NCBI GenBank assembly: GCA_009773005.1
Contig: WOUT01000003.1
Span: 1 to 64,000, forward strand
Length of the DNA stretch: 64,000 nt
Direction of reading: 5' to 3'
Source of the DNA: Chloroflexota bacterium
GTDB lineage: Bacteria > Chloroflexota > Anaerolineae > Anaerolineales > Anaerolineaceae
Shown: positions 1-64,000 of the stretch, in pieces
Numbering within the stretch: the first letter of the stretch is position 1
Layout: each line of letters begins with the position of its first letter
Position numbers and translations under genes: made by a program
Notes under the pieces: model-generated
The model's input: only the letters and a program-made list of their open reading frames with translations
Databases searched by the model: none
Told to the model about the DNA's origin: nothing

Positions 1-182
1 CAAAAGGTGAAAAACTAACTTGGCAAAACCCATGTGTTTTCAGATCAAAATCGTGTGTTTTATCGGTTTTTTGAATAATTGACGTGGAATGCGGGTTTTA
101 CTTAACTTGATAACATTGATACTGCGAATCGTGCTAATCAAATAGACGCTTGGCTGTCAATAAATAGTTTGAGTAATTAATA

Positions 183-216
183 AGCTCCCAGTTTTACAAA
201 GAAACTGGGAGTCTTG
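183..216. terminator. Hairpin terminator after the YfcC-type gene
   Basis: A perfect 10-bp inverted repeat (CTCCCAGTTT at 185-194, AAACTGGGAG at 202-211) with a 7-nt loop lies just past the stop of the minus-strand carrier gene. The T-rich side is better on the plus strand (TCTTGATTT), so it may also end a plus-strand transcript entering from the left. The rest of 1-182 is AT-rich and shows no gene. Confidence 0.6.
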
Positions 217-228
217 ATTTCCTTTTGG

Positions 229-1680
229 TTAGAAAGGTCCGAATCCGATCAGTGTTCCCAGCCATAAGAAGAGAATCGTGAGCGGCAACACCACCAGCCA
301 CAATTTGGCGGTCCATCTGATCCATTTGCCATAGCTGACCGCTGCCAGCCCGAGGGTGATGAGCAGCACCGGGTTGGTGGGGTAAGCAAGGTTGGAAAAG
401 CCGTCGCCAAAGCAGTAGGCGGTGACGGTCAACTGCCGGGTGACGCCCACCAGGTCTGCCAACGGCAGCAGAATTGGCATCATCAACACAGCCTTGGCGC
501 CGGCAGACCCGATGAAGAGTTCGATCACGAGCGCCAACCCGTAGATGATGAGCACGGCTGTGAGGGGTGAGGCAGCCTGCAGGGTTCCGGCCGCACTGTG
601 CAGGATGGTATCCATCACCAGACCGGATGTGACAATGTGTTTGACGCTGGCTGCCATGAGAAGCAACGGAATACCAGGAGCCATGCCGGTGATACCTTCG
701 AGCAACGCTTTGCCGATCAATTTGCTTTTTGCGCCTGATACAAAGCCAGCTGCCAGACCGCCGCCAAAGAAGAGGATGCCGACCAGGGGCAGCGCATATT
801 CAGAAAGGAAAGGCACAAAGGGGCTGCCGACCAGCACTACAATGATCAAAGCCACAAACCCTGCAAAGAATAAGGCTGCCCGGCCTAATTTTCCACCGCT
901 AGCTGCCATCGCATCAAGATCCAATGTGGCATAGCGGTTGCGGTCAGCCTGGTCTTCTTTGTAGATCAGTGAGGCTTCGGGGTTGCGGTCTATCTTCTTG
1001 GCATAAGAGACGAGAAACCACGCCAACACAATATAGACTGCGATAAAAACAGGGATGCGCAGCAATCCGCCGGAGAAGAGCGGCAATCCGGCAAGTTTTT
1101 GTGCTACGCCGATTGTGAATGGGTTGGTGATAGCTGCTGAGAAACCCATGTTGGTGGCGAGGATGCTCATCCCAAGACCCACGAGCGCATCCCAGCCGAG
1201 TGAATAGCTGAGTGCGATCATCAACGGAACAAGCGGGACGATCTCCTCGAACAACCCGAAGAAGGCGCCAAGCAGCATGAAAAAGAATGAAACAACCAAT
1301 AGCAAGAGGTACTTGCGTTTTCCGAATCTTTTTACGATTTTTGCCAGTGCGGCTTTGAGGATGCCGCTTTTATCCAGGACGGCAAAGGCTCCACTCACTA
1401 GAAGGATGAAAACTATGATCGTAATCACAACCAGCGCGTCGGGTCCCCACAGAACCTCGACGGGAGCAGTGAACCAGCGCCAGACTGGATAATTAGCTGT
1501 GTCAATGGTTTGATAGGAATCCGGCACGATGACTGTGCGGCCCTCTACAGCGATGCGGTCATAGGCGCCTGTAGGTATCACACGTGTGAGGACTCCAGCC
1601 AAGATCATCAACAACATCAGGATCAATGCGGATTGGAGAAAGGCTTTCTTGCTGATCTGTGCACCGGCTTTTTTATCCAT
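229..1680 (-). CDS. YfcC family / DcuC-like C4-dicarboxylate-type membrane carrier
   Basis: A 483-residue integral membrane protein with roughly a dozen hydrophobic segments and a short cytoplasmic N-terminus. The overall pattern (early VIPTGAYDR motif, FGLFEEIVPLVPLMIALS, late FIGSAGAKAVLMMPILLPLAD) is that of the YfcC/DcuC group of secondary carriers, whose substrates are mostly unproven and include dicarboxylates and amino acids. ATG at 1680 follows GAGGTCTCTG, a good ribosome-binding site. It is monocistronic: a hairpin follows the stop and the upstream gene is divergent. Family membership is confident; the substrate is not. Confidence 0.85.
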   Translation of the reverse strand: MDKKAGAQISKKAFLQSALILMLLMILAGVLTRVIPTGAYDRIAVEGRTVIVPDSYQTIDTANYPVWRWFTAPVEVLWGPDALVVITIIVFILLVSGAFAVLDKSGILKAALAKIVKRFGKRKYLLLLVVSFFFMLLGAFFGLFEEIVPLVPLMIALSYSLGWDALVGLGMSILATNMGFSAAITNPFTIGVAQKLAGLPLFSGGLLRIPVFIAVYIVLAWFLVSYAKKIDRNPEASLIYKEDQADRNRYATLDLDAMAASGGKLGRAALFFAGFVALIIVVLVGSPFVPFLSEYALPLVGILFFGGGLAAGFVSGAKSKLIGKALLEGITGMAPGIPLLLMAASVKHIVTSGLVMDTILHSAAGTLQAASPLTAVLIIYGLALVIELFIGSAGAKAVLMMPILLPLADLVGVTRQLTVTAYCFGDGFSNLAYPTNPVLLITLGLAAVSYGKWIRWTAKLWLVVLPLTILFLWLGTLIGFGPF

Positions 1681-1877
1681 CAGAGACCTCGCTTAAGTAT
1701 CAAAAATTGTAAAATAGAACTCAGGTTAGTTTAGAGGATGGATGTGGGATTGTCAACCGAAATAAAAACTTGGATTCATTATTTACACAAAGTTTGAACA
1801 GGAGTTTCACAAAACCCGGTATTACTGGTAAGATGATGGGGTTTTATGGTCAATAAATAGGGTTCCTGGATTGCTAA

Positions 1878-2597
1878 ATGAGCATGGGCGAGACACATTC
1901 AATTACCATCAAAAGCAAAATAATTTCTTACAAGGTCAGGGTATCTGCCCGCGCCCGCAGGCTGCGGATCACCGTATCGGGTGAAGGCGTAACAGTCACT
2001 CTGCCGAAGGGAATACCGCAGTGCGAAGCGGAGCGCTTCATGCTGGAACATGCGCAGTGGGTAACCGTCCAGCTTGAGCGTGAATCGAACCAGGCACGGT
2101 CATCCCCTTTACCTGCTGACGTGATCTTGTGGCATGGGGTTCCCACCCAGATACAGCGTGTCGAGGAGTCTGGCCGCAAGGCGCATATAAAAATTGAAGA
2201 AACTCAAGGCAGATTGCGTGTTTACCTTCCGTCTGGGTCGCAGATTACCACCCGCCAGGCAGTAGAAGCTTGGATGCGCGCGCGAGCCCGTGCTGAGATC
2301 GAAAAGGTGGTCATTGAACAAGCGCATCGCATGCGGGCGAACCCCAAAGCGGTCAGTATCCGCGACCAGCGCACCCGCTGGGGAAGCTGTTCCAGCCGAG
2401 GCGCCCTCTCTTTTAACTGGCGTCTCACGATGACTCCGCCAACGGTGATGGATTACGTGGTCATTCACGAACTTGCCCACCTGTTTGAGCCCAATCATTC
2501 AAGCAATTTTTGGGCTGTGGTCACCAAATTCTATCCGGATTTCAAAAAAGCGCGGACCTGGCTGCGCAAGAATGCAGGAGCATTACGAGCGCATTAA
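1878..2597 (+). CDS. YgjP-like (DUF45) M48-type metallopeptidase
   Basis: This 239-residue soluble protein has the hallmark HELAH zinc motif at residues 197-201, a third histidine about six residues later (EPNHS), and the family signature RTRWGSCSSRG shortly before it. These define the YgjP/DUF45 metal-dependent hydrolase group, predicted gluzincin-like peptidases often linked to restriction loci or standing alone. Here no restriction gene is adjacent. There are two candidate starts (1878 and 1884) and no clear Shine-Dalgarno. The next gene begins 44 bp downstream with its own promoter-like -10 box. Family is confident, biological substrate unknown. Confidence 0.85.
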   Translation: MSMGETHSITIKSKIISYKVRVSARARRLRITVSGEGVTVTLPKGIPQCEAERFMLEHAQWVTVQLERESNQARSSPLPADVILWHGVPTQIQRVEESGRKAHIKIEETQGRLRVYLPSGSQITTRQAVEAWMRARARAEIEKVVIEQAHRMRANPKAVSIRDQRTRWGSCSSRGALSFNWRLTMTPPTVMDYVVIHELAHLFEPNHSSNFWAVVTKFYPDFKKARTWLRKNAGALRAH

Positions 2598-2605
2598 TCT
2601 CAAAT

Positions 2606-2633
2606 CTTCTTTCAGGTGGTCAGAAGGTATAAT
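2606..2633 (+). promoter_or_regulatory. Promoter with -10 box abutting the acetyltransferase start
   Basis: TATAAT at 2628-2633 ends 8 nt before the ATG at 2642, so transcription from it would start at or next to the start codon. CTTCTT at 2606-2611 lies 16 bp upstream, in the place of a -35 box but unlike TTGACA. No Shine-Dalgarno precedes the ATG. This fits a leaderless mRNA. Confidence 0.5.
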
Positions 2634-2641
2634 TTCATATC

Positions 2642-3661
2642 ATGGAAATTACACAATTCAATGAATTCCCGGTCGAACTAAAAGAAGAATGGAACAAGTT
2701 GTTGGAAAACGGAATTTCTCATGTTCCCTTTTTAAGGTTTGAATATTTGCGCGACTGGTGGCAAACCAGAGGCGGGGGTGAGTGGCCGCTGGACGCGCAG
2801 CTGGCTATTCTGGTCGCTCGAAATGACGGCGAGGTGATCGGCATTGCGCCTTTCTTCGTCTCCTATCATCAAGGCATTAAACGACTCTTGCTATTAGGCA
2901 GCATTGAAATCAGCGATTACCTGGACCTGATTGTTTCTGAGCAGAATGCGGCAGCTTTTATTAACTCAATTGTGACATATATCAAGGAACAAATCATCCC
3001 GGAAACCGGACTCAGTGTGATTGACCTGTATAACCTGGTGGAAGGGTCCCCGTCCGTCAGTATTTTGACTGCTGCCGGGATCGCCTCCGGTTTCGAGGTG
3101 ACCGAAGCACGGCTTCAGCAATCCCCTTATATCACTTTGCCTGGCGATTGGGAGCAGTATCTGAATTCGCTCGATAAAAAGCAAAGGCATGAGATCCGCC
3201 GCAAAATGCGGCGGGCCGCAGAATCAGAAATCCCGGTGCAAATGTATCTCGCTTCGGAGGCAGCCAAACTGGACGAAGATATTGACGCTTTTCTTGCGCT
3301 GATGGCGCGCGATCCGGAAAAAGCAAGATTTTTGACCCAACCCATGCGGACGCAATTTCGCCAAACGATACATTGTGCTTTCTCAGCCGGGTGTCTGCAA
3401 TTGGCATTCCTGACGATCGGAGGCGAGAAAGCGGCTGCCTATTTGAATTTTGATTACCTCAATCGGGTCTGGGTCTATAATTCCGGACTTGACAGACGCT
3501 TCATGGATTTTTCTCCGGGCTGGGTGCTGCTCGGTCATTTGCTGCAGTGGGCGAACGTTAACCGGCGCGCAGAATTTGATTTCATGCGCGGCGATGAAGA
3601 CTACAAATACAAATTTGGAGCAGTGGATCGTTTTGTTGTGAGGGTGACTTTAACGAATTAA
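2642..3661 (+). CDS. GNAT-family acetyltransferase of the BioF2-like/CelD (Acetyltransf_6) type
   Basis: A 339-residue protein beginning with the PFLRFEYLRDWW block followed by LAILVARNDGEVIGIAPFF, and carrying in its second half KKQRHEIRRKMRRAA and WVYNSGLDRRF...PGWVLLGHLLQWA. This two-lobed layout is typical of BioF2-like/CelD acyltransferases related to FemAB, which act in polysaccharide or cell-envelope modification. No signal peptide, so cytoplasmic. The gene is alone, convergent with the M20 peptidase, with a hairpin between them. The acceptor substrate cannot be told from sequence. Confidence 0.8.
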   Translation: MEITQFNEFPVELKEEWNKLLENGISHVPFLRFEYLRDWWQTRGGGEWPLDAQLAILVARNDGEVIGIAPFFVSYHQGIKRLLLLGSIEISDYLDLIVSEQNAAAFINSIVTYIKEQIIPETGLSVIDLYNLVEGSPSVSILTAAGIASGFEVTEARLQQSPYITLPGDWEQYLNSLDKKQRHEIRRKMRRAAESEIPVQMYLASEAAKLDEDIDAFLALMARDPEKARFLTQPMRTQFRQTIHCAFSAGCLQLAFLTIGGEKAAAYLNFDYLNRVWVYNSGLDRRFMDFSPGWVLLGHLLQWANVNRRAEFDFMRGDEDYKYKFGAVDRFVVRVTLTN

Positions 3662-3667
3662 AAATAC

Positions 3668-3692
3668 CGGACGTTCAAAACGTCCGATCTAC
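3668..3692 (-). terminator. Hairpin between convergent genes
   Basis: A perfect 8-3-8 inverted repeat (CGGACGTT at 3668-3675, AACGTCCG at 3679-3686). On the minus strand it is followed by GTATTTTTAA, fitting a terminator for the M20 peptidase gene that ends at 3695. Confidence 0.55.
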
Positions 3693-3694
3693 GA

Positions 3695-5236
3695 TCACAT
3701 ATCTTTGGATGCCCAACGCGGGATTAACCTGTAGAAGGTATCCACCATTTTATACAGAGCATCGATCTCCAGCCTTTCATTCACCCCATGCACACGGTTC
3801 AGATCTTCTTCCTTCACGACGATTGGTGTGAAGCGATAGACGTTATCGCTCACGTCGCAGAAATTTCGCGAATCGGTGCCGCCGAGCATGATATAAGGGG
3901 CGACTGCTGAGCCCGGGAATATCTCACGAACCACTGAAGATATATGCTGGTAAGCCTTGCAGTCTACGGGGGAGAGTGGTGAGGCTTCCCAGGCTTTTTG
4001 GTCCATTGGTTCAAAGGTCACGCGGTCATCATTGATGATTGACCGAATGTGCTCACACACCTCGGCAATGGTCTCGCCCGGCAGGAGGCGGAAATTCACC
4101 ACTGCCTCTGCCACAGAAGGCAGGACGTTGTCTTTCACGCCGCTGTGAAAGAGTGTGGGTGCTGTAGTCGTGCGAATTGTAGCGTCGGTTTCAGGTTTGG
4201 CAGCGAGTGTGTGTATAATGACACCGCCAAACAACCACAGGTTGGCGAAAGCCAACTGCATGAGCGGTGACGCAGATGTGCCCAATCCTTGAAACATGGG
4301 TTTGACCATTTTTATATTATGCGGGAAACGATGAGCCTCCAATCTTGTGACGGCTTTTGCAAGAATTCCGATCGCTGTTGCGTTGGAAGGGGTAGACGAA
4401 TGACCGCCGGTGGCGTTTGCGGTAAGTTTCAGCGAGAGATAGCCTTTTTCAGAGATACCGATGGTCGCAGCGAGGCTTTTGACGCCCGGAATCAAACCAT
4501 CATAGATTGATCCGCCCTCGTCCAAAACTGCTTGTACGCGGATGCCTTTGACTTTCAGGTGCTCCACAACTGCCCTGGCGCCGGTTCCGAGCACTTCTTC
4601 ATTGTGACTGAAGGTGAGGAGGATGGTGCGTTCGGGTTTGAATTTGTTGCGGATCAAGGTCTCTACGGCTTCAAAGACCGAGATCAACTGGCTTTTAATA
4701 TCCATCGTGCCGCGACCCCAAATAAAACCCTCGGCGATCTTACCCGAGAACGGCGGATAAGTCCATTGGTTGAGGGTGTGTTCATCCGCAGGGACAACAT
4801 CTTGATGCGCCATGAATACTACAGGTTTTAAATCACGGTTCTGACCTTCCCAAGTGTAGAGCAGCGTGTATCCGTCAACAATTTCCTTTTTTAGCAGTTT
4901 ATGCGCCAGTGGATAGGTTTTGGCAAGCTGAGACTGCATGATTTTGAAATTTGCATTAACGTCTTTGGACACATCTTCGTGTGATACAGTCTCAATCTTG
5001 ATCATGGAAGCCAGGTGTTCAGCGAAGGTTTGGGGTTCCTGGTCAAGAGGAGGCAGACTGGATTCAAATGTTAAGTTGACTGTTGATGAATTACGGGTGA
5101 AAAGAATGGTTCTGACCAGTAAAAATGCTGTCAGGAAGAGCAGGAGAGCGACCAGGATCACAATAACTGTTAATGCCATATTCCACCTCAGTGTTGAGAA
5201 TGAATTCTTTGGTATTTGAGCCGAAGAATCAGACAT
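3695..5236 (-). CDS. M20 family peptidase (carboxypeptidase S / PM20D1-like)
   Basis: A 513-residue zinc-dependent exopeptidase with an N-terminal membrane anchor (residues about 20-42) and a catalytic domain outside the membrane. Visible ligands and catalytic residues include MAHQDVVP, GRGTMDIKSQ, HNEEVLGTGA and the late GGTDSRNF, in the M20 order, with the lid domain between them. The length and N-terminal anchor resemble yeast carboxypeptidase S and animal PM20D1 rather than cytoplasmic DapE. ATG at 5236 follows AGGGTAGACGCA. It is monocistronic, flanked by hairpins. Likely role: amino-acid scavenging from peptides or hydrolysis of N-acyl amino acids. Confidence 0.85.
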   Translation of the reverse strand: MSDSSAQIPKNSFSTLRWNMALTVIVILVALLLFLTAFLLVRTILFTRNSSTVNLTFESSLPPLDQEPQTFAEHLASMIKIETVSHEDVSKDVNANFKIMQSQLAKTYPLAHKLLKKEIVDGYTLLYTWEGQNRDLKPVVFMAHQDVVPADEHTLNQWTYPPFSGKIAEGFIWGRGTMDIKSQLISVFEAVETLIRNKFKPERTILLTFSHNEEVLGTGARAVVEHLKVKGIRVQAVLDEGGSIYDGLIPGVKSLAATIGISEKGYLSLKLTANATGGHSSTPSNATAIGILAKAVTRLEAHRFPHNIKMVKPMFQGLGTSASPLMQLAFANLWLFGGVIIHTLAAKPETDATIRTTTAPTLFHSGVKDNVLPSVAEAVVNFRLLPGETIAEVCEHIRSIINDDRVTFEPMDQKAWEASPLSPVDCKAYQHISSVVREIFPGSAVAPYIMLGGTDSRNFCDVSDNVYRFTPIVVKEEDLNRVHGVNERLEIDALYKMVDTFYRLIPRWASKDM

Positions 5237-5303
5237 TGCGTCTACCCTGTAGAGGTAGAGTTTTTGTAATTAGGTGATTATAGCATTGAGAGGAATATTA
5301 AAC

Positions 5304-5338
5304 CAAACAGCGGCTCGCGAAACCGCGAGCCGCTGTAA
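5304..5338 (-). terminator. Strong terminator after the CBS gene
   Basis: A perfect 12-bp GC-rich stem (CAGCGGCTCGCG at 5308-5319, CGCGAGCCGCTG at 5324-5335) with a 4-nt loop, followed on the minus strand by TTTGGTTT. It lies 12 bp past the CBS-domain gene stop. Confidence 0.8.
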
Positions 5339-5349
5339 CTTGACGTGAT

Positions 5350-5790
5350 TTATTGTTTAAAATCCCGCCCTACTAGGAAATTCTCAAGACCCTTGATGAG
5401 CGTTTCTTTATCACTCAGAATGGTCTTAACCACATCACCGATCGAAATGACCCCGACTACTTTTCCATCCTTAACAACTGGCAGGTGGCGGAAGTGCTTG
5501 TCAATCATCTGCGCCATGCAGGCTTCAGCAGATTGCTCCGGGCCGACGTAATAAACCTTGTGTGTCATCACGTCTTTCACTGGGGTTGTCACCGGGTTCC
5601 CCTGCAGGGTGCCCCGGCGGGCATAATCTCTTTCGGAAAAGATTCCCATCACCTTGTCGCCTTCCATTACCATTACAGCGCCAATATCTTTTTCAGCCAT
5701 CAGTTTTAATGCATCCAGGATCGTGGTCGCTGGAGTGACTGAATATACTGCTTTTCCTTTGGTTTTTAAAATTGTCTCAACGGTAGCCAT
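5350..5790 (-). CDS. CBS-domain pair protein
   Basis: About 146 residues consisting almost only of two CBS domains (residues roughly 5-60 and 75-135; motifs ALKLMAEKDIGAVMVMEGD, VMGIFSERDYARRG, HLPVVKDGKVVGVISIGDVV). Stand-alone CBS pairs bind adenosyl nucleotides and act as energy or redox sensors. I choose ATG at 5790 because GGAGG sits 7 nt upstream; an in-frame start at 5844 would add residues with no family support. Monocistronic with a strong terminator. Confidence 0.85.
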   Translation of the reverse strand: MATVETILKTKGKAVYSVTPATTILDALKLMAEKDIGAVMVMEGDKVMGIFSERDYARRGTLQGNPVTTPVKDVMTHKVYYVGPEQSAEACMAQMIDKHFRHLPVVKDGKVVGVISIGDVVKTILSDKETLIKGLENFLVGRDFKQ

Positions 5791-5941
5791 TAATACCTCC
5801 ATTGCGTAAAAACAGTTTGATTGTACACCTTTATCATAGTGCAAACCGAGAAAGATTTCAACCTTTTATACCTTACATGAAGACCTGATTTGACACATAT
5901 GACAAGAATAGGTATATTTTTATTGGAAGGAAACGTCAAGA

Positions 5942-6430
5942 TTGATTTATCCAGATGCCGAGACTTTAATTAAACCATTTCAACTTACTTATTGGGTGAT
6001 CGACCGGCAAACCCAGGGGATTACGCATGCAGAAAGCGTTATCCAACCTCCGGTTCGCGGCAATTGCATGAATTGGGTGATTGGGCACATTTTAATGCAG
6101 CGCGATCTGGTATTACAGTTATTGGATGAAGCCCCAATTTGGGATAAATCCAAAAGTGACCGTTACCGGCGGGGTTCTGAACCGGTTACGAATGCGGCAG
6201 ACGGATTGCCTTTTGATGGAATGATGGCTAACCTTGCCCTTTCACAAGAGAGAATTGAAAGAGGATTAAAGGCAATTTCACCTGACAGCCTAACCAGGCA
6301 AGGTGAGCTAAACGGAGAACATGATCAAATTGGAACATTGATCGCTGGATTACACTGGCACGAAACCTATCACACCGGCCAATTGGAGCTTTTAAGGCAA
6401 TTCACTGGTAAAAACGATAAGGTTATTTAA
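5942..6430 (+). CDS. DinB family protein
   Basis: A 162-residue protein with the DinB/YfiT four-helix metal-binding layout: a first histidine in NWVIGHILMQRD and the paired GLHWHETYHTGQLELLRQ near the C-terminus, which together give the three-histidine metal site. Start is TTG at 5942, preceded by GGAAGG; no in-frame ATG occurs before residue 43, and the family pattern begins earlier. It is followed 17 bp later by an SRPBCC-domain gene with its own ribosome-binding site, so the two probably form one transcript. DinB proteins are often thiol-dependent or metal enzymes; the substrate is unknown. Confidence 0.8.
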   Translation: MIYPDAETLIKPFQLTYWVIDRQTQGITHAESVIQPPVRGNCMNWVIGHILMQRDLVLQLLDEAPIWDKSKSDRYRRGSEPVTNAADGLPFDGMMANLALSQERIERGLKAISPDSLTRQGELNGEHDQIGTLIAGLHWHETYHTGQLELLRQFTGKNDKVI

Positions 6431-6447
6431 AAGGTCGAGGAGCTATT

Positions 6448-6840
6448 ATGGAAAGCCTAAAATTAAGCATTTGTATCCCTGAGCCTATTGAAACCGTTTT
6501 TCATGCCTGGCTGGATAGCAAACAACACAGCCGTTTTACCGGCTCTGAGGCTGAGGTTGATCCAAAAGTTGGCGGTGAATTTACTGCCTGGGGAGGTTAC
6601 ATTTCAGGCAAAACAAAGGTCCTTGAGCCGCCCAATCGCATCCTTCAAAGCTGGCGAACGACTGAATTTCCTGTCGATAGTCCAGATTCATTATTGGAAA
6701 TATTGCTTGAAAAGATCCCGGGGGGCACTCAGTTGACACTCATCCATACCGAAATACCGGACGGGCAGGCTGAGATGTATCGCGAGGGTTGGGAAGAGTA
6801 TTATTTCACGCCGATGCAAGATTATTTTCAACAGTGTTAA
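6448..6840 (+). CDS. SRPBCC (AHSA1-like) domain protein
   Basis: A 130-residue single-domain helix-grip protein. The N-terminal PEPIETVFHAWLDSKQHSRF, the central VGGEFTAWGGYISGKTKVLEP and the final REGWEEYYFTPMQDYF are characteristic of the AHSA1/activator-of-Hsp90-like subgroup of the START/SRPBCC superfamily. These bind hydrophobic ligands or act as small lyases; no specific role can be assigned. ATG at 6448 follows GAGGAGCTATT. It is co-directional with the DinB gene, a common pairing. Confidence 0.8.
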   Translation: MESLKLSICIPEPIETVFHAWLDSKQHSRFTGSEAEVDPKVGGEFTAWGGYISGKTKVLEPPNRILQSWRTTEFPVDSPDSLLEILLEKIPGGTQLTLIHTEIPDGQAEMYREGWEEYYFTPMQDYFQQC

Positions 6841-6858
6841 GCGAATATTGTCGTATTT

Positions 6859-7494
6859 TTATGATTTGATCAATTTTTCCAACATGTCACGAGAGCGAGC
6901 CCGAACTTCGGCATGCAGACTAAAGCCATGTGCGTCCATGGTAACCACGACAGGGAAGTCAATAACCTCAATCACCCAGATTGCCTCCGGCGCTCCAAAT
7001 TCAAGTTTATGAACACTCAAAACTGATTTTACGGTTTCAGCGATCAGCGCGGCTGCGCCTCCGACAGCATGAAAATAAACCGCCGGAACTTCATGGCAGG
7101 CGGCCAATGTTTTTGCTCCCATGCCGCCTTTTCCGATCACCCCTTTGAGGTTGAAATTCCGCATGATTTCTGCTTGATAGGGTTCTTCGCGCATACTGGT
7201 GGTAGGGCCTGCGGCAATAAACTGATACTCTCCGTTATCTAACCTACTGACGACAGGTCCACAGTGATAGAGTACCCCGCCATCCAGGATGGACTTCATC
7301 GCATTATAGACCTTCAGGTCATCTCCTTCAGGAAGTCTGGTTTTATTGATAAACGTATCAAACAGCCATTTGTGAACCGCATCACGACCGGTGATGATGA
7401 CGCCGGAGAGCAATATTGGATCACCAACGTGCAAATCGAGAATACCATCGTTTGAAATGGGAAGGGAGAGGCGCCTGGTAATCTGATCATTCAT
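6859..7494 (-). CDS. Class I (Fe-S) fumarate hydratase, beta subunit
   Basis: A 211-residue homologue of the C-terminal half of class I fumarase/tartrate dehydratase. Diagnostic motifs are GDPILLSGVIITGRDAVHK, LYHCGPVV, AAGPTTSMREEPYQ and KGVIGKGGMG. Together with the alpha subunit it forms an oxygen-sensitive 4Fe-4S enzyme interconverting fumarate and malate. Its start overlaps the alpha stop by 8 nt, indicating translational coupling. It is the last gene of the malic enzyme-fumarase operon. Tartrate dehydratase is the main alternative, but the malic enzyme neighbour favours fumarase. Confidence 0.88.
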   Translation of the reverse strand: MNDQITRRLSLPISNDGILDLHVGDPILLSGVIITGRDAVHKWLFDTFINKTRLPEGDDLKVYNAMKSILDGGVLYHCGPVVSRLDNGEYQFIAAGPTTSMREEPYQAEIMRNFNLKGVIGKGGMGAKTLAACHEVPAVYFHAVGGAAALIAETVKSVLSVHKLEFGAPEAIWVIEVIDFPVVVTMDAHGFSLHAEVRARSRDMLEKLIKS

Positions 7495-8359
7495 AGAGCG
7501 CTTGACCGTCCTGAACCGTCATCTTACGATGTCGAAATGCCCAGCACATATAAGAAACCGAGACAAAGAATGAAGCGGGTAAACGATGGGCAGTGATGAT
7601 CCTGGTCTCTAACACAGTTGTATTACCGCTAAACCCCATTGGCCCAATTCCGAGTTGATTAGCCTCATCGGTGATGCGTTTCTCCAGTGCAGCCAGTTCG
7701 TTGTTTTCGTTTTTATGCTCAATCGGGCGGAGCAGCGCCTTTTTAGATGCAGCAAATGAAGTGCCGCGGTCGCCTCCAATAGCCACACCCAAAAAACCGG
7801 GAGCGCAGCCTTCGCCTTGCGCCTGATGAACAGCATCCAAAACCACCTTGCGTACCCCTTCCAGGTCGCGCCCGGCATGCAGCCTGTCGTCAGGCAGGTC
7901 GTATTGGGCGCCTACATTTTCACAGCCGCCTCCCTTAAGCATTAGGTCGATGGTCAATACGCCGCCATCGATCTCTTCAAAGTGAATGGTTGGAAAAAAT
8001 TGATCACCCAGGTTATTGCCGGTGTTTGCCCCGCTCAATGTGTCCACCGCATTTGGCCGCATAAACGACAAATTTGTAGCCTCTGCAACCGCGGTTTTGA
8101 TCTGGTCTATCAATCTCCGCTGACTCCAACCTTCAGGATATTTGACATAAAAAATTGGTGTTCCGGTGTCTTGGCAGATGGGGACGGTATTTTTTCGCGT
8201 GAGCTCGATATTCTTGCAGATTGTTTCCAAAGCGCCTTTGGCAATAGACCCGGCCGCTTCATTTTCAATTGCCTTGCGGATCTTGTTCTCGACCGCTGCA
8301 GGCAAGTCGGTTGAAGTTAACCGAATCAGTTCCAGGATTTCTCTCGTGAGGTCTCGCAT
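7487..8359 (-). CDS. Class I (Fe-S) fumarate hydratase, alpha subunit
   Basis: A 290-residue catalytic subunit matching the N-terminal half of class I fumarase. Cluster-binding cysteines are visible in ICQDTGTPIF, GGGCENVGA and EGCAPGFLGVAIGGDRG. Residues around SGANTGNN also follow the family. ATG at 8359 follows CCGGAGCATT. It begins 12 bp after the malic enzyme stop and overlaps the beta subunit start, so all three are one operon. Likely cytoplasmic and anaerobic or oxygen-sensitive, feeding malate to the neighbouring decarboxylating enzyme. Confidence 0.9.
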   Translation of the reverse strand: MRDLTREILELIRLTSTDLPAAVENKIRKAIENEAAGSIAKGALETICKNIELTRKNTVPICQDTGTPIFYVKYPEGWSQRRLIDQIKTAVAEATNLSFMRPNAVDTLSGANTGNNLGDQFFPTIHFEEIDGGVLTIDLMLKGGGCENVGAQYDLPDDRLHAGRDLEGVRKVVLDAVHQAQGEGCAPGFLGVAIGGDRGTSFAASKKALLRPIEHKNENNELAALEKRITDEANQLGIGPMGFSGNTTVLETRIITAHRLPASFFVSVSYMCWAFRHRKMTVQDGQALYE

Positions 8360-8371
8360 AATGCTCCGGAT

Positions 8372-9652
8372 CTATGCCTTAATAAATCGGCGGGCAAGCT
8401 TATCCCTGTAATCGTCCAGGCTTACTTTCAACCGGGCAGCGCCGCTTTCCATCGCGGCTTTGGCAACTGCCGGCGCTTCCCACAAGCAAATCCGGCTGTC
8501 GAAAGGTTTGGGCACCACGTAGTCCTTTCCGAATTCCAGATGGTTGAGATTGTAGGCTTTTAAGACCTCGCGTGTAACTGGTTCCCTGGACAATGCCGAA
8601 AGCGCCAGGCTGGCTGCAATTTTCATCTCATCATTGATTGCTTTGGCGCGTACGTCCATTGCGCCTCGGAAGATATAGGGAAACCCAAGCAGGTTATTGA
8701 CCTGGTTCGGAAAGTCCGACCTGCCGGTGCCGACGATTGCGTCTGGTCTGGCTGCCCTGGCAAGATCAAACCCGATCTCCGGGTCAGGGTTCGCCATTGC
8801 GAAGATCACCGGGGATTGGCGCATACGCTTCAACATATCAGGGGTCACGATGTTCGCCACGGAGAGGCCGATGAGCATATCCGCGCCTTCGAGTGCGTCT
8901 GCAAGAGAGACAGGATGTTCTCCTTGTGCAAACATCTCTTTTTCAGGGAACATTGCTTCAATCCGCCCCTTATAAACTAGCCCTTTGATATCACAGATCC
9001 AGATATGTTCACGGGGAACGCCCATCTTGACCATGTGGCTGGCGGACGCGATGGCGGCCGCGCCCGCGCCGGAAAACACGATCTTGATCTCGTCAATTTT
9101 CTTGCCAGTAATTTCGAGCGAGTTCAATAGCGCTGCACCCAGAATGATCGCTGTGCCATGCTGGTCATCATGAAAGACAGGGATATCGAGCATGGATTGC
9201 AGATTTTTCTCGATGAAAAAACACTCTGGTGATTTGATGTCCTCAAGGTTGATCCCGCCAAAGGTCGGGGCAATCGCAGCCACCACCTGAATGAACATAT
9301 CCGGGTCACGTGAGTCCACCTCAATATCAATGCTGTCGAGATCGGCAAATTTCTTGAACAACGCTGATTTTCCTTCCATGACCGGCTTGCTGGCAAGCGC
9401 GCCCAGGTCCCCGAGCCCCAGAATGGCCGTCCCGTTGGAGATCACAGCCACCAGATTACCTTTGGAAGTGTATTCATAGACCGCATCCGCATTTTCAGCG
9501 ATTTCGAGCACCGGATACGCCACGCCAGGAGTATATGCCAAACCCAGATCCTCTTGTGTCTCAAGAGGTTTACTTGGGATGATTGAGAGCTTCCCTGGTT
9601 GATTATTCAGATGATGGTATGCCAATGCGCTTTCTTTGGTGATCGGCGGCAT
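8372..9652 (-). CDS. NAD(P)-dependent malic enzyme
   Basis: A 426-residue malate dehydrogenase (oxaloacetate-decarboxylating) that makes pyruvate, CO2 and NAD(P)H. Family motifs: [18 protein letters not shown], the substrate/metal region [17 protein letters not shown], the nucleotide fold [15 protein letters not shown] and [16 protein letters not shown]. It lacks the C-terminal phosphotransacetylase-like domain of long MaeB. Start is set at 9652 because AAGGAGG precedes it; an in-frame start at 9706 would add 18 unsupported residues. First gene of the operon with class I fumarase, which supplies malate from fumarate. Confidence 0.9.
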
Positions 9653-9808
9653 TGAACCTCCTTTTGAACTATTAAAGCCTCGAAACCGCATACATATTAT
9701 AGACAATTAATAACCGGTAAATTGTATTCTCACATAGAATGGATGAAAAAAACAATCTCTTTGTCTGTATAATATCAATAACAATAGGTCAATTGACAGG
9801 AGAATCCT

Positions 9809-10984
9809 ATGAAAAAAGTTGCCTCAAGTTTAACGGTTTTAATCGTTTTTGCTTTTTTGCTGGCTTCATGCAACCTGCCTTTTTTTGGAGGGGGTCAATC
9901 TCTGGATGAGAATGCAATCAATACTTTGGTTGCGCAAACGCTGGCTGCGAACCCGGCGCTGATACCACCCACCCCGGAAGTGGTTGTACCGACAGTCGCT
10001 CAGATTCCAACCATTACCCCGGCTCCCCTGGCTACTGTTGCCATCCCGAATACTCCGCTTCCTACAGAAGACACTTGCAACCGGGCGAGCTGGGTCACGG
10101 ATGTCACCGCTCTGGATGGCAGCATCTTTTTGTCCAACGTCGCCTTCACCAAAACCTGGCGCATCAAAAACGTTGGTTCCTGCACCTGGAATACCAATTA
10201 CGCGGTGATTTATTCCAGCGGCGATCAAATGAGCGCACCAGCTGCCACGCCTCTGCTGGGCAGCGTTCCCCCGGGGGCCACTGTGGATCTCTCGGTCAAC
10301 ATGAAATCTCCGGCGGCTAACGGCAAATATAAAGGCTATTTCTTGCTGCGCAGTGATACAGGTTTGGTCTTTGGCACCGGGTCTACCTATATGTACCCGC
10401 TTTATGCACAGATTGAAGTCTCCAAACTTATGATCATCCCCGACCTTGATTTTAGCGGAATGTTCGAGTTGCTCCCGCTGGAAACCCTGGTTTACGATTT
10501 TGGCACGAATTATTGCATCGGCAACTGGCGCAATGCCACTGCCCCGGGTTTCCTGGCCTGCCCTGGTGCGAAAACAGATACATCTGGTTTTGTGGTGAGA
10601 AATGATTCACCCAAATTGCAAAATAATCAAACCTATAACGGCGTGGCGATCCTGACCCACCCGCAGTGGATCGACGGCGGTTCGATTTCCGGGACCTTCC
10701 CGTTGATCACAGTGGAAAATGGCATGAAATTCAGAGCACGCATTGGCTGCGGTTACGACGGCCTTGCTTGTACAGTGCGTTTCTTCCTGCGTTACCGTGT
10801 GGAAGGCGGGACTCTGGAACAGTTGGGTCAATGGGATGTCAAGTATACAGATGCGCCAGTAGTTTTGGATGTTGATCTATCCTCCCTAGCTGGCAAGAAG
10901 ATTAACTTTGTCCTGCAGGTTGCCACGGTCGACAGCTCTGCACAAGACTGGGCGCATTGGGTCAACCCGAGGATTATTAAATAA
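9809..10984 (+). CDS. Lipoprotein with NBR1-type Ig-like domain
   Basis: A 391-residue exported lipoprotein: hydrophobic signal with lipobox LLASC (Cys about 21), a Thr/Pro-rich linker of about 50 residues, then an Ig-like fold of the Next-to-BRCA1 type (FTKTWRIKNVGSCTWNTNY, PGATVDLSVNMKSP, GKYKGYFLLRSDTG), and a C-terminal beta-rich domain of about 180 residues. NBR1-like Ig domains on lipoproteins are frequent in Anaerolineae and presumably bind surface ligands. ATG at 9809 follows CAGGAGAATCCT. A -10-like TATAAT lies at 9768-9773. A GC hairpin terminator follows. Confidence 0.8.
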   Translation: MKKVASSLTVLIVFAFLLASCNLPFFGGGQSLDENAINTLVAQTLAANPALIPPTPEVVVPTVAQIPTITPAPLATVAIPNTPLPTEDTCNRASWVTDVTALDGSIFLSNVAFTKTWRIKNVGSCTWNTNYAVIYSSGDQMSAPAATPLLGSVPPGATVDLSVNMKSPAANGKYKGYFLLRSDTGLVFGTGSTYMYPLYAQIEVSKLMIIPDLDFSGMFELLPLETLVYDFGTNYCIGNWRNATAPGFLACPGAKTDTSGFVVRNDSPKLQNNQTYNGVAILTHPQWIDGGSISGTFPLITVENGMKFRARIGCGYDGLACTVRFFLRYRVEGGTLEQLGQWDVKYTDAPVVLDVDLSSLAGKKINFVLQVATVDSSAQDWAHWVNPRIIK

Positions 10985-11009
10985 AAATAAATCGATAGAA
11001 TTGTTTTGT

Positions 11010-11043
11010 AGGGGCAGTTCATCACATGTGATCGCCCCTTTTC
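11010..11043 (+). terminator. Terminator after the NBR1-Ig lipoprotein gene
   Basis: AGGGGC (11010-11015) pairs with GCCCCT (11034-11039), followed by TTTT. An inner perfect palindrome ATCACATGTGAT occupies the loop side of the stem. Confidence 0.75.
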
Positions 11044-11050
11044 TGTCACA

Positions 11051-11082
11051 CAGGCACTTGCAGCCTGTGCAAGTGTTGCGAG
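11051..11082. repeat. Dispersed 32-bp palindromic repeat, copy 1
   Basis: Matches 61636-61667 at 26 of 32 positions without gaps. It contains the inverted repeat CACTTGCA / TGCAAGTG. Both copies lie between genes, which fits a REP-like element. Confidence 0.5.
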
Positions 11083-11216
11083 CGAATGAAATGAGTGAAG
11101 CAATCTCCACTGAGCTTAATTTCTGTGTTTGGGTTTGCTTCCTTGCACAATCCGCTCCTCGCAACAACTGTGTGTTACTCAAAGCTCACCAATTTTGCAA
11201 GTTTTGTGCATTAAAA

Positions 11217-11266
11217 CCTGCCAAACGGGCAAGGTCTATTTCCCTCCTTTCTATGAGATGATGTTC
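11217..11266. repeat. Dispersed 50-bp element with Shine-Dalgarno-like core, copy 1
   Basis: Identical to 41496-41545 at 42 of 50 positions with no gap; the last 12 bases (GAGATGATGTTC region) are invariant. Read on the minus strand it carries AGAAAGGAGG, a perfect complement of the usual 16S rRNA tail, then a hairpin (ACCTTGCC / GGCAGGT) and TTTT. See findings. Confidence 0.6.
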
Positions 11267-11490
11267 TTGAATATCAATGCAATAAACATATATTCTTTCG
11301 GAGAGGGAGGTTGACTAAAAATAAATATGTTCAATTTTTATTAATGAATCCTGCTCACCAACAGTAGGGGCATATGGCCATACGCCCTGCCAAAACCGAT
11401 TTGTACCGATTTGAATTTTTCTTTGAATCGAAAACAAATCCCCGTTGACCACCAAACACCCGCCCATGCAAAATCTCTGCATTAATCTGT

Positions 11491-11496
11491 TAGAAT
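11491..11496 (+). promoter_or_regulatory. -10-like box abutting the G5/3D gene start
   Basis: TAGAAT ends 6 nt before the GTG start at 11503 and no Shine-Dalgarno precedes it, so the mRNA is probably leaderless. Confidence 0.35.
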
Positions 11497-11502
11497 TTAA
11501 AC

Positions 11503-12897
11503 GTGACTCGTAAAACGAAACTCATTTTGTTGATCTGCCTACCGCTGATCGGCATCCTGGCCGGGTATGTGCTGATGGCGCGCCCGGTGACCATCACCGC
11601 CGATGGCGAGACCTCGCAGGTGACAACGCGGGCGCTAACGGTTAGGGGCGCGTTGCGTTCCGCCGGCATCCAGCTCAACCCGTTGGACCAAGTGTCACCA
11701 CCCGCGGGTAGCTGGCTCTCAAAAACCACAGAAATCGTCCTGGACCGTTCGCGTTTGGTGATAATATGGGTGGATCCGTTCGGCAAGTTAGTCGAAGTCA
11801 ATACCTCCGCCAAAACCCCCGCCGGGATCCTCTCCGCTGCCGGCATTACGGCTGCTGCTGCTGACCTGACCCGCATCGACGGTAAACCCGCAGCCCTCGA
11901 TGAAACCATTCCCGTGAGCGGCGCGCTCACTCTTCAATATACTCCTGCCATTCCACTTGTGCTCAACCTGAACGGGCAACCGATGACCGTTCGCACAACG
12001 TCCTCAACCGTTGGCCAAGCTTTGTGGAACGCAAACGTTCAAATACGCGGGGGAGATGCGTTAAGCCTGCCCTTTAACACTTTGATCACATCTGCTAGTG
12101 AGGTCAGAGTGGTGCGGTCGGTTCCACTCGAGATCTCGGCGGATGGAAAAACGATCACTACTTATGCCGCCGCTGATACAGTGGGTGAAGCGCTCGCGCG
12201 GTCAGGCGTCACCTTGCAGGACCTTGATTACAGCAAACCTATCGAATCGGAACCGCTGCCTGCCGACGGCAAGATCCAGGTAGTGCGGGTGAAAGAAGAG
12301 ATCATCCTTCAGCAGAAGTCCGTGCCTTATGACACACAGTTTATAGCCGACCCAGACCTGGAGCTTGACCAGCGTAAAGTGGTTGAACCCGGTTCTTATG
12401 GCATTCAGGCGGCGCGGGTGCGGGTGAGGTACGAGAACGGTGTTGAAACCTCCCGCAAGGCAGAAGACACCGTGACCCTCAAAAACCCGGTGACGCGGGT
12501 TGAAACTTACGGCACCAAGATCGTGCTAAGGACCATCGATACCCCCAACGGTCCAATGACCTATTACCGCGCCCTGACCGCGAGGGTCACTTCATATTCC
12601 CCTTGTAATTCCGGGGTGGACAAATGTTACCCGAGTACTGCCATGGGAATCCCGGTTAAAAAGGGCGTGTTGGCAGTTCATCTTGATTGGTATCGCCTCT
12701 TGAAAGGTTCAAAGATGTATATTCCGGGTTACGGGGTTGGCATTGTTGCGGATACGGGTGTCTATCCATACAATCACAATTGGGTCGATGCGGGTTATAC
12801 AGATGCCGAGTTTGCAGCGGGAGGTGTAGTAAATGGCACCTTCACCGTCTATTTTTTGGCTCCATTCCCTGCAACCGAGCCGTGGATATTGCCATAG
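11503..12897 (+). CDS. DUF348/G5/3D-domain cell-wall protein (Rpf/YabE-like)
   Basis: A 464-residue exported protein with a short N-terminal signal anchor (residues about 6-26), three repeats of the DUF348 (YabE-type ubiquitin-like) fold, such as VTTRALTVRGALRSAGI and TYAAADTVGEALARSGV, then a G5 domain (RVKEEIILQQKSVPYDTQF region) and a C-terminal 3D domain with its three aspartates (SYSPCNSG region, PGYGVGIVADTG, NWVDAGYTD). This layout is that of YabE-like cell-wall proteins and some Rpf proteins; the 3D domain resembles lytic transglycosylases. GTG start. Its 3' end overlaps rsmA by 16 nt, the same neighbourhood as Bacillus yabE-rnmV-ksgA. Confidence 0.85.
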   Translation: MTRKTKLILLICLPLIGILAGYVLMARPVTITADGETSQVTTRALTVRGALRSAGIQLNPLDQVSPPAGSWLSKTTEIVLDRSRLVIIWVDPFGKLVEVNTSAKTPAGILSAAGITAAAADLTRIDGKPAALDETIPVSGALTLQYTPAIPLVLNLNGQPMTVRTTSSTVGQALWNANVQIRGGDALSLPFNTLITSASEVRVVRSVPLEISADGKTITTYAAADTVGEALARSGVTLQDLDYSKPIESEPLPADGKIQVVRVKEEIILQQKSVPYDTQFIADPDLELDQRKVVEPGSYGIQAARVRVRYENGVETSRKAEDTVTLKNPVTRVETYGTKIVLRTIDTPNGPMTYYRALTARVTSYSPCNSGVDKCYPSTAMGIPVKKGVLAVHLDWYRLLKGSKMYIPGYGVGIVADTGVYPYNHNWVDAGYTDAEFAAGGVVNGTFTVYFLAPFPATEPWILP

Positions 12898-13742
12898 AGC
12901 TACCGCCGCTCGACGTCCGTTCACTGCTGCGCCGTCACCACCTTGATCCACACAAGGGGCTGGGTCAAAACTTTCTGATTGATCATCATGCGCTTAAGCA
13001 GATCGTTGACTTTGCCAGCCTGTCTACTGAAGACACTGTCCTCGAGATCGGAGCCGGGCTGGGCAGTCTGACGCGCCTGCTCGCCAAATCTGCCAAACGG
13101 GTGGTCGCTGTCGAGATCGACCGCAAACTGGTGCCTGTCTTATGCGAGGTGATGAGTGGGTTCCAGAACACCGAGATCGTTCAGGGGGACATCCTTGAGT
13201 TGAATCCGGTGGATTTAATGGGCAAGTCTGATTATGTGGTGGTCGCCAATATCCCTTATTTCATCACGTCTGCTATCATCCGGCATTTGTTGACCAGCGA
13301 GGTGAAGCCTTCGCGCATCGTGTTGACCATGCAGCAGGAGGTCGCTGAGCGCATCTGCGCTGAACCGGGTGATCTGTCTTTGCTGGCGTTGAGTGTGCAG
13401 GTTTTCGGCGCCCCCCGCATTGGCGTTTCCATACCCGCCAGCGCGTTCCATCCGCCCCCCAAAGTGGATTCCGCGACCCTGCGCGTGGATATCTTCAAGC
13501 AGCCATTGTTATCTGGCAGGCAGTTAGATTTGTTCTTTACGCTGGCGAAGATCGGGTTTTCGCAAAAACGGAAGATGATGCGCAACACCCTCTCTGCTGG
13601 TTTGCATTGGACGGGTATGCAGGCCGATGAAATGCTGTTGGCTGCCGGAATTGACCCCGCACGCCGTGCCCAAACCCTCGACCTGGTGGAGTGGAAGACA
13701 CTGGTTGGGGAATATGAAACCTGGTTAGCCCGTCAGAAATAA
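12882..13742 (+). CDS. rsmA: 16S rRNA dimethyladenosine transferase RsmA (KsgA)
   Basis: About 286 residues. It dimethylates two adjacent adenosines near the 3' end of 16S rRNA in late 30S assembly. Diagnostic motifs: HKGLGQNFLID, the SAM-binding VLEIGAGLGSLT, VAVEIDRKLVPVL, the catalytic NIPYFITSAI, and QEVAERI. The open frame extends back to 12687, but that part is antiparallel to coding sequence of the preceding gene in another frame and has no family match, so I place the start at GTG 12882. No clear Shine-Dalgarno; the 16-nt overlap with the upstream gene suggests translational coupling. Confidence 0.92.
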   Translation: MDIAIELPPLDVRSLLRRHHLDPHKGLGQNFLIDHHALKQIVDFASLSTEDTVLEIGAGLGSLTRLLAKSAKRVVAVEIDRKLVPVLCEVMSGFQNTEIVQGDILELNPVDLMGKSDYVVVANIPYFITSAIIRHLLTSEVKPSRIVLTMQQEVAERICAEPGDLSLLALSVQVFGAPRIGVSIPASAFHPPPKVDSATLRVDIFKQPLLSGRQLDLFFTLAKIGFSQKRKMMRNTLSAGLHWTGMQADEMLLAAGIDPARRAQTLDLVEWKTLVGEYETWLARQK

Positions 13743-13803
13743 GTGGCGCAAAAATAGACCGCACAAAAGAAATAAACTGGAAGATCAAGTCCGCTCTTTC
13801 AGT

Positions 13804-14532
13804 TCATTTAATACGTTTGATGTTCTTATATCGCGATCGTAGCTGCCAGACGCGCAGGGCGGCTTCGGTCTGAATGGACAGATTCATCTTTGATTGACCG
13901 AATTGACGTTCTGCAAAATGAAAAGGGATCTCGGTGATATGGAAGCCCATTTTACTGGCGAGGTAAGCCATTTCGACCTGAAAGACATATCCGTTTGAGC
14001 GCACTTCGTCCAAAGGGATAGTGCTCAGCACTTCACGCTTCCACAGCCGAAAGCCGCCCGTCATATCGTTGACCGGCACTCTCAAAATGGCGCGCGCGTA
14101 TTCATTGCCAAAGCGGGAGAGAAACTTTCGCCAGGCTGGCCAATCATGCGCCAGGCTGCCGCCGGGAATGTAACGCGACCCGAAAACGATGTCGGCCTCT
14201 TTTAGCGCATTGATAAACTCAACAAGTTTTTCAGGCGGGTGGGAAAAATCAGCATCCATTTGGGCGATGTATCGCACATCGGTTTTGAGCAGTTGTTTGA
14301 ACCCGGAGATATAGGCTGTGCCTAAACCAAGTTTGCCTGACCGGTGCATTACGCTAACCCGATCGGGGAATTGCAGCGCGAGCTCATCGGCGATTTGTCC
14401 GGTGCCGTCCGGGCTGTTGTCGTCGATGATCAACAAGCGAAGGTCATCTACCGGTAGAGCCAGCAATTGTTCGGCGATTTTCGGTAAGTTTTCTTTTTCA
14501 TTAAAAGTAGGAATAATTACTGCAATGCTCAA
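13804..14532 (-). CDS. Polyprenol-phosphate mannose/glucose transferase (GT2, DPM1-like)
   Basis: A 242-residue cytoplasmic-face GT-A glycosyltransferase that loads a sugar onto polyprenyl phosphate. Motifs: VIIPTFNEKENLP, IIDDNSPDGT, the metal-binding MDADFSHPPE, GSRYIPGG and NDMTGGFRLWKRE. It lacks the C-terminal GtrA-like membrane domain of some homologues. The start is TTG at 14532, with AGGAGAACAT just upstream and a 4-nt TTGA overlap with the V4R gene stop, so it is cotranscribed with V4R and Roadblock genes. Product likely feeds a GT-C mannosyltransferase elsewhere. Confidence 0.85.
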   Translation of the reverse strand: MSIAVIIPTFNEKENLPKIAEQLLALPVDDLRLLIIDDNSPDGTGQIADELALQFPDRVSVMHRSGKLGLGTAYISGFKQLLKTDVRYIAQMDADFSHPPEKLVEFINALKEADIVFGSRYIPGGSLAHDWPAWRKFLSRFGNEYARAILRVPVNDMTGGFRLWKREVLSTIPLDEVRSNGYVFQVEMAYLASKMGFHITEIPFHFAERQFGQSKMNLSIQTEAALRVWQLRSRYKNIKRIK

Positions 14533-15191
14533 ATGTTCTCCTGACTTGTACTTTCCGGGTCTGACACAGATTCGTGCGTTTTTTGTATGACGAATAAGCA
14601 GCTTTCAGCGCCGCTGGCTTTACATTGCGTTTCGATCACTGAATAGGATTGGTCGTTTGAGAAGGTCTTTACGGCATGTTCCAACATTCCTTCATAGAAT
14701 GCACATATCGGTTTGTGGGTGGATTGACCCCAACATACCGGACATTGTTGAATGCCAAAAACAAAACCATCCTCACTATCCAGGCGATAAACCGAGGTAA
14801 TTTGGTCACTGACGGAGTTTAAAAAATTGGAAAATCGATTAAAACGAATGAGCAACAGTTCATCCGCTGATTGACCAAAGGTTGACTCTGATTCTTTGGA
14901 TGAGAGGTCGCTGAAGACCCTGATACCTTCCTGCATGGTGACTCTGCCGGCACGGATGGCCAGTGAGCGGGCGCCTTGGCTGCCAAACAAAGTGGTCAAA
15001 GTCGCAAAGAGAGAGGAAAGGTCAGCAAAATCAAACTGTCGTTCCATATCGTCCGGGAGTTCTATTACTGCCAGACTGGGCAGGTTGGCCATATTGTAAA
15101 TTGCCCTCATCCCGCTAGAACCGATGACTTCCTCCATCGCTTGTAGGGTAATGCGGGCAAATCGATTTGGATACAACAATCCGCTCTTCAT
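14529..15191 (-). CDS. V4R (4-vinyl reductase-like) domain protein
   Basis: A 220-residue protein whose C-terminal half carries the V4R signature: QQCPVCWGQSTHKPICAFY, then GMLEHAVKTF, then ETQCKASGAESCLFVI, with cysteines spaced as in the metal/hydrocarbon-binding domain of XylR-type regulators and BchJ. The N-terminal half (residues 1-110) is alpha-helical and typical of heme-NO/V4R-like folds. It is located between a Roadblock gene (10 bp gap) and a GT2 gene (4-nt overlap), so it likely works as a small-molecule sensor within that operon. Ligand unknown. Confidence 0.7.
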   Translation of the reverse strand: MKSGLLYPNRFARITLQAMEEVIGSSGMRAIYNMANLPSLAVIELPDDMERQFDFADLSSLFATLTTLFGSQGARSLAIRAGRVTMQEGIRVFSDLSSKESESTFGQSADELLLIRFNRFSNFLNSVSDQITSVYRLDSEDGFVFGIQQCPVCWGQSTHKPICAFYEGMLEHAVKTFSNDQSYSVIETQCKASGAESCLFVIQKTHESVSDPESTSQENI

Positions 15192-15201
15192 TATGAATCC
15201 G

Positions 15202-15582
15202 CTAGCTTGACGTTAAAATAATTCCCAGATCGTCTGCCGCGCGGCGCATATCCAGGAAAAGCACACCCAATTTGGCCTGCGGGTTTACCAGGGAAGTGAG
15301 TACAGCTTTCTCGCCCACCGCCATAAGAACAACGTAACCATTTTCGCCTTTGATGTGAATTTGTTCCAAAGAACCGCGCCCCATTTCTTTGCCAATTTGT
15401 TCACCGAGCGAAAGCATCGCCGCTGACATGGCTGACACACGGTCTTCGCTCATTTCAGGCAGTAAAGCAGATGCAATGATCAGCCCATCCAGACTAACAA
15501 CGGCTGCGGCTTCAACGTCCGGTGAGGTTCGCTGCAGCACATGCATCCGGTCGATAAGCGCTTGTCTACGTGGATGGGTCAA
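15202..15582 (-). CDS. Roadblock/LC7 domain protein
   Basis: A 126-residue single-domain protein of the Roadblock/LC7 (MglB-like) family. Motifs: AAAVVSLDGLIIASALLP, SAMSAAMLSLGEQIGKEMG and GYVVLMAVGEKAVLTSLVNPQAKLG. Such proteins dimerise and regulate small Ras-like GTPases. No GTPase gene is next to it in this window, but a V4R gene follows directly, a pairing that suggests a sensor plus GTPase-regulator module acting on a partner encoded elsewhere. Confidence 0.85.
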   Translation of the reverse strand: MTHPRRQALIDRMHVLQRTSPDVEAAAVVSLDGLIIASALLPEMSEDRVSAMSAAMLSLGEQIGKEMGRGSLEQIHIKGENGYVVLMAVGEKAVLTSLVNPQAKLGVLFLDMRRAADDLGIILTSS

Positions 15583-15676
15583 AGAATTACCTCAAGTGTT
15601 CATTTGCAGAGTTTATTTAAAACATACTCTATCATAGCCGTTGGGGGGTGTCAAGAAATTACAGGTTGGAGCGCTG

Positions 15677-16600
15677 TCAATTTTGGAATTCAACCCTTTT
15701 CGGTCGCAGAGATGGAAGCTGCGCTGACACGATCGCGATCAAGATTACTGTGCAGCCGATGATCTGAATGAGATTCATGCGTTCACTCAGAATGATAGCG
15801 CCGAAAACTGCGGCGAAAACGGATTCCAGGCTCAGGATGAGAGCCGCGTCTGCGGCGGGAGCGTTGCGTTGACCGACTGCCTGCAAAGTGAAACCGATGA
15901 CCACTGACCCTAGCCCCGCATAAAGGATCGGCATCCATCCATCTTGAAGCCCGGCAAGGGTGGGGGGTTCAATAAACAATGAAGAGATGAGGTGCAGCAT
16001 CCCGCAGAGCAGGAATTGCCCAACCGAGAAGACGAAAACATCCGCTTTTTTGACTGCGAAACCGACCACGATAACGTGAAATGCCCACAACAGGGAGCCT
16101 GCCAGCAGCAGCAAATTACCACTTGACGGAGTCAACATCGTGCCGCCAGTGCTTAATAGGTATGTCCCCGCCATAGCCGCCAACGCCGCGATCCACACGA
16201 TTGATTTGGTTTTATGTCTCCAAACCAGGGTTAAGATAAGCGGAACCAGAACAACATAGATACCTGTGATGAACCCCGCTGTTCCGGCTGAAGTGGTAGC
16301 CACACCTGCCTGCTGTAAGGCGCTTGCGGAAAACAGGAGCAACCCGGCAGGGACGATCCAATTCAGGTTACCCGGCGAGTTTCGAAGCCTCTTGATGATA
16401 AACGGAAGCATCACCAATCCGCCAAGCAGAAACCGCAGACCGTTGAACGCAAAGAAACCCAGGTGAAATGACGCAGACCGTTGGGCAACAAACCCGCCGC
16501 CCCAAATCACGGCAGCGAGCAGCAGAATGAGGTCTGATGTAAGTCTTGTTGAATTGGACAGCTTGAAATGATCTATTTTTTGCAAATAACTACCTTCCAT
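15677..16600 (-). CDS. EamA/DMT-family transporter
   Basis: A 307-residue ten-helix membrane protein with two EamA repeats. The first has ILLLAAVIWGGGFVAQRSA and FNGLRFLLGG; the second begins at about residue 155 with LLLLAGSLLWAFHVIVVGFA and ends in AADAALILSLESVFAAVFG. DMT proteins export metabolites or amino acids; the substrate is not predictable. The ATG at 16600 lacks a strong Shine-Dalgarno. It is not operonic with its flanking genes: a hairpin terminator for the upstream gene lies directly before it. Confidence 0.85.
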   Translation of the reverse strand: MEGSYLQKIDHFKLSNSTRLTSDLILLLAAVIWGGGFVAQRSASFHLGFFAFNGLRFLLGGLVMLPFIIKRLRNSPGNLNWIVPAGLLLFSASALQQAGVATTSAGTAGFITGIYVVLVPLILTLVWRHKTKSIVWIAALAAMAGTYLLSTGGTMLTPSSGNLLLLAGSLLWAFHVIVVGFAVKKADVFVFSVGQFLLCGMLHLISSLFIEPPTLAGLQDGWMPILYAGLGSVVIGFTLQAVGQRNAPAADAALILSLESVFAAVFGAIILSERMNLIQIIGCTVILIAIVSAQLPSLRPKRVEFQN

Positions 16601-16615
16601 GAATTAATCAGACAT

Positions 16616-16646
16616 CAAAACCGCCCGTGATGAAAAGCCGGGCGGT
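16616..16646 (-). terminator. Terminator after the 91-residue gene
   Basis: ACCGCCCG (16620-16627) pairs with CGGGCGGT (16639-16646); on the minus strand the stem is followed by TTTTGATG. It lies 14 bp past the stop at 16660. Confidence 0.8.
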
Positions 16647-16659
16647 TCTCCTTCATCAT

Positions 16660-16935
16660 TTATCGGGAGCGTTTGAACTTCTTGCTGCCTTTTGACAAAC
16701 GCCACTGTCTGAGAATACCCGCCAGGTCCATGTTGAATTTAGCGTGCTGCCAATCGCTGCTGAAGCTTTCTTTTGGCAGGACAGTCAGCGCTTTGTGGAT
16801 CTCTTGGGTAGTTTCGTCGGTCAATCCGTCTTTGTTTAGCATTTCTTTGAACTTTGTTTTATCTTCCTCCGAAAATGGAGCTTTTTCGACAAACAGGATC
16901 AATTTATGAGCTTCAGGATATTTATTGCCAGACAT
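16660..16935 (-). CDS. Conserved-looking 91-residue protein, unknown function
   Basis: Not recognised. A small, soluble, charged protein with predicted helices: an EEDKTKFKEMLNKDGLTDETT segment and a basic C-terminus (KGSKKFKRSR). Real-gene evidence is good: GGAGGTAATT before the ATG at 16935, a strong terminator directly after the stop, and no better frame on the other strand. The middle (SSDWQHAKFNMDLAGILRQWR) is tryptophan-containing and could bind a partner or nucleic acid, but that is speculation. Confidence 0.7.
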   Translation of the reverse strand: MSGNKYPEAHKLILFVEKAPFSEEDKTKFKEMLNKDGLTDETTQEIHKALTVLPKESFSSDWQHAKFNMDLAGILRQWRLSKGSKKFKRSR

Positions 16936-17072
16936 AATTACCTCCAGTCCTTCCCAATGGGAGTAGACTCTACCCTATATTTTAGCCTGATTCCGGTTTT
17001 CTGACAGGAATTTCCGCAACTTTCTACATTCCACTGCGTAAATCTATTTAGAAAACAATACAGGAGATTGTT

Positions 17073-17276
17073 ATGGAAAATCAGTCAAAAAAACTCTACA
17101 GGTCACGAACTGACCGCCAGATCAGCGGAATTTGCGGTGGTTTGGGTGAATACCTTAATGTGGATCCTACTGTTATGCGGATTGCCTTCGTCGCAGGGTT
17201 CTTTTTGACCGGCACTCTCGCATTTTGGGCTTATTTGATCATGTGGATCGTGATTCCTGAATCACCAATCGTATAG
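17073..17276 (+). CDS. PspC domain protein, copy 1
   Basis: A 67-residue PspC-domain protein: an N-terminal basic stretch KKLYRSRTDRQISGICGGLGEYL followed by NVDPTVMRIAFV and a C-terminal transmembrane region (ITGTLAFWAYLIMWIVIPE pattern). PspC proteins sit in the inner membrane and take part in envelope-stress responses. It is followed 12 bp later by a clearly paralogous gene, so the two form a tandem duplicate operon. Ribosome-binding site CAGGAGATTGTT. Confidence 0.9.
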   Translation: MENQSKKLYRSRTDRQISGICGGLGEYLNVDPTVMRIAFVAGFFLTGTLAFWAYLIMWIVIPESPIV

Positions 17277-17288
17277 GGAGAAGATGAG

Positions 17289-17486
17289 ATGAATGAACCT
17301 GCAAAAAGGCTATATCGATCTCGTACTGAACGTCGGATCTCGGGTGTTTGCGGCGGGATTGCCGATTATTTCAATATGGACCCGACTCTTGTGCGGCTGC
17401 TCTTCGTTTTGGGGTTGTTATTTGTCGGAGGCACCTTGTGGGTTTATTTGATCCTGATGATCTTCATCCCGGAAGAACCATTATAA
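17289..17486 (+). CDS. PspC domain protein, copy 2
   Basis: A 65-residue paralogue of the preceding gene with the same order: KRLYRSRTERRISGVCGGIADYF, NMDPTLVRLLFVLGL, and a transmembrane tail ending in IFIPEEPL. The close spacing and parallel sequence show a local duplication. The start follows GGGAGAAGATGAG. A bidirectional hairpin lies about 45 bp downstream. Likely functions with copy 1 as a membrane hetero- or homo-oligomer. Confidence 0.9.
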   Translation: MNEPAKRLYRSRTERRISGVCGGIADYFNMDPTLVRLLFVLGLLFVGGTLWVYLILMIFIPEEPL

Positions 17487-17526
17487 ATAACACGGGTTTG
17501 AACATTTTGATTTTCAATAACTAATC

Positions 17527-17570
17527 AAAAACCGCAGAGTGAAGTTCAGAACTACATCCTGCGGTTTTAT
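17527..17570. terminator. Bidirectional terminator between pspC and ABC genes
   Basis: AACCGCAG (17529-17536) pairs with CTGCGGTT (17559-17566), with T-rich flanks on both strands; it serves two convergent transcripts. Confidence 0.75.
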
Positions 17571-17573
17571 TGT

Positions 17574-18800
17574 TTATTCGTAGCGCAGCGCTTCAACGGG
17601 TTCCAGGTTGGCAGCCCGATTTGCTGGGTATATTCCAAAGAACAATCCCACCGCGGTGGAGAAAATGGTTGCCAGGAGCACTGCGTTCAAGCCAACTTTT
17701 GGGTCAAACGGTGTTCCACTGGCAGCAGCGATCTGACCCACAATGAACGAGATCAGCCAACCCAGACCGATGCCTATCAACCCTCCAATCAAACTAAGCA
17801 GAGATGACTCGGTGAGGAATTGGATCAAAATATCTCTCTTGCGCGCTCCAAGGGCTTTACGCAACCCGATCTCGCGGGTGCGTTCAGTGACTGACACCAG
17901 CATGATATTCATGATTCCAATACCCCCGACCAGCAAAGAGATACCTGCTATGCCGCCAAGAAATATGGTCAGCACGCCAGTGATGGTCTTGGCGGTGTCG
18001 ACAAAATCTTCCTGAGAAAAAACAGTGAAATCGTCCTCGCCGATCTTGGTACGGTGACGGGCACGCAGGATCTGAGAGACTTCTTCGCTGGCTTGCGACA
18101 TCAATTTTGGATCAAGAACACCAACCAGGATCATATCGACCCGGTCTCTGCTTCGGCGGATCAGCCTGGACTGAGCGGTTGATAATGGGATCATGACCAC
18201 GTTATCTTCTGAACCGAAAGTGCCGCCGCCTTTTGACTCCAACACACCGATTACACGAAAAGGCTGCCCTTCAATGCGGATCATCTCGCCGACCAATCCG
18301 TCCAGACGGCCGAACAATTTATCCGCCACGTCTGGGCCGATTAAAGCCACGGATGCACGCCCCAGGTCTTGATCTTCAGTGATGAAAGCGCCTTCAGTAA
18401 CCTTGTAATTTCTAACGGCTCCGTAACTTTCGGTGACTCCAGTAAGCGTAGTGCTCGTGGTTTGACCCCCGTAGGATACTTTCGCGTCGCCATTGACGAC
18501 CGGAGCCACCTTATCGATGGAGGGCGCTTGAAATTGGTCAAGCAGGGCTTTAGCGTCTTCCAGCGTCAGAGGTTCAATGTGGCTCACTTCTGTAGTATGG
18601 TTTCCTCTAAAAACAAAAAGCAGGTTGCTGCCGATCCCGCTGATAGAACCCGTGATGGTGTCCTGCGCTCCTGTGCCGACCGCAAGCATGGCGATTACCG
18701 CGCCAACCCCGATGACAATCCCTAAGATGGTGAGTGAGGAGCGGAGTTTGTTTGAACTTAAGCTTTCAAGTGCTTCAAGAATGGCTTGGCCGAGATTCAT
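17574..18800 (-). CDS. MacB-type ABC transporter permease
   Basis: A 408-residue protein with the MacB/FtsX layout: N-terminal helix ([21 protein letters not shown]), a periplasmic MacB-PCD domain of about 230 residues, and three C-terminal helices ([54 protein letters not shown]). The conserved [16 protein letters not shown] coupling segment is present. Its ATG overlaps the stop of the ATPase gene by 4 nt. With the ATPase and adaptor it forms a tripartite-like exporter; with no outer-membrane channel gene here, it may export into or across a single membrane. Confidence 0.9.
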
Positions 18801-19480
18801 TTTATTACCTCCTCGATCAACCCATCCCGCAGGCGGATTATCCGTCGGGTGTGCTCAGCCACAACCGGGTCGTGAGTCACGATGATAAGTGTAGTTCCAA
18901 TGGTTTTATTGAGATTTAGCAGAAGTTCCATGATCTCTTTACCCGATTTTGAATCAAGATTACCAGTGGGTTCATCTGCCATGAGGATGGCCGGGTTATT
19001 GACCAGTGCGCGGGCAATTGCCACGCGCTGCTGCTGTCCGCCTGAGAGTTCAGTGGGCCGGTGATTAATGCGGTCAGAAAGCCCGACAGAATCAAGGGCT
19101 TCCGCGGCGCGTTCGAGCCTGTCTTTCACCTGACCGGCGTAGCGCATCGGCAACTCAACATTCGCGAGAGCGGTGGCGCGGGGCAACAGGTTGAAACTTT
19201 GAAAGACAAACCCAACTTTTCGGTTACGGATGCTGGCAAGTTGATCATCCTCCAGCGAAGAAACTTCCTCTCCATCCAATTGATAATTCCCGCTAGTTGG
19301 ACGATCAAGACAACCCAACAAATTCATCAATGTGGATTTGCCGGACCCCGAAGGCCCCATGATCGCAACAACCTCACCACGTTTGATAGAAAATGTTACT
19401 CCATCTAGCGCGTGAACCTCGATCTCGCCCATTTTGTAGATTTTTTTTAATTCTTTTGTTTGGATCACATTTTCAATCAT
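18797..19480 (-). CDS. MacB/LolD-type ABC transporter ATP-binding protein
   Basis: About 227 residues with all nucleotide-binding motifs: Walker [11 protein letters not shown]-loop [18 protein letters not shown], signature [15 protein letters not shown], Walker [13 protein letters not shown], switch His in IIVTHDP. I set the start at 19480 because AGGA precedes it and the ORF 5' extension to 19531 overlaps the upstream gene. It begins 7 bp after the adaptor stop and overlaps the permease, giving the order adaptor-ATPase-permease. Confidence 0.92.
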
Positions 19481-19487
19481 TTTTATC

Positions 19488-20909
19488 CTAGAACGGCGGT
19501 CTGCCGCCACCCATAAAGTTTGAGATATCAATTGATGGGTTGAGAATGAGAGTATCTCCGGGTTTTATATCCCCCGAGATGACTTCACTAAGCGTGTCTG
19601 AAGAGGAACCAATTGTGATTTCCACCATGGTGGGGATATCATTTTTCAATAGATATACAACACGTTTGCCGTCCACCAGACGGACAGCGCGATTGGGGAT
19701 GATCAACACATCCGTAACATTGCTCACAACGATGTTGACCGCGGCAGTCATACCAGGCAGCACCTGGTCATCCGGATTGAGGACCTCAATCGTGACCTTG
19801 AAGTTCACTGCTCCGGCAATCGAGGTGCCTATGCGGGCAACCTCGGAGACTCGGCCTTCATATTCTGTTGCGTTGATCGCGTCAAAAGTCAATGTGACTG
19901 CTTCTCCGACTTTTACACGATTGATATCTACCTCCGGAATTTGCACATCCACAAACATATGAGTAAGATCATCAATTCGATATGCCGGGCTGCCTGGATT
20001 TACCAAATCGCCAACCATTCCAGTTGAATCAGTGACAGTTCCTGCAAATGGTGCAGTGATTTTAGCCATTGCAATCGTTGCCTCGATGGCTGCCACCCGC
20101 GCTTTAGCGGCCGCTATATCATCGGCGTCTGGCCCATCTTTCAAACGGTCCCATTCTCGCTGTGCGTCTTCAAGCTGCGCTTTGGCAACTGCAATCTTGG
20201 CATCAGAGATCGAGACTTCCTGCGTGTTTGGGGTCTTGATATAGAAATCCAGATTTGCTTTGGCTTGACTCAAGCCCATCTTCGCGTTGGCTAGATTACT
20301 GAGCGCACCGGCTTTTAGCGGATCTGAATCGGGTGTCTCAGCGAAACGGTCGTAGTTGGTTTGAGCTTTTTCTACTTTATCTTCTGCCAGTGTGACCCCT
20401 GCTCGAGCGGCGTCAATCTGATTCTGGTTCGTCCCACGCGCTTCGTTGGAACTCAACTGATTCCAGCGAACCTTGTCATAATTCTGTTTGGCGTTTGCAA
20501 GATTCAACTGGGCTTGTGCCTTGTTGGCACCGGAATTAACCAGGTTTTCCAGATTGCGTTGAGCGTTGACTAGATCAGCCTGTGCCAAAATAATCGATTG
20601 CGACAATGAGGATTCAGCCAAAGAGGCAAGTGTCTGTCCTGCATTTACCGGGTCACTAATCTTGGTATTGATCTCTTCGATACGTCCACTTGTTTGCCAG
20701 GTGATGATCACCGATTGGTTCGCGCGAACAGTTCCTGTTGCGCCAACGATCGCTGTAAGGTCACCTTTTTCCAGCACCTGGGTTTGCAGCGTGGCATTAG
20801 CCGCTTTGCGAGTATTATTGGCATTGACCACGATTAATGTAATCGCAGTGAGTACAACGACCCCGACCATGATCCAGGTCATTTTCTTTGTTAACTTGAA
20901 TATTTTCAT
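19488..20909 (-). CDS. MacA/HlyD-family periplasmic adaptor protein
   Basis: A 473-residue membrane-anchored adaptor: N-terminal hydrophobic segment (residues about 10-30), a biotinyl-lipoyl-like half ([20 protein letters not shown]), a long alpha-helical hairpin (residues about 105-260, alanine-rich with internal repeats), the second lipoyl half ([20 protein letters not shown]) and beta-barrel/MP domains ([20 protein letters not shown]). It is the first gene of the exporter operon. The hairpin is longer than in E. coli MacA. The C-terminus ends in a Gly/Pro tail (MGGGRPPF). Confidence 0.9.
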
Positions 20910-21065
20910 ATTTTCCTTCCTTGCAGTTTTTTCAAAATGAATATCGCACTTAGTTTAAGCGCGAGTTGTGGAGAAAGCGTGGAGGCGAGGTGGAGGATGT
21001 TGGAGGATTATGATGCAGGGATGAATTGGTTTTACCTATCGCAGTTTCGCATCACTACTTAAAAC

Positions 21066-21092
21066 CTTCTTCGATTATCCAGGCGGTATAAT
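21066..21092 (+). promoter_or_regulatory. Promoter abutting the putative gluzincin gene
   Basis: TATAAT at 21087-21092 ends 7 nt before the ATG at 21100; CTTCTT at 21066-21071 stands 15 bp upstream, the same arrangement as before the gene at 2642. No Shine-Dalgarno is present, suggesting a leaderless transcript. Confidence 0.5.
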
Positions 21093-21099
21093 CGCATTA

Positions 21100-22347
21100 A
21101 TGAAAATTATGAATATATTACGCCAGTTGGCTTTTTTTGTTTTTATTGCCCTGATCTTGACCCTGTCTGTTCCAACCCTTTCAACCCCGTTGGAAAAAGC
21201 CAGAAAATTTACGCGGTCGGTTGAGTTTGATTATGTCTCTTGGACGCTGGATGCCTTACGCGTGAAATTTGGGCAGATCGGCATCAATCCCCGGCAGGTT
21301 CTTACACCGTTGCAGCAACATGCGGTCGTGATCAGGTATATCGAATTGACGAAGCAACTTGAGGAAGTTCAAGCAAGGATCCAGCAAATTTATTCCGACC
21401 CGGAGGTCAATAATCCGGCAGAGAGCGCCCGAAATGAACTCGAGAAACAGGAGGACTTGCAGGGCGTTCTGACAAACCTCACACCTATTGCAGAATCACT
21501 CTTGCAGGCGCAGGTCAATGAAGTCATTGTAGAAATGGAAATCACGAGAATCGGAGACGTACTTCCGCCGGTGTTGTTCCACACCTCTCCCTTGCCAAAG
21601 GCATTAATCGTCTCTCCGCGTGACAAGATCCAGCAGGACGTGAATGTTTCCTTGCTGGCAGATCTTACGTTGGAACAAATCGCTCAACTGGAAACCGAAG
21701 TGGAAAAGGCAATGGGTTCATCCGCATTGGTTGTAGATGTGGGAGGGATAGGGGTCTACCCAACCATGGTGATGCGCTCTTCCAACCTGACATGGATCAC
21801 GGATGTGATCGCCCACGAATGGACGCACAATTACCTGACAATACACCCGCTGGGTCTAAGCTACGATAAAACCCCGGAACTGCGGACGATGAATGAGACT
21901 ACTGCTTCGATAGCAGGCAGCGAGATCAGCTACGAAATATTGCGCCAGTTTTATCCAGAACTTCTTGCTGTTCTACCTGCAGGTGAGAAAACGGATACGC
22001 TCTATGGGGCTGGAATGTCATTTGATTTTCGAGCTGAGATGCATAAGACACGGGTGCATGTTGACGAACTTCTCTCACAAGGCAAAACTATTGAAGCGGA
22101 GCATTATATGGAGGAGCGCCGAGCGGTTTTTGTCAGTCGTGGTTATTTGATTCGACGGCTCAACCAGGCATACTTTGCATTTTACGGGGCTTATGCTGAC
22201 CAGCCCGGTGGAGCCGCGGGTCAAGACCCGGTTGGTCCAGCCGTACGCGAATTGCGAGCCCAGAGCGGTTCATTGGCTGATTTCTTGCGGAAGATTTCAC
22301 AAATGAACACCTTTGCAGAACTCGAAGCTGCAATCGCAGAAAATTAA
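21100..22347 (+). CDS. Putative membrane-anchored zinc metallopeptidase (unassigned family)
   Basis: A 415-residue protein with an N-terminal signal/anchor (residues about 8-28). It has a gluzincin-like HEWTH at about residue 243 (VIAHEWTHNYLTIHPLG) and, about 28 residues later, MNETTASIAGSEI with a glutamate placed as a third zinc ligand. The region before it (residues 75-150) is helical and charged, coiled-coil-like. I do not recognise a named family. It is preceded by a leaderless-type promoter and is monocistronic. Likely extracytoplasmic; a catalytically dead homologue is possible but the motif is intact. Confidence 0.6.
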   Translation: MKIMNILRQLAFFVFIALILTLSVPTLSTPLEKARKFTRSVEFDYVSWTLDALRVKFGQIGINPRQVLTPLQQHAVVIRYIELTKQLEEVQARIQQIYSDPEVNNPAESARNELEKQEDLQGVLTNLTPIAESLLQAQVNEVIVEMEITRIGDVLPPVLFHTSPLPKALIVSPRDKIQQDVNVSLLADLTLEQIAQLETEVEKAMGSSALVVDVGGIGVYPTMVMRSSNLTWITDVIAHEWTHNYLTIHPLGLSYDKTPELRTMNETTASIAGSEISYEILRQFYPELLAVLPAGEKTDTLYGAGMSFDFRAEMHKTRVHVDELLSQGKTIEAEHYMEERRAVFVSRGYLIRRLNQAYFAFYGAYADQPGGAAGQDPVGPAVRELRAQSGSLADFLRKISQMNTFAELEAAIAEN

Positions 22348-22421
22348 TCTGGCCAGAGCAACCTTGATTTCCCTTTTTTACTTCCGATAGTTTTATTAAA
22401 GAACAAGAATACTGTAAGTAA

Positions 22422-22799
22422 TTAATCAGGTTCACTGTCAGAGGATAATTCTGGCAAGTCATGTTCGATTTGGTCCGGGGTTTGGCCCTTTTCCAGCCGG
22501 TCGACGACCTCGTCAAACTCACCTGGCAAGTCGGTTGCATCCATCCGGGATTGCATCTCTTTCATCATTCTTCCAAGCGCTCTTGGGTCTTCATCCAGTG
22601 CATCAAGGTTGGCAGGATCTGCCAATTTGGCCAATCTGGACTGGTCTCCAAGAGAAAATCGCACGTTTCTAATTATTCGTGATATTTTGGTTGAAGAACA
22701 GGCAGGGCAGGCGCTCTTATAAAGGTCATATTCCGTAAAAGTAAGGAATTTTTCAAACCTTTTTTGGCAATTCCCGCAGCGAAATTCGTAAACAGGCAT
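22422..22799 (-). CDS. FmdB family zinc-ribbon protein
   Basis: About 125 residues. The N-terminus MPVYEFRCGNCQKRFEKF followed by ACPACSST gives the two CxxC pairs of the FmdB/CxxC-CxxC-SSSS zinc ribbon. The remaining acidic tail is probably disordered. I choose ATG at 22799 because GAGGGATTA precedes it; the frame opens earlier to 22844 without a ribosome-binding site. FmdB-type proteins are regulators of formamidase or of unknown role. Divergent from gmk; the shared intergenic region holds TATAAT at 22833-22838. Confidence 0.8.
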   Translation of the reverse strand: MPVYEFRCGNCQKRFEKFLTFTEYDLYKSACPACSSTKISRIIRNVRFSLGDQSRLAKLADPANLDALDEDPRALGRMMKEMQSRMDATDLPGEFDEVVDRLEKGQTPDQIEHDLPELSSDSEPD

Positions 22800-22889
22800 T
22801 AATCCCTCAACAAAAAAACCAATATTATCCATTATAATCCTCACTTGTAAGAACTTCGTTAATTCTGCTGCGTTTGAATAAGGAACTGC

Positions 22890-23513
22890 ATGGAATCAGA
22901 AGCGCTGACATTTGATCTATACCATCCTAAACCATTGCTAATCGTTATTTCTGGTACTTCCGGTATCGGCAAGGACGCGGTACTTAAAGGGTTAAAAAAA
23001 CGAGACCTGCCTTTGCATTTTGTAATAACTGCCACCAGTCGTGCTCCTCGGGCTGATGAAGTGGATGGCAAGGACTATTTCTTTTTCATGAGGGAAGATT
23101 TTGAGAAGCGCATTGAGCGCGGCGAATTCATTGAATACGCACTGGTATACGATGATTACAAAGGGGCTCCTCGCTGGCAAATCGATGACGCTTTGAAGAG
23201 CGGTCGCGATGTGATCCTGCGGGTGGATGTACAGGGCGCCGCAACATATCGGCGGCTCTATCCCGAAGCCGTTCTTATTTTCTTGATCCCCAATACCGCT
23301 GAAGAGTGGTATGGCAGATTAAAAGCACGTAATACTGAAACTCCTGAAAACCTCAAGGTTCGCATAGAAATGGCCAAAGAAGAAGTAAAACAGATTGGAA
23401 TCTTTGATTATGTTGTCATCAATGCAGACCACTTGCTTGAGAAAGCAGTTGACGATATTATCGCTATTATTAATGTTGAACATCATAAGGTTCACCACAG
23501 AAAGTTGATCTAA
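22890..23513 (+). CDS. gmk: Guanylate kinase
   Basis: A 207-residue GMP kinase that makes GDP from GMP and ATP. The P-loop reads GTSGIGKDA, with Asp in place of the usual Ser/Thr after Lys and Thr in place of Pro after the first Gly. The GMP-binding segment TSRAPRADEVDGKDYFF, the FEKRIERGEFIEYA block and VDVQGAATYRR are all family-typical. Start ATG follows AAGGAACTGC. The next gene, a rhomboid protease, starts directly after its stop codon, so they are cotranscribed. Confidence 0.85.
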   Translation: MESEALTFDLYHPKPLLIVISGTSGIGKDAVLKGLKKRDLPLHFVITATSRAPRADEVDGKDYFFFMREDFEKRIERGEFIEYALVYDDYKGAPRWQIDDALKSGRDVILRVDVQGAATYRRLYPEAVLIFLIPNTAEEWYGRLKARNTETPENLKVRIEMAKEEVKQIGIFDYVVINADHLLEKAVDDIIAIINVEHHKVHHRKLI

Positions 23514-24293
23514 ATGACTTTGCAATCACCAGATTCTAACGCTCCTGCCCAACCTGGCGAGGCGCGGGTACCTGTTACGCTGAAGGCCGTGATCAAAAAA
23601 CCGACTGTAACTTATGTAATCCTGGCTGTTACAATCTCGATATACGGGTTGCAGTACCTCTCTCAAGCCCTGACAGGCGGGGCGTATGATTTGCCGTTCT
23701 TTTTGGGGGGAAAGATCAATGAGTTCATCTTAAAAGGTGAAATCTGGCGTCTGATCACCCCGGTCTTGCTGCACGGCAGCTTGATGCATATTGCATTCAA
23801 TATGTACGCTTTATTTTCTATCGGTCCCTCGCTGGAGCGGCATTATGGGCATTCTCGTTTTTTGATGCTCTATTTAATCGGTGGTTTTGCAGGTAACGCG
23901 CTTTCTTTCGTTCTATCTCCGAATCCATCACTTGGAGCCTCAACTGCGGTTTTTGGTCTGGTAGCTGCCGAGGCGGTTTTCATCTTCAAGAACAGGAATC
24001 TTTTTGGAAACCGGGCACGATCCATGTTGATGAACCTTGGTCTGATCATTATTGTAAATCTTGCATTGGGGTTAAGTGCGGGTTCAGGTATTGACAACTG
24101 GGGGCATCTTGGAGGATTAGCGGGCGGATTGATCTTTGCCTGGGAGGCCGGCCCATTATACAAGATCCAAACTGGCGGCGCAACAGGTTACGAATTGCTG
24201 GATTCGAAGTCGCGCGAACAAGTTTGGTGGGGTGTTATGCTTTCAGCTGGACTTTTTACAGCCGTAGTAATTGGCAGGCTGCTGGTTAAATAA
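23514..24293 (+). CDS. Rhomboid family intramembrane serine protease
   Basis: A 259-residue polytopic membrane protease. Catalytic Ser in LGASTAVFGLVAAEA, the oxyanion/loop HGSLMHIAFNMYALFSIGP motif, and catalytic His in WGHLGGLAGGLIF are all present, so it should be active. Six to seven hydrophobic segments, with an N-terminal cytoplasmic extension of about 30 residues. ATG at 23514 follows the gmk stop without a gap, implying translational coupling. Substrates unknown. Confidence 0.9.
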   Translation: MTLQSPDSNAPAQPGEARVPVTLKAVIKKPTVTYVILAVTISIYGLQYLSQALTGGAYDLPFFLGGKINEFILKGEIWRLITPVLLHGSLMHIAFNMYALFSIGPSLERHYGHSRFLMLYLIGGFAGNALSFVLSPNPSLGASTAVFGLVAAEAVFIFKNRNLFGNRARSMLMNLGLIIIVNLALGLSAGSGIDNWGHLGGLAGGLIFAWEAGPLYKIQTGGATGYELLDSKSREQVWWGVMLSAGLFTAVVIGRLLVK

Positions 24294-24294
24294 T

Positions 24295-24326
24295 AAAACA
24301 GGTGGAAATTAATCTCCACCTGTTTT
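24295..24326. terminator. Bidirectional terminator between rhomboid and lipoprotein genes
   Basis: AAAACAGGTGGA (24295-24306) pairs with TCCACCTGTTTT (24314-24325), flanked by A/T runs on both sides; it serves two convergent genes. Confidence 0.8.
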
Positions 24327-24342
24327 TGAAGTTTGATATAAC

Positions 24343-25122
24343 TCAGGGTTCGCTGATCTCCATCCAATTGATATAAACTTTCACCGGATAGTTTTCATAA
24401 GAAGAAACACCAATGCCCACTTGACCTTCCTTCAGGTCTTTGTGTTCAACCGTTCTGGTTTTCACTCCGTTGATGTAGAGGGTCAGTTCGTTTCCCTGAC
24501 AGATGGCTGTGTATATGTTTGTGTCTCTTCCCATTTTGATTGCCGTGGATCCTCCATCATAGAGGGTTAAATAACCCTTGGCGATAACGTTATCGTAATA
24601 GGCGATAAACCATTCGCCATCATTTTCAATATTGAACTCGTACCAGCCAAGGTCTTCGCTATAGCGGCAAACCATGGTCACTGAGTTGTTATTACTGCCC
24701 ATATTCTCTGCTTCAATGTCGATGCGTACATCCGTGTAGGTGAAAGGATCGTATGTAACATATGGCCAAATATAATCGCCGTTGAGGTCAAATTTTAACT
24801 TTCCATTTTCATAGCGAAGATCCATCTTTTTTTCATCGCCACGCTGCAACCAATATGAGTAGTTATCCATATCGGTGTCGAATTCTTCAACAAAAAAGGC
24901 GGGTGGTTCAGTTACAGACGGCTCGGCGGGGGCTTCGGTGGGGACAACTATTGGGGCTTCGGTTGGGGCGTTAACGAAAGTTTCTGGTGTTGCCGTCACC
25001 ACTATTACCTTAGGTTCTTCTGTTTTGGTTGTGTCGCCACCCAGCGAAAAACCGCAGGCGGATCCGACAATGAGAATAAAAGCAGAGATCAATATGAGCG
25101 GGTAAAACACATTTTTCTTCAT
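24343..25122 (-). CDS. Lipoprotein with a concanavalin-like (DUF1080/LamG-type) domain
   Basis: About 259 residues: lipoprotein signal with lipobox VGSAC, a Thr/Pro-rich linker (VIVVTATPETFVNAPTEAP), and a beta-sandwich of about 180 residues. Its RIDIEAENMGSN, SVTMVCRYSEDLGWYEF, TAICQGNELTLYINGV and GQVGIGVSSYENYPVKV blocks resemble the family-16/LamG-like domain found in many bacterial lipoproteins. A carbohydrate-binding role is plausible but not shown. Start at 25122 because AAAGGACAATC precedes it; TTG at 25137 is less likely. Confidence 0.75.
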   Translation of the reverse strand: MKKNVFYPLILISAFILIVGSACGFSLGGDTTKTEEPKVIVVTATPETFVNAPTEAPIVVPTEAPAEPSVTEPPAFFVEEFDTDMDNYSYWLQRGDEKKMDLRYENGKLKFDLNGDYIWPYVTYDPFTYTDVRIDIEAENMGSNNNSVTMVCRYSEDLGWYEFNIENDGEWFIAYYDNVIAKGYLTLYDGGSTAIKMGRDTNIYTAICQGNELTLYINGVKTRTVEHKDLKEGQVGIGVSSYENYPVKVYINWMEISEP

Positions 25123-25235
25123 GATTGTCCTTTCCAAAGCTGGCTAATAAATACCAAACTGATAAAAATTATACGTATATCATAGAGAATAATTCGTATT
25201 AATGCAAGCAGGAAAGTAAGCGTGATTGAGAAAAA

Positions 25236-26426
25236 CTATACCCCGCCAGGACCGTAAAAAGCTGGATCTGTAGGGGTTTTTCCGGATGGGTCCCAAACGT
25301 AGACATAATCGCCATCTTGCGCCCAATCAAAAAGCCAGTGCGCATCTGCCACCGAAAGGTTGACGCATCCATGCGACCGTTGGTAGCCAAATAATGTATT
25401 CCAGTAAGCGCCGTGCAAGGCGCGCGCCTGGTCATAATACTGGATAAAGGGAACGTCTTCAAGGTAGTAATAATCAGATCGATCGGCCTCAAAAGCGCCT
25501 CGCATGTATTCATTGACCAATCTTTTGTAAATGGTAAAAACACCAGGCTGCGTGAAGAAGGGGTCCACACCGGTTGAAATGAGGGTCGCAAAAACGATGC
25601 GATCTTTTTCGTGGACGATGAGGACCTGCTCATAGAGATTGACCTCGATCCACCTGTCTGATTCAACGCCAGCAGGTTTTTCATAGTTAGGTATCACCCG
25701 GCTGACAAAGCGGTGATCTATCCATTCGTCAGGACCAACCATCACCCATTCAATTTTATTTTCGATTTTTGAATCGTAAATTCGCACAAGGTTGTAACGG
25801 GAGTAAAGGTTGTCAGTTTCTACTGAAGAGTAACTGGGTCCTTTTCTTGAAGTGGTCTCTGACAGGATCCATCCAAACGGGATCTTTGGGTTTTCTTTAA
25901 ACAAAAAGCCTTGAAAGTATTGAATGCCTATCTTTGTGATAACATCAGCGCTGATCCATTCCGAAGTGGAGGTTTGGTAGAAAACCCCTTTTTCAGTTGA
26001 AATTTTCTGGAGAAGGGAGACATATTTGGTTTTACCCAGTCCCAATTTATTGGTGGGGTGATTGGCGAGCGCGTCTTCGATGGTGGCATAGAGGGGAACC
26101 TCTTCGTTGGATACCCTGGCATACGCAAACGGGATATTGTTAAGTTCAAAAGGCGGTTTGGTGATGTACAATGGTTGTGCTGGATAGGTAATGCCGATCT
26201 GACCGAGTTCATCCAAACGTTTTGCAGGTCCAGCCAGTACGCAATCTACACCGGAAAAGGGGTCCAGGCCACCGGGAAGGCATAAAGCATCAGTAGCGTT
26301 CAAGTAATCGATAGGGTTATTGGCAGAAACTGGCACTGGCATAATACTAAAAGCCGTAACCAGAATTGCGAGCAGAAAGACGCCAATAATAAGCTTATTT
26401 TTTTTCAATTCTATATCCTTGTACAT
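25236..26426 (-). CDS. L,D-transpeptidase (YkuD domain)
   Basis: A 396-residue exported peptidoglycan cross-linking enzyme. N-terminal signal (residues about 12-32), two SH3-like or linker regions (residues 60-240), then the YkuD domain (WIEVNLYEQVLIVHEKDR) with catalytic motif HGAYWN and RSHGCVNLS near residue 350. All catalytic residues (His, Ser, His, Gly, Cys) are visible. It forms 3-3 type cross-links or modifies peptidoglycan. A shorter overlapping minus-strand frame is not a gene. Monocistronic. Confidence 0.9.
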   Translation of the reverse strand: MYKDIELKKNKLIIGVFLLAILVTAFSIMPVPVSANNPIDYLNATDALCLPGGLDPFSGVDCVLAGPAKRLDELGQIGITYPAQPLYITKPPFELNNIPFAYARVSNEEVPLYATIEDALANHPTNKLGLGKTKYVSLLQKISTEKGVFYQTSTSEWISADVITKIGIQYFQGFLFKENPKIPFGWILSETTSRKGPSYSSVETDNLYSRYNLVRIYDSKIENKIEWVMVGPDEWIDHRFVSRVIPNYEKPAGVESDRWIEVNLYEQVLIVHEKDRIVFATLISTGVDPFFTQPGVFTIYKRLVNEYMRGAFEADRSDYYYLEDVPFIQYYDQARALHGAYWNTLFGYQRSHGCVNLSVADAHWLFDWAQDGDYVYVWDPSGKTPTDPAFYGPGGV

Positions 26427-26483
26427 CAGACAAATTTAACCTTAGTTTATCTTATTATCTAACAAATTAACAACCCAAACTAT

Positions 26484-26960
26484 TTAAAGTTGCTTACTTA
26501 AGAAAATTTCATCTCGAATCGGGATACCATTTTCACCAATGTGCGGGATGGAAGATTTGATTGCGCGTGCCAATTCAACAGCGTTTGGGTGAACCTCGGT
26601 GATTACATAGCCTTGGTTATGGTAAAACTTTAGTGCGTTTAAATTATCATTGGTTGTTGCAATCCAACAAGACTGACATCCATTGAGACGTGCTTCGTTT
26701 TCCACTTTATTCAACAAAGCATGACTAATTCCTTTAGAAGGGTAAATGCTGTTTAGTGTGATGACTTCACATTTACTATTTATGATTTTGTAGGTAATCA
26801 AGCCTACCACTGACTCATCGTCTACGGCTTTATATCCGGGGAGTTCGCCAGGAAGGTAAACCTCGCCGTGAACAACAACGAACGGATCTCCCCATTCGTG
26901 CTTGATCATTTTCTGTACCCACTCATGATCTGTGGTTTCAAGAGGGGAGATTGTTAGCAT
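26484..26960 (-). CDS. GNAT family N-acetyltransferase
   Basis: A 158-residue single GNAT domain: beta strands around ESVVGLITYKIINS and CEVITLNSIYP, the acetyl-CoA loop SKGISHALLNKVENEA (a weakened Q/RxxGxG/A), and the C-terminal LNALKFYHNQGYVITE. It starts 7 bp after the stop of the cysteine-rich protein gene, so the two share a transcript. Substrate unknown. Codon use is similar to the host, no sign of transfer. Confidence 0.85.
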   Translation of the reverse strand: MLTISPLETTDHEWVQKMIKHEWGDPFVVVHGEVYLPGELPGYKAVDDESVVGLITYKIINSKCEVITLNSIYPSKGISHALLNKVENEARLNGCQSCWIATTNDNLNALKFYHNQGYVITEVHPNAVELARAIKSSIPHIGENGIPIRDEIFLSKQL

Positions 26961-26967
26961 CTTTGGA

Positions 26968-27582
26968 TTATTCTCTTTTTGGTTTCGCCTTTTGTTTAGC
27001 GATTTCTTTCATGGCATTGAAACCTTTGTTACCCAATAAATATTTCAGTTCGGGTTCGAAAGTTTCAATAAACGGGATGGGATGATCCGCCGGGATCAGG
27101 CAGCTACCCTGTTCATTGATCAGGGAGTCGAGGTCATCGACAGTAAGACGCCCCTTGTCATCTAGATCTATGGGGTGCAGGATGCAGTAAAAAGGTTTAA
27201 ACCGCCACGGGTGGAAATTGTTTGCCATTGCGGCAACTTGTAAAATACACTTGCCATCTTCACGCCAAAAAACGCAAGCGGTTTCGCCGTAATGGTTTGG
27301 AGAGGGTTCAATCGCGGTGTGGATCACTTTTCCGCTTGGGCTGTGTTTGTCAAAATCTTCTACAGGAACAAACCACTCACCGGGGTTTTGCGCGGTTTCT
27401 GGCATATGCGGCATGATCAATTTGGCATTGGACACAATATCTGCTACCTCGCGCGGATCAACCCAAACGCCAAACACACAACATGCTCCTTTGCATTCTT
27501 CAAGACGACAGCGTTGCACGGGTTCGGCATCAAACATGCGCGGATTGATACGGTTTTCAATCAAATTCTTAAGTTCACTCAT
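26968..27582 (-). CDS. Cysteine-rich YkgJ/DUF3109-like protein
   Basis: About 204 residues with many conserved cysteines: RCRLEECKGACCVFGVWV, ACVFWREDGKCIL, and KPFYCILHPI, the pattern of a zinc- or iron-binding CxxC cluster protein of the YkgJ/DUF3109 kind. ATG at 27582 is chosen; an in-frame start at 27615 would add 11 residues. No strong Shine-Dalgarno for either. Ends 7 bp before the GNAT start in the same direction. Function unknown, but some family members bind Fe-S clusters. Confidence 0.65.
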   Translation of the reverse strand: MSELKNLIENRINPRMFDAEPVQRCRLEECKGACCVFGVWVDPREVADIVSNAKLIMPHMPETAQNPGEWFVPVEDFDKHSPSGKVIHTAIEPSPNHYGETACVFWREDGKCILQVAAMANNFHPWRFKPFYCILHPIDLDDKGRLTVDDLDSLINEQGSCLIPADHPIPFIETFEPELKYLLGNKGFNAMKEIAKQKAKPKRE

Positions 27583-27702
27583 GACAGAAATTGTACCATC
27601 TCCGAGACAGGTCATATAAGCAAGTCACTTTTCATTTATAGTTTTTAAATTAGTGTAAAATCATGTAGGGGCTGAAAACTACTTTTCAAAAGGAGGTCTC
27701 AT

Positions 27703-28644
27703 ATGTCTGCATGGAAAGTTTTGATTACCGATGGTCTTGATTCGAACGGAATTGACGTCATAAAGAAATCTGCTGAAGTAGACGAGCAATCCGGAATCTC
27801 GGCGGAAGATTTATTGAAAGTTGTTGGGGGTTATGACGCCTTGATTGTGCGGGGACGCACCAAAGTTACTCCCGCTGTCTTTGATGCTGGCACAAAGTTG
27901 AAAGTGGTTGGCCGAGCCGGCGTTGGTGTAGATAATATCGATCTAGCTGCCGCCAAGGACCACAAAGTTACAGTTGTTAACTCCCCGCTCGCCACCACTA
28001 TTGCAGTGGCTGAATTAACACTCGGCTTGATGTTGAGTGCGGTGCGTGAAATCGCACGCGCAGATGCAACCATGAAAGCTGGAAAATGGTTAAAGAAAGA
28101 GTTTGAAGGCGCCGAACTCAGCGGTAAAACGCTAGGCGTGATCGGCTTTGGACGAATCGGCGCTGCTGTAGCAAAGCGCGCCGCGGCTTTTGATATGAAG
28201 ATTTTAGGCTATGATCCATTGATCCAGGCTGACGAAATTGCAAAAAGAGGTGGTGATCCAGTTAGCATGGATGACCTGCTCAAGCAGTCAGACATGATCA
28301 CCATGCATTTGCCGTTGACGGCTGACACTAGGAATATGCTTAACCAGCAGGCATTTGCCATGATGAAACAGGGTGTCTATATAATCTGTGCAGCGCGCGG
28401 CGGAGTGATCGACGAAGCTGCCCTATTGGATGCTTTGAACAGCGGGAAGGTTGCCGGCGCCGCCCTGGATGTGTTTGCGACAGAGCCCCCGGGCCTGACC
28501 GATCTTGTCAGTCACCCCAAGGTTGTGGAGACTCCGCATGTGGGCGCCCAAACTGTAGAAGCGCAAGCTCGAGCCGCCAATGACATTGCAGAAGAAATAC
28601 TGGCTGCTTTAAATGATAAACCCTTGCGATGGAAAGTTGTGTAA
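27703..28644 (+). CDS. SerA-type D-2-hydroxyacid (3-phosphoglycerate) dehydrogenase, short form
   Basis: A 313-residue NAD-dependent dehydrogenase. Substrate-domain start MSAWKVLITDGLDSNGIDV, nucleotide fold GVIGFGRIGAAVAKRA, and catalytic Arg (AARGG), Glu (FATEPPG) and His (TPHVGAQT) are intact. It lacks the ASB and ACT regulatory domains of long SerA, so is probably not serine-inhibited by that route. Strong Shine-Dalgarno AAAAGGAGGTCTCAT before the ATG. Followed at 28 bp by a carboxypeptidase. 3-phosphoglycerate dehydrogenase is the best guess; other 2-hydroxyacids are possible. Confidence 0.85.
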   Translation: MSAWKVLITDGLDSNGIDVIKKSAEVDEQSGISAEDLLKVVGGYDALIVRGRTKVTPAVFDAGTKLKVVGRAGVGVDNIDLAAAKDHKVTVVNSPLATTIAVAELTLGLMLSAVREIARADATMKAGKWLKKEFEGAELSGKTLGVIGFGRIGAAVAKRAAAFDMKILGYDPLIQADEIAKRGGDPVSMDDLLKQSDMITMHLPLTADTRNMLNQQAFAMMKQGVYIICAARGGVIDEAALLDALNSGKVAGAALDVFATEPPGLTDLVSHPKVVETPHVGAQTVEAQARAANDIAEEILAALNDKPLRWKVV

Positions 28645-28672
28645 GAAATCTCTCGTATTATAAGGCTGAATT

Positions 28673-30175
28673 ATGAATCAAAAACTTGAGAAGTTTAAGC
28701 AGATCATTGCAGAGGTCACTGACCTCGGGCGCGCTGAAGCGCTGCTTGGATGGGACCAGCAAGTTAACATGCCAAAAGGCGGAGCAGAAGACCGTGGCAA
28801 CATTCTTGAAACCATCGCCGGGATCTCCCATAAGAAATTCACTTCATCAGAGACTGGTGAATTGCTGGAAGACTTAAAACTCTATGCAGAGACCCTTGAC
28901 CCAAAATCGGATGACGCATGCTTGATCAAACGCATGGCGCATGATTATGAAAAGCGTACCAAGGTGCCTTCAAAATGGGTGGAAGAATTCGCCAAAGTAA
29001 CCACAATTTCGCAAGGGGTTTGGGAGGAAGCCAAATCTGAGAACAAGTTCACTCTCTTCCAGCCTCATCTCGAGAAGGTAATGGAATTACGGAGAGAATA
29101 TGCAGATTTCTTCAAGCCGTACGATCATGTATATGATCCGTTGCTTGATGATTTCGAACCGGGTTTAAAAACCAGGGAAGTTCAAGACATTTTTGGCAAA
29201 CTGCGCCCTCAGCAAGTTGAGTTATTAAAAGCGATCGCGGCCAAACCAATGATTGATGATTCATTCTTGCATATCTCGTATGCTGACCAGGGTCAATGGG
29301 ATTTTGGAGTGGATGTAATCACCCGATTTGGTTATGACTGGAACCGTGGACGGCAGGATAAATCGGTGCATCCTTTCACAACTGGATTCGGCATCGGGGA
29401 CATCCGAATCACGACCCGATTTGACCCGGACCGCGCTGCCTCTGCATTATTCAGCACCATGCATGAAGCCGGTCACGCCATGTATGAACAGGGTGTCAGT
29501 GAGACCTTGCGCCGCACTCCTCTGGCGAACGGCGCATCAATGGCTGTGCATGAATCCCAATCCCGCATGTGGGAAAACCTGGTTGGCCGCTCAAAAGTAT
29601 TCTGGAAGTTCTTCTACCCGCGTTTGGTTAAGATCTTCCCACAGCAGCTTGGAAATGTAAGTATGGAAAACTTCTACAAGGGGATCAATAAAGTTGAACC
29701 TTCCTTGATCCGTGTTGAAGCCGATGAAGCGACATATAACCTGCATGTGATGTTGCGGCTTGAATTGGAAATCGCCCTATTGGAAGGCACCTTGAAAGTG
29801 AAGGACCTCCCTGAAGCTTGGAATACACGCATGAAGGAATACCTTGGCGTCGTCCCGCCTAATGACCGTGAGGGTGTGCTGCAGGATGTGCATTGGTCTG
29901 GCGGTATGATCGGTTACTTCCCGACCTACGCGCTCGGCAATCTGGTTTCGGCGCAACTATGGGAGAAGATCAACCAGGATATCCCGAACCTGGAAAGCCA
30001 AATCGAGCAAGGTAAATTTGACGAATTGCTTGGCTGGCTGCACACAAAAATCCATTGCCACGGAGCGAAGTTCGAACCGCAGACCCTGGTGAAAGAAGTG
30101 ACTGGCTCCATAATTACTCCGGAACCCTATATGCGCTATTTGAAATCAAAATACAGCGAAATCTACAATTTATAA
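28673..30175 (+). CDS. M32 family carboxypeptidase (Taq-type)
   Basis: A 500-residue cytoplasmic zinc carboxypeptidase. The active site HEAGH lies in STMHEAGHAMYEQG, with the family's downstream HESQSRMWENLVGRS and the EADEATYNLHVMLRLE blocks. The TRFDPDRAASALFSTMHEAG segment is typical of Taq carboxypeptidase and its archaeal homologues. Length matches the family. The gene follows the dehydrogenase by 28 bp and is followed by a terminator. Probably trims peptides in the cytoplasm. Confidence 0.92.
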   Translation: MNQKLEKFKQIIAEVTDLGRAEALLGWDQQVNMPKGGAEDRGNILETIAGISHKKFTSSETGELLEDLKLYAETLDPKSDDACLIKRMAHDYEKRTKVPSKWVEEFAKVTTISQGVWEEAKSENKFTLFQPHLEKVMELRREYADFFKPYDHVYDPLLDDFEPGLKTREVQDIFGKLRPQQVELLKAIAAKPMIDDSFLHISYADQGQWDFGVDVITRFGYDWNRGRQDKSVHPFTTGFGIGDIRITTRFDPDRAASALFSTMHEAGHAMYEQGVSETLRRTPLANGASMAVHESQSRMWENLVGRSKVFWKFFYPRLVKIFPQQLGNVSMENFYKGINKVEPSLIRVEADEATYNLHVMLRLELEIALLEGTLKVKDLPEAWNTRMKEYLGVVPPNDREGVLQDVHWSGGMIGYFPTYALGNLVSAQLWEKINQDIPNLESQIEQGKFDELLGWLHTKIHCHGAKFEPQTLVKEVTGSIITPEPYMRYLKSKYSEIYNL

Positions 30176-30188
30176 ATTAACTTGAATT

Positions 30189-30222
30189 AACAGGTCTTGC
30201 GGAAAAAGCAAGGCCTGTTTTC
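30189..30222 (+). terminator. Terminator after the M32 gene
   Basis: An imperfect hairpin (AACAGGTCTTGC at 30189-30200, GCAAGGCCTGTT at 30208-30219) followed by TTC and T-rich sequence, 14 bp past the stop. Confidence 0.75.
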
Positions 30223-30231
30223 ATTTTGATG

Positions 30232-30237
30232 TAAAAT
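30232..30237 (+). promoter_or_regulatory. -10-like box close to the start of the 321-residue lipoprotein gene
   Basis: TAAAAT ends 6 nt before ATG 30244; no Shine-Dalgarno is seen, suggesting a leaderless or very short leader transcript. Confidence 0.35.
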
Positions 30238-30243
30238 TCATTC

Positions 30244-31209
30244 ATGCAAATTTCCGCAGTTATAAAAATAAACCTTTTCAAGATCATCCTGGTTACAGGG
30301 CTTGCAATAAGCGCCTGCGCTGAAGTAACCCCGCAACTTGTGACGCCGTCTCCGCTCATCGGGGAGCCGTCGGTTGAAGTGATCGAGATCACGCCGATTC
30401 CCACTAACACACCGACCGTAACCTACGTGAAGCCTACGCTCATTGAGACGGTATCGGGTACGGCAGTTCCGTCAATAATCATTGAACAGCCAACCCCCGA
30501 AATCACGCTGCAAGTCGACCCGGGGCTGCAAAACCGGAAGTTCCCGCCGGCTTTGATACTAATCGACAAACCAGGAAGCGCTTCCAGGCTTGCTTCTCCG
30601 ATATTGGTGCAAGCCAATGTGTACCCCGGGGAGGGTGGACTGGTCAGTGTCCAACTGATCGGTGAAAATGGCAGATTGATGGCGGACCAACTGTTGAAGA
30701 TGATCCAGCCAGATTCTGGCTGGGTGCAGCTTGTTACGGAAATCAAATTTGAAATTACATCGGCTGGTGAATCGGCATTGATTGTAATCTCTACCCGTGA
30801 TGGATATGGAAGGCGCATCGCACAGACTGCGGTGCCTGTACTGCTTTTGCAGATCGGCAAAAGCGAGAATGAATTGCCTGGGTTTTTAAAGCAACCTTTT
30901 GTGATCGAGTCGCCAGTTACTGGCGGTCTGATAAAAAACGGAACGCTTCGGGTTTCAGGGTTCGCTCACCCGTTTAATTCCAATCCGATCATCATTGAGT
31001 TGGTGACACAAACTGGCGGGATCATGGAGTCAAAGGTCGTTGTATTACCCAAAATCGCGCAAGATCAGGAATACGCCGCATTTGTTGCAGAAATCCCTTA
31101 TGAAGTCTTCAGGCGAACACCTGTGCGTTTGACGATCAGGCAGCGGTCAGAATCGCTGCCTGGAATTGATATTGCGCTTAGCAGTCAAATTCTTTACCTT
31201 GATCCATAA
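30244..31209 (+). CDS. Lipoprotein, possibly with a Gmad2-like Ig domain
   Basis: A 321-residue exported protein: N-terminal hydrophobic stretch ending in the lipobox AISAC, a Thr/Pro-rich linker to about residue 100, and beta-rich C-terminal domains. The stretch SPVTGGLIKNGTLRVSGFAH followed by PIIIELVTQTGG resembles the start of a Gmad2/Big-like immunoglobulin fold. Probably surface-attached. No specific binding partner can be named. It is convergent with the MFS gene, separated by a bidirectional hairpin. Confidence 0.65.
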   Translation: MQISAVIKINLFKIILVTGLAISACAEVTPQLVTPSPLIGEPSVEVIEITPIPTNTPTVTYVKPTLIETVSGTAVPSIIIEQPTPEITLQVDPGLQNRKFPPALILIDKPGSASRLASPILVQANVYPGEGGLVSVQLIGENGRLMADQLLKMIQPDSGWVQLVTEIKFEITSAGESALIVISTRDGYGRRIAQTAVPVLLLQIGKSENELPGFLKQPFVIESPVTGGLIKNGTLRVSGFAHPFNSNPIIIELVTQTGGIMESKVVVLPKIAQDQEYAAFVAEIPYEVFRRTPVRLTIRQRSESLPGIDIALSSQILYLDP

Positions 31210-31250
31210 AAAAATCACGCTGGCGGCCAATTTCGACAATGTGATTTTAT
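31209..31250. terminator. Bidirectional terminator between lipoprotein and MFS genes
   Basis: AAAATCAC (31211-31218) pairs with GTGATTTT (31241-31248), with A and T runs on either side. Confidence 0.6.
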
Positions 31251-31262
31251 AATTCGCTTTTC

Positions 31263-32541
31263 TCAGTCAGCTGAAATGGGGGCGGTCTTCAAATCTTTCT
31301 GTGAGTGATCCAGCGCCATGATGGAAGGGATGAAGAACGCGCCCAGCCCGATCAAGATCGTCAGTCCTCCCCCCAACCAGTACCACACTCGAAGTCCGAA
31401 GAGCTCTGCGACCGGGGCAGAGATCAACATGGAAAGCGGCATCATGGCAGTGCATATGCTGGCTGTGGTCCCCATTACTCTGCCCTGCAGTTCAGGCGCA
31501 ACCTTGCTCTGCATGATCGCTTGCAATGGACCGTTTGCCATCGGGTTCATGAACCCTAGCAGCACCATTGCGGCTGCTGCGACCCAGAACATATTCTCCG
31601 GAGCGAGACCAAAAATGAGTACACCCAGGCCTAACCCAATAACTCCCGAAAGACTTGTGGCGATCTTGCTCTTAAACCCTCCCCAAACCCCCAGAGTCAA
31701 TCCGCCGATCACAATACCGATGCCCATGCTCGATTCGATGATGCTAAGCTCCCACACGCCGGCTTTAAAATGCTGCGTAACCATGAGCGGGGAGAGCATT
31801 CCAGCCGGCGCCAGAAGGAAGTTTAACAAAGCCGCAATAAAGGTCAGGTAGAGCAGTCCCCTCCAATTTTTCATGTATCGAATACCCTCAGCAACATCCT
31901 TGAAAAGGCTTTTTGGCGTGATCATTTCGCCTGCATCCACGCGAACGGGCTGCGGGATGCGAATAAAGAGTAATGGGGTGATGGCAATGATGGCTGTGAC
32001 CACATCCACGGCGATAACCTGGTAGAACTTCAATAGCGACATGAGCAGGGCGCCAAGCGGCGGGGCTATGATGTTAAGGCTGCCGCGCAGCGCTTGGTTG
32101 ATGCCAGCGATGCGGGAGAGATGTTTCTCAGGAACCATCAATGAGGTTGAGGCTTGCAGGGCCGGCCAGTGGAAGATGCTTCCGGATGAGCGCAAGAATA
32201 TCACCATAAAAATGTGCCATATCTGAACCAGATCAAAAGCAAAGAGAATAGCAAGAACGAGTGTGACCAGGGCAATGACCCCATCTGCTACAATCATTAC
32301 ATGACGACGGTTCAGCCGGTCAACCAAAGCGCCGGCAAATGGCGCGAGAATGACTTCAGGCAGGACGGCTACAAAAGTTGCCATCGCCAGGTAGGCAGCC
32401 GACCCGGTCTTTTGGGTAATCCACCAAACGAGTGCAAATTGAACCAACCCGCTGCCCAGCAGTGAGAAGAGTTTGCGCTGACCAGATGGGAATAAACTTT
32501 CGCATCCATTTCGAATCCACTTCAAACGATGAGGTTTCCAT
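31263..32541 (-). CDS. MFS exporter, apparently frameshifted near its start
   Basis: A 12-helix major facilitator protein of the enterobactin-exporter/macrolide-efflux type (GSGLVQFALVWWITQKTG, PFAGALVDRLNRRHVMIVAD, LLGFMNPMANGPLQAIMQSK). The continuous frame starts at 32561 with residues unlike the family. The -1 alternative frame starts at ATG 32541, has AAGGGAAAACAT before it, and encodes METSSFEVDSKWMRKFIPIW, the expected MFS N-terminus; it joins the main frame if one base of the TTT run at 32472-32474 (AAA on the coding strand) is removed, giving IWSAQLFSLLGSG. So this copy carries a +1 insertion: a recent mutation or a sequencing error. Confidence 0.8.
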
Positions 32542-32624
32542 ATGTTTTCCCTTTTATGCAATGTTTAACCTGCACATGACAAAAAGCCTGCGCTAAAAAG
32601 TGTTCTGTAGAAGAGTTGGTTTTG

Positions 32625-33020
32625 TTATTCTATAAAGACTTCTACGTGTTCACCATCTTCATCATCGTAGATATCCATGATCTGGCCTGTCTCACCCGTA
32701 GCGAGCGCTTCAGCCAGTTTGGCAGCGTCCAGCCCTTCGACCTCTGGAGAAAATCGCATTCCCATGCGGATGCCGGCGTTTACCATTCCCAGTGGCAGAC
32801 GCACGTTGACGCGCGTGCGGCCAGAGTCTGTATCCGTGACACGTACTCTGAAAAATCGCCCCCCGCCGCGGCCAGGGTACGAGCCTGCAGCAGAATCTTC
32901 TGGCGCGGGTTTCCTGGCGCTGGCATCCAGCGCTTTTAAGAGTTCTGCCGCCATTTCAGGGGTGATCTTGCCTTCCTGAACCATTTTTAATACTTTAAGG
33001 CGTTCTTCACTGGTAGCCAC
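32625..33020 (-). CDS. SHOCT-like / YvlB-type domain protein
   Basis: A 131-residue protein with an N-terminal SHOCT-like segment (ERLKVLKMVQEGKITPEMAAELLKAL), a low-complexity RGGGRFFRVRV linker and a C-terminal RVNVRLPLGMVNAG... block seen in anti-sigma/DUF-associated YvlB-like proteins. GTG at 33020 follows AGGAGGAAAAATA and shares one base with the DUF2089 stop, so the two are translationally coupled. The partner gene DUF2089 is the usual neighbour in Firmicutes and Chloroflexota. Function likely regulatory and membrane-stress linked; not proven. Confidence 0.75.
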   Translation of the reverse strand: MATSEERLKVLKMVQEGKITPEMAAELLKALDASARKPAPEDSAAGSYPGRGGGRFFRVRVTDTDSGRTRVNVRLPLGMVNAGIRMGMRFSPEVEGLDAAKLAEALATGETGQIMDIYDDEDGEHVEVFIE

Positions 33021-33451
33021 TATTTTTCCTCCTGAGAGGATACGGTTTTGGATTCCACGTATTTTTCTCCTCTTAGACGGGCTTGCGCCTCATCCCATGA
33101 GATGATACCTTGATCCAGTTCCTCCAGGATCGAGCGCCGGTCTTCAGGAGAGAGTTGTAACGGAGTTTCCTCCTTGCCGGGTTCATAACCAAGCGCCCTG
33201 ACGATTTCGTTGAGCCGGCTGCGCAGGGTGGGATATGACAATTTCATCTCGTCCTCCATGCGATTGAGCCTGCCTTCACAGCGCACGAAAGTAAGAAGAA
33301 ATTGCATTTGTTCTGGGGAGAGGTGACCGAACGGAGTGTGTTCTGCAACAAAATGCCCTTCGATGGTGGTGTTGCAATTTACGCAATACAATCTGGTCAC
33401 TGCCAAATCTTCATCACATACTGGGCATTTGCTGAGAGATTTGTTGATCAT
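33020..33451 (-). CDS. DUF2089 family protein
   Basis: A 143-residue protein with an N-terminal zinc ribbon (CPVCDEDLAVTRLYCVNC), then TTIEGHFVAEHTPFGHLSPEQMQFL and FVRCEGRLNRMEDEMKLSYPTLRSRL, the last being a helix-turn-helix region, as expected for DUF2089. It probably binds DNA and controls the operon it leads. ATG at 33451 follows AGAGGTTATC. The upstream 170 bp are very AT-rich with an inverted repeat (AATAATATT / AATATTATT), possibly its operator. Confidence 0.85.
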   Translation of the reverse strand: MINKSLSKCPVCDEDLAVTRLYCVNCNTTIEGHFVAEHTPFGHLSPEQMQFLLTFVRCEGRLNRMEDEMKLSYPTLRSRLNEIVRALGYEPGKEETPLQLSPEDRRSILEELDQGIISWDEAQARLRGEKYVESKTVSSQEEK

Positions 33452-33621
33452 GATAACCTCTTTACAGTATTAAATTAGTTTCGGTTTTCAATCCTTAGCC
33501 ATTTCCAAACCGTGACCTTTATAACTTAAAATAATAATAGCATAGAAATAAAATATGTCAATACAGTAATTAATAATATTGAGAAAAAACTTATCTTTTA
33601 TTAATATTATTTCAAAACAAG

Positions 33622-33999
33622 TTACTTTTGTTTATCAGAAAAGGATATTCGTTCACCAAGCAGGAACCAGTTCCCTTTGCGATTATCGACGTTTTCAGGC
33701 GCCCGGTCATAATAAAGTTCAAAAAAACGACCAGATTCGACTTTTACTCTAAAGCAAAATCGTCCTACCCCCCAGGAGCCTTTACGCGATGCGCTAGAGA
33801 GATGTGCAGGTTTCATATTGCGAGCCATCTTGCCGCGCCGGCGATAGTCAACCCATTCCTCAAGGATTTCGGTGATGTGATAGGTCTCACCACGCCAGAT
33901 AAAGCCTTGCGGGCAATCCGGTTTTTTCTCCAGTAAGGGAGGTTGGTCGAAAATTACTTCGATCGGCTCATCATAAAAGTGAGAAGGGATTGTATCCAT
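33622..33999 (-). CDS. DUF6504-like protein
   Basis: A 125-residue small soluble protein. The pattern PIEVIFD...GFIWRGETYHITEILEEWVDY and the C-terminal FELYYDRAPENVDNRKGNWFL resemble the DUF6504 family of actinobacteria and Chloroflexota, known only as uncharacterised, often near DNA-polymerase or repair genes. No such neighbour here: it lies between the DUF2089 operon and an HD-GYP gene, whose strong terminator ends just upstream. Function unknown. Confidence 0.55.
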   Translation of the reverse strand: MDTIPSHFYDEPIEVIFDQPPLLEKKPDCPQGFIWRGETYHITEILEEWVDYRRRGKMARNMKPAHLSSASRKGSWGVGRFCFRVKVESGRFFELYYDRAPENVDNRKGNWFLLGERISFSDKQK

Positions 34000-34027
34000 T
34001 TACACCAATCTACTCTCTTAATTATTA

Positions 34028-34068
34028 ATAATCATACTCGCTTTCAATGACGAAGGCGAGTATGATCT
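34028..34068 (-). terminator. Terminator after the HD-GYP gene
   Basis: ATCATACTCGCTTTC (34031-34045) pairs with GAAGGCGAGTATGAT (34052-34066), one G-U pair, 18 bp past the stop at 34087, followed on the minus strand by TATTAATAATT. Confidence 0.75.
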
Positions 34069-34086
34069 AAACGTGTAAAGTGGCAA

Positions 34087-35280
34087 TCAATGATTAAGTT
34101 TCTGCGGATTTTGGCTCAGGATGAGTCTGGGTAGCTCAGAGCTTACATGAGGCTTGAAATTCATCATATCAAAAAATTCATTCACAATCACCGGATCAAA
34201 ACTCCGGCCTGACTCAATATTCAAATACTCGATGACTTGATGTTCCGCGATGGCATCCCGATAACTTCGTTTAGACCGCATTGCATCCCAAACATCGATG
34301 ACAGAAAAAATTCGCGCCTCCAACGGGATCTCATTTCCACGAAGTCCGCGTGGATAGCCGGAACCATCCCATTTCTCATGGTGACAATATGGGATTTCAA
34401 GCGCCGGCGCCAGGTAAGGAATTTTGATCAACAGGTCTTTTGCGTAATGGGGATGATTGCGCATGATCTGGTGTTCCGATTCGGTTAAAGGACCAGCTTT
34501 ACACAGGATTGTATCAGGGACGACCATCTTTCCAATATCATGCAGCAGCACGCCCCGATGGATATGAACCCAACGTGTTTCATCAACGCACATTTTTTTG
34601 ACCAATTGCATGGTCAAGTCTGCAACGCGCTGTGAATGACCTTCAGTTTCCTGGTTGCGCATTTCGAGAGCTTGCGACCAGCCTTCAATCGTGCTGTCAT
34701 AAGCTGACACCAGTTGCCCCGTCATTTGCTCTATGATCAGTGCGACGCGCCATGAGATGACTGCCACCAGCGCCAAACAAACGATTGAAAAGACTGGATA
34801 TGGAGTGTTAGGGAAAAGCGTCTTGAACGCAACCAGGTAGACCAGGAGCGCAAAACCGGTAAACCATAGTGAATTTTTTTCGTCCGACACGAAACTTGTA
34901 ATCATGGTGGGAATGGTGAGATACAAAAGCACCTGGTCTGGATTTTGCAGCGGGAATGCTGAAAAGCACAGATAATAGCATAGCAACAAATAAAAAAATC
35001 TGGCGGTCTTAATATGATGAATATCATTAAGCTTGGCTATGATTAAGAGAGTGAAAATGCAGGCAATGCCGTTAATAAAGAAAAAGGAGGTCTGTTGACT
35101 CGGGGTTAATATCCAGTCATAGAGTCTGAAAGGCGCGAGAATAACCAAAATAAGCAGATTGAACCATATCACAAAGCGCAGAATAATTTCACGGCGAACT
35201 TCACGGGTGAGGCTTTCATTGATCTGAAAAAGGGAGGTGACTCGATCGATCCAACGCTTCATTGACTGGCTCCTGAACAA
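34087..35280 (-). CDS. Membrane HD-GYP domain protein (c-di-GMP phosphodiesterase-like)
   Basis: A 397-residue protein with about six N-terminal membrane helices (residues 25-200) and a C-terminal HD-GYP domain. Motifs: HSQRVADLTMQLVKKM, GVLLHDIGKMVVPDTIL, CHHEKWDGSGYPRGLRGNEI and ARIFSVIDVWDAMRSKRSYR. The catalytic HD, GYP and metal-binding residues are intact, so it likely hydrolyses c-di-GMP, linking a membrane sensor region (no recognised domain) to the second messenger. Monocistronic, with a terminator. A second HD-GYP protein is at 52.6 kb. Confidence 0.88.
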   Translation of the reverse strand: MFRSQSMKRWIDRVTSLFQINESLTREVRREIILRFVIWFNLLILVILAPFRLYDWILTPSQQTSFFFINGIACIFTLLIIAKLNDIHHIKTARFFYLLLCYYLCFSAFPLQNPDQVLLYLTIPTMITSFVSDEKNSLWFTGFALLVYLVAFKTLFPNTPYPVFSIVCLALVAVISWRVALIIEQMTGQLVSAYDSTIEGWSQALEMRNQETEGHSQRVADLTMQLVKKMCVDETRWVHIHRGVLLHDIGKMVVPDTILCKAGPLTESEHQIMRNHPHYAKDLLIKIPYLAPALEIPYCHHEKWDGSGYPRGLRGNEIPLEARIFSVIDVWDAMRSKRSYRDAIAEHQVIEYLNIESGRSFDPVIVNEFFDMMNFKPHVSSELPRLILSQNPQKLNH

Positions 35281-35425
35281 TGCTGGATTATTAAATCGTA
35301 AGTAGACAGGATGCTGTTTTGGTCTTAATAATTCTGCTTGAATATTGTTTCACACGTGGAGATAGATACAAGAAACGTGCCAAGGAAGAAAATAGGTAAT
35401 AACCCGATTTAAAGTTTAGTCTTGA

Positions 35426-36325
35426 TCAATCTACCCAGCCATCAGGTTCAATGTGCACATAGGCGCGGTCAACCGCCGGGAATTCCTCTAGCCGCTGGAT
35501 TACTCGATCGGAAATCTCATGTACTTCGCTTAAGGTTTTGTTGCCATCTACATTAAGGTGAAGGTCTATCATCAGGCGAGGACCCACATAATCGGTCATA
35601 ATATGATGGACACGGATCACTCCAGGGACCTTTTCGGCAGCTGCTATGAACTCTTTTACTTCTTCGGGTGATGCGCCTTTTCCGGTTAGAAATCCGAGGT
35701 TTTCTTTGCCGGCAAAGAAGGCTTGCCTGAAGATCCACAATGATACAACGAACCCTGCGATCGGGTCAGCGAGGGGGTGGAACAAGTTTGACCCGAGTAC
35801 GCCCAAAAACGCGGCTGAAGAAGTCAAAACATCGCTTAGGTTATCTTTTGCAGTGGTGTTTAATGTTGGGCTTGAAAGCTGTCTTGCGATACGCTTGATG
35901 GCGATAAACATACCTGCTTTGATGGCAGCGCTGATCAAAAGCACAAATGTGGGCAAGTCGATGGCAATTGACGCGCCGCCCGCGGTGTACCTGACATAGG
36001 AATTTCGTGCAGCTTCAAAAGCAGCGAATGTCATGGAAGCTGTAACGACCATACCGATAATTGGTTCGAACCGGGAGTGACCTTGTGGATGCGAAATATC
36101 GGGCGGCTGCATAGCCATCCAAAGCCCCACGACCATTAGTAGAGAGTAGACTACATCTGAAATGGAATTTGCTGCGTCTGAATAAATGGCAGCGCTGCCT
36201 GAAATTGCGGCAACAATGCCTTTGCTGACCGCCAGCAACAAATTTCCTCCGAGCGTGACGAATAACGCCAGCCGGTAAAGCCGGTTTTGATCTGGTTGTG
36301 GTTTGTAATCTCGTACCCAACGCAT
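35426..36325 (-). CDS. Cation diffusion facilitator (CDF) family metal transporter
   Basis: A 299-residue inner-membrane metal exporter with six helices and a C-terminal ferredoxin-like domain. Typical motifs: SGSAAIYSDAANSISDVVYSL (with the metal-site Asp pair), GHSRFEPIIGMVV, and VRVHHIMTDYVGPRLMIDLHL and EDRVIQRLEEFP-type segments near the end. The substrate (Zn, Mn, Fe, Co, Ni) is not settled from sequence. Its leader contains an intrinsic terminator about 40 bp upstream of the ATG, so expression may be controlled by attenuation. ATG at 36325 follows AGGATCAGAATT. Confidence 0.88.
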   Translation of the reverse strand: MRWVRDYKPQPDQNRLYRLALFVTLGGNLLLAVSKGIVAAISGSAAIYSDAANSISDVVYSLLMVVGLWMAMQPPDISHPQGHSRFEPIIGMVVTASMTFAAFEAARNSYVRYTAGGASIAIDLPTFVLLISAAIKAGMFIAIKRIARQLSSPTLNTTAKDNLSDVLTSSAAFLGVLGSNLFHPLADPIAGFVVSLWIFRQAFFAGKENLGFLTGKGASPEEVKEFIAAAEKVPGVIRVHHIMTDYVGPRLMIDLHLNVDGNKTLSEVHEISDRVIQRLEEFPAVDRAYVHIEPDGWVD

Positions 36326-36708
36326 AATTCTGATCCTGATCTTTCAAGTGTTGCAGATAACAAAAAACCCCAAGGCGCCTGCTCCAAATATGGAGGTGAT
36401 GCACCTTTGAGGTTTGGTTTCTTGGCCGATACAAGGCTGAGTGCTCCGCCTGGTGATGATTATTTTACCATAACTATAGTGATAGCAATAAAACTTCCTT
36501 TTGGTACATATGGCACGATGATGTCGTATTCCAAACAGAGCGATGATAAACGCGTTGCGAACAGCTTATTCTTTCTTCTGCGTGCATATTCCTGTCGGGT
36601 TTTGTTCAACAACAAACCCGCCCAATTACAATCACACGCATGCAGGTGAACATTTGTCCGGATAATGACCAGCCAAAAGTATTAATGATCAAAGCTTGCG
36701 ATATTTGG
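36326..36708. other. 383-bp region between two CDF genes
   Basis: No gene. The left part is the leader of the CDF gene at 35426-36325 and holds the hairpin described separately. The remainder is AT-rich, with no supported ORF: overlapping frames up to 120 codons lack ribosome-binding sites and family features. The upstream CDF (36709-37644) stop lies at the right end. Confidence 0.6.
36362..36412 (-). promoter_or_regulatory. Leader hairpin/terminator of the CDF gene (putative attenuator)
   Basis: On the minus strand a strong hairpin is followed by GGGGTTTTTTG. The outer stem joins CCTCAAAGGTGC to GCGCCTTGGGG, with one bulged A and G-U pairs, and an inner stem joins CTCCA to TGGAG. It lies about 37-90 nt upstream of the CDF start at 36325, so termination here would block the gene. 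The next upstream sequence, CAGGCGGAGCACTCAGCC and TATCGGCCAAGAAACC, is unlike the NiCo, Mn or other consensus sequences I know. See findings. Confidence 0.5.
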
Positions 36709-37644
36709 CTAATTGCATCCCCCGTGCCCTTCAAGACAGGGGGTATTTTCAAACTGGATCGTGGTGTGTTGTATATGGAACTCATCATCCAATAAATATT
36801 TAAGTTCATCCATAACAACCAGTGATTCGGCCTCGTGGTCTTCATGCAAGACAATATGCGCGCTGAGAGAGACCTGATCAGAGCACAAATTCCAAACATG
36901 CAGATCGTGAACTGCTTGAACTGCTGCGATGCTATTCATGCGTTCATTGATCTGGCGGATGGATAACCCTTCGGGAACGCCTTCGAGGAGTATATGCAGC
37001 GCGCGGCGCAGAACGCGGAACGCGCTAAAAAAGATAATCGCTCCGATCAAAATAGAGATCAGGGGATCAATCCAGTTTATTCCGGTAAACCGGATCAGGA
37101 TGGCAGCTACGATCACACCTACGGATGAGATGGCATCGCCGACGACATGCAGATATGCGCTTTGGACATTGAGGTTACGTAGTTTTTTGGGAGTTTCGTG
37201 TTCATGATCGTGCTTGTGCTTGTGATCGTGACCGCCGAGGATAAATGCGACGCCGATATTTACCAACAAACCAATGACGGCAATCACCAACATTTCAAGG
37301 CTGCGGATCTCAACCGGGTTTTGCCAACGCTTAACCGCTTCGATCCAGATTCCGATGGAGATCACAACCAATGAAGCGCCGTTGACCAGGGCAGCAACCA
37401 CTTCAAGACGGTGCCAGCCGAAAGTATGCCGGTCATCAGGCGGTCTGGCGACAAAGCGAAGGGCCCAGTAACTGAGCGCCAGCGCGAAGATATCCATAAA
37501 GACGTGAGCCGCATCTGAAAGCAGCGCCAGTGAACCGGACCAAATGCCGCCAATGACTTCCGCAATGAGGATGAGGCTGGTGAGTAAAAGTGAATAGACG
37601 AAACGTTTTTCAATACTCTGGTTGTTGTGAACGGGTATGGGCAT
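36709..37644 (-). CDS. CDF family metal transporter, ZitB/CzcD type
   Basis: A 311-residue six-helix metal exporter. The His-rich loop GGHDHKHKHDHEHE between helices four and five (residues about 143-156) and the motifs SGSLALLSDAAHVFMDIFALAL and HTFGWHRLEVVAALVNG mark the Zn/Co/Cd-type CzcD/ZitB subfamily. The C-terminal cytoplasmic domain (VHDLHVWNLCSDQVSLSAHI) is intact. It starts 7 bp after the HAD phosphatase stop, so they form one operon. It is clearly different from the neighbouring CDF. Confidence 0.9.
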   Translation of the reverse strand: MPIPVHNNQSIEKRFVYSLLLTSLILIAEVIGGIWSGSLALLSDAAHVFMDIFALALSYWALRFVARPPDDRHTFGWHRLEVVAALVNGASLVVISIGIWIEAVKRWQNPVEIRSLEMLVIAVIGLLVNIGVAFILGGHDHKHKHDHEHETPKKLRNLNVQSAYLHVVGDAISSVGVIVAAILIRFTGINWIDPLISILIGAIIFFSAFRVLRRALHILLEGVPEGLSIRQINERMNSIAAVQAVHDLHVWNLCSDQVSLSAHIVLHEDHEAESLVVMDELKYLLDDEFHIQHTTIQFENTPCLEGHGGCN

Positions 37645-37651
37645 CTATGAA

Positions 37652-38419
37652 TTATTCCTGGTTGATCTCGATCTCGGCAACTGAGTTGAGGATTTGTGTC
37701 GGGCGGTAGGGGAAGCGTTTCACATCTTCGCGTTTTGAAACACCCGATAATACCAGGATGGTTTCCAAACCGCTCATGACGCCAGCGACGATATCGGTAT
37801 CCATGCGGTCTCCGATCATCACAGTGTTCTCGGAGTGAACACCCAGGTAGCGCATGGCGCTACGCACCATCAAAGGGTTTGGTTTGCCAACGAAGAATGG
37901 AGCCCGGTTAGTGGCTTTTTCGATCAACGCTGCGAGAGCGCCGGTGGCAGGCACAATGCCAGATTCAAGCGGACCGGTAGAATCCGGATTCGTGGCGATG
38001 AACATTGCCCCGCTATTAATGAGACGGATGGCCTTGGTGATCATTTCAAAATTGTAATTGTTGACCTCACCGAGCACCACATAATCTGGATCGGTATCGG
38101 TTTGTACGTATCCCACATCATGCAATGCCTGAGTCAAACCACTCTCGCCGATCACAAAGGCTTTTCCGTTCGGATTTTGGTTTTGCAGAAAGCGTGCGGT
38201 GGCAATAGCCGAGGTAAAAATTTGCTCTGCTGGCACCCTGAGACCGATTGTGTTTAGTCGATGTTCAAGATCCCGCTGAGTGTATAAGGGATTGTTGGTT
38301 AGGATCAAAAATTTTGTTCCGGCTGACAACATCCGTTCAATAAAGAGTTCAGCTCCGGGGATAAGCGTTTTGCCGGTAACCAGCACCCCATCCATGTCGA
38401 TCAAATAATTCTTCCGCAT
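37652..38419 (-). CDS. HAD-IIA family hydrolase (NagD-like)
   Basis: About 255 residues of the HAD superfamily, subfamily IIA (NagD, AraL, PGP-like). Catalytic DMDGVL near the N-terminus, KFLILTNNP (motif II region), [12 protein letters not shown] and [14 protein letters not shown] (motif IV). I take the second ATG (38419) because AAAAGGA lies 7 nt upstream, whereas it is one nt from the ATG at 38425. The substrate is a sugar or nucleotide phosphate. It is cotranscribed with the CDF gene downstream. Confidence 0.88.
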
Positions 38420-38569
38420 CGTCATATCCTTTTCAATTAGTTGATTTTAACACGAAAGCGGATTGAAGTGAGCAACGGTCAGCCTTGAAGGGAGCTACGT
38501 CAAACGGCAGGTAATTTTAAAATCGGGTATAATCAAATGCGGGTAAACCCGTTATGAAGAGGATAGTCG

Positions 38570-39481
38570 ATGCCACGCCAGCGATCCATTGAAGACTTTT
38601 CTTCTGATGAATTGAGGCAGCTCCTCGTGGAGAAACGCCGCGCGGAACGCGAAGCTCGGCTGAGTGCATACCGGAAAACTGGCAGAGTGATCCGGTTGGT
38701 TACGGATGAACCCGAAGGGGAACCCTCCCCTCAAGAAAACTTGATTGAGAATGAAGACGAGCCTATCACAATTCGGCAGTGCGCTCGCACCCGACGAAAA
38801 ACTGGAATGGATCGCTTTTTATTTGCGGTTGAAATTGTCGCAATATTAGGTTTGTTCTTTATCATCTTAAATGGAGTTAATCTCCTCCGTAACCTGAACA
38901 AGGAATTTTCCTCAGCGCTTGCCCAGCCTGACCCGACACCCACCGCTCTGATCACTGCAGTCGTGCTGCCAAGCGGACACACTCCACCGGTTGAAGGGGT
39001 TGAGGTGCGCCCCAATGACGCAGAGATCCCCGAGCATTTGCGCCCCTTAATGCAAAGTTATGCTGATTTGCCAATTCCTACGCAGAGCGCGCAACAGGCG
39101 AGGCAGATCCAGATCCCGGCGATCGGGGTTAATGCTCCGGTAGTGTTGGGCGATGGATGGGAACAATTGAAGAAAGGTGTCGCGCAACATTTGGGCACGG
39201 CTAATCCAGGCGAAACCGGAAACCTGGTGGTTTCTGCGCACAACGATATTTTTGGCGAGTTGTTCAAAGATCTCGACAAATTGCAACCTGGTGACGAAGT
39301 TGTCATCATCACACAAGACAGATCTTTTACTTACACCATCACGGGAACCCAGATCGTTGAACCCACCAGGGTTGATCTAATGGCTCCGACCGCGGAAAAG
39401 ACTTTAACGATGATCTCTTGTTATCCCTACCGGGTTGATAACAAACGGATCGTGGTAACCGCGGTCCTGCAACAGGATTGA
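38570..39481 (+). CDS. Sortase (class D/E-like)
   Basis: A 303-residue membrane-anchored transpeptidase. A charged cytoplasmic N-terminus of about 80 residues precedes a transmembrane helix (IVAILGLFFIILNGVNLL) and a Pro/Thr-rich linker. The sortase fold begins at IQIPAIGVNAPVVLGDG. Catalytic His in LVVSAHND, Cys in TLTMISCYPYRVDNKR with Arg following. Ribosome-binding site AAGAGGATAGTCG. TATAAT at 38528-38533 gives a leader of about 30 nt. The next small gene is downstream at 36 bp. No LPXTG substrate gene is adjacent. Confidence 0.9.
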   Translation: MPRQRSIEDFSSDELRQLLVEKRRAEREARLSAYRKTGRVIRLVTDEPEGEPSPQENLIENEDEPITIRQCARTRRKTGMDRFLFAVEIVAILGLFFIILNGVNLLRNLNKEFSSALAQPDPTPTALITAVVLPSGHTPPVEGVEVRPNDAEIPEHLRPLMQSYADLPIPTQSAQQARQIQIPAIGVNAPVVLGDGWEQLKKGVAQHLGTANPGETGNLVVSAHNDIFGELFKDLDKLQPGDEVVIITQDRSFTYTITGTQIVEPTRVDLMAPTAEKTLTMISCYPYRVDNKRIVVTAVLQQD

Positions 39482-39517
39482 AATCGTACATACAACTTGA
39501 ATTTCAAGGAGAAATGA

Positions 39518-39724
39518 ATGTCTACAAAAACAAAAAAACGCTCCACCAGCGCCACGCCCTCTAGTATTGCAGAGAAAGCCATTGCTTCCAAACCATCAAG
39601 CCGTTCAGCGGTGGTTGACTTCAACCCCGATTATAGTTATGTGAAGAAAGATCTTGTCCGCATCGGCATTCTGGCCGGGTCATTTTTTGTGATTTTAGTG
39701 ATCCTGTCGTTCTTCTTGCGCTAA
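39518..39724 (+). CDS. Small single-helix membrane protein
   Basis: A 68-residue protein: about 45 N-terminal polar residues (KTKKRSTSATPSSIAEKAI) and a single C-terminal transmembrane helix (IGILAGSFFVILVILSFFL). Not recognised as a family. AAGGAGAAATGA precedes the ATG. It lies between the sortase and the aminotransferase gene in the same direction, so may be cotranscribed with the sortase. Likely inner membrane, tail-anchored type. Confidence 0.65.
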   Translation: MSTKTKKRSTSATPSSIAEKAIASKPSSRSAVVDFNPDYSYVKKDLVRIGILAGSFFVILVILSFFLR

Positions 39725-39785
39725 GTTTTAACCCAAGGCAATGGCTTTGGGAAAAATCAAAACAAGTCCCCATAAGGAGGGTGTT

Positions 39786-40856
39786 ATGTCTCATATGTTT
39801 GTGCCGGGTCCAGTGGATGTAGCGCCAGAGGTGTTGGCAGCTCAAACCAAACCGATGCTCCCGCATCGAAGTAAAGATTTTGAAGCCATCTTCCAGCGGA
39901 CAGAAGCCAAAGCCAAAGACCTTTTCTATACCAATACTCGAGTTTTTCAAGCTTCCAGTTCAGGCTCAGGTATGCAGGAAGCTGGCATCCGCAATTTTGT
40001 GCAAGAGAGTGTTCTCACTTGCGTAAATGGTTCTTTTTCACAGCGCTGGAACGATGTTGCGATCGGCAACGGAAAAAAAGCAGACAAAATTGAAGTGGAA
40101 ATGGGCGAGGCCATCACTCCGGAAATGCTGCGAGATGCCCTCAAACAAAAACACTATGAAGCCGTGACGATAGTCCACAATGAGACATCGACCGGAGTAG
40201 AGAATCCAATTAAAGAAATGTGCGATGTTGTCCATGAAGTCAGCCCTGACACACTAATCCTGGTGGACGCAGTTTCGTCACTTGGCGGCGTAAAAATCGA
40301 AATGGATGCGCTTGGCATCGATTTCCTCTTGACCAGTTCACAGAAGTGTCTGGCGCTGCCCCCGGGTTTGGCTTTGGCTGCTGCCTCTGACAGGGCAATG
40401 AAAAAAGCCGAATCCGTTACCAACCGCGGTTGGTATTTTGATCTGGTGCTGATGGAAAAACACCGTCTCAAAGATTCCACACCGATGACGCCAGTCATGC
40501 CATTGATTTTTGCGCTCGACTTCCAGCTTGACCGTATCTTTGCTGAAGGACTGGATAACCGCTTTGCCAGACACGCCGCAATGGCAAAAAAGGTTCAGGA
40601 TTGGTCAATCGCTCGCGGCATGGAACCGCTGGCGAAAGAAGCCTATCGCTCCAAGACCGTTGTCACTGTCAAGAACAGTCTGAACTGGGACATCAGCGCG
40701 TTGAACAAATTCCTGCAGACCCGCGGAATGCGCATTGCCAATGGTTACGGCAAGATCAAGGACATAACCTTCCGCATCGCCACCATGGGCGAGACTCAAC
40801 TATCAGATGTTGACGCCCTGTTGGCAGGGATGGAAGAATTTATAAAACAAAGTTAA
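39786..40856 (+). CDS. Class V aminotransferase (serine-glyoxylate/alanine-glyoxylate type)
   Basis: About 356 residues, PLP-dependent. N-terminal MFVPGPVDVAPEVL and HRSKDFEAIFQRTEAKAKDLF, then the cofactor loop SSSGSGMQEAGIRN, the Asp in LILVDAVSSLGG, and the PLP lysine in LLTSSQKCLALPPG. Start at 39786 is chosen because AAGGAGGGTGTT precedes it; the open frame extends back to 39741. The best match is serine-pyruvate/alanine-glyoxylate aminotransferase, used in glyoxylate, serine or phosphoserine metabolism. A SerA-like dehydrogenase is 12 kb upstream, not linked. Confidence 0.88.
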   Translation: MSHMFVPGPVDVAPEVLAAQTKPMLPHRSKDFEAIFQRTEAKAKDLFYTNTRVFQASSSGSGMQEAGIRNFVQESVLTCVNGSFSQRWNDVAIGNGKKADKIEVEMGEAITPEMLRDALKQKHYEAVTIVHNETSTGVENPIKEMCDVVHEVSPDTLILVDAVSSLGGVKIEMDALGIDFLLTSSQKCLALPPGLALAAASDRAMKKAESVTNRGWYFDLVLMEKHRLKDSTPMTPVMPLIFALDFQLDRIFAEGLDNRFARHAAMAKKVQDWSIARGMEPLAKEAYRSKTVVTVKNSLNWDISALNKFLQTRGMRIANGYGKIKDITFRIATMGETQLSDVDALLAGMEEFIKQS

Positions 40857-40874
40857 GATCAATTCCAAATTTAG

Positions 40875-40905
40875 AACCAGGTGGAATTCCACCTGGTTTT
40901 TTTGT
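40875..40905 (+). terminator. Terminator after the aminotransferase gene
   Basis: Perfect hairpin AACCAGGTGGAA / TTCCACCTGGTT (40875-40898), no loop beyond the central AATT, followed by TTTTTTG. Confidence 0.85.
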
Positions 40906-40964
40906 TTGGTAGTTCATTTCTCATTGACGCTTCAATAGTGGCGTGATAGAATTCAGCCGTTCTT

Positions 40965-41036
40965 GGGCGCGTAGCTCAATGGTAGAGCAGCGGCCTTTTA
41001 AGCCGTTGGTTAAGGGTTCGAGCCCCTTCGCGCTCA
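40965..41036 (+). tRNA. tRNA-Lys (anticodon UUU)
   Basis: A 72-nt cloverleaf. Acceptor GGGCGCG pairs with CGCGCTC (one G-U), D-arm around AGCTCAATGGTAGAGC, anticodon stem GCGGC/GCCGT with loop CTTTTAA giving TTT, and T-arm AAGGG-TTCGAGC-CCCTT. Discriminator A at 41036. CCA is not encoded. A 5-bp GC hairpin terminator follows 33 nt later. This is the nearest tRNA to the phage-like island and so a candidate integration site. Confidence 0.95.
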
Positions 41037-41068
41037 CACAGCATATATAGCGGTATTGTAAGTCGATT

Positions 41069-41091
41069 ACCCCCAGAGACGGGGGTTTTTC
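41069..41091 (+). terminator. Terminator after tRNA-Lys
   Basis: CCCCC (41070-41074) pairs with GGGGG (41081-41085), loop AGAGAC, followed by TTTTT. Confidence 0.8.
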
Positions 41092-41126
41092 GTTTAATTC
41101 CAATTGGCCAGAATAATCAAAATATA

Positions 41127-41140
41127 TTAAGCCGTTGGTT
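41127..41140 (+). repeat. 14-bp copy of the tRNA-Lys anticodon-arm region
   Basis: TTAAGCCGTTGGTT is identical to tRNA-Lys positions 40998-41011 (end of the anticodon loop, 3' half of its stem and the start of the variable region). Too short to be a tRNA. Possible trace of an attachment core; see findings. Confidence 0.5.
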
Positions 41141-41275
41141 TACTTTTGGGTAAAAATTTATTAGGTGTTTTGTAGAATTATCCGCATTGTACGATTTTAA
41201 AAATGGATTGTCAAATGTCTTATAGTAAGATCGTGTTGGTGATTTTGTACCCACATTTTCTTAAGATTCGAGCCC

Positions 41276-41314
41276 ATAAAAACCATGAAAATTATCATTA
41301 AAAAATCAATCTCA
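41276..41314 (-). terminator. Terminator of the truncated gene fragment
   Basis: On the minus strand AAACCATGA pairs with TCATGGTTT across a 23-nt AT-rich loop, followed by TTTATGG. It overlaps the last codons of the 29-codon fragment. Confidence 0.45.
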
Positions 41315-41401
41315 TGGTTTCGATAACATACATTTTACATTAAGCTTCCCACCTTCTGCAATATTAGCATAGTCCGCTGCCAAAATTGTTAATAATTCCA
41401 T
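41312..41401 (-). pseudogene. 5' fragment of a DUF6941-like gene
   Basis: Twenty-nine codons on the minus strand from ATG at 41401 (preceded by GAGGTTTGA) encode MELLTILAADYANIAEGGKL followed by NVKCMLSKP and a stop. The start is close to the conserved opening of DUF6941-type proteins (LL-ADYA-AEGGKLNV), which normally run to 120-150 residues, but it diverges after NV. So the rest of the gene is missing. The fragment lies at the left edge of the phage-like island, hinting at a rearrangement there. The family call is from memory of the pattern. Confidence 0.5.
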
Positions 41402-41495
41402 TCAAACCTCACTTTTATACAATCTAACGATCAATTTTTAATAGTATACACAATAATTAGATAGGGTTCATAAAAAATCAATTTCGAATCAAAAA

Positions 41496-41545
41496 CTTGC
41501 CAAATCGGCAAGTTGTATTTTCCCCCTTTCTGTGAGATGATGTTC
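41496..41545. repeat. Dispersed 50-bp element, copy 2
   Basis: Same length and 42 of 50 identical to 11217-11266. On the minus strand it reads AGAAAGGGGG, then the hairpin AACTTGCC / GGCAAGTT with TTTTT, an intrinsic terminator shape. It stands about 95 bp upstream of the truncated DUF6941-like gene and 110 bp before the first phage gene on the other strand. Confidence 0.6.
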
Positions 41546-41657
41546 AGGAAAGATAGAACAAAAGTACTATTTATTACAGCCTGATTCCTGATTTCCAATC
41601 ACCCAGCAACTGGTAAATAGTGAACAGAAAAACCAATCATTCCAACCCGAGGTGACA

Positions 41658-42014
41658 ATGGCAAAATCCAAACCACTCCCCGATACAGTTGAGGGACTCG
41701 ACCGCGAGATCGAGATTCTGCGCGGGCTGATCCGTCAGGCTGCTGAAAAGCAGAGCCCAGCGCTAAGTTTCGACGAACAGCTCAGCCTGCTCGAAACCGT
41801 CGGACGCACTGCGCCCGCCCTGGCGCGTTTGCTCAAGGCACGCCGCGACCTCGCCAACCAGGCGCTTGACCCCGCCGCTATGCTGCGCCAGGCGCTGCTC
41901 GAACTGGAAGAAGAATGGCCGGAGTTTAAGAAGTTTGGCGAACAATTCAAACCTTCGCGTCTTGTGCACCCTGACGCGCAGAGTCAGGGAAGGGAGGAGG
42001 AATCCGCCGCATGA
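41658..42014 (+). CDS. Putative phage small terminase-like protein
   Basis: A 118-residue charged, helical protein (VEGLDREIEILRGLIRQAAE, SLLETVGRTAPALARLLKARR, LRQALLELEEEWPEFKKFGE), located immediately before a terminase large subunit, the usual place for a small subunit. There is no clear recognised helix-turn-helix, so the call rests on position and composition. The start ATG 41658 follows GAGGTGACA. It overlaps the next small gene by four nt (ATGA). First gene of the GC-rich phage-like island. Confidence 0.5.
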   Translation: MAKSKPLPDTVEGLDREIEILRGLIRQAAEKQSPALSFDEQLSLLETVGRTAPALARLLKARRDLANQALDPAAMLRQALLELEEEWPEFKKFGEQFKPSRLVHPDAQSQGREEESAA

Positions 42015-42169
42015 CCCCCAAGACCCCCCGTTTAACTCGTGAAGAGAAAGAAGCCCTGCGCCGCCTGCGCGAGTTGATGCAGGAGCGCAAACAGTCCTCC
42101 AAAGTCACAAAACCATGCAAGTCCGGCTGGTCGCCCCAATCCCTGGTCACAGATCCCGCATGCAAGTAA
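42011..42169 (+). CDS. 52-residue phage ORF, overlapping the upstream gene
   Basis: ATG at 42011 lies inside ATGA of the preceding stop. The product begins MTPKTPRLTREEKEALRRLR and ends in a small cysteine-containing tail (TKPCKSGWSPQSLV, DPACK). No family recognised. Four-nt overlap and matching GC-rich codon use argue that it is real. It is followed 25 bp later by the terminase ATPase gene. Confidence 0.5.
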   Translation: MTPKTPRLTREEKEALRRLRELMQERKQSSKVTKPCKSGWSPQSLVTDPACK

Positions 42170-42194
42170 GAGTCATCCACCCAAGGCATAACCA

Positions 42195-43037
42195 ATGACC
42201 GAATTCATGCCCCTTTACAAGAAACTGCTGCGCGACCCGGTTGTCTTCGCCAGGCACGCCTCCAAGACCTCTTTGCGCAGCTATCAGCGCGGCGTGGCGG
42301 AGTCGATCGTGGATTCGGTGGTCAACGAGCGCGGACTGTCTTTCGTGATCATCTTCCCGCGCCAGTCCGGCAAGAATGAACTGCAAGCCCAGCTCGAAGC
42401 CTACCTGATGACGCTCTTTTCAAACTTCCCGGTGGAGATGATCAAGGTCTCGCCCACCCTGCTGCCGCAAGCCCTCAACGCCATGCGCCGATTTGAGCGC
42501 GTCATGCGCAAGAACACCCTGGTAGAGCAAGTATGGAAGAAAGAAGCCGGTAACAGTTACAAACTTGGCGAGGCGCGCATTACCTTCCTCTCCGGCGCGC
42601 CCGAAAGCAACATCGTCGGCGCCACCGCCTCGGGTCTGCTCGAAGTGGATGAAGCCCAGGAGGTGACCATCCTCAAATACGACCGGGATGTGGCTCCAAT
42701 GAGCGCATCGGTCTGCGCCACTCGCGCCTTTTGGGGCACCGCCTGGACGAGTTCCACCCTGCTGGCGCGTGAACTGCGCGCTGCCCGGGCTGACGAAGCA
42801 TGTGACGGCATCCGGCGCGTCTTCACCCTCACCGCGGATGACGTGGCTGCCGAGGTCAGCGCTTATCGCAAACATGTGGATGAGAGAGTCGCCCACCTGG
42901 GGCGCAGTCATCCGCTGATCCGCACGCAGTACTACTCGGAAGAGATCGACAGCCAGGGCGGCATGTTCCCGCCAGAGCGGATTGCCCGCATGCGCGTAGG
43001 GGCTGTCGGGGCGGGTTCGGAACCGTCCGTACAATAG
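42195..43037 (+). CDS. Terminase large subunit, ATPase part (5' fragment)
   Basis: A 280-residue N-terminal half of a phage packaging motor. Walker A in FPRQSGKNELQAQ at about residue 55, Walker B in LLEVDEAQEV, with the coupling motif around TSSTLL. It has the terminase-like start MPLYKKLLRDPVVFARHAS and adenine motif region SYQRGVAESIVDS. The frame ends at TAG 43035-43037, in a stretch (GAVGAGSEPSVQ) not expected in a terminase, and the nuclease half continues in another frame (43052-43807). So the gene is split; whether this is decay, recoding or a sequence error is discussed in findings. Confidence 0.75.
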   Translation: MTEFMPLYKKLLRDPVVFARHASKTSLRSYQRGVAESIVDSVVNERGLSFVIIFPRQSGKNELQAQLEAYLMTLFSNFPVEMIKVSPTLLPQALNAMRRFERVMRKNTLVEQVWKKEAGNSYKLGEARITFLSGAPESNIVGATASGLLEVDEAQEVTILKYDRDVAPMSASVCATRAFWGTAWTSSTLLARELRAARADEACDGIRRVFTLTADDVAAEVSAYRKHVDERVAHLGRSHPLIRTQYYSEEIDSQGGMFPPERIARMRVGAVGAGSEPSVQ

Positions 43038-43053
43038 TCTCCGCTCCGCGCGT
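42992..43053. repeat. Palindromic repeat-like insertion in terminase gene
   Basis: GTAGGGG at 42996-43002, the palindromic GGTTCGGAACC at 43014-43024, and GTCCGTAC at 43025-43032 form an imperfect palindromic unit resembling intergenic REP-type repeats. ACCGTCCGTAC recurs after the terminase gene at 43815-43825. The frame changes within this stretch. Confidence 0.4.
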
Positions 43054-43807
43054 GGGCAGTATCTATGCCCTGCTGCTGGATGTTGCCGGCGAGGACGAGG
43101 GCGTGCGCGGTATTTTCGGCAGTCTGACCCTTGCCAACCCGGCGCGTGACGCCACCGCGCTGACGCTGGTCGAAGTACGCTTCCCGTCTGCGGAAGATCA
43201 AGCAAGCGGCGTAAGGACAGGTTCTTCAAGGGCGAGTTCAGAACCCGCCCCCACCACCTTGCCAACCTACGCCCCGGTGCGCCGCTGGCAGTGGGTTGGC
43301 GTCAACCACACTCAACTGCACAACCTCATCCGCGACATCGCGCTCGAATGGAATGCGCGCGCCGTGGTGGTGGACGCCACCGGGGTGGGCGCCGGGCTGA
43401 CCTCCTTCCTTGATCGCGCCCTGCCCGGACGGGTGACCCCCTACACCTTCAACAGCGCTTCAAAATCCAGACTCGGCTGGGATTTTCTGGGTATCGTGGA
43501 TTCAGGGCGTTGGCGCGAGCCACTCTTCCCGGCTTTGCCCGGCAGCGAACAGGCGCGCTACCAAAATGAGTTCTTTGACCAGCTGCGTGCCTGCACTTTC
43601 GAGGTGATTGACGGACCCGAACAGCGCATGCGCTGGGGGGTGCCTGACGGCAGCCGCAACCCGGTCACCGGCGAACCCGTGCATGACGACTGGGTACTCT
43701 CCGCGGCGCTGTGCGCTTCGCTGGAGAGAATGGACTGGCGCGCCCCGGCCCCCTCGCTGATCATCCCCGCCCCCGATCCGCTGCGCGAGATGGATGGGAA
43801 GTATTAG
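43052..43807 (+). CDS. Terminase large subunit, nuclease part (3' fragment)
   Basis: A 251-residue C-terminal half with the RNase H-like nuclease start SIYALLLDVAGEDEG (first catalytic Asp), the WQWVGVNHTQLHNLIRDIAL region, the metal Asp in AVVVDATGVGAGL and the closing VHDDWVLSAALCASLERM. This is in the -1/+2 frame relative to the ATPase half. GTG 43052 is the first start codon, but the conserved frame extends back past it (RTIVSAPRVGS), so it is not necessarily a true start. A low-complexity insert (QASGVRTGSSRASSEPAPTT) at residues about 50-70 also looks like a repeat insertion. Confidence 0.7.
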   Translation: MGSIYALLLDVAGEDEGVRGIFGSLTLANPARDATALTLVEVRFPSAEDQASGVRTGSSRASSEPAPTTLPTYAPVRRWQWVGVNHTQLHNLIRDIALEWNARAVVVDATGVGAGLTSFLDRALPGRVTPYTFNSASKSRLGWDFLGIVDSGRWREPLFPALPGSEQARYQNEFFDQLRACTFEVIDGPEQRMRWGVPDGSRNPVTGEPVHDDWVLSAALCASLERMDWRAPAPSLIIPAPDPLREMDGKY

Positions 43808-43874
43808 TTTCGAGAACCGTCCGTACGATTCTCGATTCACGGATAACGATTCTCGGCATTTGAAAGGACCAACC

Positions 43875-44522
43875 ATGCTCTACGGAATAGACGTCAGCCG
43901 TTATCAGGAATTGATTGACTGGCAGAAAGTAAAAAAATCGGGTGTGCGCTTCGCCATCATCAAAGCCAGCGAAGGCGAGGGCTATATTGACCCGATGTTC
44001 GAAGAAAACTTGCGCGGCGCGGTGGAGGCTGGCATCCTGCCTGGCAGCTATCACTTCTTCCTGCCGCGCTACGACCCGCTGGCGCAAGCCCGCCATTATG
44101 TGCGTGTGCTGCAAGAATACGCCGTAGATGCGCCCACCCTGCCGCCCTGCATCGATCTGGAGAACCCGGGTCTGGGCAAGAGCGGGCTCAACCAATCGGT
44201 GCGCATCTTCCTGGAGGAGATCTTCCGCCTCACCGGGCGCAAGGGTATTCTCTACGTTTCGCCCGGATTTTGGAACTCCTACCTGCCCGTGCCGGTGGTC
44301 TCCGGTTACAAGCTGCTGCGCTCTGAGGTGGATTGGGCGGCGGATTACCCGCTGTGGCTGGCGCACTATACCACCGGGTGGCCCTATCAGATCCACCCCT
44401 GGGCAGGCTGGCGCTTCTGGCAATATTCCAGCGCGGGCAAGATCGCCGGCATCTCCACCAAGGTGGACCTCAACCTGTTCCACGGTACCGCGGACGAGCT
44501 CTCCGCGCTGGGGGCGGCATGA
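43875..44522 (+). CDS. GH25 lysozyme (phage endolysin)
   Basis: A 215-residue muramidase. Catalytic motif GIDVSRYQELIDW at the N-terminus, FAIIKASEGEGY, CIDLENPGLG with the catalytic Asp/Glu, WLAHYTTGWPYQIHPW and WRFWQYSSAGKIAGISTKVDL at the end are the GH25/Cpl-type fold. No signal peptide, so release needs a holin; a holin-like gene is at 48 kb. It is located between terminase and portal, an unusual place for lysis genes. Start ATG 43875 follows AAAGGACCAACC. Its stop overlaps the portal start (ATGA). Confidence 0.9.
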   Translation: MLYGIDVSRYQELIDWQKVKKSGVRFAIIKASEGEGYIDPMFEENLRGAVEAGILPGSYHFFLPRYDPLAQARHYVRVLQEYAVDAPTLPPCIDLENPGLGKSGLNQSVRIFLEEIFRLTGRKGILYVSPGFWNSYLPVPVVSGYKLLRSEVDWAADYPLWLAHYTTGWPYQIHPWAGWRFWQYSSAGKIAGISTKVDLNLFHGTADELSALGAA

Positions 44523-45955
44523 GCCCCGCCCGTGCTGGTCTGCTCACCCGGCTCGTGCAGCCAGTGATCGCCCGGTTGGTTCAGCCGGTCATTGACCGGC
44601 AGGTGCGCCGCGCCCTCTCCACCGCTGAGACGGATGCCTCCTTTGCCATCGGCAGCCGCGCGGGCGACACGCTCTCAGACCGCTATCCTTACGACCGCGA
44701 AGAGATTCAGCGTCAGGCATTGGAAGCGTGGCGGGTGAACCCGCTGGCGCGGCGCATCGTGGGGCTCACCTCGCAGTATGTGGTGGGCGGCGGCGTTAGC
44801 ATCTCTTGCCCGCACCCCGCCACCGCCGCGTTCCTGCGAACTTTTTGGGAGCATCCGCTCAACCGCCTGCCCGTGCGCGTGTACGAGTGGTGTGACGAAC
44901 TCACCCGCAGCGGCAACCTCTTTATCTTGCTTACCACCGACGCCTCGGGCATGAGTTACGCGCGCGCCATCCCGGCCGCGCAGGTGAGGCGCATCCTTTC
45001 CCGCCCCAACGACCTTGACCAGGAGACTGCTTTTGAGATGCAGCCCAACTGGGCGGAGGGCGAGCCGGTCGCCTGGCAGGTTTACGACCCGCGCGAAGAA
45101 CAGCGCACCTCAGAGGGGACTTTCAGACCTGTGATGCTGCATTACGCCATCAACCGCCCGGTGGGCGCGCAGTGGGGAGAATCTGACCTTGCCCCGGCGC
45201 TGCGCTGGCTCAGCCGCTACGCCGCCTGGCTGGAAGACCGCGCCCGTCTCAACCGCTTCAGGACTGCGTTTCTTTATATCGTGCGCGCCCGCTTCACCAG
45301 TGAAGCCGAACGCCGCGCCAGGCAGTCCTCACTCAACGCCGCGCCGCCCTCGCCGGGGTCGATCCTCGTCACCGACGAGAATGAAACCTGGGACGCGCTG
45401 CATCCGCGTCTGGAATCGGATGACGCCGGGCAGGATGGGCTGGCGCTCAAGAAGATGCTGGCAGCCGGGGCGGGCATTCCCATGCACTTCCTGGCTGAAC
45501 CTGAAGGATCCACGCGCACCACGGCAGAAGCCGCGGGCGGACCCACCTACCGCCATTTTGAACAGCGCCAGCGCTTCTTCCTGTGGCTGCTGAGCGACCT
45601 GCTGCGCGCGGTCGTGAACAGACGTTCAGCGGTGGACGGGCGCATTTCGCGCCGGGCAGAAGTCGCCCTCACCGGAGCGGATATTTCTGCGCGGGATAAC
45701 GTCTCGCTCTCCATGGCTGCCAACAACATCAGCGCTGTCTTGCGCGGCGTGCGTGACCGCGGTTTAATCGACGATGCTGAATTTCTGCGCCTGATCTACC
45801 GCTTCTGCGGCGAGAGCGTGGATGTGGAAGAGATGCTGGCGCGAGGCAAGACCGCTGGCTCGCGCGAACCCTCAAAGGGGGTGAAAACCGCCGCCCAACC
45901 GGTGAAAGTGGACCCTGAGACCGGAGAAGAAAAGACTGGAGGTGTTAATGGCTGA
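44519..45955 (+). CDS. Phage portal protein
   Basis: A 478-residue head-vertex protein. The open frame runs back to 44333 but the start at 44519 lies in ATGA with the lysozyme stop. The N-terminal LSDRYPYDREEIQRQALEAWRVNPLARRIVGLTSQYVVGGG, the central LFILLTTDASGMSYARAIPA, and FLYIVRARFTSEAERRARQ... with HFLAEPEGSTRTTAEAAGGPT are typical of SPP1/HK97-class portal proteins. It should form a dodecamer as the DNA entry ring. The tail end overlaps the next gene by 8 nt. This is the most secure phage gene with the capsid. Confidence 0.85.
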   Translation: MSPARAGLLTRLVQPVIARLVQPVIDRQVRRALSTAETDASFAIGSRAGDTLSDRYPYDREEIQRQALEAWRVNPLARRIVGLTSQYVVGGGVSISCPHPATAAFLRTFWEHPLNRLPVRVYEWCDELTRSGNLFILLTTDASGMSYARAIPAAQVRRILSRPNDLDQETAFEMQPNWAEGEPVAWQVYDPREEQRTSEGTFRPVMLHYAINRPVGAQWGESDLAPALRWLSRYAAWLEDRARLNRFRTAFLYIVRARFTSEAERRARQSSLNAAPPSPGSILVTDENETWDALHPRLESDDAGQDGLALKKMLAAGAGIPMHFLAEPEGSTRTTAEAAGGPTYRHFEQRQRFFLWLLSDLLRAVVNRRSAVDGRISRRAEVALTGADISARDNVSLSMAANNISAVLRGVRDRGLIDDAEFLRLIYRFCGESVDVEEMLARGKTAGSREPSKGVKTAAQPVKVDPETGEEKTGGVNG

Positions 45956-47915
45956 TAAAAACGAAATTCTAACAGTCCAAACCAGCCACCGCGCGCGCTT
46001 CACCACCTGTGAAAGGCTTACGGATGGCAAAACGATCGAGATCCTCGCCATCACTGCCGGTGCAGGTAACGGCTGGCAGTTCAGCCCAGATGTACTGCAA
46101 GTGTCCTTGGGCTTGTGGGAAGGCGTGGAGAGCTTCGTTGACCACGCCTGGTCGCCGCGCTCGGTTCGCGACCTTGCCGGGGTGTGCACCGCTCCGCGCT
46201 GGGATGACTCCCGCAACGGCATCTGTTTAAGGGTGACGCCGTTTGGACCCTCAGCGCCGGTGCTGCTTGACCTGGCTGGCGCGCGCGACCCTGCCCTGCC
46301 GCAAGCCCGCATCGGATTTTCGGCTGACCTGCTCTTCAGCGCCGCCGGAAACAGAGTGACGCGCATTGAAAAAGTATTCTCGGTTGATCTGGTCGCCTAT
46401 CCCGCCCGCGGTGGCGCATTTCTGCCGCCATCCGATCAATCAATACTTCAATCCCAACAGGAGGAAGAAATGGAAAGTAAGAAAATGCAAGAAGCCGTGC
46501 TGATGGAGAACTTGCCACCTGCGCCCTCTGGGGTGCACGCAGACCCCGGCAATGCGCCCTGCGGAGCGTCCAGCCCCGCTCCAGCCGAGCCAGCAGAGAC
46601 CACTCAGGAGACGCGCGAACAGATGTGCGCCTGCCTGCTGGATGCCACCCTGGCAGCCGCGCGCCTGCCCACCGCCCTGGAAACCAGTCTGCGTGCCCGC
46701 TTTGGTGGATTGGTGTTCCAGCCGCCCGCGCTGCAAACCGCAATTCGTGAAGCGCGCCAGTTGGTGAGCGACCTCACCGGCGGCGCGGTCATCCAGGGCG
46801 CGGGGCGCATCAGCGAGATGGCTTCTTCAGAAGACCAGATCAGTGTAGCGCTGCATGACCTGCTCGGCGCGAACCGCCCATCCGGGTTGGAAAAACTCCA
46901 GCCCGCGCACCTAAGCGGCATCCGCGAGCTTTACACCCTGATGACCGGCGACACTGATTTTTCGGGCGGTTACCACCCCGAACGGGTGAGATTCTCCACC
47001 ACTGCCAACCTGCCCGGCCTGCTCAAAAACGCCATGAACAAGCTCATTCTGAACCAGTGGGAGGAGCTGGGGCGCTCAGGCTACCGCTGGTGGGAGCCGG
47101 TGGTGCAGGTGGAGCGCTTCAACAACCTGCAGGAGATCACCGGCGTGCTGGTGGGTGAAGTGACCGTGCTGCCATCCGTGGCTGAAGGCGCAGCATACAC
47201 CGAGCTGGCGGTCAAAGACAGTGAAGAAACCGGCGCATGGGGCAAGTATGGTGGTTATGTGGGCTTGACCCTCGAGATGTTCGAGCGCGATGAAACCCAC
47301 CGCCTGCGCCAATATCCGCGCAAGTTGGCATCAGCCGCCCTGCGGCGCATCTCATCGTTGGTTGGCGGCATCTTCACTGCCAACAGCGGCATCGGCCCGG
47401 TCATGGCGGACACCTACAATGTCTTTGAAGCCGCCCACCACACCAACCTGGGCACCACCGCGCTTGGTTCCGCCGCCTGGGAAGCCGCCGGAAAAGCCAT
47501 CTATAACCAGCCCATGGCGGTGGCGAGCGGCGGCACGGCTCCCAAACAGGCTCTGGACGCCCGCTATTTGCTCGTGCCACGCGAACTGCGGCTGACCGGC
47601 ATGAACCTGCTCTACCCCTCCTTCGCGCATGAAAGCAGCATCTTCAGCGAGAATATGCAAAAGGGGCAAATGGGTGACGTGATCACCTGCCCCGAATTCA
47701 CCGATGCCAATGATTGGGCGGCTCTCGCTGATCCGCGCCTGGCGCCCGGCATCATTCTTGGCGAACGCTTCGGCGTGCTGCCCGAGATCATCATCGCGGA
47801 CGGTGAAACCAACGGCGCCCTCTTCACCCACGACGAGATTCGCATGAAGGTACGCCATTGGGTGAGCGTCTTTGTGGCTGACCACCGCCCACTTTACAAG
47901 GCTAATGTGGCGTAA
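45948..47915 (+). CDS. Prohead protease-major capsid protein fusion
   Basis: A 655-residue protein. Residues 1-165 match the phage prohead protease class (U35-like) with the conserved His in SFVDHAWSPRSVRDLAG and Ser in ARIGFSADLLF; the following 90 residues are a Pro/Ala/Glu-rich delta-like linker, and the C-terminal 400 residues look like a HK97-fold major capsid protein (NKLILNQWEELGRSGYRWW, GVLVGEVTVLPSVAEG, MADTYNVFEAAHHTNLG, GERFGVLPEIIIAD). At 46470 an in-frame ATG with a strong AGGAGGAAGAA upstream could start a separate capsid form. Start at 45948 follows GGAGGTGTTA. See findings. Confidence 0.85.
   Translation: MADKNEILTVQTSHRARFTTCERLTDGKTIEILAITAGAGNGWQFSPDVLQVSLGLWEGVESFVDHAWSPRSVRDLAGVCTAPRWDDSRNGICLRVTPFGPSAPVLLDLAGARDPALPQARIGFSADLLFSAAGNRVTRIEKVFSVDLVAYPARGGAFLPPSDQSILQSQQEEEMESKKMQEAVLMENLPPAPSGVHADPGNAPCGASSPAPAEPAETTQETREQMCACLLDATLAAARLPTALETSLRARFGGLVFQPPALQTAIREARQLVSDLTGGAVIQGAGRISEMASSEDQISVALHDLLGANRPSGLEKLQPAHLSGIRELYTLMTGDTDFSGGYHPERVRFSTTANLPGLLKNAMNKLILNQWEELGRSGYRWWEPVVQVERFNNLQEITGVLVGEVTVLPSVAEGAAYTELAVKDSEETGAWGKYGGYVGLTLEMFERDETHRLRQYPRKLASAALRRISSLVGGIFTANSGIGPVMADTYNVFEAAHHTNLGTTALGSAAWEAAGKAIYNQPMAVASGGTAPKQALDARYLLVPRELRLTGMNLLYPSFAHESSIFSENMQKGQMGDVITCPEFTDANDWAALADPRLAPGIILGERFGVLPEIIIADGETNGALFTHDEIRMKVRHWVSVFVADHRPLYKANVA
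46458..46472 (+). promoter_or_regulatory. Internal Shine-Dalgarno and ATG within the capsid fusion
   Basis: AGGAGGAAGAAATG at 46459-46472 (ATG 46470-46472) has the ideal spacing of 5 nt and is in frame with the fusion gene (codon 175). It would give a 481-residue capsid polypeptide without protease. Confidence 0.65.
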
Positions 47916-47925
47916 TGTCACACTT

Positions 47926-48023
47926 CTATCATTGCGAAGGCGTAAGCCCGGAGCAATCCCCTTGTAACCTGCAACTAAACGGGGATTGCTTCAACCTGCA
48001 CCAAACGCAGGATTTGCCTTCCT
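47926..48023. repeat. Imperfect palindromic repeat between capsid and holin-like genes
   Basis: Outer arms TCATTGCGAAGG and CCTTCCTCGCACTGA are imperfectly inverted, and the inner arms AGCAATCCCC (47952-47961) and GGGGATTGCT (47981-47990) match perfectly. This is the shape of REP-like elements that I have seen in Anaerolineae intergenic regions. Located inside the phage region, it marks mobility after phage integration. Confidence 0.55.
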
Positions 48024-48056
48024 CGCACTGACAGTAATAATTGAAAGGAACCCTTT

Positions 48057-48263
48057 ATGACTTTTTTCGAACAACTTAAAAAGATCGTCCGTTCACGCAA
48101 ATTCTGGGTATTGGTGGCTGCCTTGGTCGCTACTCTGGCAGCCTTCCTCACCCGTGAGATCAATGTCTGGCAAGCCCTGCAAGCCGCATTGGCCGCGCTG
48201 GCAGTTTATTCCACAGGGATAGCGATTGAGGATAACGGTTATGGATCCCAAAAACCACGTTGA
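48057..48263 (+). CDS. Holin-like small membrane protein
   Basis: A 68-residue protein with a basic N-terminus (EQLKKIVRSRKFW) and two hydrophobic stretches (VLVAALVATLAAFLTREI and ALQAALAALAVYSTGIAI), of the phage holin size. AAAGGAACCCTTT precedes the ATG. Its 3' end overlaps the next gene. Given a cytoplasmic GH25 lysozyme earlier, a holin role is plausible; a small structural membrane protein cannot be excluded. Confidence 0.55.
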   Translation: MTFFEQLKKIVRSRKFWVLVAALVATLAAFLTREINVWQALQAALAALAVYSTGIAIEDNGYGSQKPR

Positions 48264-48651
48264 ACAAACTCTTGCTGCGCATCTTGCGCACCCATTCATG
48301 CTGCCCGGTCAATCCGGGCAGCCCCTCTCTTGCCGCAGCCTGCCTGATGGCGGTATGGTGGTCATCGCCCAGGACGGGCGCAAGTTGTGGTTCACTCCGC
48401 TCGAAGTTGGCAGAGCCCGCAAAGAATTGAATCTGCCTGCCGTAAGGATTCCACAGAACCTTTCGGCTTCAAACGTGCCACACCTGCATGAACCGGACAC
48501 GAGACGACCTCAAATCACTTCGCGTCCCAGCGGAGGATCCAGAGACGGAATGTCGGAAATGATCGCTTTGCCGGATTCATTGAAACATTTGGAGGATAGA
48601 ATTCATGGCCGCACTGCAAGAGATAAAAAACCGCATACGCCAGGCGCTTGA
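48241..48651 (+). CDS. Phage-region protein of unknown function, 136 residues
   Basis: Starts at ATG 48241 and overlaps the holin-like gene by 23 nt and the connector gene by 47 nt. The first half contains LPGQSGQPLSCRSLPDGGMVVIAQDGRKLWFTPLEVGRAR, a beta-rich pattern; the second half is polar and proline-rich, likely disordered. No family recognised. In this position phages often encode a capsid decoration or stabilising protein, but I cannot support that from sequence. Confidence 0.5.
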   Translation: MDPKNHVEQTLAAHLAHPFMLPGQSGQPLSCRSLPDGGMVVIAQDGRKLWFTPLEVGRARKELNLPAVRIPQNLSASNVPHLHEPDTRRPQITSRPSGGSRDGMSEMIALPDSLKHLEDRIHGRTARDKKPHTPGA

Positions 48652-49255
48652 AGACAGCGCTGCAAGCCGTTTTAGTGACGGGATATTGGAAAGCGCCATC
48701 CGCCAATCGCTGGAGAGGATCAATGAGCGTCTACCGCGCGTCCTCACCAGCGAGGTCGTTGTAGAGACCTTCGGGCGCGATCAACCGCTGCCTTGAGTGG
48801 AAGGCTGCCGGTACTTGATCAATCTCGTCTATCCGGCAGGCGGCGCTTCCGCGCGTGAGATGGAACCGGAGACGCAGTTTTCTTACTCGCTTCAATCCGG
48901 GCTGCCGGAGCTGCATTTCAGCGGTTTGGAGATTCCCCAAGCGGGGGAGCGAATAACTGTGAGATACGCCGCGCAAAACACCCTCGGCGGGCTGGATTCT
49001 GCGGAGATCACCAGCCTGCCGCCGGCGGCTGAGTCCGCGCTGGTGAACGGCGCCTCGGGGTATGCCTGCCTGCTGCGTGCTGCTAATATCGCTGATGTAT
49101 ACGGCTCGCGCCCTGGTGAATCCGCGCGGCTGCTTGAAACCGGACGCTTACATCTGGAGCTTTTTGAGCGCACCCTGAATGGTCTGAAAGTGATGCAAGA
49201 GTTCGGCTTCCCGGTGGGCTTTGCGCTTGACGAGTGGGACCGGAACAGGAGTTGA
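48605..49255 (+). pseudogene. Phage head-tail connector/adaptor-like gene with in-frame TGA
   Basis: One continuous frame of 217 codons interrupted only by TGA at 48794-48796. Before it: a 63-residue part (LQEIKNRIRQALEDSAASRF, VVVETFGRDQPLP), after it VEGCRYLINLVYPAGGASAR and a helical C-terminus (ARLLETGRLHLELFERTLNGLKVMQEF). The conserved layout continues through the stop codon, so a full-length product of about 216 residues is intended. It resembles gp6-like head-tail connectors. Start ATG follows GGAGGATAGAATTC. A nonsense mutation, recoding or sequencing error is possible. Confidence 0.5.
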
Positions 49256-49257
49256 CC

Positions 49258-49743
49258 ATGCCCGCCCCCGCCATCGGCAAAGACTGCCACATCATCCTCT
49301 CACACCCCGATATCGATTCCGGCGCAGGCTATGGGTTTTTGCTCGCCGAAGATCAAAGCATCAAGTCCGGCGGCATCCAGATGACCCGCGAGGTCGATTC
49401 AGGCGGCGCGACCCGCCTGTGGCTCCACTTCGACGTCCTGCTCGCCAACCGCGCCCTCAACCCCGATGGCAGTTTCCGCGCCTATACCCGCGCCCAGGAT
49501 TATGCCAAGCTGTGCCAGTTCCTCTCCAAACGCGCGGATGTGACGATCACATCCCCTGCGGGGGCAGTTCTTTCCCTGGGCGCTGTGGGCTGGACGGCAG
49601 ACGAGCGCCACCTACCCGGTTCTGCCCTCATCAAGTGCCAGTTCAACAACGTGGGTGTCTATTGGCCGCCGGTCGATCCCGCCGTTCTTATGCTCTCGTT
49701 TTGGGATGGCTCCCTCACCTGGGCAACGTCCTATTGGCGCTAG
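49258..49743 (+). CDS. Phage tail or head-closure protein, unassigned
   Basis: A 161-residue protein: MPAPAIGKDCHIILSHPDID, GYGFLLAEDQSIKSGGIQMT, GGATRLWLHFDVLLANRALN, AQDYAKLCQFLSKRADVTIT, and an ending YWPPVDPAVLMLSFWDGSLTW. Beta-rich with no signal, typical of small virion proteins. Its position after the connector gene suggests head-closure or tail assembly. A longer start at 49234 would lie inside the connector gene; ATG 49258 is preferred. No family recognised with confidence. Confidence 0.5.
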   Translation: MPAPAIGKDCHIILSHPDIDSGAGYGFLLAEDQSIKSGGIQMTREVDSGGATRLWLHFDVLLANRALNPDGSFRAYTRAQDYAKLCQFLSKRADVTITSPAGAVLSLGAVGWTADERHLPGSALIKCQFNNVGVYWPPVDPAVLMLSFWDGSLTWATSYWR

Positions 49744-49791
49744 ATTTTTCCTGATCACGAATCACAAATCACTGATCAGCAAGGAGTTTAC

Positions 49792-50550
49792 ATGCCTTAT
49801 CCCCTCTCAACTGTCGTTACACCCGGTCAGCCCACCGCATCTGATCACTACAACAACCTACGCAAAGACGCCCTCAACCTCGGTCAGGCAGACGCGGACG
49901 TGGTGAACCTCGGCGTTTTCTTCAAACGTTTTATCATCGGCGTGAGGCTCGAACTCCTTCCCACCAACCGCGTACGCGTTCCCTTCGACACCATCAACCC
50001 GCCTACCCTCATGATTAACGGCTACATGCTCCAGGCTACCGCCAACGTGGATCTCCCCGCCGGTTCTTTCAGTGGTGGTGCCGCCACCTGGTATATCTTC
50101 GCCGTCCGGTCGGCAGCCTCCACCACCTTCACCCTTGCCGTCAATACATCTGCCGCCGAAGCAACCGATCAACGTCTGATTGGTCAGGCTTATTGGGACG
50201 GTTCCAACCTCGGAAGCGTGATCTGTTATTCAGCCGGTACTGCCCTGCCAACCGCAGATTATGATTCCGGCTGGTTTGCAGTCATTGGAAACACCACCTA
50301 CACCAAGGCGCACGGTCTATCCACCCAGCCCCGCTTGGTCGTGCTTTACCACGCCACCGATGCCGCCGGAACCAGCGAATGGGTGCAGGTTTTCATCGTT
50401 TCCACCGCCGCCACTTATGAGAATTCCATCCTTGGCGTTACATCGGCGAATATTGTGATCACTACCGGAGGCACAGGCAGCCAGCAATGCGTGTACTCCA
50501 CCCGCCGAGGTTCTTCCACCGGCTATTATCGCATCTTTGCCTGGCGCTAG
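49792..50550 (+). CDS. Phage tail-fibre/structural protein-like
   Basis: A 252-residue Thr/Ala/Gly-rich, beta-rich protein starting MPYPLSTVVTPGQPTASDHYNNLRKDALNLG; the middle has repeated small-residue segments (NVDLPAGSFSGGAATWYIFAV, AYWDGSNLGSVICYSAGTAL) and the C-terminus ends in YSTRRGSSTGYYRIFAWR. This composition and ending are common in phage fibre or baseplate proteins that carry an N-terminal virion-attachment motif. It has good Shine-Dalgarno (AAGGAGTTTAC). Ligand unknown. Confidence 0.55.
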   Translation: MPYPLSTVVTPGQPTASDHYNNLRKDALNLGQADADVVNLGVFFKRFIIGVRLELLPTNRVRVPFDTINPPTLMINGYMLQATANVDLPAGSFSGGAATWYIFAVRSAASTTFTLAVNTSAAEATDQRLIGQAYWDGSNLGSVICYSAGTALPTADYDSGWFAVIGNTTYTKAHGLSTQPRLVVLYHATDAAGTSEWVQVFIVSTAATYENSILGVTSANIVITTGGTGSQQCVYSTRRGSSTGYYRIFAWR

Positions 50551-50565
50551 TGTGAAAGGAAACCC

Positions 50566-50958
50566 ATGACTCACATCATCCGAAATTCAGACCTAACCAT
50601 CAAGACTTTCACAGAACGCGGAGATGACATCGTGCTTGCCGCCGGTGAAACCCTCGAGTTCTCCCCCCTGTCCTTCACGGATTACGCCAACCGGCTAAAG
50701 TTCAGCCTTGCCGGCAGGTCAGGCGAAACCATTTACATCCCCGCCGGTTCACCTGATCTGATCGTTTCCGTTTCCTGTCCTGGTGAAGCATCCATAGCCC
50801 TGATGGTCAACGGCATGCCCGAAACCGTGACATTGACCAACGGCATAGGCTCACTCACCCTCAGCGCGGAGGTTCCCGGACTTTACATCATCACCCCCGC
50901 CGACAAAACCAGATACTGCCCCGCCGGGCAGGCCACCCTGTTCATCGAGGTGAAATAA
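50566..50958 (+). CDS. Small beta-rich phage structural protein
   Basis: 130 residues: TIKTFTERGDDIVLAAGETLEF, IYIPAGSPDLIVSVSCPGEA, GIGSLTLSAEVPGLYIITPAD, all beta-strand rich. AAAGGAAACCC precedes the ATG. Its stop and the next start share one base (TAATG). No family recognised. It is next to the fibre-like gene, so an accessory tail or fibre protein is likely. Confidence 0.5.
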   Translation: MTHIIRNSDLTIKTFTERGDDIVLAAGETLEFSPLSFTDYANRLKFSLAGRSGETIYIPAGSPDLIVSVSCPGEASIALMVNGMPETVTLTNGIGSLTLSAEVPGLYIITPADKTRYCPAGQATLFIEVK

Positions 50959-51146
50959 TGGATAAAGCCACCAAACGCAACGGGATTTTTAAGCTTGAAC
51001 CGGACCCGGTCAAAACTAAAGCCAAAGAAGCCAAAGCCAGCCAAACGGCGGATCTCGCCGCGATTAAATCCAAATTGACTGACGAAGCGCTCCGCGCCAT
51101 CCTTGAACGGCTCCTTCACCGTCTTGAAGCATTGGAAAATTCCTGA
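50958..51146 (+). CDS. 62-residue phage-region protein
   Basis: A small charged protein with a helical C-terminal part (AIKSKLTDEALRAILERLLHRLEALENS) and a basic N-terminus (DKATKRNGIFKLEPDPVKTKAKEAKASQTAD). Start shares a base with the preceding stop. It is the last gene with the GC-rich phage-type codon use; what follows is host-like. Coiled-coil tail suggests oligomerisation; no family recognised. Confidence 0.45.
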   Translation: MDKATKRNGIFKLEPDPVKTKAKEAKASQTADLAAIKSKLTDEALRAILERLLHRLEALENS

Positions 51147-51209
51147 CATTTATTAAGTTACAATTGGTCAACGCCGATTTCATTTTATACGGCGTGGAGG
51201 TTGTTCAGT

Positions 51210-51911
51210 ATGTCAATTAAAGTCATGATCCCTGCAAGTTCAATGATCGATATCAAGAACACAACCCTTTTACTGGACTCGCCCCAAAGCTGTTCACGCT
51301 GTGACCAGCTTCCCGCTGATTTTTTTGAAAGCCACCGGTTGAAATTCAGAGCAGGGTATCAAAAAACCCATATTTTCGGAAAAAAATACAAGGTCGAAAA
51401 CAACTATACCCTCAAGATCCGTGTGTGCGAAACGTGTTATCAGGCAGACTATCTGACCAACCCTGAAATGCTTGACCGCGATGCCACCACTCAGGGCCGC
51501 ATCGCAAAATTTCATTCAATTGCCTGGACATTGGGCGGGCTTTTAGCTGCAGCGGGATTCTTGTTGTTAACTCCCATCATCCCTGATACCCCCGCATTAA
51601 AACCATTTAAAGACCTTTGGCAAGCGCCTGTTGCCGTCGGTGTATTGGTCTTGTTCTTGACATGGTTAAGCCAACGCAAGCAGCAGAGTTTAATCTTGCA
51701 TGCTCTCGATAGCGCTGGCAAAGATATCCGCTCATACTCCAGAGCAGAAGTACGCACTCCAATTCTCGCGGATGAAAACGACCTGTCAGCGGTTGCTTTG
51801 GAAATAAAATTTGACAATGAGGTTTGGGCAATGGAAACTGCAGCCATCCATCATTGGCTTACAGAAAAGATCACTTCATCTGATCAAACAGTCAGTTTTA
51901 TGCAAAATTAG
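51210..51911 (+). CDS. Membrane protein with N-terminal zinc-ribbon-like cysteines
   Basis: About 233 residues. N-terminal cytoplasmic region with CSRCDQLPADFF and, some 45 residues later, CETCYQADYL, a split zinc ribbon. Two hydrophobic segments (IAWTLGGLLAAAGFLLLTPI and WQAPVAVGVLVLFLTWL) separate it from a C-terminal domain of about 75 residues. ATG at 51210 follows GGAGG. Its codon use is host-like, not phage-like, and it follows the phage island. Function unknown. The next gene is 32 bp downstream. Confidence 0.6.
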   Translation: MSIKVMIPASSMIDIKNTTLLLDSPQSCSRCDQLPADFFESHRLKFRAGYQKTHIFGKKYKVENNYTLKIRVCETCYQADYLTNPEMLDRDATTQGRIAKFHSIAWTLGGLLAAAGFLLLTPIIPDTPALKPFKDLWQAPVAVGVLVLFLTWLSQRKQQSLILHALDSAGKDIRSYSRAEVRTPILADENDLSAVALEIKFDNEVWAMETAAIHHWLTEKITSSDQTVSFMQN

Positions 51912-51943
51912 TAAACAGATGCATTTCTGAAACGAGGAAACCA

Positions 51944-52564
51944 ATGAGAGCAACCTTAACCGAAGATTCAGCAAAAATTTTTAGTGAACCCAATGAACAA
52001 ACAATTTCAGTAGCTACTCTTCACAAAGGGGATGAATTTGAGCTTGGAAAGATTCACAAAAAGAAAAAAAGCGTTTGGGTAGAGGTGATTCTCTCGCCAG
52101 GTCTGACCGGTTATATCTCTGGAGACACCAAGATTTTCGCAATCAAAGAAGTTCAACTGCTTAATAATTCGGTGGATATGTTTGATGCGCCCGCTGAAGA
52201 CGCAAACATTGTAAAAACTTATTCCAAAAAAGCCATCTTTACCGCGGTCGGGATCGAAAAAGAGGAAGGCAAAGGCTGGGTGCGGGTGAGGGATGATGCG
52301 GGCGCCGAAGGGTATATTCGTGGTGATGCAAAGATCAGAATCTACCAGCCAGCCACAAAGGCAAGCGGTAAAAAACTAATGATCACAGGAGGAATTTTTA
52401 TTGGTATGGGAGTCGTGATCTATATTTTTTCGATGTTTCAGGCTCAAGCAGCCAGAGATTCATCACTTATCATGGTCGCCTTAGTGGGGCTTGGTTTGAT
52501 GCAACTAATCCAGGGGTTCTTGCAATATCGCAGGATGTCAAAAACTGAAAACAATCCGAAATAA
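51944..52564 (+). CDS. Membrane protein with tandem SH3-like domains
   Basis: 206 residues: two SH3b-like repeats in the N-terminal two thirds (first: ISVATLHKGDEFELGKIHK, VWVEVILSPGLTGYISG; second: NIVKTYSKKAIFTAVGIEKEEGKGWVRVRD, AEGYIRG), then two hydrophobic helices (ITGGIFIGMGVVIYIFSMF and SLIMVALVGLGLMQLI) and a polar tail. An unusual orientation: the SH3 part lacks a signal peptide and precedes the membrane helices. It has a Shine-Dalgarno (ACGAGGAAACCA). Likely cotranscribed with the preceding membrane gene. Confidence 0.6.
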   Translation: MRATLTEDSAKIFSEPNEQTISVATLHKGDEFELGKIHKKKKSVWVEVILSPGLTGYISGDTKIFAIKEVQLLNNSVDMFDAPAEDANIVKTYSKKAIFTAVGIEKEEGKGWVRVRDDAGAEGYIRGDAKIRIYQPATKASGKKLMITGGIFIGMGVVIYIFSMFQAQAARDSSLIMVALVGLGLMQLIQGFLQYRRMSKTENNPK

Positions 52565-52571
52565 AAAAAAT

Positions 52572-52600
52572 AGACCGGAGAAAATTCCAGTCGATTTTAT
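52572..52600. terminator. Weak hairpin between SH3-like and signalling operon genes
   Basis: GACCGGA pairs with TCCAGTC (one mismatch-type wobble) followed by GATTTTAT; convergent transcripts meet here. Confidence 0.35.
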
Positions 52601-52609
52601 CATCTCGGT

Positions 52610-54889
52610 TTATTTTTCATTAATAATATCAATACACACATCCATTATGTCCGGGTCAAAATGTGACCCGGCGCTTTTACGCAGATTTTCCAACGCATCT
52701 TCTTTCGATCTGGCTTTGTTATACGGACGATCACTGGTCATGGCATCATAAACATCAAAAATAGCAAATATTCTGGCTGTGAACGGAATTTCTTTTCCTT
52801 TTAATCCGCGCGGATATCCGGTTCCGTCCCATTTTTCATGATGACAATAAGGCACGTCCAACGCCTGCTTTAAAAATGCTATCGGCGCAAGCATTTCATA
52901 CGCATATTCGGGATGTTTCTTCATGGTCATCCATTCTTCATCCGTTAGAGGTCCTGGTTTGTTCAATATGAAGTCAGGAATACCCACCTTGCCAATATCA
53001 TGCAGCAGAACCCCGCGCCGTAAATTCGCCATATCTTCATTTCTCACACCCAGGCGCTGGGCGGCCTCCATCGTTTTTTCTAACACACGCGTAGTATGAC
53101 CTTCCGTCACTTTATCGCGCAAGTCAAGGAAATTTGCCCATCCCATTAATGTATCGTCATAGGCTTGCAAGAGCACAGCTTGTGATTTTTGCAGATCTGA
53201 GAAGTTCTGAGAATTATCGAGGGCAATCGCAGCTTGTTGTGCCAACGCCTCAAAGAAGTTGAGCCATTCCCGACCTGGTTCAAGTTCAGACCGGTGATAG
53301 ATTTCAATGATCCCCTTGATTTGCCCCTTGATTACCATTGGAGTTGCCAGATATTTAATGAATTTTTCCTGTTTTATGATATCGGCGATAGCAGGAGACG
53401 AAACCTGATCCTGTTCCAGATTTACTTGTATGGTCTTTTTAGAAGCGACTGCCTCTGATGGAAGAGGTGTATGCCGCAGCGCAGTGCGCAGCGCTATCTC
53501 TGCGGTTCGAAAGCCAAGCCCGGTCAGGAATTGATACTGAATTAGTTCAACCTCAAACTGTAATATCGCGGCTGCGTCAACATGCAGCACCTGCCTTAAT
53601 TGGTCAAGCAATACTTGATACGTCACCCGCAAATCGAACGATGAAGTGATGGCTTTATCTATTTGGTGCAGGGCGTTAATCTTCTCCATTTGCTCCCGCA
53701 GACGTCCTTCCGCCAGAATGCGTTCGGTAATATCACGCCCAATTCCTTCTACAAACTCCAGTTGATCCTGCGCGTTCTTAATGATCGCGCAGCGTAACTC
53801 GATCCAAATCATTTTTCCGTCTTTTCTTTCAAAAGGCAGATTGATCAGTGGGGTATCAGGATTAAACGCCCAGGCATAAAAAGATTCCGCGTCGATTGTT
53901 TTGAGTGATTGGCCTAAAATAATTTCCGGATTTGCATAAATCTCGTTCTGGGTATAACCCGTCACTTTCTCCACTGCCGGGCTAAAATATTCAAAAACAA
54001 CTGCGGGGCTTACTCTGACGCGAAAGATCACATCCTGCGCATTTTCAGCCAGAAGTCTGAAACGCTCTTCGCTCTCTCGCAGCGCTTCCTGTTCTTTTTC
54101 CAGCATCACCAGATGATGCGCATTTTCAAGGATCACCGGCAGCCGCACGAGATAACCGCTGGTTTTAACCAAATAATCCATTGCCCCCAGCTTGAGAATT
54201 TCCACCGCTTTCTCTTCGCTTCCTTGACCGGTAACCACAACCACAGGCGTCTTGATCTTTTTTTCACGAAAGTACGTAACCAATTCCACGGCGCCCTTTT
54301 CGGGCAGGTGATAGTCTAGCATTAACACATCAAAAGCCTTTGAAGCGTCAGTCGTGGTTAACCGTTTGATCACCTCCTCACCTGTAGTTACAACTTCAAG
54401 ATCGAAATGAGGAGCATGCGTTTTAAAGTATAGTCGCGTTAGGTCGACATCTGTGGCATTGTGTTCACCGTACAATACGCGAATTGATTGAGTCTTTGGG
54501 GCTGCTGACTCTTTATACTGATTTAGAGCCTTTCTCAAGGTTTCAGGTAATTCTTTAAGATAGTTCCGTCGTTTGACGATATAATCCGTCGCGCCAGTCT
54601 TCAAAGAGGCAATTGCGGTATCCTCATCTCCCTGCCCGGTTACAATCACTACTGCTACAGGTTTTCCTGTTTTCCTGATTTCCGAGAGTATTGTCAATCC
54701 ACTGCCATCAGTAAGGTGCATATCTGTGAGAATTAAGTCAAATGGATCGGGTTCTTGAGCGTTCAAAAAGTCCAAGGCTTCTGCCATCGTTCTGGCAAGA
54801 ACCAATTCAAATTCACCCTCACATTTTTTCAAAGTCACCCTGACGAGGTCGGCATCTAATGGATTATCCTCAACATAAAGTAATTTCAT
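52610..54889 (-). CDS. Dual-receiver, PAS, GAF and HD-GYP signalling protein
   Basis: 759 residues. Two receiver domains (residues about 2-120 with LTDMHLTD; about 135-255 with LMLDYHLPE), a PAS domain (ERFRLLAENAQDVIFRV...), a GAF domain (residues about 400-560) and a C-terminal HD-GYP domain with HTTRVLEKTMEAAQRLG, GVLLHDIGKVGIPDFI and CHHEKWDGTGYPRGLKG. It probably degrades c-di-GMP in response to phosphorylation by the adjacent kinase. The start at 54889 overlaps the preceding receiver gene's stop by 4 nt. Last gene of a three-gene operon. Confidence 0.9.
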   Translation of the reverse strand: MKLLYVEDNPLDADLVRVTLKKCEGEFELVLARTMAEALDFLNAQEPDPFDLILTDMHLTDGSGLTILSEIRKTGKPVAVVIVTGQGDEDTAIASLKTGATDYIVKRRNYLKELPETLRKALNQYKESAAPKTQSIRVLYGEHNATDVDLTRLYFKTHAPHFDLEVVTTGEEVIKRLTTTDASKAFDVLMLDYHLPEKGAVELVTYFREKKIKTPVVVVTGQGSEEKAVEILKLGAMDYLVKTSGYLVRLPVILENAHHLVMLEKEQEALRESEERFRLLAENAQDVIFRVRVSPAVVFEYFSPAVEKVTGYTQNEIYANPEIILGQSLKTIDAESFYAWAFNPDTPLINLPFERKDGKMIWIELRCAIIKNAQDQLEFVEGIGRDITERILAEGRLREQMEKINALHQIDKAITSSFDLRVTYQVLLDQLRQVLHVDAAAILQFEVELIQYQFLTGLGFRTAEIALRTALRHTPLPSEAVASKKTIQVNLEQDQVSSPAIADIIKQEKFIKYLATPMVIKGQIKGIIEIYHRSELEPGREWLNFFEALAQQAAIALDNSQNFSDLQKSQAVLLQAYDDTLMGWANFLDLRDKVTEGHTTRVLEKTMEAAQRLGVRNEDMANLRRGVLLHDIGKVGIPDFILNKPGPLTDEEWMTMKKHPEYAYEMLAPIAFLKQALDVPYCHHEKWDGTGYPRGLKGKEIPFTARIFAIFDVYDAMTSDRPYNKARSKEDALENLRKSAGSHFDPDIMDVCIDIINEK

Positions 54890-55326
54890 CGTGACAGCTC
54901 CGGTCGAACATTAAGCGCAGTCCAATAATAACAAAGCGTTGAAACGAGTTCAACGAACTTATCATAATCCACTGGTTTAATAATATACGAATTCGCGCCA
55001 TATTCGTAGGCAAATTTGATATCGCTTTCGTTGGTGGATGATGTCAAAACTACTATCGGAATATTCGAGGTTTGAGTTGTGCTTTTAATTTTTCTCAATA
55101 CTTCCAGACCTGTGACCTTAGGCAGATTTATATCCAGTAAAATCAACCCGGGTAAAGAAGCGCCAGTTTTCCATTGCTCCAATAATTCCAGGACAGCAGC
55201 GCCGTCACGTAGAATTTCTACCGGGTTAATAAAATTTATCCGTGTAAAAGCACGTAACGTTAGATCCGCTTCCATGGCATTGTCTTCTACTAAAAGTACA
55301 CTGAGTTTCTGAGGATCAGATGTCAA
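54886..55326 (-). CDS. Single-domain response regulator
   Basis: 146 residues with the receiver fold: acidic pocket VLLVEDNAMEAD, phosphoacceptor in LILLDINLPKVTG, Thr/Ser in VVLTSSTNESD and Lys in YIIKPVDYDKF. No output domain, like Rcp1/CheY-type phosphorelay intermediates of phytochrome-like kinases. Its start (TTG) overlaps the histidine kinase stop by 4 nt and its stop overlaps the HD-GYP gene, so it is a relay component. GGAAATACCGCT precedes the start. Confidence 0.88.
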   Translation of the reverse strand: MTSDPQKLSVLLVEDNAMEADLTLRAFTRINFINPVEILRDGAAVLELLEQWKTGASLPGLILLDINLPKVTGLEVLRKIKSTTQTSNIPIVVLTSSTNESDIKFAYEYGANSYIIKPVDYDKFVELVSTLCYYWTALNVRPELSR

Positions 55327-58300
55327 AGCGGTATTTCCAAATAGAATATTGATCCTTTTCCAATTTCACTTTCTGCCCACACCTTCCCTCCAATTCGCTC
55401 TATGGCCTTTCGGACCAATGCCAGCCCCACTCCAGTTCCCGGATACTCTTCTGACAGATGCAGCCGTTGGAAGATCTCGAAGATCTTGTCATGGAACTTC
55501 ATGTCAAACCCGATCCCGTTATCTTTTATCGATATCAAACAATGATCCTCTGTTGAATCACAACGAATGGTGATGACTGGTTTTGGCTGCTCGCTTGAAA
55601 ACTTGATGGCGTTATCCAGAACATTCCGCAGCGCTTGGGTGATTGCCTCGCTGTCGGAGTATAACGCTTTACAAAGGATGACTTTTTCAATGGTGAACCT
55701 TCCCTGGTCAAGTTCTGGTCCATGTTCCGCCAATATTTTATTAATAAGCTCATTAAGGTCAATGAAAGTTTTCTTGATCTCCCGCCGTTCTGCGTGTGAA
55801 TACGTCAACAGATCTTCAATTAATTTATCCATCCGCTCAGTGGCAAATAACAGATTGTTGAGATAGGCTTTAGCTGTTTCATCCAGCTGATCAGCATGAT
55901 CCTCTAATAGAAGTGTAGAATATCCAGAGATGCTCCGCAAGGGGGCTTTAAGATCGTGTGATACTGTATAAGCAAAAGTTTCCAATTCTTTATTCTTAAT
56001 TTGAATTTCTTTGGTTCGTTCATCCACGCGCTTTTCAAGCTCTAAAGCATTTTGCCTTATCTTTTCGAATAAATCCGCGCTATAGACAGCCCCTGCTGCT
56101 TGCGAAGCAAAAAGAGAAAGAAAGTGTGCATCCGCCTTGTTAAATTTGTGTGTGTTCGGGTGGAATTCCTGGACTCCCAGCACGCCAATTAATTGACCGC
56201 CATACAACATCGGCACACCAAGGCTTGCAGCAAAAATCGATACATCAGATTGTTGTAACCTGCCATGCCACGTACTGTAATCATCAATGATCACAGGCTT
56301 TTGAGTCTGTGCAACGATGCCAGCCATTCCTTCCCCTAACTTTATATGCGTGCCAATAGGAAGAATTGGCTGCTTACTTATTCTTAGTTCCAGATCCTTT
56401 TGCTCCGGATCATACAAACAAACAAAAGCATTTGATACTCCGAACAACGAACAGGCACGGTCAGTGATGGTTCGGAGAATTACATACGGGTCACGTTGCA
56501 TCGAAAAATCACTAGCAGTCTCATATAGTGCAGCAAAATCTTCTGCGCTTTGTCTTATCTCGTCTTCAGCCAATTTTCGCTCTGTAATATCCTGGACTCC
56601 TCCATTGATGCCGACCAGGCGATTATTCTCTTCATCCCAAATCGGCTGCGAATAAACCCGCACCCAGGCAATGTTTCCATCTTTTTTAATAGTCCGGATC
56701 TCTGTGATCACTTTTTGGTTTGCGCGGAGTTGCTGCAAATCGTGATCGTCTTGTTCCAGATCGTCCGGATGTACAGCCGCCCGCCAACCGCCGTGTTCTT
56801 TGTATTCAGCAAAACTGTAACCGGTGATTGTCTCAAATGCTCCGGCAACCCAGTTAAGGTTTAAGTTATTTTCCTGGTCAAATTGAGTTGAAAACAAATA
56901 ATCTGAAACCACAGAGGATATCAACCGGTATAGTTCCTCACGTTTAGACAGCTCTTTCTCAGCCAGTTTTTCTGCGGTGATATCATGCATGGTGACAAAG
57001 ACTTGATAAGGTCTCGTTTCGCCTTCATGAAACTGAGGAAAAGCGCTTACCACCATCCAGACATAGCGCTCACGTTTGAAGTTATAAACACCGTAAAATT
57101 TTTCAATGATCGGCTTGCCAGTATTTATGACGACAATAGATGGATGTAGATCTGAGGGAAGCGTGTTTCCTTCTTCATCCAAAATTGTCCAACCCGGGTG
57201 AGTATTTGTTCGGGAAAGGAATTCGTCTCGGGTGAGACCGAGCATTTCAAGCGCTGCAGGGTTAACGTCAATGAATAAACCATCTGCAAGTTGATAATAC
57301 ACTCCCTGCTGCATTGATTCAAAGAGGGTTCGATATTTCTTTTCGCTTTCACGCAGCGCGCCTTCAGCTTTTCGTCGCTCTGTCAGGTCAGTAATAACCC
57401 CCAGAACATTTGTTATTTTACCTTGGCTATCATAGACTGGTCGTTTTACAAACTGGACAAACCTTGAACCGCCATTTGGAAAAACGATTTCAATTTCAGG
57501 GTTGGTCCAGTCTTTTCCGGTCTGCATCACTTCCAAATCTTCCTTTTTTGCATGTTCAGCTATCCAGACGGGATCTCCCAAATCCAGATTTGTCTTGCCA
57601 ATAATATCCTGCGGAGTTGTACCCATCGCTTCTGAAAAAGCCTTGTTCGTCAGCCGATAACGCCCATCCTGGTCTCTGACAAACACGTAGCTGGGAATTG
57701 CATCTAATACAGTTTCAAGGAAACTTTTATACTCAACGATCTCCCGATTTGCAAGTTTTTCTTTTGTGATATCCGATACAACAACGACCAGGGATGAAAA
57801 ATTACCGTCAGCATCAAGGGTCCGACGGCCGCTTAAAAAACCCTGGAAATTAGATCCGTCTGCGCAAAGGTAACGGCTTTCATAAGAGGTCGTAACCAGT
57901 TTACCATTAATCAGTTTGTGAAGCGCCTTCTGGCTCATGTCTCTCTCATGAGGGTGAACATGAGAAATAAAAGGAGTACCGATTAGATGTTGAGGGTCAC
58001 ATTTGAACATCAAATCCACATGAGGGTTGGTAAAGATTATCTTGCCGTGTTCATCGATTACGATTACGCCAACATGCAAGACCTCTAATATTTCCTGGAT
58101 TTGGATTTCAGACGCATTAATCTGCCTTTCTTTCTCTCTCTGTTCCGATATATCCAGTATCATCGAAAATACCCCGGAAAAGTTCCCGTTATGATCTTGA
58201 ACCGGAGTCGCAGAGGTTAAGGTCCATCTCTCACTACCATTTTTATGTTTAAGGCGTCGTTCAAATCGTTCGGTCTGTCCTTGCTTCTGTTTCTCCCTTT

Positions 58301-58745
58301 TTTCGGTATGATCGGCAAGATCTTCGGCAAACATAAACTCGGAAAGTTCCCTGCCGATCATTTCTGCTTTTGAATAACCCAATATTTCACATATCCTTTG
58401 GTTCACGTAAGAAATGCAAAAATCTGCATCCAAGGTCCAGATCCCCTCGAAGGCAGTTTCGATCAACTGTTGAAAACGCAGATCGGTAAAGGGTGTCAGA
58501 TGATCATTATTGGTTGATTCCTTCATCGGTTTATCGAGTTTCTCACTCCCGTGAAAACAGCCAACGAGTACATTACGGCTCATCGTAATACAGCAACCAA
58601 GCTGCCGCAGATTTTCTATTTTTGTATCAGCAAAGAAATTCACATTGCAGAGAAATCCATGTTCGTTATAAAATGATCCAGACAAATTAATAATCGGCAT
58701 ATACGAGCCGCATCTGGATTGTTGGACGATATTCTTTGCTTGCAT
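55323..58745 (-). CDS. Multi-PAS/GAF histidine kinase
   Basis: 1140 residues, soluble (no transmembrane helix). Roughly five PAS/PAC units (first near residue 85, repeated ERKLAEDEIRQ/TERRKAEGALRESE-type linkers), a GAF domain (residues about 740-890), then HisKA with VSHDLKAPLRSISGYSTLL (His at about residue 919) and HATPase_c with DNAIKFSS, ISIKDNGIGFD and GTGVGLALVRKAIER. A phytochrome-relative arrangement without a bilin-lyase GAF. The frame runs open back to 58745; a start at 58526 (MKESTNND) is possible. Followed by overlapping receiver genes. Confidence 0.85.
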   Translation of the reverse strand: MQAKNIVQQSRCGSYMPIINLSGSFYNEHGFLCNVNFFADTKIENLRQLGCCITMSRNVLVGCFHGSEKLDKPMKESTNNDHLTPFTDLRFQQLIETAFEGIWTLDADFCISYVNQRICEILGYSKAEMIGRELSEFMFAEDLADHTEKREKQKQGQTERFERRLKHKNGSERWTLTSATPVQDHNGNFSGVFSMILDISEQREKERQINASEIQIQEILEVLHVGVIVIDEHGKIIFTNPHVDLMFKCDPQHLIGTPFISHVHPHERDMSQKALHKLINGKLVTTSYESRYLCADGSNFQGFLSGRRTLDADGNFSSLVVVVSDITKEKLANREIVEYKSFLETVLDAIPSYVFVRDQDGRYRLTNKAFSEAMGTTPQDIIGKTNLDLGDPVWIAEHAKKEDLEVMQTGKDWTNPEIEIVFPNGGSRFVQFVKRPVYDSQGKITNVLGVITDLTERRKAEGALRESEKKYRTLFESMQQGVYYQLADGLFIDVNPAALEMLGLTRDEFLSRTNTHPGWTILDEEGNTLPSDLHPSIVVINTGKPIIEKFYGVYNFKRERYVWMVVSAFPQFHEGETRPYQVFVTMHDITAEKLAEKELSKREELYRLISSVVSDYLFSTQFDQENNLNLNWVAGAFETITGYSFAEYKEHGGWRAAVHPDDLEQDDHDLQQLRANQKVITEIRTIKKDGNIAWVRVYSQPIWDEENNRLVGINGGVQDITERKLAEDEIRQSAEDFAALYETASDFSMQRDPYVILRTITDRACSLFGVSNAFVCLYDPEQKDLELRISKQPILPIGTHIKLGEGMAGIVAQTQKPVIIDDYSTWHGRLQQSDVSIFAASLGVPMLYGGQLIGVLGVQEFHPNTHKFNKADAHFLSLFASQAAGAVYSADLFEKIRQNALELEKRVDERTKEIQIKNKELETFAYTVSHDLKAPLRSISGYSTLLLEDHADQLDETAKAYLNNLLFATERMDKLIEDLLTYSHAERREIKKTFIDLNELINKILAEHGPELDQGRFTIEKVILCKALYSDSEAITQALRNVLDNAIKFSSEQPKPVITIRCDSTEDHCLISIKDNGIGFDMKFHDKIFEIFQRLHLSEEYPGTGVGLALVRKAIERIGGKVWAESEIGKGSIFYLEIPL

Positions 58746-58756
58746 ATCATATTACA

Positions 58757-58773
58757 GTAGTCTGGTAGACTAC
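58757..58773. promoter_or_regulatory. Perfect 7-3-7 palindrome upstream of the kinase gene
   Basis: GTAGTCT-GGT-AGACTAC lies 12 bp before the 58745 start. Together with three GTAGAAGAGGTTG direct repeats just further upstream it looks like a regulator binding region. If the true start is at 58526, the site is about 230 bp from it. Confidence 0.45.
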
Positions 58774-58777
58774 ACAA

Positions 58778-58834
58778 GTAGAAGAGGTTGCAATGTAGAA
58801 GAGGTTGTGTAGGATTGCAATGTAGAAGAGGTTG
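58778..58834 (+). repeat. Three direct repeats of a 13-bp motif
   Basis: GTAGAAGAGGTTG occurs at 58778-58790, 58795-58807 and 58822-58834; copies one, two and three are identical over the 13 bases, and the CAAT or CAAG after it is shared in part. On the kinase's coding strand they read CAACCTCTTCTAC. The spacings are 17 and 27 bp. Confidence 0.6.
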
Positions 58835-58945
58835 CAAGTTTCAACACCCTCAAGAAATCAAACTGCGAGAATCGCGAACCGTGAACTGTAATTTGAGAAT
58901 CGAAACAAGGAAAACCGCAAACCCCTTTTCACTACCCCCTTATCA

Positions 58946-59701
58946 CTAGTTACTACTCCATCCCAGCGCCCACTTTGCCAGAATGCTGATTAAAATGGCG
59001 TAGAAAAAACTGGCGAAAGTGCCGATGATGATGTATTCGGCTTCCTTGCGGTTCTCGCTCTCCTTGAATTCACCGAAACGGAAAACAGATTTGGCCGCCA
59101 CCAGAAAACCGATCCCGGCGAATTGCCCGCTCAGCACAAACAAAAAGATCAAGGCGCGTTCCAGCCAGCCGATGACCTTGCCGCCGTCCTTCAGCCCTTC
59201 GACCGGTTCCTTCTTGATCTTCTTGTAGTGCTCGCTGATCTGTTTTTGGAAAGGCATAACAAAATACCCGATCATGATCCCGCCGGTTGGGATGAGGAGC
59301 AATAGCGCGGTGAGAACCAATGCGACCGACAAAGCAGAAGCGGGCAGGATCGTGAACCAATATGGAGTGATCGATTCAGGGAACAGAAACACAACGATTA
59401 ACAAAATGATCACCATCAGATGTAGCCCTTGATCCAGCAGAAAGGCAGCCAGATTATCCCGTTTCAGGCGGGTTTTTACGAGATCGATCAGAAAATGACT
59501 GAGGGCGATAATGGCTGGCGCCCGCCATTCCGTCCAGCTTGCCAGCAGCGCATAAGCAGCGATACCGTGGATGAGGCTGTGAAATATCATCCACGGTAAT
59601 TTCTTCTTATTCTTAATCAATATGGACGTTTGTAAAAGAAAGTCACTTATCAAATGGGCGAGCAATAAAGTGATAAAGAGTTGGATTAAAAGTGTTTTCA
59701 T
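58946..59701 (-). CDS. DUF3307 membrane protein
   Basis: A 251-residue multi-helix membrane protein. The N-terminal LFITLLLAHLISDFLLQTS, the histidine-containing HSLIHGIAAYALLAS and LSHFLIDLVKTRL, and GLHLMVIILL match DUF3307 (six or seven helices with conserved His/Asp). Starts 3 bp after the SatD-like stop; GGGGAGTAGCCC precedes the ATG. DUF3307 and SatD are a recurrent pair in bacterial genomes (from memory), likely one function. No known substrate. Confidence 0.8.
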   Translation of the reverse strand: MKTLLIQLFITLLLAHLISDFLLQTSILIKNKKKLPWMIFHSLIHGIAAYALLASWTEWRAPAIIALSHFLIDLVKTRLKRDNLAAFLLDQGLHLMVIILLIVVFLFPESITPYWFTILPASALSVALVLTALLLLIPTGGIMIGYFVMPFQKQISEHYKKIKKEPVEGLKDGGKVIGWLERALIFLFVLSGQFAGIGFLVAAKSVFRFGEFKESENRKEAEYIIIGTFASFFYAILISILAKWALGWSSN

Positions 59702-59704
59702 GGG

Positions 59705-60403
59705 CTACTCCCCATTGTAGTTGATTGCCGAATTAACTAGGTCTTCAAAAGCGGAGATTCCGAGTTTAACCTGTTCCCAACCGGCCGTTTTCAAGCTTTT
59801 GGAAACAGAGGATTGCTTTATCGGGCGTGGTGTCCATCGACCTGCAATTTCAGCTTGTGTCAGGCTTTGTAGCGCCAGGAATACAGCCTGGCATTGCCCC
59901 GGACCCCAGGAGGTGATGATGTGGTCCAATAAAGTGACCATGCTTTCCACGCTTTTTGCTGAAAGTTCAGATCGCGCTGTAGTAAAGCCAATCCCCATGC
60001 AATTGGAGGTGAACGATTCGAGCAATCGCCCTGATATTGTATACGCCGGGCCATCCCCAGCGGACACGTTATCATCAGGGATAAATTGAATAGGCCCAAT
60101 CCCGATCGCGATTCTCGTATCCAGCTTTTCTGTTCGGAATGTAAAGCGAATGAACGTACGGATGAACAGGCTGATCTCGAATGCTTTCTTGGGGTGATTA
60201 ACAATTATTTGCCAGCCGTCGCCTCTAAAATTACTGATCCTGTAAGATATTTCTTCAGGGTATTTTTCTTTTAGTAATGCTGACAGGACGGGAAAGGTTT
60301 TGTAAAGGAAAAGCCGTCGATCCGCTTCCAACTTTGTCGATCCGACAATATCCCCGGTCAAGACAGCCAAAATTTGCGGATTATGTTTTTTACCATCAGT
60401 CAT
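59705..60403 (-). CDS. SatD-like protein with nucleotidyl-cyclase-like fold
   Basis: A 232-residue protein. N-terminal LTGDIVGSTKLEADRR, the FRGDGWQIIV motif with its Asp and IAIGIGPIQFIPD resemble a class III cyclase fold lacking several catalytic residues (SatD family). The C-terminal part (LQSLTQAEIAGRWTPRPIKQSSVSKSLKTAGWEQV) looks like a winged helix-turn-helix. So it may be a DNA-binding regulator. Start at 60403 has GAGGAAA ideally spaced; ATG 60406 lies one codon earlier. An operator-like array is directly upstream. Confidence 0.7.
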   Translation of the reverse strand: MTDGKKHNPQILAVLTGDIVGSTKLEADRRLFLYKTFPVLSALLKEKYPEEISYRISNFRGDGWQIIVNHPKKAFEISLFIRTFIRFTFRTEKLDTRIAIGIGPIQFIPDDNVSAGDGPAYTISGRLLESFTSNCMGIGFTTARSELSAKSVESMVTLLDHIITSWGPGQCQAVFLALQSLTQAEIAGRWTPRPIKQSSVSKSLKTAGWEQVKLGISAFEDLVNSAINYNGE

Positions 60404-60470
60404 CATTTTCCTCTATACACAATAAACATCTGTTTGGAAATACGCGTTGATATAGTTGTAACACGTTTAT

Positions 60471-60573
60471 ATATTCAATACAAGCTATAAAACATAAAAA
60501 TAGCCACATTGGCTATAAAATAGAAATATAGATAATGTGGCTATAAACGAAAAATATAGCTAATATGGCTATA
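60471..60573. promoter_or_regulatory. Array of 19-bp palindromic operator-like units at 28-bp period
   Basis: Copies at 60499-60517, 60527-60545 and 60555-60573, start-to-start exactly 28 bp. The shared pattern is TATAGCYAATRTGGCTATA; the first contains TAGCCA-CAT-TGGCTA and the third TATAGC-N7-GCTATA as perfect arms. A degenerate fourth copy (AGCTATA end) lies at 60471-60489 in the same register. It starts 68 bp upstream of the SatD-like gene. Confidence 0.6.
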
Positions 60574-60638
60574 TTTCTTAGTAACAAATCACTGGTCTTA
60601 CTCGATTTTACGATTTCCGGTTCTCGATTCTCGAATTT

Positions 60639-61601
60639 TCACACACTCAAATACTTTTTCTTTTTATCCAACCACCAGGCGATGGCGGTCAAGATGCCCA
60701 ACAGCAGCGCTCCCTGCACGACCACCAGCCAGACGGGCGCCTGGCGGTACCAGGCGGGTAACTCCGGCAGCGCCACAAAACCCAAGAGCAGCAGGTGAAG
60801 CACATATAATATCAGCGGATTCCTTCCCCATATCACCAGCAGACTCAGCCGCCATTTCAAACGCGCCACTAGCAGGTGGAAGGCGCTGAAGAGCAGCCCG
60901 CTCAAGCCCAGCGAGACCAACACGTAGGGCGCCGAGACGCGATTTTTGCTGATGGGGAACCACAACGTCAGCGCCAGTCCAAGCCCCAGCGCGATCGCCG
61001 AAGCCGCGATTAGATTGCTGTGCCCCGGCTTCTCCCGGTGATACAGATCCGCCAGCGCCGTGGCGAGGATCAACATGGCTGACCACGACACCGCGCCATA
61101 AAGTCCGCCATGCGGAGAAGCCAGCACGTCCGCCAGCCAGAAGCGCTGCAGCAGGAACTGGTAGAGCGCCAGCAGCGCCAGACCTGACAATAATCGCGTG
61201 AGTGTGTTGGTGTGGATGAAGACCAGTGTTACCAGCCCGGCCACCCCGATGGCCTGCAGCACGCCCCAGTTGATGACCTGCCCATCCACCTGCAGCAGCA
61301 CTTCGCCCGCGCCAAAGAGCGCGCCGAATCCCAGGATGGCGGCGAAGCGCGCCACGAAATGCTGCATCATCTTCCACGCGCCGTCCGATTCCAACCGGCG
61401 GCGGGCTGAGACCGCGTAGGTGAGCCCGATGGCGAAGATGAACATCGGCGCCACCAGGTCGATGATTGTGTATCCGATGTCAGAGGCATGTTTGAGCCAG
61501 CCGGGAATCCAAATCACCCCGGCGATGAAGTTGGCAATCACCATCCCCAGGACTGCCAGTCCGCGGAAGACATCGATCGAGTCAGAGCGTTCGGGTTTCA
61601 T
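60639..61601 (-). CDS. DUF5009/heparan-alpha-glucosaminide acetyltransferase-like membrane protein
   Basis: About 320 residues, ten or so membrane helices. The N-terminal SDSIDVFRGLAVLGMVIANF is the hallmark of the heparan-alpha-glucosaminide N-acetyltransferase/DUF5009 group, with LVAPMFIFAIGLTYAVSARRR, and NPLILYVLHLLLLGF near the end. They are thought to transfer acyl groups across the membrane onto sugars. Start is set at ATG 61601; an earlier TTG at 61616 has no good ribosome-binding site. It is separated from SatD by the operator array. Confidence 0.8.
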   Translation of the reverse strand: MKPERSDSIDVFRGLAVLGMVIANFIAGVIWIPGWLKHASDIGYTIIDLVAPMFIFAIGLTYAVSARRRLESDGAWKMMQHFVARFAAILGFGALFGAGEVLLQVDGQVINWGVLQAIGVAGLVTLVFIHTNTLTRLLSGLALLALYQFLLQRFWLADVLASPHGGLYGAVSWSAMLILATALADLYHREKPGHSNLIAASAIALGLGLALTLWFPISKNRVSAPYVLVSLGLSGLLFSAFHLLVARLKWRLSLLVIWGRNPLILYVLHLLLLGFVALPELPAWYRQAPVWLVVVQGALLLGILTAIAWWLDKKKKYLSV

Positions 61602-61635
61602 GAGAGTATTGTACAACTTGCTAAGTTTTATTAAA

Positions 61636-61667
61636 CCGGCGCTTACAGCCAGTGAAAGTGTTGTGAG
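61636..61667. repeat. Dispersed 32-bp palindromic repeat, copy 2
   Basis: Matches 11051-11082 at 26 of 32 positions. Lies in the intergenic interval between two minus-strand genes. Confidence 0.5.
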
Positions 61668-61725
61668 TCTTGTTTTTTACGACGACACTTCTCGGCGCTT
61701 GCAATCGGGGCAATTGTGCATGACA

Positions 61726-62541
61726 CTATGTTCGCAAAAAACGCTCGCAATAACAAGTATTTTGCTCAGGTTTCCATTCATACGGCGTCGAATAGCCAAG
61801 GCACCTGAAGCTGTGTTTGGCAAGGATCTGACGGCTGTCGGGGCTGGCATCCACCTGCAAGAAGCGGTATCCGCGCTGACGGGCTTCGCGCGCCCGCACA
61901 GCCAGCAGGGCAGTGTAGTAGCCGTGATTGCGATATTCTCTAATTGTTGACCCGCCCCATAATGTGGCGAAGGAAGTCGGGATGAGATAATGCGTCCAGC
62001 CCGCGCTGACTACGCGGCCGTCTGCCCAAACTGCGAAAATGCTTATATGGTCGGGGTGATGTTCAAGGTCATACTTCATGCCTCTGCCCGTATTGCTCAG
62101 GTCTTTGCTCCATACTTCGCTTTCCATACCCATGATCGCATCCACGCCTTCAGAGGTCGTAACGGGCTGCACGGCTGAGACATCCATCGTCCAGTAGTCT
62201 GAGGGCAGATCGTTAATGTCCGCCACCATCAAGGCTTCGGAATCATCGCCTTTGAAGCCGCACGCCAGCAGCCGCTGCGGCAGGTCAACGGGTTCGTCAT
62301 GGGTGTAGTGCTTCCATTCAAAATCCAGGTTGAGCGTACGATAATGCGCTACCTGGTTTGCAATGGCGGCATCAGCGGTCTCGGCGGTCAACCCGGACCA
62401 ACTGATGAATCCGCCGCCTGAGCCGACTCCCATCAGGGTGTAACGTACAATGCCAGGCAGCACTTCGCGCTTCATGCGCGTCCATTCGCATTCCTGGCGC
62501 ACTTCCCGGTCGAAGAGTTCAAGTAATTCTGAATTATTCAC
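61726..62541 (-). CDS. GNAT family N-acetyltransferase, two-domain
   Basis: 271 residues. The C-terminal half is a GNAT domain: ISIFAVWADGRVVSAGWTHY, WGGSTIREYRNHGYYTALL (acetyl-CoA loop RxxGY/YxxAL), RGYRFLQVDASPDSRQILAKHSF, GYSTPYEWK. The N-terminal half (residues 1-120) is another GNAT-like or accessory lobe. Typical of two-domain acetyltransferases annotated as GNAT in Chloroflexota. Substrate unknown. ATG 62541 lies behind AGGAGAATAGGT. Monocistronic. Confidence 0.85.
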   Translation of the reverse strand: MNNSELLELFDREVRQECEWTRMKREVLPGIVRYTLMGVGSGGGFISWSGLTAETADAAIANQVAHYRTLNLDFEWKHYTHDEPVDLPQRLLACGFKGDDSEALMVADINDLPSDYWTMDVSAVQPVTTSEGVDAIMGMESEVWSKDLSNTGRGMKYDLEHHPDHISIFAVWADGRVVSAGWTHYLIPTSFATLWGGSTIREYRNHGYYTALLAVRAREARQRGYRFLQVDASPDSRQILAKHSFRCLGYSTPYEWKPEQNTCYCERFLRT

Positions 62542-62645
62542 CTATTCTCCTTGGCGTCGAGAACTGAGAACTGAAGAGTTGAGAACCGTTTTCGAACCCG
62601 GAAATCAAAAATCGAGGAAACGCAAACCGGTCTTACGGTTCCGTG

Positions 62646-63407
62646 TTACTTCAACGAAAACTCAAGTGACACATTCTGCGTGAGCGGCAGTGTAACGGTC
62701 TGTCCATCGGGCAGGTTGCCGATCAGCGCGCAGGAGGTTTGATTGTCAACCGCGTTGCTGTTGCAGCTATATCCGTTCGGACCTACGAACCAAGCGCCAG
62801 ACGAATTAATAGGCAGGTAAATGTACCACGCGCCGTTTTTGTTAGTGGAGGCGTTATCCTGAAGATTAGGATTATCGTTACCCGCAGGTTGGATGGAAAC
62901 CACAATGTCACTGGCTGGGGTTTTGTCAGTCTTATAAACATGACCATGCAGGATCTGAGTATCGGTTACCACGAATACCGGCAGCGTGACAATGTCTCCG
63001 ATGAAAGTGAGCCCGACCACGTTCATCCAACCGGCGCGGTTATCCTGGGTCTGCACCAACACCCAGTTGTCACCCGCTTCACGTCCGAGGATGTTCACGA
63101 AGGCGCTGGAGTCATACATTGCCACGCGTTTAAACAGACGTCCGGGTCCGGTGCGCAGCAGGTAATTATCAAATGCAACCTCGGCTCTGATCAACATCAC
63201 CGGTCTGGGGGTGAAGGTGGGCGCAGGGGTGGGCGGTGGAATGAGCAAGGTTGGCGCCGCCGTGGGCAGCGGAATCTCGGGGGGGTTCACCATGATTGTA
63301 GATGTGGGCTGCAGGGTTGGGGCGGGGTTGACTGCGGTGAACAGGTTGCAGCTGGTAAGTAACCCGAGGAATAATACAGCGGTAAGCATAAATCCAATCG
63401 TTTTCAT
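62646..63407 (-). CDS. Lipoprotein with SH3-like domain
   Basis: About 253 residues. Signal with lipobox LLTSC, a Thr/Pro-rich linker (residues 25-70, VPTAAPT-like), then an SH3b-like domain (FDNYLLRTGPGRLFKRVAMYDSS and EAGDNWVLVQTQDNRAGWMNV), and a C-terminal beta-rich domain (ILHGHVYKTDKTPASDIVVSIQ, GAWYIYLP) with two cysteines in GYSCNSN/TSCALIG that may bond. Start at 63407 because AGGAGAAGACC precedes it. Likely surface-attached, cell-wall-interacting. Confidence 0.75.
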   Translation of the reverse strand: MKTIGFMLTAVLFLGLLTSCNLFTAVNPAPTLQPTSTIMVNPPEIPLPTAAPTLLIPPPTPAPTFTPRPVMLIRAEVAFDNYLLRTGPGRLFKRVAMYDSSAFVNILGREAGDNWVLVQTQDNRAGWMNVVGLTFIGDIVTLPVFVVTDTQILHGHVYKTDKTPASDIVVSIQPAGNDNPNLQDNASTNKNGAWYIYLPINSSGAWFVGPNGYSCNSNAVDNQTSCALIGNLPDGQTVTLPLTQNVSLEFSLK

Positions 63408-64000
63408 GGTCTTCTCCTGCATCTTGATGGGTAAGGCTAATATAGTGATTAGATGCTAAAAAGTGTTTTCGCGTTTCTTTATAAACGGACACAACGTTCT
63501 ATAGCCAGTTGTGCCAATCCCGTTTGATGTTACCCGGTTAAAACCTCGCACCTTCTGATGAAAATCTTCATCACCGAGTTTTTCAAGCTCCGACAACGGG
63601 TCAGAGGTGGGGGTGAGCGCCGGCATGGAACCATTTTCAGGTGGGTGACCGTATCCACTGCTTCATTGGGAATTGAGCAGACAGTGGGCAACAAAATCAT
63701 GATTTTTCCGATTACAAGTGACAACAATTTTTATGTTTTAGGAATGAAGGCTTGATATCGCTAAATCCATAATTTGAGGTTATAAAATTCTAACACAGGT
63801 TTGATTGAACCTTAACCAGCATCAAGTTTCCTCAATTTGAACACATTTATAATTATTATTGTTGCGTTTTGTTTATAATCAATTTACGGACATTTCCCTG
63901 CAGCTTGCTGCGTGACTGTTTTACAAAAGCCGTCCCATAGGGATTTCAAGGATTTTGTCTTCACTGGCGGCTCCATCCATTCCTAGACCGTTTTTTCATG
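63408..64000. other. 593-bp right-end region without a supported gene
   Basis: A 65-codon plus-strand frame (63558-63755) and a 65-codon minus-strand frame (63530-63727) overlap, and neither has a ribosome-binding site or a recognised pattern. The G-rich stretch 63590-63700 could fold (CCACTG / CAGTGG arms at about 63655-63688), so a structured RNA is possible. Near the end GCAGCTTGCTGC at 63901-63912 is a short hairpin with a stable CTTG loop. The window ends inside noncoding-looking sequence. Confidence 0.5.

Follow-up and report, generated by a model that had tools for sequence, protein, structure and literature searches.

A vertically inherited phage-like head-gene module of Anaerolineaceae, probably a short-tailed gene transfer agent

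Only a few gene transfer agents (GTAs) have been studied well, most of them in the Alphaproteobacteria. Those of RcGTA type have an orthologous head-tail cluster that includes a tape measure, the Bartonella GTA is reported to carry its own replication region, and capsid-forming PICIs have an integrase and a mobile distribution and are not known to carry lysis genes of their own. Passages of PMC9662315 give six features of a GTA: proteins and particles derived from caudoviricetes, packaging of mostly random host DNA, a genome fully endogenised in the host and often spread over several loci, own genes that are not all packageable, mostly vertical inheritance with co-diversification with the host, and delivery of the DNA to other cells. 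The same passages present BaGTA (Bartonella) and VSH-1/BhGTA (Brachyspira) as independently domesticated, vertically inherited caudoviricete heads, and accept protein similarity as a test of caudoviricete derivation. For RcGTA, an excerpt of PMC7360931 reports elevated GC and lowered carbon, an effect carried by GC1 and GC2. In sections of PMC6563490, head-tail elements of Thaumarchaeota, proposed to be GTA-like, have an intact morphogenesis module, att sites and replication genes could not be identified in them, and some have a protease fused to the capsid. No GTA of Chloroflexota is named among the titles and abstract openings listed in searches of openly licensed literature.

The window (the whole stretch of DNA analysed, 64,000 nucleotides from an Anaerolineaceae genome) holds a cluster of about 9.5 kb at 41658-51146, whose gene order, ORFs and coordinates proved, on re-reading of the sequence, to be as a first-pass annotation had given them. 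As now identified, its genes are TerS (named from its place), TerL, GH25 lysozyme, portal, protease-capsid fusion, a holin-like protein, a podovirus-type adaptor, a tube-like protein and a fibre. The block had also been called GC-rich, and its GC content is indeed 0.604, against 0.485 at 1-41000 and 0.468 at 52600-64000. Two further genes, absent from that annotation, accompany the module in all nine mapped genomes of the genus, window counted: orf14 and an SH3-domain protein (PF08239, 2e-7).

41658..42014, forward strand: putative TerS, 118 aa, named by its position before TerL
42011..42169, forward strand: 52-aa ORF lying between TerS and TerL, from sequence reading
42195..43037, forward strand: TerL, ATPase half (Walker A PRQSGKNE, Walker B LLEVDEAQ)
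43052..43807, forward strand: TerL, nuclease half (PF17289, phrog_5909)
43875..44522, forward strand: GH25 lysozyme (endolysin; PF01183)
44519..45955, forward strand: portal protein (phrog_10963)
45948..47915, forward strand: prohead protease fused to HK97-type major capsid protein (PF25209, phrog_4523/133, NF045541)
48057..48263, forward strand: holin-like small membrane protein, hydrophobicity judged by eye
48241..48651, forward strand: orf8, with homologues at other loci
48605..49255, forward strand: predicted head-to-tail adaptor (connector), TGA-interrupted, from a fold model of relative L114
49258..49743, forward strand: orf10, tail-tube-like ring protein by predicted fold
49792..50550, forward strand: fibre-like protein with PA2794-like C-terminal domain (PF22432 and profile match to 3h6j)
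50566..50958, forward strand: orf12, present in 6/9 mapped genus genomes
50958..51146, forward strand: orf13, small, present in 3/8 genus relatives (L034, L036, L038)
51210..51911, forward strand: orf14, CxxC-bearing with hydrophobic stretches, module companion in 9/9 mapped genus genomes
51944..52564, forward strand: SH3-domain protein with C-terminal hydrophobic stretches (PF08239), module companion in 9/9 mapped genus genomes

The names lysozyme, terminase, portal and protease-capsid are borne out by Pfam and PHROG family matches. The lysozyme matches PF01183 (2.4e-43), the portal phrog_10963 (4.2e-33), and the fusion protein PF25209 (4e-29) and NF045541 (1e-30, yet well below that model's cut-off); residues H66, S125 and D147, putatively the catalytic residues of the prohead protease, are conserved in 40, 39 and 40 of 41 homologues. 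In TerL the family matches fall in the C-half (PF17289, 5e-5; phrog_5909, 1e-6), and in a PDB search a TerL alignment profile matches nuclease chains of phage terminases (E 0.003-0.004). The motif region is conserved across a 26-row TerL alignment, which excludes the broken TerL of the window. For putative TerS, with homologues at 26 of the 41 mapped loci, Pfam gives nothing above cut-off and PHROG nothing with E < 0.1, and a DNA-binding domain is not recognised; an ORF of 69-163 aa also lies between TerS and TerL at some other loci (clusters 22 and 26), a likeness of position. Homologues of the holin-like protein, for which family searches give no match above cut-off, occur at 21/41 loci, and those of orf8 at 12/41.

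The earlier label of connector is confirmed by the predicted fold of a relative, which is that of a podovirus-type head-tail adaptor: the model of relative L114 (pLDDT 89.8) has the tail of phage KHP30 as its top Foldseek match (6.7e-8) and reaches a VIA Z of 12.7 to GP4 across 177 residues. For orf10, left without a name in the first-pass annotation, a tail-tube-like fold is moderately supported by a model (pLDDT 87.2) for which baseplate, tail-tube and neck chains top both fold searches, at a best Foldseek E of 0.0037 and a best VIA Z of 9.1 over 100 residues, barely above the usual VIA background. PDB sequence searches with the orf10 and adaptor profiles gave no useful match. The fibre label also holds, the C-terminus being PA2794-like (PF22432 at 1e-5, marginally below cut-off; alignment profile matching 3h6j at 4e-5). 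Tail genes vary within Anaerolineaceae: at five loci of the family (L039, L041, L047, L050 and L147) both orf10 and the fibre are unrecognised, and two different ORF families (clusters 32 and 33) come after the adaptor. Family searches recognise no hub-like protein among the module genes of the window; one of 650-720 aa is found at eight loci from other families, and among six scanned, three match PHROG tail families (best E 7e-6, 1e-10 and 1e-5), two have sub-threshold Pfam hub matches alone and one has no match. Of nine large ORFs scanned that follow the adaptor or the fibre elsewhere in Anaerolineaceae, none convincingly matches a tail family (top hit phrog_31834 tail, 0.008), and one is a family 1 glycosyl hydrolase.

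Comparison with related genomes, as the first-pass annotation had proposed, reveals the module at the same place and in conserved order in eight other genomes of the genus, with flanking genes shared with the window on both sides in six and on one side in two (G008, G009). Capsid proteins of these eight differ by 24-30%, and the ATPase half of the window's TerL is 65-72% identical to TerL in its eight genus relatives. Purifying selection, for which portal and capsid had been suggested as tests, is apparent over 12 module-linked genes compared with relatives G009, G012 and G013 (orf12 and orf13 left out), dN/dS being 0.03-0.31 overall, 0.04-0.05 for the lysozyme, 0.06-0.09 for the portal, 0.26-0.31 for orf8, 0.10-0.12 for orf14 and 0.07-0.09 for the SH3 protein. 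The earlier idea that only part of the block is under selection finds no support, all 12 genes tested in three relatives having dN/dS < 0.31.

The phylogeny of TerL, portal and capsid has, within the genus, the same topology as that of rpoB, three of whose branches are weakly supported there (50-77). Among the 28 of 30 genomes kept (G019 and G031 were dropped, their mapped locus having fewer than two of the three genes), nine of the ten rpoB branches with SH-aLRT of at least 95 are also found, equally supported, in the element tree. Mantel r between element and rpoB is 0.955 for the genus (nine genomes), 0.805 for the family (20) and 0.970 for the 28 genomes, each at 0/2000 permutations. Three of 19 well-supported element branches contradict rpoB, among other genera, a likely sign that the module has sometimes moved horizontally or that the host marker is a poor one. 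Six of 16 genus genomes are without capsid. The module of G004 has an internal deletion, TerS-TerL pieces are truncated by contig ends in G002 and G011, and G001, G006 and G007 have neither a capsid nor a TerL match; in the 60 kb read of G001 the left-flank genes keep their order, and neither the module nor the right-flank genes could be located there. The block is not an ordinary prophage, because it shares a chromosomal place, branches like rpoB in the genus and has dN/dS of 0.03-0.31.

We consider it reasonably probable that the module encodes the structural proteins of a phage head, short-tailed like that of a podovirus, which was domesticated and is passed on vertically, most likely as a GTA of Anaerolineaceae; the observations behind this are the genes, the predicted adaptor and orf10 folds, the TerL motifs, the shared place, the genus tree, the selection and, in some relatives, the dispersal of the genes. 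Particle formation and content, lysis and delivery are what we infer for the module, which would package and deliver host DNA. On some signal, the cell would make TerS and TerL, the portal and the protease-capsid protein; the prohead protease would mature the capsid shell, into which the terminase would pump pieces of the host chromosome, and the vertex would be closed by the adaptor, tube-like ring and fibre. Particles would then be freed through lysis by the holin-like protein and GH25 lysozyme, and the packaged DNA taken up by kin cells. The readings offered earlier are partly supported: the podovirus-like one fits the adaptor fold, synteny and selection are what had been named as support for domestication, and the plain remnant and the satellite were rejected.

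As vertical inheritance and selection show usefulness alone, the head might have been domesticated for another use: as a lysis or killing particle, as a DNA-storage or protein compartment, or for DNA export to the biofilm matrix. The variable tail genes and the lack of a recognised hub-like protein in the window's module would suit such a use, as would the lack of a tape measure, noted in the first-pass annotation and again unmatched by PF10145 in the whole genome, with a model that detects only 7/14 controls. We nevertheless think it unlikely, since the genus keeps the TerL motifs, portal, adaptor, tube-like protein and fibre, which are needless for a mere compartment.

Damage in the module would agree with an ordinary defective prophage or remnant sitting here by chance. 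Two genes of the window's copy are broken, as had been claimed: TerL by a frame break at about 43035-43052, in the variable linker between the ATPase and nuclease halves, and the adaptor by an in-frame TGA at 48794-48796. A palindrome, GGGTTCGGAACC at 43013, adjoins the TerL break; a check for an interspersed repeat gave 12 matches to it at no more than two mismatches vs 5.3 expected. Both breaks are absent from eight mapped genus relatives, in which TerL (476-587 aa) and the adaptor (211-221 aa) are single ORFs; TGA recoding in the adaptor was set aside in view of these eight open adaptor ORFs. Elsewhere, the G008 portal is split across two frames, the G031 portal match contains one internal TGA, and stops lie within matches in five genomes of family f41. 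The rpoB gene of the window's genome is likewise split between two frames, where the sequence reads X, probably for N; the assembly may therefore contain faults, which does not prove the TerL and adaptor breaks to be among them. The window's copy is newly inactive or mis-sequenced and, with both genes broken in the assembly, may therefore be silent. Together with these two breaks, the deleted G004 module, the two-frame G008 portal and the lack of an integrase on the contig favour a remnant. For the lineage such an origin is contradicted, and improbable, given the same place and order in eight other genomes despite the capsid divergence, the rpoB-like genus tree, dN/dS far below 1 and a copy number of one in most Anaerolineaceae genomes.

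Hallmarks of a functional temperate prophage were all unfound: PF00589 has no match on contig C1 (84,977 bases; 12 match rows lie on other contigs of the genome), no att-like direct repeat is common to both block edges, and family searches recognise no replication gene in the block. The lack of an integrase and of a replication gene agrees with the first-pass annotation, and neither of the signs that it had set against domestication (a nearby integrase or tape measure; a different phage in each strain) was found. The tRNA-Lys at 40965-41037 was rejected as an attachment site: the same tRNA lies on the opposite side of the module in L034-L037, a copy of the tRNA end is absent from the module's far edge in the window, and no tRNA-Lys was found within L031-L033 and L038. 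Relatives of the module are borne by 37 IMG/VR 'viral' contigs, and therefore it may have virus-borne kin; these relatives, the supported tree conflicts between genera and the exchange of tail genes in the family would fit a still-mobile Chloroflexota phage lineage with unusual site fidelity. This is very improbable, as INPHARED holds no close phage (top capsid match 31% over half of the protein), ten flanking ORFs taken from 7/37 IMG/VR contigs match neither an integrase nor a phage structural gene at E 0.001, and the terminase, portal and capsid genes are widely separated in G031 and split between two places in G019. A phage satellite with its own capsid and a borrowed tail, like a capsid-forming PICI, is hardly credible, its small size, head genes with terminase and missing tape-measure match standing against the absence of an integrase on the contig and of an att repeat, the module's own GH25 lysozyme and fibre, its fixed place in the genus and its mostly single copy per genome.

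The GTA reading agrees with several of the features set out above. Caudoviricete derivation is seen, at the level of genes, in capsid, portal, TerL and endolysin by protein similarity and in the adaptor by fold; endogenisation in the absence of an integrase on the contig and of an att repeat, and in the occurrence of three loci in G031 and two in G019; and vertical inheritance in the genus topology, the nine of ten strong rpoB branches, the Mantel r of 0.81-0.97 and the shared flanks. On the single contig of G031, TerS-TerL lies at ~887 kb, the portal at ~2609 kb and capsid-to-fibre at ~2636-2640 kb, a terminase-capsid distance of ~1.2 Mb (along the shorter arc, assuming a circular contig) that makes one-piece packaging impossible; the 9.5-kb cluster of the window may fit one head. 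The two places in G019 may reflect a chimeric contig, gene order is broken in G027, and scattered pieces in G513, G515 and G516, on separate contigs and some at contig ends, were not taken as proof of dispersal.

TerL matches are present in 105/147 Anaerolineaceae genomes and 58 of the 64 good ones, mostly once, counts that take in partial and distant matches (among them G011, G525 and G049, short; G517, G522 and G523, distant and multi-copy). Capsid matches are found in 101/147 and 50/64, again mostly once, and related capsids, usually single, occur in other Chloroflexota families (23/29 f41 and 6/6 f45 genomes). More tentatively, this could be one ancient, unreported GTA lineage across Chloroflexota, in which Anaerolineaceae, the large-genome f41 and others descend from a single domestication of a podovirus-like phage; it would be among the smallest GTA clusters, without a tape measure, its genes later being scattered or reordered, exchanging tail parts or decaying in single lineages.

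If Anaerolineaceae do have such a conserved system, a new phylum would have self-made gene-transfer particles, from a very small cluster suited to asking which parts are required, and this would hint that some 'viral' contigs in public collections are host chromosome. The presumed cultured carriers Ornatilinea, Longilinea and Bellilinea would make the system testable. In the presumed locus of Ornatilinea apprima P3M-1 (L040), TerS, TerL, portal, capsid, holin-like protein, orf8, adaptor, orf10 and fibre are recognised and GH25 is missing; Longilinea and Bellilinea carry the other tail genes. The idea that selection on GTA genes favours cheap, GC-rich proteins could also be tested independently on this module. 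GC exceeds that of the flanks at 24/26 loci (L039, L044 and L134, with flanks < 2 kb, left aside), GC1, GC2 and GC3 are raised in 9/9 genus genomes, and carbon per residue is lowered in 8/9, in a comparison without a viral comparator.

KHP30, GP4, N4 and SU10, short-tailed phages with beta-bearing adaptors, share the module's predicted adaptor fold and are complete viruses with replication genes. Microcystis phage Mae-JY22, the top INPHARED match of both capsid (31% over half) and portal (23%), differs as a 41-kb phage with 61 annotated features. The Thaumarchaeota elements are, in the sections of PMC6563490 at hand, three in number and highly divergent, and those sections show neither synteny nor co-divergence across a lineage. 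Like BaGTA and VSH-1/BhGTA, which belong to other phyla, the module would be a domesticated caudoviricete head, vertically inherited. With RcGTA and the alphaproteobacterial type I GTAs (rhodogtaviriformids) it shares endogenised head genes that include a terminase, inheritance by descent, a raised GC content, a spread over several loci and, as proposed for a module known from its genes, host-DNA packaging; its composition is in line with the RcGTA report, though GC3 is up too, and RcGTA chains are among the matches of the predicted orf10 and adaptor folds. Unlike RcGTA, it has a podovirus-type adaptor with a beta insert by predicted fold, a protease fused to the capsid, a size of ~9.5 kb, no tape-measure match and a host of a different phylum.

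The phage-like module is a compact run of 13 genes with a GC content of 60%, lying between flanks of 47-49% GC:

41658-51146, + strand: the module, in three successive parts
5' part, + strand: putative small terminase (TerS), 52-aa ORF, large terminase (TerL, in two frames), GH25 lysozyme, portal
middle part, + strand: protease-capsid fusion (655 aa), holin-like protein, orf8, adaptor (with an in-frame TGA)
3' part, + strand: orf10, fibre, orf12, orf13
52610-58745, - strand: HD-GYP protein, response regulator and PAS/GAF sensor kinase, adjoining the module

TerS is named by position and the holin by its look, both being putative, and the run continues into orf14 and an SH3-domain protein, present in all nine mapped genomes of the genus. 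In a 26-row TerL alignment, which leaves out the window's broken copy, both Walker motifs (A and B) and the nuclease region are conserved; by eye, the two halves in the window carry them as well. The N-terminal part of the capsid gene has H66 in 40, S125 in 39 and D147 in 40 of 41 homologues, as would be expected of a serine-type prohead protease in which these residues would be catalytic. The fibre C-terminus is similar to that of PA2794. The tape-measure model PF10145 finds nothing in the window's genome, which is weak evidence, since the model detects only 7 of 14 control genomes.

The module is inherited and is not a visiting element. When 67 non-module ORFs were compared with extended regions of the eight other genomes of the genus, the same genes flanked the module on both sides in six; the remaining two (G008 and G009) share flank genes on one side, and on the opposite side their contigs soon stop. 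Since the module lies opposite to the window's orientation relative to the flanks in all eight, it was apparently turned round in the window's lineage, as one block with the HD-GYP, response-regulator and kinase genes, which likewise adjoin it in G009, G012 and G013 and might be candidate regulators. Quick IQ-TREE phylogenies (LG+G4, 28 genomes) of rpoB and of TerL, portal and capsid combined have 14 of 25 branches in common. The nine genus members branch identically in both, three rpoB branches there being supported at just 50-77. Nine of the ten strong rpoB branches (SH-aLRT at least 95) are recovered in the element tree with similar support. Evidence to the contrary comes from other genera, where 3 of the 19 element branches of that strength disagree with rpoB. 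Mantel correlations are 0.955 (genus), 0.805 (family set) and 0.970 (all 28 genomes), each reached by none of 2000 permutations.

The module is also under purifying selection. dN/dS was calculated (NG86, own script) among three close genus members (G009, G012 and G013). It amounts to 0.26-0.31 in orf8 and 0.03-0.08 in the holin-like gene, and the other ten genes (TerS, TerL, GH25, portal, capsid, adaptor, orf10, fibre, orf14 and SH3) fall at 0.04-0.17; one saturated TerS pair yielded no value, and several dS exceed 1. Purifying selection acts on phage genes as well, and these low values therefore count only alongside the evidence of inheritance.

In the window itself, a frame break interrupts TerL within its variable linker, and the adaptor has its in-frame TGA. 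Either the loss of the system in this strain is recent or these are assembly errors, the latter being considered because rpoB of the same assembly (L194, G000:C10) is also split in two frames, at residues read as X. The split rpoB calls for caution with this assembly. Related short stretches of the GGGTTCGGAACC type occur within and after TerL (43005-43023, 43236-43254 and 43814-43829), one adjoining the frame break.

Searched with the window's capsid, 43 of 101 genomes were positive (its own counted). Within the family Anaerolineaceae, capsid was found in 101 of 147 genomes and in 50 of the 64 of good quality (at least 90% complete, at most 5% contaminated); the TerL profile found 105 and 58, partial and distant matches counted. 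Module genes are single-copy in most positive genomes, two full capsid copies occurring in three genomes of one genus (G022, G567 and G571). Across the phylum, 61 of 400 sampled genomes have a capsid match. Capsid is present, usually in one copy, in 23 of 29 genomes of f41, a family with large genomes, and in 6 of 6 of the family f45; in five f41 genomes (G212, G274, G383, G416 and G440) stops interrupt the match. In three genomes of genus g17 (G517, G522 and G523), a more distant relative of TerL is matched some ten times in each genome, over many contigs; it may be a separate, amplified family of phages or satellites.

Gene order and content vary. Among 41 mapped loci (the window counted), scored on the capsid's strand from -6 to +11 kb, the adaptor has a homologue in 34, the portal in 32, TerL in 28, orf10 in 25 and the fibre in 17. 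In the seven f41 loci mapped, TerL is within range in one; the portal shares the capsid's strand in three, lies on the opposite strand in three and is unseen in one. A hub-like protein of 650-720 aa occurs in eight loci, all outside Anaerolineaceae (weak PHROG tail/baseplate-hub matches in 3 of 6 scanned), and no equivalent was recognised in the window. In f45 loci L133, L135 and L137, two orf10-like genes (135 and 145 aa) directly precede the hub-like gene (654-670 aa), with no tape-measure-sized ORF between.

In G031, a single contig, TerS-TerL lies at ~886.5-888.7 kb, the portal at ~2609-2610 kb on the opposite strand (one TGA within the match), and capsid, holin-like gene, adaptor, orf10 and fibre at ~2635.6-2640.5 kb. 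This set spans more than one phage could carry; the module is not a single packaged genome everywhere. In G019, TerS-TerL-portal lies ~60 kb from capsid-to-fibre on one contig, and in G027 TerL is on the opposite strand and the portal follows the capsid. Within the genus, locus L210 (G004, C39) is a case of decay through internal deletion: it retains TerS, the 3' genes and a TerL that is truncated and runs straight into the orf8-adaptor end, but lacks GH25, portal and capsid. TerS and TerL pieces are truncated by contig ends in G002 and G011, the G002 TerL also having a stop, and the G008 portal is split over two frames. In five Anaerolineaceae loci (L039, L041, L047, L050 and L147), neither orf10 nor fibre was recognised; ORF clusters 32 and 33 (332-559 aa) replace them, the adaptor ORF is short (142-166 aa) in four, and tail modules have possibly been exchanged. 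Because tail genes vary in this way, head and tail parts may have separate histories. In L050 (G024), a family 1 glycosyl hydrolase follows the module (14837-16237).

The structure model of an adaptor from a related locus (L114, pLDDT 89.8) matches mainly short-tailed-phage adaptors, best KHP30 (6.7e-8), followed by GP4, P1, N4 and others including that of the alphaproteobacterial type I gene transfer agent (RcGTA); against GP4, the VIA Z is 12.7 over 177 residues. The window's orf10 (pLDDT 87.2) has baseplate, tail-tube and neck proteins as top fold matches. Its modelled fold suggests, with moderate confidence, a tail-tube-like ring protein, the call being only moderate because even the best match, at E 0.0037, falls short of 0.001, and the top VIA Z, 9.1 across 100 residues, barely exceeds the usual background of 7-8 for that tool.

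In a set of 50,697 phage records, the capsid is matched at best at 31% across half its length, and the portal, ranked by E-value, at 23%. Close portals occur on 37 IMG/VR contigs. Of ten non-module ORFs taken from seven of these, two are UvrD helicases, one each is a MatE transporter, a DNA methylase and a lamin-tail-domain protein, and five are matchless. Given no integrase among the ten, some of these contigs may be host chromosome.

Most likely, a short-tailed domesticated head would be filled with host DNA by the terminase, GH25 lysozyme and the holin-like protein would release the particles, and adaptor, tube-like ring and fibre would deliver the DNA to kin, a scheme that goes beyond gene content and folds. 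On present evidence the module works like a gene transfer agent (GTA), which falls short of proof that it is one: of the six features in the GTA definition of PMC9662315, it shows three. Text searches of openly licensed PMC papers, screened mainly by title and abstract opening, brought up no report of a GTA in Chloroflexota. The module would represent an independent GTA-like lineage, one whose neck is of podovirus type and in which no tape measure was recognised. RcGTA TerS binds DNA non-specifically (PMC7947584); no DNA-binding domain was recognised in the module's putative TerS. Compared with host flanks only, GC of TerL, portal and capsid is higher in 24 of 26 loci (by +0.09 on average; three of the 29 loci computed were dropped for flanks below 2 kb), GC1, GC2 and GC3 of the module are all above flanking ORFs in the nine genus genomes, and side-chain carbon is below them in eight of nine. 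RcGTA clusters are likewise reported to have elevated GC and cheaper amino acids (PMC7360931), and the module's high GC thus need not mean recent arrival; in RcGTA, however, codon positions 1 and 2 carry the rise, whereas in the module GC3 contributes too.
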